Shown: positions 1 to 27,619 of the stretch, piece after piece | How positions within the stretch are numbered: the stretch's first letter is position 1 | Layout of the letters: every line of letters starts with the position of its first letter | Source of the DNA: a virus | Length of the DNA: 27,619 nt | Strand: one strand, 5' to 3' | IMG/VR virus record: IMGVR_UViG_3300025154_001074 | Location: 1-27,619 of that record | The notes under the pieces: model-generated | Seen by the model: the letters and a program-made list of their open reading frames with translations, nothing else | Databases searched by the model: none | Told to the model about the DNA's origin: nothing | Position numbers and translations under genes: made by a program

Positions 1-33
1 TTCACCCCTCGTTACCGTTTCCTTCTCACTCAT
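1..33 (-). CDS. 5' end of a leftward gene, cut by the window edge
   Basis: The minus strand shows a strong ribosome binding site (GGAGG, five bases before an ATG at 33-31) followed by eleven open codons, MSEKETVTRGE, to the edge. Nothing can be said about function. It follows the helicase gene in the same direction, with its own promoter-like region at 34-156, so it probably begins a new, separately controlled unit. Confidence 0.65.
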   Translation of the reverse strand, partial: MSEKETVTRGE

Positions 34-41
34 GGTTTCCT

Positions 42-139
42 CCAAAATATTTTGGTTTAAATATTGTCTGCATCTTGCCGACAACCTATTGTCACTATTA
101 TTATACTGAAAAATATAAAAAAACTACCAAAATATTTTG
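42..139 (-). promoter_or_regulatory. Promoter region with a repeated palindromic operator candidate
   Basis: The 14-bp perfect palindrome CCAAAATATTTTGG lies at 42-55, overlapping the Shine-Dalgarno of the leftward gene that starts at 33. Thirteen bases of it recur exactly at 127-139. Between them, on the minus strand, is a perfect -10 hexamer TATAAT (105-100, context AGTATAATAA). No good -35 hexamer is seen 16-18 bp upstream, and the 127-139 copy sits in that place. Two copies of one palindrome flanking a -10 box look like paired binding sites for a dimeric regulator. No regulator is identified. Confidence 0.5.
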
Positions 140-156
140 CTTTTTATTATTTTTTT

Positions 157-1686
157 TTAATAACTCCCCAAAAATGCCCGGCCAATCTCCAATCTCTGAA
201 GGACTGTAACATATTTTTTACCCCGTTTCCCGGACCTCACCATCAACTGATTTATCCTAAATAACCCCAGCTCTGCTTCATCGTCAGTCTGATTCAAACC
301 AAAAAAGGCTGTTGCATGTGAATATTTCCGTTTATCTTCCGAATAGTTATCTAGTGAAATCCATTCTTTCCCAAGAGCTTTCCCATCTGCCTGGGTAACA
401 GCGGCAATGAATGCATTCCGCCGATGGGCCATAGCCCTTAATTTTTTCCATTTAGAATTTTCCCCATGCCGGAAATCCTTACGTTGATCATCCTTTTCTG
501 TAGCCATAATATCGGGATAATCAACCAAAATTACATCGACTTCAAATCCTTCCTGTTTCCATTCATCTAATTTATTATCAATCATCCTGGTGGTTAATGT
601 ATCCGCCGGATATTCAGCAAATCTCCATTTTCCACCCCTGAATGTTTTTACAAATTTACGTTCAATTTCATATCCTTCTTTCCAAGTCAATGGTTCACAT
701 TTTTCCTTTATTCTAAACCAGGGGGCACCAATATATTCATGGGTGCCAGCACATTTGGCACATGGTATATGATCTGAATAGGTTTTAAATGCCGGTAAAT
801 AATTCTTGGCTAATCCCTCAAGTTTAAATGGCTTCTTTTCCTCGATAAATGGGCTGTTTCCAGGAGCAGATTGGCATTCTCCTGTTTGATTTTTCCAGCA
901 ATCAGCAACAGGTATTAATAATTCTTTACAAAATTCAACTTCATTGCTTCTCCTTGCCAGATGGATATATTTTCTTAATTCCATTTCTTCCCGGTTCATA
1001 TCCCCAGCAGCGAAAAAGGCAACATTCCTCCCATTTTTCATGGCTTGAAAGGCAATGTCCATCAAGATCCAGGTTTTGCCAACTTTCTCTTGCCCAAGAA
1101 ATCCAACAAAGCCACCTTTTACAAAATGCCTATTCAATAAATTTCCTAATTTCCCAGGATATTCAATTATTGATTCGGAAACTTCCTCGAATATTTTTCT
1201 TGTTCGATCAATATTATCGGCAAAGAAATCGGGATCGGATTTTTCTTCCTTTTCAAAAGGGGAATATTTTTCAATTATTGATTTTGCTTGTGATAAATCA
1301 CCTTGCTCTGCAAGCTGCTTGATTTCATCAGCAAGTTTTATTACCTTTTGTTCATCAAAATAATTTATTGTTTCATCAATTAATGCAGAAAAGGAATATT
1401 CATTGGTTTCATATTCCCCCGAAAGGCTGGTTAAAATATCGTCAATATCTTCAATTTGTTCTTGGGTAAGGATATTTCGTCTTTTATATGATCCAAAAAT
1501 TAATTCAATATCTCTTTGTGGTGATTTATTATGAGTATTGAAATGACGAATACACCATGAAGCAATGGTATTTGCCGCTTGGGATTGAAAATATTGATCT
1601 TGAAATTTTTCAGAAATAAATCTTAGAAATTCATCATTGGTAATCAGGCCAATAATGATTCTTCTTTCGATAAATTGCTCAGACAT
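157..1686 (-). CDS. DnaB-like replicative helicase (RecA-fold ATPase)
   Basis: This is a 509-residue helicase of the DnaB/RecA superfamily, expected to unwind DNA at the phage fork using ATP. Residues 1-110 form an alpha-helical N-terminal part, as in DnaB. Walker A GQEKVGKT is at 198-205 and Walker B VDVILVDYPD at 383-392. Between them is an insertion (about 255-345) with several cysteines, including CAKC at 309-312 and C263, C271 and C330, which may bind zinc; ordinary DnaB lacks it. The start codon overlaps the stop of the upstream zinc-ribbon gene (TAATG), so the two are coupled. A DnaC-like loader and a primase in the same block support the role. A recombinase-type ATPase is less likely given this context. 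Confidence 0.85.
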   Translation of the reverse strand: MSEQFIERRIIIGLITNDEFLRFISEKFQDQYFQSQAANTIASWCIRHFNTHNKSPQRDIELIFGSYKRRNILTQEQIEDIDDILTSLSGEYETNEYSFSALIDETINYFDEQKVIKLADEIKQLAEQGDLSQAKSIIEKYSPFEKEEKSDPDFFADNIDRTRKIFEEVSESIIEYPGKLGNLLNRHFVKGGFVGFLGQEKVGKTWILMDIAFQAMKNGRNVAFFAAGDMNREEMELRKYIHLARRSNEVEFCKELLIPVADCWKNQTGECQSAPGNSPFIEEKKPFKLEGLAKNYLPAFKTYSDHIPCAKCAGTHEYIGAPWFRIKEKCEPLTWKEGYEIERKFVKTFRGGKWRFAEYPADTLTTRMIDNKLDEWKQEGFEVDVILVDYPDIMATEKDDQRKDFRHGENSKWKKLRAMAHRRNAFIAAVTQADGKALGKEWISLDNYSEDKRKYSHATAFFGLNQTDDEAELGLFRINQLMVRSGKRGKKYVTVLQRLEIGRAFLGSY

Positions 1687-1913
1687 TACGGTTGTCCTGG
1701 CCTTGCATATCCTTGATTTTTATTTTGGCAATGAGGATTATCACCAATTTTATTCACAGTTGCTAAACAGCTAAGGCAGAATTTACGGGCAGGAAGTTGA
1801 CCAGTCCAGAACAATTTAACTTGATGTTTCTTTTTACATCTTGGGCAAATGCAATCAGTCAATACTGATTCCTTTAAAAGTATATCACTGCAATCTCCTT
1901 TCTTTCTTGCCAT
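1686..1913 (-). CDS. Small zinc-ribbon protein
   Basis: A 75-residue protein with CPRC at 23-26 and CLSC at 46-49, a typical four-cysteine zinc ribbon, plus single cysteines near each end. Basic residues are frequent, so nucleic-acid or protein binding is plausible, but no function is known. It has a good ribosome binding site (AAGGAGGG before ATG) and its stop overlaps the helicase start by one base. It sits only about 25 bases downstream of a strong terminator-like hairpin, so its expression and that of the helicase may depend on read-through. Confidence 0.7.
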   Translation of the reverse strand: MARKKGDCSDILLKESVLTDCICPRCKKKHQVKLFWTGQLPARKFCLSCLATVNKIGDNPHCQNKNQGYARPGQP

Positions 1914-1930
1914 TTTCCCTCCTTAAATTC

Positions 1931-1966
1931 AAAAATAGGCCGGGAGTTTTTAATTTCCTCCCGGCC
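1931..1966 (-). terminator. Rho-independent terminator or attenuator
   Basis: On the minus strand a 9-bp GC-rich stem, GGCCGGGAG (1938-1946 on +) with CTCCCGGCC (1958-1966), encloses an 11-nt loop. It is followed directly by TATTTTTG (1937 downward). This is a classic intrinsic terminator for leftward transcription. It lies directly before the Shine-Dalgarno of the zinc-ribbon/helicase pair, which is the position of an attenuator. Confidence 0.75.
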
Positions 1967-2057
1967 AAATTCATTCCGAATCAAACCAATTTTGATTGAA
2001 GACAATTGCAATTTCCTAAATTGCTTTTTTATTTTTCCATAGGCATTTTCTCCTTTA
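1967..2057 (-). other. Leader with mini-ORF and two weak hairpins
   Basis: After the 58-residue gene there is a Shine-Dalgarno (AAAGGAG, 2056-2050) followed by a three-codon ORF, ATG GAA AAA TAA (2040-2029), or five codons from the ATG at 2046. Two short AT-rich hairpins follow: 2008-2014/2018-2024 and 1979-1985/1991-1997. Read on the plus strand, the first of these precedes a T-run (2025-2036). With the terminator at 1931-1966 this forms a leader-peptide and attenuator layout. It could equally be the remains of a deleted gene. Confidence 0.4.
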
Positions 2058-2068
2058 TAAATTTTAAG

Positions 2069-2245
2069 TTAATCCTTGATATGTTCAAAAACTTTATCCT
2101 CTTTAAGCCACATTCCATCCTGTTTTGTTTGGACAAAATATTTTTGTCCACCTTCATCAAAACCAAGCATAGAAATAATTCCTGAATCACCAAAAACAGT
2201 TGTTACCAATTGATCAAGATCATATTTAAATTTAATATCTGGCAT
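2069..2245 (-). CDS. Hypothetical small phage protein
   Basis: A 58-residue acidic protein starting MPDIKFKYDLD, with no recognised family. The hydrophobic pattern (DQLVTTVFG, GIISMLGF, KYFVQT) suggests a small beta-rich fold. The chosen start is the ATG at 2245 because the sequence before it, GGAGGATTCA, is an ideal ribosome binding site; a longer in-frame reading begins at a TTG inside that site. It follows the membrane-anchored gene by 12 bases, so they are probably co-transcribed. Confidence 0.6.
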   Translation of the reverse strand: MPDIKFKYDLDQLVTTVFGDSGIISMLGFDEGGQKYFVQTKQDGMWLKEDKVFEHIKD

Positions 2246-2257
2246 TGAATCCTCCAA

Positions 2258-2533
2258 TTATTCTTTTTCTTTTATAAATTTTGGTTTTACCCAATCAGGG
2301 TATAAAATCACTTCCCCATCTGCTGCATTTACTTCTCCAAGGCAACGCATATCAAGTGAATTAAGGACAGAAAGCAATCTTGCATCACAATAAGTTAAAT
2401 ATTCTTCCAATTTGATTTCAAGTTCTTCCTGATTTTTTGCCTTATTGATTTTATCAAGATAATTTTCGGTAAATAACGCTCCTATTCCAAATCCAATAAC
2501 AAATATTGAAATATAATTCCAGGTTATTTTCAT
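2258..2533 (-). CDS. Small membrane-anchored protein
   Basis: A 91-residue protein with one hydrophobic segment near the start (about residues 5-21, containing YISIFVIGFGIGALF). A charged helical region rich in Glu and Lys (about 28-47) follows, then a C-terminal part with two cysteines (about 49 and 64). The topology fits an N-terminal membrane anchor or uncleaved signal with a soluble tail. Function is unknown; i-spanin-like or inner-membrane regulatory roles are possible but unsupported. The ribosome binding site is weak (TTGATAAAATG). A TATAAT box about 140 bases upstream may drive it. Confidence 0.55.
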   Translation of the reverse strand: MKITWNYISIFVIGFGIGALFTENYLDKINKAKNQEELEIKLEEYLTYCDARLLSVLNSLDMRCLGEVNAADGEVILYPDWVKPKFIKEKE

Positions 2534-2696
2534 TTTATCAACACTCGATTCTAGATATCTAATTTGCCCGTAGAACGATTTTCTTTAAAATGAATAGGAA
2601 GATATGGGTCAGGTAAAAAACTCTTAAAATAGATTATAAATTTCTCTCCGACGGCTATCTTTTTCTTTATTATACTCGGGAAAAGAGAAATCTAGC
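2534..2696 (-). promoter_or_regulatory. Intergenic promoter region
   Basis: This 163-bp gap holds a perfect -10 hexamer on the minus strand (TATAAT, 2674-2669, context GAGTATAATAAAG), matching the context of the boxes near 100 and 6362. No convincing -35 box is present at 16-18 bp. The roughly 130-nt leader before the next gene shows no clear hairpin or ORF. Confidence 0.45.
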
Positions 2697-3314
2697 TTAT
2701 TTTTTTCTAAAATCTCTATTTTTCATCTGAACAATAGTACACCAATCAGAAATCCGATTAGTCAAACGGATGTCTTGAAGTTTTTCAGCCAATTCATTTA
2801 AGGAATAGTTTGAAGTAAAGATAATTTGTCTTTCCCACTCGTATCTTGCAACAAGGATTGAATACAACATAACATAGGACCAATCCGTTGTTTTATCTAT
2901 TCCAAAATCATCTACAATTAACAATTCAACTTCTTTGTATCTTTTAATCAGGATTTCAGAAGCGGTAAAAACAAAATCCTTTTGTTCCCTATATGGATTT
3001 TCTTCTATTGTTTCATCATAATCCCGGATTATTATATTTGGTCGGGAATAACTGTTTTTGATTGATTCAACAATATCATTTTCCTTGATAAAAATTGCCG
3101 CTCTTGGATCATTCCATGATTTAGGATGTAATTTCCATTGTTCAATATGATAAATCAAGGCAAGAACAGAAGATATTGTTTTGCCTGCTCCTGATTCCCC
3201 GGTAAAATAAATACTTTCACCTAAATTAAATTTTTGATTCCCTTCTCTGTAAATTTTATATGCAATTTTAGCAATCTTTGAAGGAACTCCATATTCCAAT
3301 AATTTTTCAAACAT
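2697..3314 (-). CDS. DnaC/DnaI-like helicase loader ATPase
   Basis: A 205-residue AAA+ protein of the DnaC/IstB type, which delivers the replicative helicase to origin DNA. Walker A GESGAGKT is at 39-46, Walker B LLIVDDFG at 131-138, and sensor-1 TSN at 167-169. Conserved arginines (R183, R187) lie where an arginine finger is expected. The start is taken at the ATG at 3314, which has GGAG nine bases upstream and overlaps the initiator stop by eight bases; two earlier in-frame ATGs lack this. The order initiator then loader matches lambda O/P and many phages. A transposition helper (IstB) is unlikely because no transposase is present. Confidence 0.85.
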   Translation of the reverse strand: MFEKLLEYGVPSKIAKIAYKIYREGNQKFNLGESIYFTGESGAGKTISSVLALIYHIEQWKLHPKSWNDPRAAIFIKENDIVESIKNSYSRPNIIIRDYDETIEENPYREQKDFVFTASEILIKRYKEVELLIVDDFGIDKTTDWSYVMLYSILVARYEWERQIIFTSNYSLNELAEKLQDIRLTNRISDWCTIVQMKNRDFRKK

Positions 3315-4302
3315 TGAGTCTATCTCCATTCTCATTGGTTAATCTTGTCCATACTCCATTATCGACAACTACATCGATCCTATCCCGAGGAGCATTATTT
3401 TTAGACATGAATCTATTGGTTGGTTTGGATTGTTGATTGTTTTTACGAGGATTTTTATGGCGCTCAATTGCAGCTTCAATCTTTATAAACTTTTGCCGAA
3501 AAGCTGAACCGCTTTCAGCTTCAGGAACATAATCAAGCCCAAAAATCTTTGAATATTCATAAAGGACTTTTCTTTGTCTTTTTAATTCAATTCCATTTTG
3601 TTCTTCAAGGATACGAAATTCATTGGACCATTGATTTAATTGTTTGGTCGTATGAATGATATTCTTTTTTGAGGAGATTGTTTTTGATAGCTTTTCAGCC
3701 AAGGGGAGGAACTTTTCATTCCTTTCTTTTAAGGAAGGTTTTTTTGAAGAATTATTTTCCTGAGAAATAGGAAGACGAGAACGCTCCATATTTTTAGTTT
3801 CCTTCTTTAGGTCTCCTTCTTTAGGTCTCCTTATATAGTTACCGATATTAGCCATAACTTGTGACCGTTCTCTGATTCCTCCAGTTACCGATATTAGCCA
3901 TAACTTGTTATTAGTTGTTATCCTAATATTTTCATCATCAATTGTTGTATTTTCCTTATTTATTTCTAAAAATCCCATGATTTTTTGGTAATTTATTTTG
4001 TAAAATAATTTGGCCGGTATTCCTTTTCTTTTTATCTCAATAAATCCAACTTCGTTAATATTCTTTTTTGTTTTTTGAAGTCTCTCTAATGACATTCCTG
4101 TATTTTCCATTTGCTCTTGTTCTGTAAGGAAAAACCATCCATCCTCTGTCATATTCCTTTGATCAAAATATTCAAATTTATCAATTAAATTTAAAAGGAC
4201 GACTGAAAATTCAGGGCCAAAAATCATGAGGATTTTTTTATTTATTTTTAGAAATGAATTTTGTGAAAATAATTGAAAAAATAATTCTTTTGATTCAGTC
4301 AT
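3307..4302 (-). CDS. Replication initiator (winged-helix, O-like)
   Basis: A 331-residue protein. The N-terminal part (about 15-115) reads as a winged helix: a helical stretch, then FFLTEQEQMENTGMS and a wing ending KGIPAKLFYKINY. The middle (about 120-210) is low-complexity and Lys/Asn/Glu-rich. The C-terminal part (about 215-300) is helical and basic, resembling DnaD-like or loader-interaction regions. The family is inferred from its position directly before a DnaC-like loader and from the iteron-like repeats inside the gene (3801-3908), as in lambda O. The ribosome binding site is modest (ATAATAGGTAAATATTATG). Exact family membership is uncertain. Confidence 0.65.
   Translation of the reverse strand: MTESKELFFQLFSQNSFLKINKKILMIFGPEFSVVLLNLIDKFEYFDQRNMTEDGWFFLTEQEQMENTGMSLERLQKTKKNINEVGFIEIKRKGIPAKLFYKINYQKIMGFLEINKENTTIDDENIRITTNNKLWLISVTGGIRERSQVMANIGNYIRRPKEGDLKKETKNMERSRLPISQENNSSKKPSLKERNEKFLPLAEKLSKTISSKKNIIHTTKQLNQWSNEFRILEEQNGIELKRQRKVLYEYSKIFGLDYVPEAESGSAFRQKFIKIEAAIERHKNPRKNNQQSKPTNRFMSKNNAPRDRIDVVVDNGVWTRLTNENGDRLNV
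3801..3828. repeat. 14-bp tandem repeat inside the initiator gene
   Basis: The unit CCTTCTTTAGGTCT occurs twice in tandem (3801-3814, 3815-3828), with CCTT of a third unit at 3829-3832. Since 14 is not a multiple of 3, the two copies encode different residues. It lies next to the 26-bp repeats and is likely part of the same origin-like cluster. Confidence 0.7.
3837..3908. repeat. Pair of 26-bp iteron-like direct repeats (candidate origin)
   Basis: Two identical 26-bp copies start at 3837 and 3883 (46-bp period). Each begins AGTTACCGATATTAGCCA and ends TAACTTGT, so each has AGTTA/TAACT inverted arms. Forty-six is not a multiple of 3: on the coding strand one copy is read as KLWLISVT and the other as QVMANIGN. 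Selection must therefore act on the DNA and not on the protein. An AT-rich stretch follows on the high-coordinate side, with TTGTTAT twice at 10-bp spacing (3905, 3915). This is the layout of an initiator-binding origin. Confidence 0.75.
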
Positions 4303-4314
4303 AATATTTACCTA

Positions 4315-4611
4315 TTATAAAATTTTAAAATAAAATTTAGCCGGAAATCCAAATTTTATTACAGAAATTAATCCTAATGAGGCAAGTTCAATTCGAAGTG
4401 AATTTATTTTTTCCTTACCTGTTTTTAAATCTTCGGATTGTTCCTTGATTGAAATAGAAAAATAGCCGTTACCGGATTTATTTTCATTTTTTATGAAAGG
4501 TATTTTTGAAAGAAGATAAGAATAATAAAGTGCTGGAAATGAACCAATTTCTTTTATAAGGTTTTTGCTAATTGTAAGATTTGGTTCATAATGCTGTTTT
4601 GATCGGCCCAT
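4315..4611 (-). CDS. Stand-alone winged-helix protein, paralogue of the initiator N-terminus
   Basis: A 98-residue protein ending exactly where the winged helix of the initiator ends. Shared landmarks in the same order are: I-K-x-L near the start of the domain, Y/F-rich helix, GYFSISIKEQ (initiator GWFFLTEQEQ), a G-x-x-x-E helix, then LGLISVIKFGFPAKFYFKI (initiator VGFIEIKRKGIPAKLFYKI). It has a near-perfect ribosome binding site (AAAGGAGGTAG). It lies 12 bases upstream of the initiator in the same direction, so tandem duplication is likely. It could bind the same repeats without a loader-interaction domain, acting as a replication or transcription regulator. That role is inferred. Confidence 0.65.
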   Translation of the reverse strand: MGRSKQHYEPNLTISKNLIKEIGSFPALYYSYLLSKIPFIKNENKSGNGYFSISIKEQSEDLKTGKEKINSLRIELASLGLISVIKFGFPAKFYFKIL

Positions 4612-4852
4612 TTACTACCTCCTTTAGAGATTGCAAATGGCAATGAAAAAATAGAAATGTCATTTGAACCTCGCCAATTGCGGCGTGAATCCGCAAGTTA
4701 ATTGAAAGGGAAGAAGGTTGATATAATTGGCGTAATATCAACCTTCCAGCCTGGGCAGCTTCCCCCGATGATCAGTCAGGGTATCCTTATTTCTGGCTTA
4801 TTATATTAAAAATCTAAGGGAAAATAAAGGGATATTTTTATTAATTATTTCA
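4612..4852 (-). ncRNA. Structured leader or origin-like intergenic region
   Basis: This 241-bp gap has no ORF but dense structure. A perfect 12-bp stem, GAAGGTTGATAT (4713-4724) with ATATCAACCTTC (4735-4746), has a 10-nt loop. Eight loop bases (AATTGGCG, 4725-4732) are exactly complementary to 4672-4679 (CGCCAATT), allowing a pseudoknot. A second stem, TTGCGG/CCGCAA, lies at 4678-4683/4691-4696. GGGAAG (4708-4713) can also pair with CTTCCC (4759-4764). A minus-strand TATAAT (4805-4800) lies upstream, so a leftward transcript would carry the whole structure before the winged-helix gene. It matches no RNA class I recognise; a DNA-level role is also possible. Confidence 0.5.
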
Positions 4853-5044
4853 TTATCTTATGATGATAGATGAAATCTCTTTATTACCTTTAAAATATTT
4901 AACTGTCCAAGATTTATCTTTTGAGAGATATTCCCGGATGGCAATTGCTGTTTCGTGATTTTCTCCCAATTTTTTAATGATTCCGTTATGAAAATGGATC
5001 AATTCACAGGCCGGGATTTCCGATAAATCAATTAGTATTTTCAT
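4853..5044 (-). CDS. Hypothetical small protein
   Basis: A 63-residue protein, MKILIDLSEIPACELI and onward, with a helical middle and a C-terminal strand-like end (WTVKYFKGNKEISSIII). No family is recognised. The start overlaps the stop of the preceding gene as ATGA, so it is the last gene of a coupled set headed by the 57-residue gene and the primase. Confidence 0.6.
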   Translation of the reverse strand: MKILIDLSEIPACELIHFHNGIIKKLGENHETAIAIREYLSKDKSWTVKYFKGNKEISSIIIR

Positions 5045-5238
5045 TTCTTTTCCCTTATCAACCCAATATAAAATCCTGTTGGGAGCTTGGAATAAACGGT
5101 TTCCATTTTTGTTTCAAGATTTAATCTTTTGACAACTCCTTCTTCAGTTGAAAAATGGGTCAGAAAATCTTTTGAAATGAATTGGGAATAACCGTTTTCT
5201 AAATATTGTTTTACTTCATCAAATTCTATCTGTTTCAT
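5041..5238 (-). CDS. Hypothetical small protein
   Basis: A 65-residue acidic/basic mixed protein, MKQIEFDEVKQYLENGYSQF and onward. No motif or family is recognised. Both ends overlap neighbours as ATGA (primase upstream, 63-residue gene downstream), which supports it as a real coupled gene. Confidence 0.6.
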   Translation of the reverse strand: MKQIEFDEVKQYLENGYSQFISKDFLTHFSTEEGVVKRLNLETKMETVYSKLPTGFYIGLIREKK

Positions 5239-6158
5239 TTCCTCATCTCCAATTTAAACATTAATTCATCCGCTTCTTCTTGTTCCATATCCCCTGGATC
5301 AGTTTTCAAATCCGGTAATTTCCAACATTTTATCCCTCGAAAACAAAGTTCAGAATATATTTTTTCAGCTTGTTTTCTGGCTTGAGATTCAGGGTCAAAT
5401 AATAAAAATACTTCTTTCATTTTTGCTAATTTTCTGATTTGCTCCAATCGGTATTTGATCCCAAATAGAGCAATGGCCCCATTTCCTAAACGCCAAACAT
5501 CCGTAACCCCTTCAACAATTACACATCGTTCATTTATTGGATTCCCATAATAGATTGTTTTATGTTCGATTATTTCTAATTCCTGGGGACAGGCGATATA
5601 TTTCAATTTGTGTTTTCCAGTAATATCCCGTCCCTGAAATGAAACAATTTCACCTTCCCACTCAACCGGAATAATTATTCTGTGGCTATAATCGAGTGTT
5701 TTGCCCTCTATTTCCAGTGGGGCAAGTGGACCGGTACTTCTTACCCCATATTTATTTTTAATCAGTTCTGGGTCAAATTTGCGCTTTTTGAGATATGTTT
5801 CATGATGCGGCAGTAGATCGGTCATCCCTCCCGGAAATTTGAAATTGCTTTTTCGTTTTATCTCTTTCTTTTTTTGAATTGTTAAAACGGTATATTTTCT
5901 TATTATTTCATCAGCTTCATAAGTTGAGATTCGTAAAAGTCCTGAAAGTGCCTTTCTCTGGGATTTCCCGCCACAACGCCAGCAAACAAATTTATCAAAA
6001 AATCTAGATTGAATATCAAAACAATACCCTAAATGATAACCGAGATTGCCGGAACAGAATGGACACTCAATATGAATCCATCCACCTGAGCAGTGTTTAT
6101 GTCCAGATGTTATCCCATTTAGGTGAAAATCCTGATATAATTGTTTTATGTTGAGCAT
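5235..6158 (-). CDS. DNA primase, zinc-ribbon plus Toprim
   Basis: A 307-residue primase of the DnaG/T7-gp4 primase type, which makes RNA primers at the fork. The N-terminal zinc ribbon uses C32, C35, C59 and C62. The Toprim fold follows, with VIVEG at 213-217 (catalytic Glu216) and the metal motif at 255-257. That motif reads Asp-Pro-Glu (FDPES) instead of the usual Asp-x-Asp. The start is the ATG at 6158, two bases after the stop of the 57-residue gene; a longer reading from 6242 would overlap that gene completely and its extra residues look like out-of-frame sequence. It lacks a fused helicase domain, and a separate DnaB-like helicase is encoded at 157-1686. Confidence 0.85.
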   Translation of the reverse strand: MLNIKQLYQDFHLNGITSGHKHCSGGWIHIECPFCSGNLGYHLGYCFDIQSRFFDKFVCWRCGGKSQRKALSGLLRISTYEADEIIRKYTVLTIQKKKEIKRKSNFKFPGGMTDLLPHHETYLKKRKFDPELIKNKYGVRSTGPLAPLEIEGKTLDYSHRIIIPVEWEGEIVSFQGRDITGKHKLKYIACPQELEIIEHKTIYYGNPINERCVIVEGVTDVWRLGNGAIALFGIKYRLEQIRKLAKMKEVFLLFDPESQARKQAEKIYSELCFRGIKCWKLPDLKTDPGDMEQEEADELMFKLEMRK

Positions 6159-6162
6159 ATTA

Positions 6163-6336
6163 TTAAAAATCCAGAAGATCAAAAATATAATCCGGTTCAA
6201 GCCCGAAATAATTATATAAAACTTCTTCTGGATCAGCTCCATTATTCACTTCTTGTTTTGCTTCATTGATTAAATTATCCGCTTCATCGGAAGAAAGATT
6301 GTCTCGTCGCATAATTGTTGTTTTGAGATTATCCAT
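6163..6336 (-). CDS. Small acidic protein, 57 residues
   Basis: An ORF below usual length cut-offs, starting MDNLKTTIMRRDNLSSDEAD and ending YIFDLLDF. It has an excellent ribosome binding site (AAAGGAGGG, 8 bases before ATG) and ends 4 bases before the primase ATG. The composition is strongly acidic with an amphipathic helix (about 16-32) and a PEEVLYNYFG segment that looks like a protein-docking helix. It is preceded by a TATAAT box. Function is unknown; a primase partner or regulator is an inference from position only. Confidence 0.7.
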   Translation of the reverse strand: MDNLKTTIMRRDNLSSDEADNLINEAKQEVNNGADPEEVLYNYFGLEPDYIFDLLDF

Positions 6337-6361
6337 ATTTATGCCCTCCTTTGTTTATTTT

Positions 6362-6367
6362 ATTATA
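6362..6367 (-). promoter_or_regulatory. Minus-strand -10 box (AGTATAATAA type)
   Basis: A perfect TATAAT on the minus strand lies 26 bases upstream of the 57-residue gene's ATG, between the Cys-rich gene stop and that gene. Context CCAGTATAATAAAA matches boxes at 100-105 and 2669-2674. No TTGACA-like -35 is visible (16-18 bp upstream reads near ACGGAT), so an activator or modified polymerase may be needed. Confidence 0.5.
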
Positions 6368-6376
6368 CTGGATTGT

Positions 6377-6793
6377 TTAAAAATATCCGTTAAAATATCT
6401 AAAATTTATACAACCATAATTCCATATTTCGGCCGGTATTCTCAATTCTGAACAAATTCCGCAGGCATAAGCGATATTATAAATACAATTATTACAGCGT
6501 TTTTCTCCAGTTTCTTCTATCCTATACCAAGGGATTTTTAAATTGTTTGATAATTCATTTAATTCTGGTTTGTTCTGGGAATGCCAATGATTTAATTTTG
6601 TTTCAAAAGTGAATCCCCATTGTTTAAGGGCAATTACATTCTGAATTAAAAGATCACAGGTCCAGAAATCAAATTTTTCAATATATCCTCGACCTGAAAG
6701 GAGTTTAGCCCTTCTGGCATCAATAAAAGTTCGGGGAAAAGAAAATTTAATTTTATTCCCCATTAATTCGGCTTGTTTCAGATCGGTATCCAT
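6377..6793 (-). CDS. Cys-rich hypothetical protein
   Basis: A 138-residue protein when started at the ATG at 6793, which overlaps the end of the upstream gene by 16 bases. A longer reading to 6910 runs fully inside that gene and is unlikely; the ATG at 6763 is also possible. The C-terminal third carries CNNC, ACGIC and a final Cys (CINF), a pattern fitting zinc or an iron-sulfur site. The middle contains FDFWTCDLLIQ and Trp-rich stretches. I do not recognise the family. Confidence 0.55.
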   Translation of the reverse strand: MDTDLKQAELMGNKIKFSFPRTFIDARRAKLLSGRGYIEKFDFWTCDLLIQNVIALKQWGFTFETKLNHWHSQNKPELNELSNNLKIPWYRIEETGEKRCNNCIYNIAYACGICSELRIPAEIWNYGCINFRYFNGYF

Positions 6794-7032
6794 TCGATCC
6801 ACCCGACAAAAAGATAGGAGTAAACAATTAATAAAACAATTCCTATTTTCATTTTCTCCCTGATAAGGTTTTCTACGATCCTGGAAGCGTTTTTCTGCCC
6901 CTGTAGCCATTCTCGCACTTCCGGGGATAGGGTAGCCAGCCAGGCTACTTTTTTTCGATTAAGGGGCAGTTTTGGCCGTCCTGCCCCTGGTCTTTTACCG
7001 CCCTTGCCGGTTATGTTTTGTTGTCTGATCAT
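6778..7032 (-). CDS. Ribbon-helix-helix-like protein with hydrophobic C-terminus
   Basis: An 84-residue protein. The N-terminal KGGKRPGAGRPK (about 10-21) is an AT-hook-like basic segment very common in phage DNA-binding proteins. A helix pair (LSPEVREWLQGQKNASRIVENLIREKM, about 35-61, broken here into its start and end landmarks LSPEV and REKM) resembles a ribbon-helix-helix core. The last 22 residues (IGIVLLIVYSYLFVGW and onward) are strongly hydrophobic, like a membrane segment, which is odd for a DNA-binding protein. Ribosome binding site AAGGAAAT is adequate. It is probably a regulator. Confidence 0.6.
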   Translation of the reverse strand: MIRQQNITGKGGKRPGAGRPKLPLNRKKVAWLATLSPEVREWLQGQKNASRIVENLIREKMKIGIVLLIVYSYLFVGWIEWIPI

Positions 7033-7048
7033 AAGTTATTTCCTTTTG

Positions 7049-7282
7049 TTAAGCTACCGCAATCCACCAGCCCTCTGTACCATACCGTCTGTGGCCGCCG
7101 ATTATCCATTCTTTTTTGGTCGTAATTTGCAAAGCCTTATAGAGATTACTATTTTTGTTATAAGGAGCAATAAGCCCTCCGATAATTTCGATTTTTGTAT
7201 CTGATGGCCAATCATTAAGATTTAATCTTCTTGCCAATTCGCTTTTGGGGTGATTTTCGATATATTCGCCCTTCGTAGTCAT
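7049..7282 (-). CDS. Hypothetical small protein
   Basis: A 77-residue protein from the ATG at 7282 (MTTKGEYIENHPKSEL), chosen because GGGAG lies just upstream; an earlier in-frame start has no such site and runs into the promoter element. The segment around HPKSELARRLNL could be a helix-turn-helix-like piece. The C-terminus is Gly/Trp-rich (KEWIIGGHRR, EGWWIAVA). No function is assigned. It is the first gene after a repeated promoter-like element. Confidence 0.55.
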   Translation of the reverse strand: MTTKGEYIENHPKSELARRLNLNDWPSDTKIEIIGGLIAPYNKNSNLYKALQITTKKEWIIGGHRRYGTEGWWIAVA

Positions 7283-7326
7283 GATTTTCTCCCTTGTTGA
7301 GTTTGATTTCTTCCTCTCTATGATTA

Positions 7327-7346
7327 AAATATATATCCTTTTCAAA
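7327..7346 (-). promoter_or_regulatory. Repeated promoter-like element, copy 1
   Basis: On the minus strand this reads TTTGAAAAGGATATATATTT, 45 bases upstream of the ATG at 7282. The same 20 bases occur at 8619-8638, also ahead of a leftward gene. Flanks are also alike (A-rich with CTTTT before, TAA-rich after). It does not fit a normal sigma-70 -35/-10 spacing. Confidence 0.55.
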
Positions 7347-7374
7347 CAAAAGTAAAGGGTAAATACAATCTTTT

Positions 7375-7857
7375 TTAAAATAAATTTCTTAATTCCTCAA
7401 AAGCCTCATCAATCCTGCATTTCTTAATTCCCTTACCAACTAAAAATTCCTTGATTTTTCCCTTGATTGAATAATAGGAGGTATCGGCAGCAATCCCCAT
7501 AATTTCCGCAGGACCAGAAAAGATAATATTCGCAACCATTTTGGCCTCTTCCCCTAAATTGCTTAATAGATGCCGAAAAACAGCTGTATTTTCAGTGTTG
7601 ATATTCTTAGCAATATCTTCATATTCATCACAAACATTTTCCTTTTGATCTTTAACGAAATCACATAATGCCCTGGTAACATAATGGTGGACGCAGGTTG
7701 ATAATTTTCCCCTGGAAGGATTATAATTATCAACAGCAATACAAAGGGCCAAAAGGGCTTCAGATTTCAATTCCTCAAAATCAATCCCAGTTGTTCGGCA
7801 AAAGGACCAAGCTAAAGAATGAGCCTGATTGATATGCTTTGTGACCAAGATATTCAT
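7375..7857 (-). CDS. Sigma-70-like factor
   Basis: A 160-residue protein. Residues 8-70 match sigma region 2: a helix with AHSLAWSF, then FEELKSEALLALCIAVDNYNP, then TCVHHYVTRALCDFVK, the helix that in sigma factors binds core polymerase and the -10 element. The C-terminal part (about 95-160) is helical and could be region 4-like (SNLGEEAKMVANII, then ADTSYYSIKGKIKEF). Phages use such proteins to redirect host RNA polymerase to late or middle promoters. The start at 7857 overlaps the upstream stop as ATGA. A degenerate, regulatory sigma relative is an alternative. Confidence 0.7.
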   Translation of the reverse strand: MNILVTKHINQAHSLAWSFCRTTGIDFEELKSEALLALCIAVDNYNPSRGKLSTCVHHYVTRALCDFVKDQKENVCDEYEDIAKNINTENTAVFRHLLSNLGEEAKMVANIIFSGPAEIMGIAADTSYYSIKGKIKEFLVGKGIKKCRIDEAFEELRNLF

Positions 7858-8039
7858 TTTTTGTCCCTTTCCTTTGAAATGAGTTCTTTGCATTGCTCAA
7901 AATCCTCCATTAATTTTTCAAAGCATTTTTCACAAATCCCGTGAGAAAGACCACCCTGGGTTCCTTTGGAATCGATTACCCGGATAAAAGTGGTGCAGTA
8001 TGAGCACTGCACTACCAGGATATTAGATTGTTTGGTCAT
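7854..8039 (-). CDS. Small zinc-ribbon protein
   Basis: A 61-residue protein with CSYC at 12-15 and CEKC at 36-39, a four-cysteine zinc ribbon, followed by a charged C-terminal helix. Such proteins are frequent in phage early regions and their roles are mostly unknown. Its stop overlaps the start of the sigma-like gene, so the two are coupled and it might be a partner of that factor. Confidence 0.65.
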   Translation of the reverse strand: MTKQSNILVVQCSYCTTFIRVIDSKGTQGGLSHGICEKCFEKLMEDFEQCKELISKERDKK

Positions 8040-8050
8040 TTTGATTAATT

Positions 8051-8266
8051 TTAAATAACTTGAGCAAAATTATCAACCGCTTCTAAAAGTTGATTAATAA
8101 TTTTTTTATTTTGAATTTTGGGTTGTTTCGTTGCAGATTCAACTCTACGAATTTCTCGGTCTTCAGTCCCGAAAATTCGATAAAATTGGCCATCAATAAT
8201 AACATGGATTTGACGGCGAACGCTTAAAAAATTATCATTAATAAAATAAAACCATGTACATTTCAT
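8051..8266 (-). CDS. Hypothetical small protein
   Basis: A 71-residue basic protein from the ATG at 8266 (MKCTWFYFINDNFLSVRRQI). That start is chosen because GGGAGGACAAA precedes it, nearly the same leader as the next gene upstream. The N-terminal half looks like alternating strands (IHVIIDGQFYRIFG) and the C-terminal half like a helix. No family is recognised. Confidence 0.6.
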   Translation of the reverse strand: MKCTWFYFINDNFLSVRRQIHVIIDGQFYRIFGTEDREIRRVESATKQPKIQNKKIINQLLEAVDNFAQVI

Positions 8267-8313
8267 TTTGTCCTCCCTTGGGCAGTTTAGAGTCATGCCC
8301 AGGACAGGTTAGT

Positions 8314-8577
8314 TTATCTCATGTTATTATTGGGAATGTTACTTGTTAATACCCTTACTCTTTGCAATGTTCTTTTTTCTGTGAAGTTTGCAGTGATATC
8401 ACAAAGACATCCTTCCTTTCCAAAAATTTTATGGGCATCCCACGCTCCCTGCTCATTAAACCACCGATACCTGATACCATTTGTTTCTATCTCTACATAA
8501 GCAAATTCAAAAGGACATAAAGCCGATCTTTGTGCTGTTCCTGTTCCGATAAACCTTACTCTCGTTGTTGCTTTCAT
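8314..8577 (-). CDS. Hypothetical protein, first gene of the leftward block
   Basis: An 87-residue protein, MKATTRVRFIGTGTAQRSAL and onward, with alternating strands in the first half and cysteines at about 21, 57 and 59. No family is recognised. It has a strong ribosome binding site (AAGGAGGACAAA) and lies directly downstream of the repeated element at 8619-8638. It is therefore likely among the first genes expressed after entry. Confidence 0.6.
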   Translation of the reverse strand: MKATTRVRFIGTGTAQRSALCPFEFAYVEIETNGIRYRWFNEQGAWDAHKIFGKEGCLCDITANFTEKRTLQRVRVLTSNIPNNNMR

Positions 8578-8767
8578 TTTGTCCTCCTTGGGGTTTGTTT
8601 TTCTCCCTCTCTTAATTTAAATATATATCCTTTTCAAAAAAAAGAAAAGGAAAAAGTAAGAAAAAAGAGGAAAAACCCCAAAAAAAATCCAACCCCTTTA
8701 TTTTCCTAATAAAATCCTATATATTTAAGATAAATAAGTCATTCAACCCTAATAAAAAAGATTGAAA
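8578..8767. promoter_or_regulatory. Divergent control region between early and late blocks
   Basis: Leftward, copy 2 of the repeated element (8619-8638) includes TATATATTTAA on the minus strand. Rightward, the plus strand has TATATATTTAA at 8718-8728, about 40 bases before the terminase ATG at 8768, preceded by AAAATCC. The centre (8639-8690) is almost pure purine on the plus strand. Both directions thus share one core. No standard sigma-70 -35 box is seen. Promoters here are inferred from repetition and position. Confidence 0.55.
8619..8638 (-). promoter_or_regulatory. Repeated promoter-like element, copy 2
   Basis: Identical over 20 bases to the element at 7327-7346. It lies 42 bases upstream of the 87-residue gene's start codon on the minus strand, a similar distance to copy 1 from its gene (45 bases). 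Confidence 0.55.
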
Positions 8768-9331
8768 ATGGTTCGTACAAAAACAAAATCTCCCCCCAAA
8801 CCAATTAAAAAGGCTAGAAAGAAGCCTCAAAGAGTATCCCCTGTCCCTAAACAGCCAGAAGGCAGACCCCCTATATATGACTCAAAGGTTCACCCTGAAT
8901 TAGCTCATAAGTTTTGTTTATTGGGTTGTACTAATGAAAGATTGGGGCAATTGTTAGGAGTATCCACGATTAGCATAGAAAATTGGATAAGACAATATGA
9001 TGAGTTTTTTAGGGCCATAAGGGAGGGAAGGGAGATTGCAGACGCTAACGTGGCCAAATCCTTATATCATAGAGCTTGCGGTTACACCCATGAGGATGTC
9101 CATATAAGCAGTTATATGGGAGGGGTAACAATCACCCCAATTAAAAAGCATTATCCTCCTGATGTTGGCGCTGCAACTCTTTGGCTTACAAATCGGACAA
9201 AACAATTATCCCCTGATAAACGCTGGACAGTAAATCAACAGCAAGAAATATCTGGTCCTAATGGGGAACCACTCCAGGCTGGCAATGTTGTTGTGATTCT
9301 CCCTCCTGAACGGAGTTTGAATAATGGGTGA
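8768..9331 (+). CDS. Terminase small subunit
   Basis: A 187-residue protein that should recognise phage DNA for packaging. Residues 1-35 are Lys/Pro-rich and probably disordered. A helix-turn-helix follows (about 50-85: CTNERLGQLLGVSTISIENW), then a helical oligomerisation part (REGREIADANVAKSLYHRA) and a VVVILPPE tail. The ATG at 8768 is used; a TTG two codons earlier is possible. The ribosome binding site is poor. The identity is supported by the large terminase gene, which it overlaps by eight bases. Confidence 0.8.
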   Translation: MVRTKTKSPPKPIKKARKKPQRVSPVPKQPEGRPPIYDSKVHPELAHKFCLLGCTNERLGQLLGVSTISIENWIRQYDEFFRAIREGREIADANVAKSLYHRACGYTHEDVHISSYMGGVTITPIKKHYPPDVGAATLWLTNRTKQLSPDKRWTVNQQQEISGPNGEPLQAGNVVVILPPERSLNNG

Positions 9332-10733
9332 AGCCTGCCCTAAACAGAACATTATTGAGATTCGTCCCCAGCCTGGACCGCAGACAGATTTCTTGCAGTG
9401 TCCGGCTGATGTTGTATTTTTCGGAGGGAGTGCCGGGGGCGGCAAGTCCTTTGCGTTATTGTTGAAACCTCTTTATAATTTTAACAATTCCAAGTTTGGC
9501 GCGGTAATATTCAGGAGGACAACAAAACAAATTCAGGAGGAAGGCGCATTATGGGATGAGGCGACCGGGCTTTATACTCCACTTGGTGCAAAATCAAATG
9601 AAAATAAATTGAAATTTACCTTTTCAACGGGGATGAGAGTTGCATTTGCTCACATGCAACATGAAAAGGATCGGTTTGATTGGCAAGGTTCCCAGATTCC
9701 CCTTATTGGTTTCGATGAAATAACTCATTTCACCTGGAAACAATTTTCTTATATGTATTCTAGGAATAGGTCTGCTTCTGGAGTATCCGGGAAAATTCTT
9801 GGCACTTGTAATCCTGATCCTGATAGTTGGGTACGGCAATTTATTGATTGGTATATTGGGGAAGATGGATTTGTAATTAAATCTCGCTCTGGGGTAATTC
9901 GTTGGTTTGTTCTTGATGGGGATCAGGTTGTTTGGGGAGAAACAAGACAGGAATTGGTTGATAAATATCCAATGTTGATTCCTTCAAGTTTTACGTTTAT
10001 CCGTTCTTCTGTTTTTGATAATAGGATTTTGTTGGAGAAAGACCCGGCATATTTATCTAAACTTCATGCCCTTCCAAGGGTAGAGCGGGCACAACTTCTT
10101 GAAGGGAATTGGAATATTCGCCCCTCTGCCGGTATGTTTTTTCGGCGTTCTGATTTTGAGATTGTTTCAGCTATTCCGGCAGGTGGCAAAAGAGTGAGGG
10201 CTTGGGACTTGGCCGGGACAAAAGCTGATCCTGTTGAAAAGAAAATTCGGGAAAAGGCGGATGGGCCAGCTTGGACTGTTGGAGTCAAGATGGTCAAGGT
10301 TGGGGGCATTTATTTTGTTGAGGATATTGAAAGAAGTCAAATTGATTCAAGTAAAGTTCTTTCGACAATAAAGAATACCGCTTCACAGGATGGGGTAAAA
10401 ACGAAAGTGCGGATTCCGCAAGATCCGGGGCAGGCCGGGAAATCTCAGGCGAAACATTTTATTTCTGAAATGGCCGGATATAATATTGTTTCATATCCTG
10501 TTTCCGGGAGCAAAGAGACAAGAGCAACTCCATTATCGGCACAAGCACAAGCCGGCAATGTTAAATTGTTACGAGGAAGTTGGAATGAATCATTTTTGTT
10601 GGAAGCTGAAAACTTTCCTGATGGAACAAAGGATCAAATTGACGCTGCTTCAGATGCGTTTGATGAATTGACTAATGTTAAAGTGGCTGGTGTTTGGGGT
10701 TCAAAACCTAAAGTGAGCATTGCCCAAAGATGA
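9324..10733 (+). CDS. Terminase large subunit
   Basis: A 469-residue ATPase/nuclease that pumps DNA into the prohead. Walker A GGSAGGGKS is at 34-42 and Walker B LIGFDE at 127-132. The RNase-H-like nuclease carries D295 (AWDLAGT), D367 (PQDPGQAG) and D444 (IDAASDAF), the expected acidic cluster. Length and motifs are complete. It has a GGAG site before ATG. Its stop overlaps the kdsB start (ATGA). Confidence 0.95.
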   Translation: MGEACPKQNIIEIRPQPGPQTDFLQCPADVVFFGGSAGGGKSFALLLKPLYNFNNSKFGAVIFRRTTKQIQEEGALWDEATGLYTPLGAKSNENKLKFTFSTGMRVAFAHMQHEKDRFDWQGSQIPLIGFDEITHFTWKQFSYMYSRNRSASGVSGKILGTCNPDPDSWVRQFIDWYIGEDGFVIKSRSGVIRWFVLDGDQVVWGETRQELVDKYPMLIPSSFTFIRSSVFDNRILLEKDPAYLSKLHALPRVERAQLLEGNWNIRPSAGMFFRRSDFEIVSAIPAGGKRVRAWDLAGTKADPVEKKIREKADGPAWTVGVKMVKVGGIYFVEDIERSQIDSSKVLSTIKNTASQDGVKTKVRIPQDPGQAGKSQAKHFISEMAGYNIVSYPVSGSKETRATPLSAQAQAGNVKLLRGSWNESFLLEAENFPDGTKDQIDAASDAFDELTNVKVAGVWGSKPKVSIAQR

Positions 10734-11461
10734 ATGCAATAGCGGTAATTCCAGCTCGATTTGCGTCGACAAGGTTCCCTGGTAAACCACTTGCCCTTAT
10801 TGCTGGCTGGCCAATGGTTCTTCATGTTTATAAGCGGGCTAGGGAAATTCAAGGAATTGATGGCGTTGTTGTTGCAACTGATAGTGATTTAATTATTAAA
10901 ACAGTTACGGATGCTGGCGGAATTGCAATATTTACTTCCGAGAATCATCAATCAGGAACAGATAGAGTTGCGGAAATAGCAAATGGAATGCGTTCTGATA
11001 GGATTATATTAAATGTTCAAGGTGATCTTCCTTTTGTTGATCCAAAAGTTTGTGAACAACTTATTCAATGTTTAGTCGATAATAAGGATATTGATATAGC
11101 ATCTCCGGTAATCGCTCAAGGAGTAGGACAGCAGAGAGATTTCCTTGACTCCAATACGGTTAAGGCTGTTTTTGATTTAAATAATAAGGCATTGTATTTT
11201 TCTCGTAGACCAATTCCTGATTCGTCTCCTTATCCGGTTGATCTATTTCCGATTTGGCATAAACATATTGGGATTTATGCATATAGAAACGAGATATTGC
11301 AAAAGGTATCTAAATTAAAGCCAACTAAACTTGAGCAATATGAAAGGTTGGAACAATTAAGATGGTTGGAGAATGGGATAAATGTTCAATGTGTAGTTGT
11401 TAATAATGATTGTGGCCCCGATATAAATTGTCCCGCTGACTTAAAAAGGTTGAACAGATGA
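10730..11461 (+). CDS. kdsB: CMP-KDO synthetase (3-deoxy-manno-octulosonate cytidylyltransferase)
   Basis: A 243-residue, full-length enzyme of the KdsB family, which joins CTP and KDO to give CMP-KDO, the activated sugar for lipopolysaccharide core or capsule. The nucleotide-binding start is IPARFASTRFPGKPL (7-21). SGTDR is at 75-79 and NVQGD at 95-99 with the metal-binding Asp99; SRRPIP and WHKHIGIYAY follow. All family blocks are present, so it should be active, although the exact ulosonate (KDO, 8-amino-KDO or similar) is not certain. It is coupled by ATGA overlaps to terminase upstream and portal downstream. It lies apart from the sugar cassette at 17596-25665 but probably serves it. Confidence 0.92.
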   Translation: MNAIAVIPARFASTRFPGKPLALIAGWPMVLHVYKRAREIQGIDGVVVATDSDLIIKTVTDAGGIAIFTSENHQSGTDRVAEIANGMRSDRIILNVQGDLPFVDPKVCEQLIQCLVDNKDIDIASPVIAQGVGQQRDFLDSNTVKAVFDLNNKALYFSRRPIPDSSPYPVDLFPIWHKHIGIYAYRNEILQKVSKLKPTKLEQYERLEQLRWLENGINVQCVVVNNDCGPDINCPADLKRLNR

Positions 11462-12948
11462 ATAGAACAAAGCCAAAACAAGTTGTAAATGTAAAAGAAG
11501 AAGCAAGAAAAATGCTTCGATCTTCTATTCATCGTGTTTTGTCCTCTTCGTTGCTTACTTCCAGGGCTTCTTTAGCTCATAAATTGGGTCAGTCCTTTCA
11601 TGGTAAAAGGGATTTGTACGAGGCCCTTGGTTATCCTCAATTAAATGAAATAACATTCGATGATTATTACGGGAAGTATCGCCGGGGAGATATAGCGGCA
11701 AGGATTATAGATGCTCCTGTTGATGGTGCTTGGCAGTCCATGCCTGAGGTAATTGAGTCAGTTGATAATGAAACTATCTTTGAAAAGGAATGGAGTGAAC
11801 TCGAAAAGAAGCATCATATTTACTCAACAATAATTCGTTTGGAGAAATTGATTAGAATTGGGCAATATGGTGTTTTGCTGTTTGGTTTCTCAGATGTAAA
11901 AGTAAAAGAGGATATGGCTAAACCTGTAACTGGCAAGGTCGAATTGCTTTATCTCCAGCCTTATTCGGAAGGGAATGCGACAATAAAAAGTTGGGACAGA
12001 AACCCTGGTTCAGAGCGATATGGGAAACCGGAAGTATACCAGCTTTCATATACTGAGCCGGGAAGTAATGCAAAAATTACAAATGATTTATTGGTTCATC
12101 ATTCAAGAGTTTTACATGTAACAGAAGGATTGCTTGAATCAAACATATTTGCCCTTCCGATATTGGAGAGGATTTACAATCGCCTGTTAAATCTCGAATT
12201 GATTGTTGGCGGTTCTGCAGAAATGTTCTGGCAAGGGGCTTTCCCTGGATTTGCCTTTCAGGCTCAGGCTGATGCGGATTTAACCGCTACTGCTTCCGAA
12301 TTGGAAGATGAAATTGATTTATATGTTCATGATTTCAAGCGATATATGAAACTTCAGGGGATTGAAGTTGAGAAATTGTCCTCTGATATTGCTGATCCTT
12401 CTAATCATGTTAATGTACAATTATTGATGATTTCAATTGCAACTGGTATCCCAAAAAGGATTCTGGAAGGCTCAGAACGGGGTGAATTGGCTTCTTCCCA
12501 GGATGAGGGGCATTGGAATGATAAATTGGAAAATCGGAGAATCTATTTTATTAATCCGTTTATCCTTGAGCCGGTTATCAATAAACTTATTGAAAATCAA
12601 GTAATAACCGCTCCTGGAACTGATGGATATGAAATTGAATGGGCTGATTTGTCTGCTCCTTCCGATAAAGATAAGGCCGATGTTGGCAAGGTCAGGTCAG
12701 ATTCAATTAAGAATTATGCAACTGCCCCGGATACTGAATTATTGATTCCGTTTGATTCATTCCTTGAAGAAATTCTTGATTTGGATTCCGAGAAAGTAAA
12801 AAGGATTATGGATGCAAGGCAAAAGCAGAATGAAACCTTGATTCAGGATGACGGGGAAGGGGATGACGATCTTATAGGTCAGGAAGGTGGCAAATTAGCT
12901 GTTCCTGCGACTTCTGGGGAAAATGAAGGGGAAGGTACAGGGGAATAA
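11458..12948 (+). CDS. Portal protein (DUF1073 type)
   Basis: A 496-residue portal expected to form the ring through which DNA enters the capsid. The N-terminal block (YEALGYPQLNEITFDDYYGK, RGDIAARIIDAPVDGAWQ) is typical of DUF1073 portals, and the helical wing and stem regions follow. The last 40 residues are very acidic and Gly-rich. Some DUF1073 proteins carry an anti-CBASS Acb1-like domain at the C-terminus; I see none here. It is flanked by kdsB and the MuF-like gene. Confidence 0.85.
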   Translation: MNRTKPKQVVNVKEEARKMLRSSIHRVLSSSLLTSRASLAHKLGQSFHGKRDLYEALGYPQLNEITFDDYYGKYRRGDIAARIIDAPVDGAWQSMPEVIESVDNETIFEKEWSELEKKHHIYSTIIRLEKLIRIGQYGVLLFGFSDVKVKEDMAKPVTGKVELLYLQPYSEGNATIKSWDRNPGSERYGKPEVYQLSYTEPGSNAKITNDLLVHHSRVLHVTEGLLESNIFALPILERIYNRLLNLELIVGGSAEMFWQGAFPGFAFQAQADADLTATASELEDEIDLYVHDFKRYMKLQGIEVEKLSSDIADPSNHVNVQLLMISIATGIPKRILEGSERGELASSQDEGHWNDKLENRRIYFINPFILEPVINKLIENQVITAPGTDGYEIEWADLSAPSDKDKADVGKVRSDSIKNYATAPDTELLIPFDSFLEEILDLDSEKVKRIMDARQKQNETLIQDDGEGDDDLIGQEGGKLAVPATSGENEGEGTGE

Positions 12949-12952
12949 GAAA

Positions 12953-13927
12953 ATGGAATGTAGCTGCTGTACAGCCCCTTTAAACGGCATAAGAATAAAT
13001 CAGGTTGATCCGACCAGGACTTTGACATTGAGAAATAGGTTTGTTAAAGAAATGCGAAGAAGGTTCAACCAGCTTGCCAAAGTAATTAGAATTTCGATTG
13101 TGGATAATGATTGTTTTGGGTTGAATACCCCGGCAAGAATTAGAACAAATATTGAGGCTGGTCCTGCTCAATTTGATTATGCATTATCCTCCGATAAAAT
13201 AACGGAGTTTATGCGTTGGTTACAGGATCAATATCAGGAATATATTCTGTCTGGTGGTACAAGGGGGATTAAGATTATTTCCCCAACCGGAAGGATAACA
13301 GAGGCGAATTGGACTGATATTTATATCCAAGCTGCTTATCAGCGGGGATTGCAGAGGGGCAGGCAGGAATTAAGGAATGCTGGTATTGATATTCCTGATT
13401 TCGGGGATATGCCTGGAGAAGATTCCTTAACAGTTGTATTTAATCAGCCCTTTAATGTTGAAAGGGTTGGACTGGTATATATTAGGACATTTACTGATTT
13501 GCAGGGAATTACTAGCGCAATGGACACGATGATTTCCAGGGCATTGGCTCAAGGGATGGCAGAAGGTCGTGGCCCTATGGAGTTGGCTTCTATTTTGGAT
13601 AAAATTATTACCGGAATGGGGGAAGATTTTGGAATATTTGATTCATTGGGGAGATGGATACCGGGCAGGAGAAGAGCGGAAATATTGGCCAGGACAGAAA
13701 TAATCCGTGCTCATCATATGGCTACAATATCGGAATATGAAAGGGCAGGATTGTTAGGTGTTAAAGTAAAAGCTGAATGGTCAACCGCTGGGGATTCCAG
13801 GGTTTGTAAGATTTGTGCCCCAATGGACGGAAGGGTATATGATATTCAGAAAATAAAAGGGATGATTCCTGCCCACCCACAATGCAGGTGCGTGGCTATT
13901 CCTTGGATTCCAGAGGTTGAACAATGA
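12953..13927 (+). CDS. MuF-like head morphogenesis protein
   Basis: A 324-residue minor head protein of the phage Mu gpF/SPP1 gp7 family, often carried in the capsid with the portal. The family core is at the C-terminus: ILARTEIIRAHHMATISEYERAG, then CKICAPMDGRVYD and PAHPQCRCVAIPW. The N-terminus has a Cys cluster (MECSCC). The ATG at 12953 is preferred because AGGGGA lies eight bases upstream; an earlier ATG at 12923 lies inside the portal gene. Confidence 0.88.
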   Translation: MECSCCTAPLNGIRINQVDPTRTLTLRNRFVKEMRRRFNQLAKVIRISIVDNDCFGLNTPARIRTNIEAGPAQFDYALSSDKITEFMRWLQDQYQEYILSGGTRGIKIISPTGRITEANWTDIYIQAAYQRGLQRGRQELRNAGIDIPDFGDMPGEDSLTVVFNQPFNVERVGLVYIRTFTDLQGITSAMDTMISRALAQGMAEGRGPMELASILDKIITGMGEDFGIFDSLGRWIPGRRRAEILARTEIIRAHHMATISEYERAGLLGVKVKAEWSTAGDSRVCKICAPMDGRVYDIQKIKGMIPAHPQCRCVAIPWIPEVEQ

Positions 13928-15411
13928 AACAATTTAGAGAATTCAAAGTACATTTTTCCGGGACCGGGACAAAACGGAAGCATAATGGTTTTGATTATGC
14001 AGTTTATCCTGTAGTGATGCTGGTTGAAGGAGTTCATCATGGGGCGATTGGCAATCCTGTATTTTATCCCTCGGAAGTAATTGCCGCATCTGTCCAGGAT
14101 TGGGAAAGGATGCCGATTCCGGTTTATCATCCTCAAGATAATACTGGGGAATACTTACTTTGTAATGATCCTATTGTTTCCGCTGAGTGGTCAATTGGTT
14201 GGTTAGAAAATCCAAAGTTTGTCGATGGTAAATTGAGGGCAGATGCATGGATCAATATTGAATTGGCTAAACAGAAACAGCCTGGATTGTTGGAAGCCAT
14301 TGATGCAAATGAGCCGATGGATGTAAGCACTGGTTTGCTTGCTCTTGATGATGGAATACCTGGAACTTGGAACGGAGAACAATATTCAGGTTCAATTACT
14401 GAGATTATACCGGACCATCTTGCGTTGCTCCCAGGGGCGCAGGGTGCTTGTTCGTGGGATGATGGTTGTGGCGTTAGGGCCAATATTAAATTGAATCAGG
14501 AGGACAAAAACAAGATGAAAACAAAGGTTGTGCTGGCAGTGGGCGGAACGGTAGAAATTGAGCCGGGAAAAATTAAGGAGTATCTGGCCTCTGCCGTACA
14601 TGTCCAAAATGAATTATCCCATGAGGGAATTGCAAATCAGCTTTATCAGTTTATTGATGGGCTGGATATAAGAGGATCAGACGGGAATTATGTATCAATG
14701 CATATGATCCAGGCTGTATATGATGATCATTTTGTATATAGCCAACGTACTGATCAGGGCAGGAAATTGTTTAAACGTGATTTCCAAATTGACGCAGATG
14801 ACAAAGTTGTTATTGGCGATGATATATCTGAAGTGCGGGAAGATTTGAAATATATCCCGGTAACAAATGAAACGATTCAAGTTAAAACAAATACGGAGGA
14901 AAAGAAAATGGCTGAGAAGACCTGTTGCCCCAAGAAGGTAGCTGCACTAATCGCAAACGAGAAATCGGCTTTCACCGATGCAGATAAGGAATTTCTGGAA
15001 GGTTTGACCGAAGACAAGTTGGATAAGATTGTCAACAGTCTCGAAATGAAAGAGGAAAAGAAAGTTGAGACTGCTCCTGTAGTGAATACTGCCGCTAAGG
15101 TTGATATGAAATCTTATCTCGAATCTGCTCCTGATGAAATTCGGGCAGTGCTGAACGCTGGCCTTCGGGAGTTGGATAATAAGCGGAATGATCTGATGAA
15201 ACAGATTATGGAAAATCCCAACAATATGTTTAAAGATGAACAGCTCAAGGCTATGGATACTCAGAATCTTGAGGCTATTGCTCATCTGGCTAAACAGTCT
15301 GTTGCTGTTGAGACTCCTGCTTATTTTGGGGCAAATGGTTCTTTCACTCCGAATTCGACCGAGCCCGAAGAAGCATATGTGCCTGTAACGATGTTTAACA
15401 AGAAACAGTAA
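13924..15411 (+). CDS. DUF2213-type prohead protease with C-terminal scaffold
   Basis: A 495-residue protein. Residues 1-190 resemble DUF2213, which I take to be a capsid maturation protease. Candidate catalytic residues are H69 (PVYHP), S135 (MDVSTG) and H165 (IPDHLAL). Residues 198-328 form a middle domain (VVLAVGGTVEIEPGK and onward, then HFVYSQRTDQGRKLF) that I do not recognise. Residues 329-495 are helical and charged, like a scaffold. Two internal in-frame starts with good ribosome sites mark exactly these domain borders (listed separately). It is coupled to MuF by ATGA. The catalytic residues are inferred from pattern. Confidence 0.8.
   Translation: MKQFREFKVHFSGTGTKRKHNGFDYAVYPVVMLVEGVHHGAIGNPVFYPSEVIAASVQDWERMPIPVYHPQDNTGEYLLCNDPIVSAEWSIGWLENPKFVDGKLRADAWINIELAKQKQPGLLEAIDANEPMDVSTGLLALDDGIPGTWNGEQYSGSITEIIPDHLALLPGAQGACSWDDGCGVRANIKLNQEDKNKMKTKVVLAVGGTVEIEPGKIKEYLASAVHVQNELSHEGIANQLYQFIDGLDIRGSDGNYVSMHMIQAVYDDHFVYSQRTDQGRKLFKRDFQIDADDKVVIGDDISEVREDLKYIPVTNETIQVKTNTEEKKMAEKTCCPKKVAALIANEKSAFTDADKEFLEGLTEDKLDKIVNSLEMKEEKKVETAPVVNTAAKVDMKSYLESAPDEIRAVLNAGLRELDNKRNDLMKQIMENPNNMFKDEQLKAMDTQNLEAIAHLAKQSVAVETPAYFGANGSFTPNSTEPEEAYVPVTMFNKKQ
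14515..15411 (+). CDS. Possible nested product, middle plus scaffold domains
   Basis: An in-frame ATG (residue 198 of the long protein, MKTKVVLAVGG) has AGGAGG 11 bases upstream (14498-14503). It would give a 298-residue protein lacking the protease. The spacing is somewhat long, so this start is less certain than the one at 14908. Confidence 0.35.
   Translation: MKTKVVLAVGGTVEIEPGKIKEYLASAVHVQNELSHEGIANQLYQFIDGLDIRGSDGNYVSMHMIQAVYDDHFVYSQRTDQGRKLFKRDFQIDADDKVVIGDDISEVREDLKYIPVTNETIQVKTNTEEKKMAEKTCCPKKVAALIANEKSAFTDADKEFLEGLTEDKLDKIVNSLEMKEEKKVETAPVVNTAAKVDMKSYLESAPDEIRAVLNAGLRELDNKRNDLMKQIMENPNNMFKDEQLKAMDTQNLEAIAHLAKQSVAVETPAYFGANGSFTPNSTEPEEAYVPVTMFNKKQ
14908..15411 (+). CDS. Nested scaffold protein
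   Basis: An in-frame ATG with an ideal ribosome site (GGAGG at 14895-14899, eight bases upstream) would give a 167-residue protein, MAEKTCCPKKVAAL to the shared stop. It is Glu/Lys-rich and helical, as scaffolds are. Codon choice changes at this point, with more C- and G-ending codons (GAG, AAG, CTG, CGG), and stays that way through the capsid gene. That is expected if this part is made in large amounts on its own. The arrangement matches lambda C/Nu3. Confidence 0.65.
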   Translation: MAEKTCCPKKVAALIANEKSAFTDADKEFLEGLTEDKLDKIVNSLEMKEEKKVETAPVVNTAAKVDMKSYLESAPDEIRAVLNAGLRELDNKRNDLMKQIMENPNNMFKDEQLKAMDTQNLEAIAHLAKQSVAVETPAYFGANGSFTPNSTEPEEAYVPVTMFNKKQ

Positions 15412-15441
15412 TCAATTTAATATTTATTGGAGGAAACAATA

Positions 15442-15909
15442 ATGGCTAACAATGCAGTAATTTTGAAAGGACATGGAATTCGTCGGGAAGCAGTCGCCAA
15501 TGCGGCTATTACTCCCGGCCATCTTGTGGAACTGATGAGCACCAGCAAGGTCAGGGTCCACGCAACTGCTTCTGGTAATGCAATCCCGATGTTTGCTGTT
15601 GAAGATGATCTTCAGGGTAATGACATTAGTGATGCTTATGCCGCTGCTGATCAGGTTCAGTACAATGTAATGCAGCCTGGGGATGAAGTATATGCCCTGC
15701 TTGCCAATGGTCAGAATATCGCTGTAGGTGATTTTCTGGAGTCCGCCGGGGATGGTACTCTCCAGAAGTATGTGGCCGATACGTGGGCTTCTGCCGGTGC
15801 TGGTACTATCTATCCTCGGGCTATTGTGGCCTTGGCTCTGGAAGCGGTGGATATGTCTGATTCGTCTGCCGCCGATCCTACTGGTCGCATTAAAGTAATG
15901 GTTGTTTAA
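15442..15909 (+). CDS. Capsid decoration-like protein
   Basis: A 155-residue protein from the ATG at 15442 (MANNAVILKGHGIRREAVAN), with GGAGG before it. It is beta-rich and small-residue-rich (ITPGHLVELMS, VMQPGDEVYALLANGQNIAVGDFLES), which recalls DUF2190-type or head-fibre base proteins placed before the major capsid gene. It has the capsid-like, GC-richer codon use, so it is probably abundant in virions. Confidence 0.65.
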   Translation: MANNAVILKGHGIRREAVANAAITPGHLVELMSTSKVRVHATASGNAIPMFAVEDDLQGNDISDAYAAADQVQYNVMQPGDEVYALLANGQNIAVGDFLESAGDGTLQKYVADTWASAGAGTIYPRAIVALALEAVDMSDSSAADPTGRIKVMVV

Positions 15910-15937
15910 GGTTAATCAATTTAAAAGGAGATATATT

Positions 15938-17020
15938 ATGGGAGCAAATGTTGAAATTATCACCCCTGGGCAGGGAATGCCCATGATTCTTGGTGGCAGC
16001 GTAGGTAAACGACTGCTTGCAAATGGAATGGACCCCAATTGCTTGAAGCCCTATATGGGGAAGGACGGCAGGGCTTATGTAACGAAGATGTATAATGGCA
16101 AGGCTGTTGCGGTTCCTGCTCCTTACCTGAATGCAACCCTTCGTACGAAAGAGTGGATCGAACTTGATACTGCTCTTGTTCAGGCTGCCGAAGATCGGCT
16201 TGTTGGTGTAGCATCCTTGTATTCTAAGAATCTGGTTTACCGGATTGGTAATGGTCTTGGTAAAACGGTTTTGGAATATGAGGACATTGATCAGCTTTCC
16301 GCTGCTGAAATGACCATGGACGCGATTACCCGGAGCACCAAGGATCGTCCGAATTATGAGCTGAAGTATTTGCCTCTGCCCATTGTTCATAAGGATTTTT
16401 CTTTTAATGTTCGGGTTCTGGCAGCTTCTCGGACCACTGGCCAGCCGATTGATGTGACCACTGGTATTTTGGCTGCTCGCCAGGTTGCAGAAAAGATTGA
16501 AACCATCCTTTTTCAGGGTGCATCGTCTTATGCTTATGGTGGTGGGACTCTGTATGGGTATCTGGATCATCCCAACAAGAACAGTGTAACATTGAGTCAG
16601 AACTGGGATGCATCTGGCAAGACTGGTGCGGAAATTCTGGATGATGTCCTGTCCATGAAACAGGCCAGCATTGATGCCCTCCATCAAGGCCCTTGGGAAT
16701 TGTATGTTCCGACTGGTTATGAAACCGTACTAGACAATGATTATGATACGTCTACTCCTGGGACTACGATCAGGGAGCGTATCATGAAGATTGGCGGTAT
16801 TCAGGATATCAAGGTTGCAGATAAGTGTACCGCAAACAAGGTTGTACTTGCTGAAATGCGTCCTGAAACGGTTCGGATTGTTGAAGGTATGGCAATTACG
16901 ACTGTTGAGTGGGATGAGGGCGGTGGTTTTGCGACCAACTATAAGGTAATGGCCATTATGGTTCCGCAGATCCGGGCTGATCAGAATGGCAATTGTGGTA
17001 TTACTGTTCTTTCGGCTTAA
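15938..17020 (+). CDS. Major capsid protein
   Basis: A 360-residue protein from the ATG at 15938 (MGANVEIITPGQGMPMILGG), with AAAAGGAG upstream. Landmarks of the HK97-fold capsid group with encapsulin-like features are IELDTALVQAAEDRL near the start, PLPIVHKDFSFNVRVLAASR in the middle, and VAEKIETILFQGA followed by a Gly-rich loop. It is placed after protease/scaffold and decoration genes, as usual. Codon use is more biased than in neighbouring genes, fitting very high expression. Confidence 0.88.
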   Translation: MGANVEIITPGQGMPMILGGSVGKRLLANGMDPNCLKPYMGKDGRAYVTKMYNGKAVAVPAPYLNATLRTKEWIELDTALVQAAEDRLVGVASLYSKNLVYRIGNGLGKTVLEYEDIDQLSAAEMTMDAITRSTKDRPNYELKYLPLPIVHKDFSFNVRVLAASRTTGQPIDVTTGILAARQVAEKIETILFQGASSYAYGGGTLYGYLDHPNKNSVTLSQNWDASGKTGAEILDDVLSMKQASIDALHQGPWELYVPTGYETVLDNDYDTSTPGTTIRERIMKIGGIQDIKVADKCTANKVVLAEMRPETVRIVEGMAITTVEWDEGGGFATNYKVMAIMVPQIRADQNGNCGITVLSA

Positions 17021-17062
17021 TTGATTTAACAATAATTTATCTCATAACCAAGGAGATTGAAA

Positions 17063-17596
17063 ATGGAAAGGCAAACATTTCGTAAAAAGAAAAATACTGG
17101 AATGCATGTGGTTCGTAATTTTCAGGAAGGGACGAAGGTGAATGGACAGCCGGTACAGGGCCGTGCTGTCCTTCGTCCCGGCAATACTGTTTATTGTTAT
17201 CCTTCTGAGTTGGGAATTGATGGGCTGAAACAGTTTGATGCATTGACTTCAAATGGTCCGGTAGATGCAGAAGAGCAAAAGATTGAACAGGAAATTATTC
17301 AGGAAGAAAATAAGCCGGTTGCCCAACTTGAAATGGTAAGACGTGGAACAACCGCTTTTTACGATATAATCAACTCCTTGAATCCTGATAAGCCGGTAAA
17401 TGCCAAGGCACTCAGGAAGAAGGATGCAGAAAAACTTTTGATTGAATTGACTCAAGGTGAAGTTAAACCAATCAATATTAATGAACTTGGCTGGGATGAT
17501 CTGGTGAAGGAACTGGAGAAAGCCGGGGTTGAATGGAATGATGATTGGGAAACAGACGATGATTTGAGGGAAGCATTGCGAGGGCTGAATGAGTAA
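17063..17596 (+). CDS. Head-region hypothetical protein
   Basis: A 177-residue protein with AAGGAGATTGAAA before the ATG at 17063. Residues 1-65 are basic then strand-rich (GRAVLRPGNTVYCYPSELG). The middle is acidic helix (EEQKIEQEIIQEEN). The end has two short helical modules (KPININELGWDDLVKELEKA), like HeH/LEM-type elements seen in small phage head proteins. It is the last ordinary head gene before the sugar cassette; its stop overlaps the first cassette gene (TAATG). Confidence 0.65.
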   Translation: MERQTFRKKKNTGMHVVRNFQEGTKVNGQPVQGRAVLRPGNTVYCYPSELGIDGLKQFDALTSNGPVDAEEQKIEQEIIQEENKPVAQLEMVRRGTTAFYDIINSLNPDKPVNAKALRKKDAEKLLIELTQGEVKPININELGWDDLVKELEKAGVEWNDDWETDDDLREALRGLNE

Positions 17597-18225
17597 TGCC
17601 GGCCTGTCAAAGAACTCCCTGGGTAATACCAAAGCTATGGTCGGAGAGTACCATATTTATTATCGGTGGCGGGCCATCTTTGAAGGGTATGGAACTGAAT
17701 TGCTTAAGATTGAAACGAGTAATTGGAGTAAATCAAGCATTCAGAGTTTACCCTTGGGTGGACGTAACTTACTTTGGGGATTGTCAGTTCAGGGAGCTTG
17801 CCCCAAGTATCGACCAGTGGCCCGGAATTAAGGTGACTAGCTGTGGGCGGGTTCCAGAACTTGGAAAAGGATGGAGGGGGATTCGTCGTGTTGGAAGATC
17901 GAAAAATTATGGCATTGAAACAAAGAAAGTTGGATTTGTTTCTTGGAATGGCAACTCTGGTGCCAGTGCTATTAATATTGCCTATTGGTTTGGTGCTCGG
18001 CGGATTGTTTTACTTGGGTTTGATATGCATCCTGATAATGATCGACATAATTTTCATGATTTTTATCCGACCAGAGCGAAGACATTTGACCCGTATAAAA
18101 ATCATATGCGCTGTTGGCCGTATATTGCAAGGGATGCGGCAGAAGTTGGGTTGGAAATCATCAACGCAACACCGGACAGTGCAATAAAGGATTTTCCATT
18201 TATGAAGCTGGAGAAATTAATTTGA
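17596..18225 (+). CDS. DUF115-like protein (glycan-associated)
   Basis: A 209-residue protein with the FIIGGGPSLKG loop (21-31) typical of the DUF115/MptE-like fold and of some sialyltransferase-like enzymes. VTYFGDCQF and a second conserved block, NGNSGASAINIAYWFGARRIVLLGFDM (landmarks NGNSG and LLGFDM), follow. Members occur in surface-glycan and flagellin-glycosylation clusters and in phages. Nucleotide-sugar binding is plausible, but the reaction is unknown. It is the first cassette gene, coupled to the head gene before it and to the dehydrogenase after it. Confidence 0.7.
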   Translation: MPACQRTPWVIPKLWSESTIFIIGGGPSLKGMELNCLRLKRVIGVNQAFRVYPWVDVTYFGDCQFRELAPSIDQWPGIKVTSCGRVPELGKGWRGIRRVGRSKNYGIETKKVGFVSWNGNSGASAINIAYWFGARRIVLLGFDMHPDNDRHNFHDFYPTRAKTFDPYKNHMRCWPYIARDAAEVGLEIINATPDSAIKDFPFMKLEKLI

Positions 18226-19256
18226 AAGCTGCAATACTTACAGAACTGAATCAGAATTTGGTTGTTGCGAATATATCTCTTCCGAATATTCTTGATGTTG
18301 GACAGGTACTTGTAAGGGTATTTGCTTCTGGTATTTGTGGCGCTCAGATTGGGGAAATATCTGGGGCAAAAGGGCCAGATAAATATCTTCCCCATCTTCT
18401 CGGGCATGAAGGCGGTGGTATTGTAGAGAAAGTTGGTCCTGGAGTAACAACTGTAAAAAATGGGGATCATGTTTGTTTGCATTGGCGAAAAGGAGAAGGG
18501 ATTAATGCAATACCGCCAAAATATAAACTTGGGGCAGAAACTGTTGGTGGCGGTTGGGTAACAACATTTAATGAAATGGCCGTTGTTTCAGAGAATCGTT
18601 TAACAAAGGTGCCTTCTGCTCTTCCTTTTGAGATTTCGGCCTTACTTGGATGTGCGGTTACAACAGGATTTGGTTTAATAAATAATGAAGCACAATTAAA
18701 GATTGGACAATCCATTGCTGTTGCTGGTTGTGGTGGTGTTGGCCTTAATGTGATTCAAGGGGCAAAACTTGTTTGTGCTGATAAAATATTTGGTATTGAT
18801 ATTCATGATAGCAAACTTGAAATGGCAATGAGATTTGGTGCAACTCATTTGATTAATTCCAGTATTGATCAAGAGTTTATTATTGACGAAATAAACAAAT
18901 CTACAAGTGGAAAGGGTGTAGATGTATTTGTCGATTGTACCGGAGTCCCTGAAATTATTGATATGGGATTACATTTATCGAAGAAATTAATTCTTGTTGG
19001 TCAACCTAAGATTGGGGTTGATTATAAGATTTCCAATGCAAGAAATATGTATACCGGGAAAACAATAATTGATAGTCAAGGAGGGCTGACCAATCCAACT
19101 GTTGATATTCCTCGATATGCCGCACTTTATTTGAATGGGAAAATAAATCTTGAGGACTTGATTACCAGGAGATTTCCATTGAGTGAAGTAAACAAGGCAA
19201 TTGAAATGGTTAAATCAGGAAAAGTTTGTCGTTGTATTCTGGAGATGAATCAATGA
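18222..19256 (+). CDS. Zinc-type alcohol/polyol dehydrogenase (MDR family)
   Basis: A 344-residue NAD(P)-dependent medium-chain dehydrogenase. Catalytic zinc ligands are C39 (GICGAQ), H62/E63 (GHEGGG) and C144 (LLGCAVTTG); the nucleotide loop is GCGGVG (169-174). The four-cysteine structural zinc lobe is absent: the region around 84-102 reads VCLHWRKGEG without the Cys set. A TTG start at 18222 is chosen because it gives the full standard N-terminus (KAAILTE), has GGAG eight bases upstream and overlaps the previous stop as TTGA. The substrate is unknown; a sugar or sugar-phosphate reduction, as by TarJ-type enzymes, is plausible from context. Confidence 0.88.
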   Translation: MKAAILTELNQNLVVANISLPNILDVGQVLVRVFASGICGAQIGEISGAKGPDKYLPHLLGHEGGGIVEKVGPGVTTVKNGDHVCLHWRKGEGINAIPPKYKLGAETVGGGWVTTFNEMAVVSENRLTKVPSALPFEISALLGCAVTTGFGLINNEAQLKIGQSIAVAGCGGVGLNVIQGAKLVCADKIFGIDIHDSKLEMAMRFGATHLINSSIDQEFIIDEINKSTSGKGVDVFVDCTGVPEIIDMGLHLSKKLILVGQPKIGVDYKISNARNMYTGKTIIDSQGGLTNPTVDIPRYAALYLNGKINLEDLITRRFPLSEVNKAIEMVKSGKVCRCILEMNQ

Positions 19257-19999
19257 ATAATGTTGGCAAATTTCTGAAAGAATTACAACTGGTTGACATA
19301 GGATTGACCAAGATTAGGGTTGGTCCTGATCATGATGGTGGCTATGTTGTTTTGAAAGAAATCTGTGAACAATCAGATGCATTATATTCCTATGGGATCG
19401 GGGATGATGTTGAGTTCGAACTTGATTTATTGAATAGATTTCTTAATATTCAGAAGGCATTTTTGTTTGACCCGACAATTGATGGATTACCTAAACAGAA
19501 TGGGAGATTTGTATTTGTCAAAGAAGGAATTGAGAATTCGTTGAAATTTTTCAAATTCCATAAATCCCCAATGCTTAAAATTGATGTTGAATATAATGAG
19601 TGGGAAGCGTTAAACAAAATTGCCCCACTTGAATTATATAGTGCTTCTCAAATTGTGATTGAATTTCATCTTGTTCATTGTGAACCAAGAGAAGGATTGA
19701 CTAAATATTTCAATAGTTTTTATTCTGGTGTTTTTGAAAAGTTTAATGAGGAATTGTTTTCTGCTTATCTTGATATATTGAGAAAATTGAAGGATAGTTT
19801 TCATCTTGTCCATATCCATCCCAATAATTCACTTGGAATGCGGGAAATGAATGGATATCTGGTTCCTCCGCTGTTGGAATGTACATTTGTCCATAAAAAT
19901 TTGGTGGACAATTTTGTACCGGCTGAATATCAAGGGAGTGTCCAAGGGCTTGATTATCCTAACAAGAATGACCGTCCTGATGTGGGGTTTATATGTTGA
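19253..19999 (+). CDS. FkbM-like methyltransferase
   Basis: A 248-residue protein from the ATG at 19253 (GGAGATG upstream, ATGA overlap). The order of features matches FkbM-type SAM-dependent O-methyltransferases: DHDGGYVVL (26-34), LYSYGIGDDVEFE (44-56), LFDPTIDGL, FVKEGIE, and KIDVEYNEWEAL (109-120) with the DVE acidic site. Such enzymes often methylate sugars in capsules and O-antigens. Sugar methylation is inferred from the cassette. Confidence 0.75.
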   Translation: MNNVGKFLKELQLVDIGLTKIRVGPDHDGGYVVLKEICEQSDALYSYGIGDDVEFELDLLNRFLNIQKAFLFDPTIDGLPKQNGRFVFVKEGIENSLKFFKFHKSPMLKIDVEYNEWEALNKIAPLELYSASQIVIEFHLVHCEPREGLTKYFNSFYSGVFEKFNEELFSAYLDILRKLKDSFHLVHIHPNNSLGMREMNGYLVPPLLECTFVHKNLVDNFVPAEYQGSVQGLDYPNKNDRPDVGFIC

Positions 20000-20715
20000 A
20001 TGAAAGGTCAAAACAACTTCGCCGTGATACATTAAAACTTTCTACTGCAAACGGTGGGTATCATTATGGTGGTTGTTTTTCAATTGTTGAAATTTTAATT
20101 GCTCTTTATGATTTTTGTCTTAAAGAAGATGACAAGTTTGTATTGAGCAAGGGCCATGCTTGTTGGCCGCTCTATGTGATTCTTCAGGAACATGGGTTGA
20201 ATCCGAAATTATCTGGACATCCTGAAAGAGATGTAGCAAATGGCATAAATTATACAACAGGATCATTGGGCCATGGTTTTCCTGCTGCTGTTGGAATGGC
20301 ATTTGCCAAAAAGATGAAAGGTGAATCAGGGAATGTTTATGTTTTGATGGGTGATGGCGAGGCCCAGGAGGGTACGACTTGGGAATCAATGTTAATTGCC
20401 AAAAAACATAATCTTGATAATTTAATTGTAATTGTTGATGAAAATAGAATTCAAGGTTCAGGCTGGAATCAAGATATTTTATCATTTAATTTGTATGAAG
20501 TAACAAATGCTCTTGGTTTTGATACTTGGATTGTTGATGGACATAATGTTGATCAATTGAGAAAGATAATTGAAGAACCTTGTAAAACAACTAAATTTAT
20601 AATTGCCCAAACGACAAAGGGCAAAGGTGTTTCCTATATGGAAAATGATCCTAAATGGCATGCCAATTGGCCTAATAAAGAATTTATGGATTTAGCTTTC
20701 GAGGAATTGAATTGA
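19993..20715 (+). CDS. Transketolase N-terminal (TPP-binding) subunit
   Basis: A 240-residue protein matching the thiamine-diphosphate domain of split transketolases. H24, SKGHA (52-56), TGSLGHG (89-95), GDGEAQEG (120-127) and N151 (DENRIQGSG) form the TPP/Mg site. With a partner it should move a two-carbon ketol unit between sugars. The partner is the short pyrimidine-domain gene at 21492, with a sulfotransferase-like gene between them. It is slightly shorter than usual for this half. Sugar clusters use such pairs to build unusual ketoses or branched sugars; the substrate is unknown. Confidence 0.88.
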   Translation: MLNERSKQLRRDTLKLSTANGGYHYGGCFSIVEILIALYDFCLKEDDKFVLSKGHACWPLYVILQEHGLNPKLSGHPERDVANGINYTTGSLGHGFPAAVGMAFAKKMKGESGNVYVLMGDGEAQEGTTWESMLIAKKHNLDNLIVIVDENRIQGSGWNQDILSFNLYEVTNALGFDTWIVDGHNVDQLRKIIEEPCKTTKFIIAQTTKGKGVSYMENDPKWHANWPNKEFMDLAFEELN

Positions 20716-21488
20716 AATTGAACGATATTATATTTGTTCCATCTGTTCAGCATACCGGAACTTGGTTTGTGATAAATTTTCTTTTGAATTTCTTTGAACA
20801 AGAAAAAGAACTTACTTTGTTGCTTGAAGATAGGAAGAAATACGATGCAGAACATATTAATTATCAATACAAGTATGATTGCCCTCTTGATAAAAAAACA
20901 ATTGCTCATATTCATTTACCGATAGTCCAGCAGGATAGTGGTCTTGATTTAATGGATGAACAATTTTATAATGGTTGGAAAAGTAATCTTGAGACAATGA
21001 GAAGTCTTCCGATTTCGACAATTTTATTGTTCTGTAATTTTTTTAAAACAGTTATTCCGGTGCGCGATCCATTGGCCGCAATATTGACAAGAGAAGTAAG
21101 GCATCCTCAATTCAGACATTTTTATATTATTGATAATTTTGTTGCATTGGCTACGGAATTTGTTCAACATCCGAATATTATGTTTTTACCTATTGATTTG
21201 AATTATTCATTTGAGCAACGAAAAGATTTATTATTGAAGGTATTAAATCATTGTGAAATTGATAATTTTGATGAAAGTATTGTCAATAAATATGCTGAAG
21301 AATGGATTCCACAAAATATAACACCGAATAATAAATTTAAAGAAATGTATGAGAATAAGGATATTGACGGGATAATGAATTTGTTGGGACAAAAACAAGC
21401 AAGTGTTAAGTATTTACAGAATATGGCATCAATTATTTTTCCATTTATGACTTCTTTTGGCTATACAAGAGAGAATTTTATTTGGTGA
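20712..21488 (+). CDS. Sulfotransferase-like P-loop protein
   Basis: A 258-residue protein with a PAPS-type loop near the start (PSVQHTGTW, 10-18) and a second conserved block FKTVIPVRDPLAAILTR (111-127), where sulfotransferases bind the 3'-phosphate of PAPS. The rest is divergent. It is started at TTG 20712, which overlaps the transketolase stop as TTGA and has GAGG seven bases upstream. It splits the two transketolase halves. Sulfation of a glycan is inferred; no PAPS-making gene is in the window, so the host would have to supply it. Confidence 0.65.
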   Translation: MKLNDIIFVPSVQHTGTWFVINFLLNFFEQEKELTLLLEDRKKYDAEHINYQYKYDCPLDKKTIAHIHLPIVQQDSGLDLMDEQFYNGWKSNLETMRSLPISTILLFCNFFKTVIPVRDPLAAILTREVRHPQFRHFYIIDNFVALATEFVQHPNIMFLPIDLNYSFEQRKDLLLKVLNHCEIDNFDESIVNKYAEEWIPQNITPNNKFKEMYENKDIDGIMNLLGQKQASVKYLQNMASIIFPFMTSFGYTRENFIW

Positions 21489-21491
21489 TAT

Positions 21492-21974
21492 ATGAGAAGG
21501 GCGTTCGGTAAAACTATTGTAAGGCTTGGGGAGAAGGATAAACGAATTGTCGTTCTTCACGGTGATGTATTTCAGGAAATGGATGAATTTCAGAGACGGT
21601 TTCCTGATCGGATTTACAACATGGGGATTTGTGAACAGTCCCTCCTTTCTGTAGCTGCTGGAATGGCTTGTGAAGGATTGAGGCCAATTGTTTATTCCTT
21701 GACTCCGTTCCTGATTGAAAGGCCATTTGAACAATTAAAGATTGATATTGATGAGCAGAATTTGCCAGTAATACTGGTTGGCAATTCTGACTATCCTACG
21801 CATGGGCCGACCCATAGGGCATTGAATCCCGAGGGGCTTATTGGTTTGTTGAAAAATGTTCATGGTTTCTTTCCGAGAAATCAATTTGAGACCGAAAAGG
21901 CAATGCTTGATGCTTATTTGATGGGAGTTCCAGCGGTAATTTGCTTGAAGAATGAGAGGCTGCCATTCATATGA
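21492..21974 (+). CDS. Transketolase pyrimidine-domain subunit, lacking the C-terminal domain
   Basis: A 160-residue protein covering only the transketolase pyrimidine-binding domain. E48 in MGICEQSLLSVAAGMA is the Glu that activates TPP, and GNSDYPTHGPTHRA follows. Split C-terminal subunits are normally about 300 residues, with a further regulatory domain. Here the gene ends right after PAVICLKNERLP and overlaps the next gene by ATGA. No trace of the missing domain is visible in any frame downstream, so the short form appears genuine. It should pair with the gene at 19993. Confidence 0.85.
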   Translation: MRRAFGKTIVRLGEKDKRIVVLHGDVFQEMDEFQRRFPDRIYNMGICEQSLLSVAAGMACEGLRPIVYSLTPFLIERPFEQLKIDIDEQNLPVILVGNSDYPTHGPTHRALNPEGLIGLLKNVHGFFPRNQFETEKAMLDAYLMGVPAVICLKNERLPFI

Positions 21975-22618
21975 AAGTTATGATTACAGGTGCATCTCGG
22001 GGACTTGGAAAAGAACTTGTTAATGTATTTTCTGGCCATGGGAATTATTTGATAATGAGTAATCGTAATGACATTTATGAATTGCATGAAGAAGGTGTTG
22101 TGGTAAGCGGGGATTTAACTCATCCCGCAACAATCAATACATTATGTCATGAAGCAGAATTGGTTGATGGGATTGATATATTGATTAATTGTGCCGGGAT
22201 TTATGCTAATGGGGAATTTAATCAAGCAGAACTTAAAAAAGTAATGGATGTAAATTTTTTCGCAACAGTCCTTCTGACTATGAAATTATTCCCGCTATTC
22301 CGCAGGCGGAATGGGGGCTGTATCGTTAATTTAAACTCTCTGGCTGGGGTAGTAGCCGGAAAGGGAGAAATGGCATACGCAGCCAGTAAACACGCCTTAA
22401 AAGGGTTCTTCGATTCTTTGAAATTTGAAGCCACAAAATACAATATAAAAATTTTGAATGTTTATTCCGGGGCAATGAAAACCGATATGACAAAGCATCG
22501 TCCTGACTGGGATAAACTTATTGACCCGAAAGAAGTTGCAAGAGTTATTTTTGATTTATGTCAAAATTATAAATCATTAAACATAAATGAGATTACAATT
22601 ACCCGGAGCAATTATTAA
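21971..22618 (+). CDS. Short-chain dehydrogenase/reductase
   Basis: A 215-residue classical SDR. TGASRGLG (6-13) binds NAD(P), NCAG is at 73-76, and the catalytic set is S123, Y136 and K140 (YAASK). It should oxidise or reduce a carbonyl/hydroxyl, here probably on a sugar. It is coupled to the transketolase piece upstream (ATGA), and its stop abuts the fusion gene. Confidence 0.88.
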   Translation: MKVMITGASRGLGKELVNVFSGHGNYLIMSNRNDIYELHEEGVVVSGDLTHPATINTLCHEAELVDGIDILINCAGIYANGEFNQAELKKVMDVNFFATVLLTMKLFPLFRRRNGGCIVNLNSLAGVVAGKGEMAYAASKHALKGFFDSLKFEATKYNIKILNVYSGAMKTDMTKHRPDWDKLIDPKEVARVIFDLCQNYKSLNINEITITRSNY

Positions 22619-24994
22619 ATGAATGCATTAACCAAATGTATTTGTAATAGTGACCGTTTCACAGAGCGGGAATCACAATATTATGAAGTGACCCCAGAAG
22701 GGGAAACTGTAATTGCTAAAAATGGATCAAGAATAAAATTGGCCGAATGTCTTGATTGTGGGGTTATTCGACAGACAACTCTTCCTTTTGTTAAAACAGA
22801 ATATAAGAAATATTATCAGGAATATCAGCCGGTAAATGAACAATATAAGGCAAAAGATTATGATCATGACTTGAGAATTGCTAAATTACGGGCAAATGAT
22901 TACGGAATTTATGGAGGTTGTGAACTTATTTTGCTTGATGTTGGTTCCGGTTCCGGGGCGTTTGTAGATGAATGCCGGTCCAGGGGTGCGGCGGCTTATG
23001 GTTGTGAGATTTCCCAATATGCCTATGCCCCTACTGGGAATTTTATTTATAATGGGATGTTGGAGGATATTGCATTCCCAACTGATCATTTTGATGTTGT
23101 AACGTGCCATGATGTATTAGAGCATTGTCTTGACCCGGTTTCTTTTATAAAGGAAATGTTCAGAATTACCAAACAGGGTGGAAAATGTATTATTGATTTT
23201 CCCAATTTTCATGTTGAGGCTGGAAAACATCATTGGAAGATTGAACATATTTGGTATTTTAATACAGATCAATTAAAAGAATTGCTTGCAAAAACAGGAT
23301 TTATAATCAGTGGAATAAAAAATCCAATTGAATCAAAAATATTATTTACTTGTGCCAAACCAGAAGAAGATAGAAAAACAATTTTGCTCCCTCCTGGGAT
23401 TGGGGACTCATATTGGTCCTTGATTAAATTACCGGCATTGATTGAAAGGGAAAATATTGGAATTCCTGAAATAGCAGTTGCTTGTAATAAAGAGAAAAAA
23501 TACAACGGACACAAGAGGGCATTTCCTTTTATTGAAATGTTTCCTTTTGTTCATTCTTCCGGGTTCTCTCTTTCTACAGATGGGGAAAGTAATAAAAAAA
23601 TCTGGAAAGAAGCGTATGCTCAAGAAGGAAGGACAATTTTCAGAGATGTTTTAAATTGTAATTATTTCGTTTCATATAATGGCCATTTACGAATTGGCAA
23701 AAGTATGAATGAGATTGATCCTGATTTGAAATGTTCCTGGAATCCGAAAATGTTTGTTTCTCTTGAACAACTTAATTTTCAGAAGATGTGTCAAGAACAA
23801 TTTGGGAAATATATTGTTTTTTATTTTATTTTTGGTGGGACTTATAGTTATTGGACGCAGCAATTCCCAATTAAGAATATTATTGGGTATATCAGGAAGG
23901 TATTGAATCGGACAGGATTGAAAGCAGTATTTACCGGAGCAATATGGGATGGTGATGATAATCCATTGAATGAAATAAAAAAGAATTTTCCTGACTCAAT
24001 TGATCTTGTAGGGAAGACGACTGTTCAGCAATTGTTTGGATTATTGAAAGGTTCAGAATTGGTTGTTGGTTATCCTTCCGGGTTGACAATTCTTTCTGCT
24101 TCGATGGGGATTAAAACCCTTACAATATGGAACGATTATTATAATAGGGATTTTGCCTGGAATTGTGTTCAACCGGAAGTTTGGAATAAAACATATTTTA
24201 CCGAAAATACAAATGGGATTAATGTTAATTCATTAACAACTAAATCAATAGGAATAATCGAAGGGATTGCAAAACCTTCCAAACTTCCTTTGCCAACAGG
24301 AAAGAGGGAAGTTCAAACAAAGAAAAATGAAAAGGTTATTAAATCTGTTGAATTAAAACGTTCTCCTTGTTTGACAATTGCTTGTGTCCTCAAATCTGGT
24401 GGGGATTATGACGAAAAATACGTCCAGATTATGAAACGAATGATTGAAAAGACTGTAACAATTCCTTATAAGTTTTGTGTTTTAACTGATATGAATGTTA
24501 AGGATATTGAATTAATTATACTTAAAAAGAATTTTCCGGGTTGGTGGTCCAAACTTGAATTATTTTCTCTTTATGGTCCGGTACTTTATATTGATCTTGA
24601 TACAGTAATTTTACATAATATTGATAAACTTGTAAATTCTGTATCAAGGATGGATAATGGTCAATTTTGGATGCTTCCTCCTTTTAATTCTTCCAGGAGG
24701 GAAAAGGGGATGTGGGCATCTGGGATAATGGCTTGGCATGGGGATTTTAGATATTTAATTGATAAATTTGATCGTAAAAATTATGAGGGGTGGGATCAGG
24801 TTTATATTTCAAAGACACTTGAAAAACGAGGAGTTAAAATTGAATCAATTGGCCGTTTTTCAAGAATAGCATCATACAAAAGGCATTGCTCAAGTACGAG
24901 TAATAAGCCAAATGAGTTTGATATTGTTTGTTTCCACGGGAGAGAGCGGCCACATACTTGCAAACATCAATGGGTCAAGGAGATTTGGGTATGA
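22619..24994 (+). CDS. Three-domain methyltransferase / GT9-like / GT8-like fusion
   Basis: A 791-residue protein in three parts. Residues 1-250 have paired cysteines (C7/C9, C44/C47) like a zinc knuckle, then a class I SAM methyltransferase with DVGSGSGAF (107-115) and VVTCHDVLEHC, as in sugar methyltransferases. Residues 254-550 look like a heptosyltransferase-type GT9 fold: LLPPGIGDSYWSLIKLPAL at the start and VGKTTVQQLFGLLKGSELVVG plus PSGLTILSASMG near the end. Residues 585-791 resemble a nucleotide-sugar transferase of GT8 type: FCVLTDMN, LYIDLDTVIL with DLD at 659-661, and GWDQVYIS. One gene thus both transfers and methylates sugars. The GT9 part may be non-catalytic. Confidence 0.75.
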   Translation: MNALTKCICNSDRFTERESQYYEVTPEGETVIAKNGSRIKLAECLDCGVIRQTTLPFVKTEYKKYYQEYQPVNEQYKAKDYDHDLRIAKLRANDYGIYGGCELILLDVGSGSGAFVDECRSRGAAAYGCEISQYAYAPTGNFIYNGMLEDIAFPTDHFDVVTCHDVLEHCLDPVSFIKEMFRITKQGGKCIIDFPNFHVEAGKHHWKIEHIWYFNTDQLKELLAKTGFIISGIKNPIESKILFTCAKPEEDRKTILLPPGIGDSYWSLIKLPALIERENIGIPEIAVACNKEKKYNGHKRAFPFIEMFPFVHSSGFSLSTDGESNKKIWKEAYAQEGRTIFRDVLNCNYFVSYNGHLRIGKSMNEIDPDLKCSWNPKMFVSLEQLNFQKMCQEQFGKYIVFYFIFGGTYSYWTQQFPIKNIIGYIRKVLNRTGLKAVFTGAIWDGDDNPLNEIKKNFPDSIDLVGKTTVQQLFGLLKGSELVVGYPSGLTILSASMGIKTLTIWNDYYNRDFAWNCVQPEVWNKTYFTENTNGINVNSLTTKSIGIIEGIAKPSKLPLPTGKREVQTKKNEKVIKSVELKRSPCLTIACVLKSGGDYDEKYVQIMKRMIEKTVTIPYKFCVLTDMNVKDIELIILKKNFPGWWSKLELFSLYGPVLYIDLDTVILHNIDKLVNSVSRMDNGQFWMLPPFNSSRREKGMWASGIMAWHGDFRYLIDKFDRKNYEGWDQVYISKTLEKRGVKIESIGRFSRIASYKRHCSSTSNKPNEFDIVCFHGRERPHTCKHQWVKEIWV

Positions 24995-25665
24995 TTGATC
25001 CTATCCTTATAACCGGCGCTGCCCGTTCTGGAACAAGTATGACCGCTGGGATTATTCATATTTGTGGTGGATTTGGCGGGGATACGGCAGGCCCGAATAT
25101 TCATAATCAAAAGGGGATGTTTGAAAATCTTGAAATAAGAAATTCAATTACTAAACCATATTTGAAAAGCATTGGTTGTGACCCTTTAGGGCAAAGGCCA
25201 TTACCTAATTCCCGGCAGGTTTTTGAGGTAACTCAACAGCAAGGAGAACAATGGAGAAAAAGGATACAATCAGTAATACAATATCAAGGATATAAGGACG
25301 GGATTTGGTATTACAAGGGGGCGAAGATGTGTTTGTTTTGGTATATGTGGCATCTTGCCTTTCCTGCTGCTAAATGGGTAATTGTAAGACGTGAAGCTGA
25401 TCAAATTGCTGAATCTTGTTTGCGAACTTCTTTCATGCGTGCTTATAAGACAAAAGATGGCTGGTTGGATTGGGTAAAAGTTCATGAAGATAGATTCAGA
25501 CAAATGAACAAGGCTGGTCTTGAAATTATGGAAGTTTGGCCCTCTAAAATAATTGCCGGGGATCAATTAGAGATGAAACAAATGATTGAATGGTTAGGGC
25601 TTGAATGGAAACAGAATCTTGTAAATGCCTTTGTTGATCCTGCTTTATATGGAGGTAAAAAATAA
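24991..25665 (+). CDS. Sulfotransferase family protein
   Basis: A 224-residue protein from the ATG at 24991 (AAGGAG upstream, ATGA overlap with the fusion gene). The P-loop GAARSGTS (9-16) and WVIVRREADQIAES (129-142) are the two PAPS-binding blocks of the sulfotransferase family. It is the last cassette gene; its stop overlaps the head-tail connector start (TAATG), so the cassette joins the structural genes without a gap. The acceptor is unknown, probably a glycan. Confidence 0.75.
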   Translation: MIDPILITGAARSGTSMTAGIIHICGGFGGDTAGPNIHNQKGMFENLEIRNSITKPYLKSIGCDPLGQRPLPNSRQVFEVTQQQGEQWRKRIQSVIQYQGYKDGIWYYKGAKMCLFWYMWHLAFPAAKWVIVRREADQIAESCLRTSFMRAYKTKDGWLDWVKVHEDRFRQMNKAGLEIMEVWPSKIIAGDQLEMKQMIEWLGLEWKQNLVNAFVDPALYGGKK

Positions 25666-26048
25666 TGGGCCGGGTTACTTCCGCAGAAGTTCGAGAAATA
25701 ATTGATATTGATTCATCAATAACTGATATCACTCCATTTATTACTGCTGGGAATTTGTTGGTAACAAATGCATTTTCCGGGGATACGCAAGTTGGTGATG
25801 CAACATTAAAAGAAATTGAACGATATATTGTTGCTCATATTATTTGTTCCAGGGATCAGAGAACAATAGAGGAATGGGCAGGCGGTAATGAGGGGGTAAG
25901 GGTGAAATATATGGGCCAGTTCGGAAAAGGTCTTGAATCTACTCCTTATGGGCAGAATGCATTGCTTTTGGATTTTACTGGCAGATTGGCGGCTCTTGGT
26001 AGAAAACGGGCAAGTATCGGAATGATTGATTATTCGACGGATGTATAA
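25665..26048 (+). CDS. Head-tail connector (adaptor)
   Basis: A 127-residue protein resembling phage adaptor proteins that bind the portal ring: a short helical protein with SAEVREIIDIDSSITDITPFI at the start, a central helix ending AHIICSRDQR, and a loop YMGQFGKGLESTPYGQNALLLD. It resumes the structural order after the cassette. The family is assigned from position and pattern. Confidence 0.65.
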   Translation: MGRVTSAEVREIIDIDSSITDITPFITAGNLLVTNAFSGDTQVGDATLKEIERYIVAHIICSRDQRTIEEWAGGNEGVRVKYMGQFGKGLESTPYGQNALLLDFTGRLAALGRKRASIGMIDYSTDV

Positions 26049-26399
26049 ATGAACAATCGAGTAAGAAAAAATCTGTTGAGACAAACCGCTGTTTATTGGG
26101 GTTCTCCGGTAAATGATGGGTATGGAGGAAAGACGTTTGCTGCCCCTGTAGAAGTTGAATGTCGTTGGATGGTTAAACAGGAAAAGATTGTATTACAGAA
26201 TATGGAAGAAGTTCTTTCAAAGGCTGTTGTTGCATTGAGTGATGATGTTGAAGTTGGGGGGAGATTGGCCTTGACTGATCTTGATAATTTGAATAGTTCC
26301 CAACTTCCTGAAGATGAAGAGTCTTTTGAAATTATGAAATTCTCGAAGAATCCTGATCCGAAAGCAAATGTTTTTGTAAGGACTGCGTGGCTGATATGA
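26049..26399 (+). CDS. Head closure (stopper)-like protein
   Basis: A 116-residue protein, beta-rich, with TAVYWGSPVNDGYGGKTFAAP and VECRWMVKQEKI. This is the usual pattern of small head-closure proteins that seal the portal after packaging. It starts directly after the connector stop and overlaps the next gene by ATGA. Assignment rests on pattern and position. Confidence 0.6.
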   Translation: MNNRVRKNLLRQTAVYWGSPVNDGYGGKTFAAPVEVECRWMVKQEKIVLQNMEEVLSKAVVALSDDVEVGGRLALTDLDNLNSSQLPEDEESFEIMKFSKNPDPKANVFVRTAWLI

Positions 26400-26806
26400 G
26401 CTTGAATCTTACCGGATTAGACAAAGTGTTGCAAAATCTCAATCGAGAAGTGAAAGCAATTGAAAATAGAACGCAGAAAGGATTAATGACTGCTGGTTTA
26501 CTCGTAAAACGAGAAGCACAGTTGAAAACCCCTGTTGATATTGGAAATTTGAAGGCATCCGCTTATGTTGATCCAATTCATGACTCCATGGGGAGACTTG
26601 GTGTCGAAATTGGATATACCGCTTTTTATGCTCCTTTTGTTCATGAGGCATCTGGGAAATTGAAGGGATTACCAAGGCCAAGGCCACATAAGGGGAGATT
26701 TTGGGATCCACAGGGAAGGGCTGAACCGCAGTTTTTACGAAATGCATTATATCAAAATGCAGATAAGATTTTATCAATAATTGCCGAGGATGCAAAAATT
26801 AGATGA
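26396..26806 (+). CDS. HK97 gp10-like neck/tail component
   Basis: A 136-residue protein with the gp10-like layout: an N-terminal helix, then KREAQLKTPVDIGNLKASAYV, a strand block GVEIGYTAFYAPFVHEASGK, and a final PQFLRNALYQNADKI helix. The ATG at 26396 overlaps the previous stop; a GTG nine bases earlier (26387), with AAGGA just upstream, is also possible. Confidence 0.82.
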   Translation: MSLNLTGLDKVLQNLNREVKAIENRTQKGLMTAGLLVKREAQLKTPVDIGNLKASAYVDPIHDSMGRLGVEIGYTAFYAPFVHEASGKLKGLPRPRPHKGRFWDPQGRAEPQFLRNALYQNADKILSIIAEDAKIR

Positions 26807-27195
26807 ACTCAGTTGCCGAAGATATAAAAGACATTCTTGAAGATGATTCTATTGGGTCATTAGGGACTGATATTTTTATTGGTATGATGCCCGAACTTCC
26901 CGATTCTTGTATTTGTTTGTCTGATAATCAGGGATTAGGAAAACCAGAATCAAGATATGAGTGGGATTATACCGGGGTGCAGGCTTTAATTAGAGGGGTA
27001 GAAGGTGGCTATCAGGCTGTGTACGCGAAAGCCGTAGCCGTTAAGGTATCTCTCCATGGACTGGTAAATGAAACGGTAAATTCAGCGATTTATAAGATGA
27101 TTCAGGCGGGCCATGATCCGCTTTACCTGGGAGTCGATAATAAAAACCGGCCAATGTTTTCAATTAATTTTGAAATTCAAAGAACATCGGCCTAA
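26803..27195 (+). CDS. Tail terminator / minor capsid-like protein
   Basis: A 130-residue protein placed between gp10-like and tail-tube genes, where phages encode the tail terminator. It has an N-terminal helix (VAEDIKDILED), a strand with CICLSDNQG, and alternating strands ending MFSINFEIQRTSA, like DUF3168-type or Gp13-type proteins. It is coupled by ATGA. Confidence 0.65.
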   Translation: MNSVAEDIKDILEDDSIGSLGTDIFIGMMPELPDSCICLSDNQGLGKPESRYEWDYTGVQALIRGVEGGYQAVYAKAVAVKVSLHGLVNETVNSAIYKMIQAGHDPLYLGVDNKNRPMFSINFEIQRTSA

Positions 27196-27215
27196 CAAAA
27201 CAGGAGGACAATGAT

Positions 27216-27619
27216 ATGTCTGTAAGTGCAGTTGTAAGCAAGGGGACAGTTTTTAAAAGAGGCGATGGGGCAAGCAATGAAGTGTTTGCTACCTTGACGG
27301 AAATTAATAGTGTTGGGCTGCCTTCACAGTCCCGGCCCATGATTGATGTTACCGATCTTTCCAGTACAGCAAGAGAGTTTATCCCTGGCTTACTGGATTC
27401 TGGACAGGTAACAATCAATATGAATTTTACCCGCAATACTTATATTGCGATGCGGGCGGATTTACTTTCTGATAGTTCGGTAAATTATCAGATTGTTTTG
27501 CCTGATGCAAGTAATACGACTATTGATTTTGCCGGGTATGTTCAGGATATGGGCGGTAATGTTCCTGGACCGGATGAAAAGATTGCTGTTGATGTTACTT
27601 TTAAAATTACTGGCTCGAT
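27216..27619 (+). CDS. Tail tube (major tail) protein, 3' end cut off
   Basis: An ATG with AGGAGG ten bases upstream begins MSVSAVVSKGTVFKRGDGAS and stays open to the window edge (134 codons). The N-terminal pattern (TLTEINSVGLPSQSRPMIDV, then SSTAREFIPGLLDSG) and a later GYVQDMGGNVPG are typical of lambda gpV-like or phi-type tail tube proteins. The presence of a tube gene right after the terminator suggests a long-tailed virion. Confidence 0.8.
   Translation, partial: MSVSAVVSKGTVFKRGDGASNEVFATLTEINSVGLPSQSRPMIDVTDLSSTAREFIPGLLDSGQVTINMNFTRNTYIAMRADLLSDSSVNYQIVLPDASNTTIDFAGYVQDMGGNVPGPDEKIAVDVTFKITGS

Follow-up and report, generated by a model that had tools for sequence, protein, structure and literature searches.

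Why should a tailed phage keep a run of sugar-making and sugar-decorating genes among the genes that build its head and neck? The window, meaning the whole stretch of DNA that was analysed, comprises 27,619 nucleotides of the virus record IMGVR_UViG_3300025154_001074 (positions 1 to 27,619). An earlier note on this DNA had described a nine-gene sugar cassette coupled to the virion genes, had regarded its location as unusual, and had proposed that it is made late and supplies a sulfated, methylated sugar to virions or to the host surface.

ORF analysis recovered nine tightly coupled ORFs on the plus strand at 17,596-25,665, with a head-side gene upstream and neck genes downstream, as the note had stated (Table 1). 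Neighbouring genes overlap by 1-7 bases, abut, or are separated by a single 3-base gap; start codons were chosen from the upstream bases (TTG for MDR at 18222, ATG for FkbM at 19253 and ATG for ST2 at 24991). The activities that had been named for the nine genes were found, DUF115 and FkbM below Pfam cut-offs and ST1 by motif and a low-confidence model. The genes upstream of the block encode terminase, portal, a Mu-F-like protein, a member of a head-decoration family and the major capsid protein (MCP), whose PF19774 match was obtained with a longer reading from 15,902; downstream are two genes without a named family, followed by neck/connector-family genes (the next at 26,387 and 26,803) and the major tail protein. 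The names TerS, DnaB, DnaC, primase, polymerase, clamp and RecA were assigned by eye. The last head-side gene stands before DUF115 in many relatives, and the gene that follows the block is seen again after ST2 in relatives. The label 'head-tail connector' given to the gene at 25,665 is positional, because its sole match is a PHROG of unknown function.

Table 1. Features of the head-to-neck region and of kdsB, with positions in the window
Feature	Position	Strand	Match or basis
kdsB, CMP-Kdo synthetase (CTP_transf_3)	10730..11461	+	PF02348 E 3e-50
Head-decoration-family protein	15427..15909	+	phrog_766 head decoration E 4.6e-17
Major capsid protein (HK97-type, DUF6260/Linocin family)	15938..17020	+	PF19774 E 8.5e-23; phrog_771, phrog_264 major head protein
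Last head-side gene before slot	17057..17596	+	no Pfam or PHROG match
DUF115-like glycosyltransferase (predicted; Maf/CstII-like fold), slot 5' anchor	17596..18225	+	phrog_4603 E 3.5e-31
Zinc MDR dehydrogenase (TTG start)	18222..19256	+	PF00107, PF08240; phrog_2640 3e-78
FkbM-like methyltransferase	19253..19999	+	PF05050 weak, E 0.01, below cut-off
Transketolase N (TK-N; thiamine diphosphate domain), split subunit	19993..20715	+	PF00456 2e-25
ST1, probable sulfotransferase	20712..21488	+	motif and low-confidence model
Transketolase pyrimidine-domain subunit (TK-C), 160 aa	21492..21974	+	PF02779 2e-18
SDR oxidoreductase	21971..22618	+	PF00106 4e-39
Fusion: methyltransferase + GT9 (heptosyltransferase-like) + GT-A-like glycosyltransferase	22619..24994	+	PF13489 1.2e-18, PF01075 2.3e-5
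ST2, PAPS-type sulfotransferase, slot 3' anchor	24991..25665	+	Sulfotransfer_3 PF13469 28.3 bits, cut-off 27
First neck-region gene, slot end	25665..26048	+	phrog_37884 (unknown function), no Pfam match

An assembly join as the origin of the block was rejected, since the same gene order was found in other records. Four of them hold the block or part of it at 85-100% identity: the entire MCP-to-neck order is present in 3300025000_000091 (100%) and 3300025010_000551 (86-98%), and two records start within it, 3300001242_000343 (100%) within DUF115 and 3300009285_000251 (85-98%) within FkbM. Separate promoters and terminators for the block were also considered. Across 8.5-27.6 kb, promoter-like matches numbered 58 against 57.3 in shuffled sequence and terminator-like matches 19 against 14.1 (sd 4.0), slightly above; matches so near the shuffled level neither show nor exclude a promoter. 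The two best plus-strand promoter-like matches (10 of 12) lie inside the block at 20,519 and 20,944, and its one plus-strand terminator-like match, at 21,623, lies within the TK-C gene. GC content was 0.30-0.38 in the middle block genes, 0.42 in TK-C, 0.44 in DUF115, 0.39-0.49 in the head and neck genes and 0.37 in kdsB. Despite the lower GC in mid-block, no recent gain of the block is claimed, because codon fit has no clear break.

Comparison of related phages at the same site, which the earlier note had suggested, indicated a variable slot, widespread in a large group of tailed phages and set within their head-to-neck gene run, of which the block is one filling. The corresponding place in dozens of uncultured relatives is taken by a changeable version of the gene set, with a DUF115-like gene first, ST2 last and differing genes between them. 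The single fixed cassette is therefore replaced by one filling between two near-constant genes, and the location is not unusual: genes of this type occur at or near it in the relatives and, as a smaller version, in the cultured Pseudomonas phages Psp6 and PAJU2. A literature search, short on subscription papers, found no paper on this slot, which does not show that the slot is unpublished.

Two locus sets were used to describe the slot ends. The DUF115-seeded set, in which ST2 played no part as a seed, consisted of the best 80 of at least 555 loci; 77 gave a DUF115 ORF, forming 65 clusters at 90%, and a head gene was located at most five genes upstream in 62 of these 65. The 7 kb flanks end many of these loci early, and a tail-side gene was visible in 33/65; where both ends of the slot were visible among these best 80 of at least 555 loci, ST2 was present in 28 of 32. 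In the ST2-seeded set, 80 of 451 confirmed loci were kept, the 100 ST2 ORFs across all loci formed 64 clusters, and neck genes followed no more than three genes later in 58 of them. The six clusters without neck genes were upstream second copies in L104, L129 and L156, together with L008, L094 and L152.

Thirty-nine distinct head-to-neck intervals, drawn from 59 loci and including intervals without any slot gene (L010, L016), ranged from 292 to 12,108 bases. DUF115 was called in 36; L095 was scored without it by a crude ORF caller, and tblastn finds DUF115 on the same contig (L165). ST2 was present in 35/39, a count that is biased upward because the set takes in ST2-seeded loci. L154 has a two-gene slot, in which DUF115 and ST2 stand alone; in L010, L011 and L012 DUF115 is present and the neck genes are reached without ST2, and L015/L016 have neither gene. 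In Brevundimonas phage MaInes (MCP 32%) the MCP is followed by a single 120-aa gene and a run of short neck-like genes, and none of the genes after its MCP is annotated as a sugar gene. The Pfam tally of middle slot ORFs took in 143 of 164 ORFs of at least 100 aa, one per 70% cluster.

The exchange of middle genes is well illustrated by L006 and L117, which share 72% identity in the first neck gene, 63% in DUF115 and 55% in ST2, and in which only 20% and 33% of the middle genes have a counterpart. Swapping is partial, as the share of common middle genes increases with neck-gene identity (Spearman 0.47). Over 28 to 32 of the 39 intervals, identity in DUF115 followed MCP identity (Spearman 0.56) about as closely as identity in the neck genes did (0.61 and 0.52), and identity in ST2 less closely (0.37); the values for MDR (0.77, 0.63) and TK-N (0.14, 0.19) come from 4 to 6 intervals, too few to use.

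These counts bear on the explanation that the transketolase and dehydrogenases raise host carbon or pentose metabolism and that the transferases are passengers. Phages carry pentose-phosphate genes, and the transketolase motifs here are intact. However, DUF115 and ST2 stay where transketolase is missing, which is the case in most slots (TK-N in 6/39 intervals), and the subunits belong to a two-domain subfamily found beside heptose genes in cells. Metabolic help is thus considered very unlikely.

The 5' anchor gene models as a Maf/CstII-type glycosyltransferase. The AlphaFold model of the 209-aa protein (pLDDT 81.5) matched the Rossmann-like core fold of Maf 5mu5 with the highest Z and the most residues (Z 14.2, rmsd 3.7, 187 of 209 residues; Foldseek E 1.7e-5), followed by CstII (Z up to 11.9). 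MptE pyrophosphokinase 8sd5 was matched at Z 11.1, and the Pfam family PF01973 is itself named DUF115/MptE-like; in addition, one PAJU2 GenBank record calls the feature under the match a structural protein. The protein could then be a diphosphokinase resembling MptE, or else a structural protein of the head, with a slot that modifies a small molecule or nothing. We regard this as highly improbable in view of the order of the fold matches, the PHROGs label for the family (sialyltransferase) and the partner genes, which are glycosyltransferases and methyltransferases. The PF01973 score (22.6 bits) is under the 34.6 gathering cut-off, and the protein is therefore said to work like Maf, not to be one. 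It shares its fold with the MAF_flag10 flagellin glycosyltransferases and the GT42 sialyltransferases, but is a single 209-aa domain, and its transferase role is predicted.

The 3' anchor, ST2, has an invariant P-loop-like motif, G-x-x-R-S-G. An APS kinase gene lies directly before ST2 in three related slots, and a match below the cut-off occurs in a fifth record (G014). ST2 had no match among 50,697 records of named phages. ST1 had no match in Pfam or among PDB sequences; the top Foldseek rows of its low-confidence model (pLDDT 64.7) were PAPS sulfotransferases at E 5e-3 and above, none below 0.001. The FkbM-like family was found again beside transketolase genes in other records. Residues 585-790 of the fusion protein match phrog_1962 glycosyltransferase, and its C-terminal part is related to P1 PmgQ (27%, 1e-6).

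Both transketolase subunits have their best solved relative in the two-gene transketolase of Carboxydothermus. The TK-N profile matches 6yak (7e-63), with GDGE invariant across 24 sequences, and TK-C matches 6yaj (1.2e-22), with an invariant E48 across 24 sequences that we take to be the catalytic Glu of the transketolase pyrimidine domain. In contrast to the 341 aa of 6yaj, TK-C ORFs are 156-179 aa long (160 aa in this phage); the phage enzyme is classed as a two-domain variant because the third, C-terminal domain is missing from TK-C. Distant TK-C matches (<60% identity) occur in 23 records of named phages.

In cells, transketolase and dehydrogenase genes of this kind accompany heptose genes, and the type of sugar is predicted from this module. 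All four cellular loci with a TK-C more than 55% identical have a TIGR02198 (HldE-type kinase) match nearby (E 2e-40 to 1e-111), one of them over the cut-off. The MDR-TKN-TKC-SDR order of the phage recurs in ADP-heptose-type clusters of Pelagibacteraceae and Ignavibacteriales records (L051, L052), with FkbM-like and/or GT9-like genes close by. Unlike these clusters, the phage has the transketolase module without an HldE-type (PfkB) kinase, which was found in 8/32 phage records and in neither of the phage's own records (66.6 kb and 40.8 kb). A complete ADP-heptose pathway within the phage was accordingly rejected, and a heptose product would need host enzymes because the kinase is missing from these records.

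A tenth sugar gene, kdsB, had been overlooked in the earlier note. It sits between terminase and portal with 4-base overlaps on either side, scores 193.5 bits against TIGR00466 (cut-off 155.2), and matches 13 distinct solved KdsB-type sequences, the best being 1gq9 (E 1.4e-48). It adjoins TerL and/or portal in 7 more records of the lineage and was found in 1/32 phage records searched. Maf/CstII-type enzymes use CMP-ulosonate donors, which would fit KdsB; the link between KdsB and DUF115 is a guess, because kdsB is outside the slot and known only in this lineage.

KdsB and the GT9 (heptosyltransferase-family) domain belong to enzyme types of the LPS inner core, and, together with the HldE-type kinases beside the cellular transketolase modules, they favour late remodelling of the host surface. 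The lipid A-core would then gain Kdo, heptose, methyl and sulfate at the cytosolic face, preventing new virions from adsorbing again to debris or shutting out rival phages. We treat this as a minority possibility: what stays near-constant in the slot is a Maf-like protein together with a sulfotransferase rather than core transferases; in many lineages the slot keeps its place among the head and neck genes; and exclusion of rivals is poorly fitted by late timing. A WaaA-type Kdo transferase (PF04413) was found in 0/20 phage records, with 3/14 control genomes matching, which fits Kdo going elsewhere than the lipid A-core, though a host WaaA could serve.

Membrane proteins were also sought, with a crude hydropathy threshold in place of a trained predictor. 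Two or more TM-like segments were predicted in 0/240 slot ORFs and, by the same kind of threshold, in 5/57 ORFs of four cellular sugar loci; L051, the closest cellular cluster, on a short contig, is likewise without a multi-pass protein. Exported polysaccharide clusters of the Wzx/Wzy type have a multi-pass flippase or polymerase, and none was predicted in the slot. Core sugars do not require a dedicated flippase, so the result also suits remodelling of the host surface. Bacterial O-antigen loci resemble the slot in having variable sugar genes between conserved flanks, but the slot lies among phage head and neck genes and has no predicted multi-pass membrane protein.

Transfer of the sugars to phage DNA was considered extremely improbable. 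DNA-modifying phage glycosyltransferases are known, and thymidylate-synthase-like genes, the only enzymes covered by this search, occur in 3/20 related records. No such gene was present in the phage's own records (G001, G014), and the genes at the slot ends encode a Maf-like protein and a sulfotransferase.

The best reading, held with modest confidence, is that a virion protein is glycosylated and sulfated late and in the cytosol. The earlier proposal, late expression with the capsid genes and a sulfated, methylated sugar destined for virions or the host surface, is upheld in part, without the fixed cassette and unusual site, and gains support from the Maf/CstII-like fold, the APS kinase beside ST2 and the lack of export proteins. 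The enzyme set probably coats the particle with a sulfated, methylated sugar. Slot genes would be translated late alongside capsid proteins, and the enzymes would act in the cytosol during head assembly. An unusual sugar phosphate may be made by the transketolase pair, MDR and SDR; it would probably be a seven-carbon (sedoheptulose/heptose) compound, to be activated by host or cargo enzymes, and KdsB would provide CMP-Kdo. The DUF115-like enzyme would attach the first sugar to a virion-protein serine or threonine, with the head-decoration-family protein as a candidate acceptor; the fusion protein would lengthen and methylate the chain, FkbM would add a further methyl, and ST1 and ST2 would transfer sulfate from PAPS. 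The exchangeable middle genes may set the glycan type of the particle, as an O-antigen locus sets bacterial serotype. A bolder version, distinctly unlikely in our view, makes the slot a virion serotype locus, in which the phage group swaps sulfated-glycan programmes between near-fixed Maf-like starter and sulfotransferase genes, and this phage's CMP-Kdo and transketolase-made heptose-type sugar dress the head as an LPS inner-core mimic. The lipid A-core is likewise modified on the cytosolic face, and the computed results do not separate a virion from a lipid A-core target.

Glycans have been reported on capsid and tail-tube subunits of mycobacteriophages (Freeman et al. 2023, as described in parts of PMC12619734). 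A particle glycan is proposed for the present phages too, but these phages, unrelated to the mycobacteriophages, differ in a large exchangeable set, bounded by near-fixed genes, whose products would make, methylate and sulfate sugars. The role of sulfotransferases in phage genomes is described as still unclear in passages of PMC10580990. If glycosylation of the virion is true, the particles of many tailed phages would carry variable and often sulfated sugar coats, which bears on phage persistence, phage recognition and the role of phage sulfotransferases. It would also join 'hypothetical' or 'morphogenetic' genes, namely P1 pmgO/pmgP/pmgQ and a trio in PAJU2 and Psp6, into one testable idea for which these three phages are cultured test beds.

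The small sets of the cultured phages Psp6, PAJU2, P1 and CcrSC place GT9-like and/or methyltransferase or GT-A genes after DUF115. They consist of few genes, and neither transketolase nor KdsB is annotated in the stretches seen; profiles of ST1, ST2, FkbM and MDR matched none of ten proteins from these phages. The order in Psp6 is MCP, DUF115 match, phrog_6804, methyltransferase and connector, so that the set sits between MCP and connector like the block in the window. In PAJU2 the DUF115-phrog_6804-methyltransferase trio lies among the neck genes, and in P1 the three pmg genes are filed as putative morphogenetic genes, with predicted sigma-70 promoters also present.

In the IMG/VR virus record of 27,619 bases, genes that read as replication genes occupy the left arm on the minus strand. 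The right arm carries, on the plus strand, terminase, portal, Mu-F-like, DUF2213, head-decoration-family and major head protein (MCP) genes, one more gene, the nine-gene block, and neck and tail genes. Pfam, PHROG and TIGR profile searches bore out the gene names proposed in the earlier note, except that the first sulfotransferase-like gene had no Pfam match; the genes run in the order DUF115-like, MDR, FkbM-like, transketolase N domain subunit (TK-N), sulfotransferase-like ST1, transketolase pyrimidine-domain subunit (TK-C), SDR, a fusion of methyltransferase, GT9 and GT-A-like parts, and sulfotransferase-like ST2. The tight coupling was likewise confirmed: with start codons read from upstream bases, neighbouring genes share 1-7 bases, abut or lie 3 bases apart. 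An assembly join was rejected as the origin of the block because two other records (100% and 86-98% identical) have MCP, the nine genes and the neck genes in the same arrangement; two more records (100% and 85-98% identical) start within the block and extend beyond it through neck and tail genes. Record 3300025000_000091 (66,583 bases) is identical to the window across the shared part. Comparison with 3300001242_000343 (40.8 kb) puts both ends of the 66,583-base record in one tail-tube gene, about 260 bases apart, which points to a phage genome about 66.8 kb long whose ends are permuted or circular. The 1,295-aa ORF after the tail-tube gene is probably the tape measure. Integrase, thymidylate synthase and PfkB kinase were not found in either record of this phage.

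Features of the window and their positions
Feature	Position	Strand	Remarks
kdsB (CMP-Kdo synthetase)	10730-11461	+	tenth sugar gene, outside the block; complete; TIGR00466 above cut-off
Head-side gene	17057-17596		matches neither Pfam nor PHROG families; lies 5' of DUF115 in many relatives that have the slot
Nine-gene block	17596-25665	+
TK-C	21492-21974		short, without third domain, likewise in the phage relatives seen

The block had been described as one nine-gene cassette; it is real, but it is not one fixed cassette, since relatives carry changing middle genes between DUF115 and ST2, the two ends of a variable head-to-neck slot. An MCP-based search gave fifteen loci, some of them one phage in two records. 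A DUF115-like gene lies 3' of MCP in 13 of these (in L010 only after the first neck gene), and ST2 closes the block in 9; ST2 is absent before the neck genes in L010, L011 and L012, the L013 contig ends early, and L015 and L016 have neither gene. An ST2 profile search of viral_contigs confirmed 451 loci, of which 80 were kept; the ST2 genes of all loci collected formed 64 clusters at 90%, and neck genes stand close 3' of ST2 in 58 of them (first neck gene next in 45 or within three genes in 8, other neck genes within three in 5). A DUF115 profile search found at least 555 loci, and among the best 80 a head gene lies at most five genes upstream in 62 of 65 clusters. Where a tail-side gene is also visible (32 DUF115 clusters), ST2 is present in 28 and a fusion-family domain lies between the ends in 26.

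The head-to-neck interval measures 292 to 12,108 bases (median 4,399; 39 distinct intervals), and in viral locus L154 the slot is exactly DUF115 and ST2, followed by the first neck gene. Between L006 and L117, identity is 72% for the first neck gene, 63% for DUF115 and 55% for ST2; their middle genes are matched between the two loci in just 20% and 33% of cases. Exchange is therefore partial, since the sharing of middle genes rises with neck-gene identity (Spearman 0.47, 554 pairs). DUF115 identity and neck-gene identity follow that of MCP to a similar degree (0.56 against 0.61 and 0.52); the values are lower for ST2 and the fusion family (0.37 and 0.25).

Pfam matches were tallied for 143 middle proteins, as counts without a control set. 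Among the first 25 of 90 families, the most frequent were methyltransferases (up to 16 proteins), hexapeptide transferases (9) and GT2 (7), followed by transketolase N, MDR, SDR and GT9 (6 apiece), radical SAM and epimerases (5 each) and APS kinase (4). A module of MDR, TK-N, TK-C and SDR recurs: near TK-N in 48 loci, which include cellular loci and same-phage records, MDR was found in 42, TK-C in 43 and SDR in 39. ST1 separates the two transketolase genes in the window lineage, L022/L023 and L038; in L046/L047 it does so together with other genes. The nearest solved proteins of both subunits are those of the Carboxydothermus split transketolase, which has the third domain missing from phage TK-C.

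Four cellular loci have a TK-C more than 55% identical (two Pelagibacteraceae, one Ignavibacteriales and one Opitutaceae record). All four carry an HldE-type heptose-phosphate kinase near the module, with the kinase cut-off passed by L052 only; L051, whose 7.5 kb contig could be of viral origin, additionally has GmhA-like, RfaE2-like and HldD-like genes. PfkB kinase occurs in 8 of 32 phage records and the window phage lacks it; the sugar may thus be called 'heptose-type', and the block was not assigned to the ADP-heptose pathway. A fifth record above 55%, L053 (JAUWXC010000008.1), is filed in a Methanocellales MAG but resembles a phage contig; it holds the module together with a Mu-F-like head gene. 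In uncultured viral contigs L034-L036, L037, L039-L043, L049 and L050, the module accompanies heptose-type kinase, adenylyltransferase, epimerase and cupin genes; no head gene of the slot group was recognised in these module stretches.

The AlphaFold model of DUF115 (pLDDT 81.5) best matches the glycosyltransferase Maf 5mu5 (Z 14.2, 187 of 209 residues), followed by sialyltransferases of the CstII and Cst-I types (Z 10.5-11.9) and by MptE diphosphokinase (Z 11.1). Flagellin is the substrate of Maf enzymes. CMP-activated ulosonic acids are the donors of Maf and CstII, so the presence of kdsB in this phage is suggestive at most. The best PDB match of kdsB is 1gq9 (E 1.4e-48). The gene lies between terminase and portal and overlaps each by 4 bases; seven more records of this lineage have it at that site, so far as the ends of the records show it; among 32 related phage records searched it occurs in one, the window phage itself. 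APS kinase, which makes the sulfate donor PAPS, exceeded the cut-off in 4 of 20 records; by coordinates it is directly 5' of ST2 inside the slot in three (L101, L023, L045) and elsewhere in the fourth. Two or more membrane-like segments were found in none of 240 slot proteins of at least 100 aa (one segment in 4), and in 5 of 57 proteins of four cellular sugar loci, though in none of the 10 from L051.

Cytosolic modification of a virion protein at the time of assembly is favoured, because export proteins are lacking, the anchor is Maf-like, the head/neck place is constant and a sulfotransferase stands beside the neck genes. Architecture, conservation, predicted fold and domain content are observed, whereas timing, donor, acceptor and sugar identity are inferred; the product of the head-side gene is a candidate acceptor or docking protein. 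The strongest rival is modification of lipid A-core, which likewise takes place at the cytosolic face and whose sugars are Kdo and heptose; a WaaA-type Kdo transferase was found in none of 20 records. Modification of phage DNA and metabolic help are less likely than modification of a virion protein. Glycans on virions are already known for mycobacteriophages (PMC12619734). No description of an exchangeable sulfated-glycan slot this broad among head genes turned up in the literature searched.

Cultured phages carry similar genes. In Pseudomonas putida phage Psp6, the MCP-to-connector interval holds a DUF115 match that covers two genes annotated as hypothetical, followed by a phrog_6804 protein matching the fusion family weakly (E 0.0015) and a methyltransferase; in PAJU2 this trio lies 3' of head closure Hc1 and 5' of an HK97-gp10-like gene. 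In P1, pmgO is annotated as a sialyltransferase, pmgP is DUF115-like and pmgQ matches the C-terminal glycosyltransferase of the fusion. These genes are annotated as putative morphogenetic, with the late promoter LPpmgL upstream but with predicted sigma-70 promoters as well; lying at 4144-6702 of locus L236 (P1, NC_005856), they resemble glycosyltransferases more than structural morphogenesis genes. In Caulobacter phage CcrSC, DUF115 and five further genes, including methyltransferase and GT9-like genes, are set after the tail genes.
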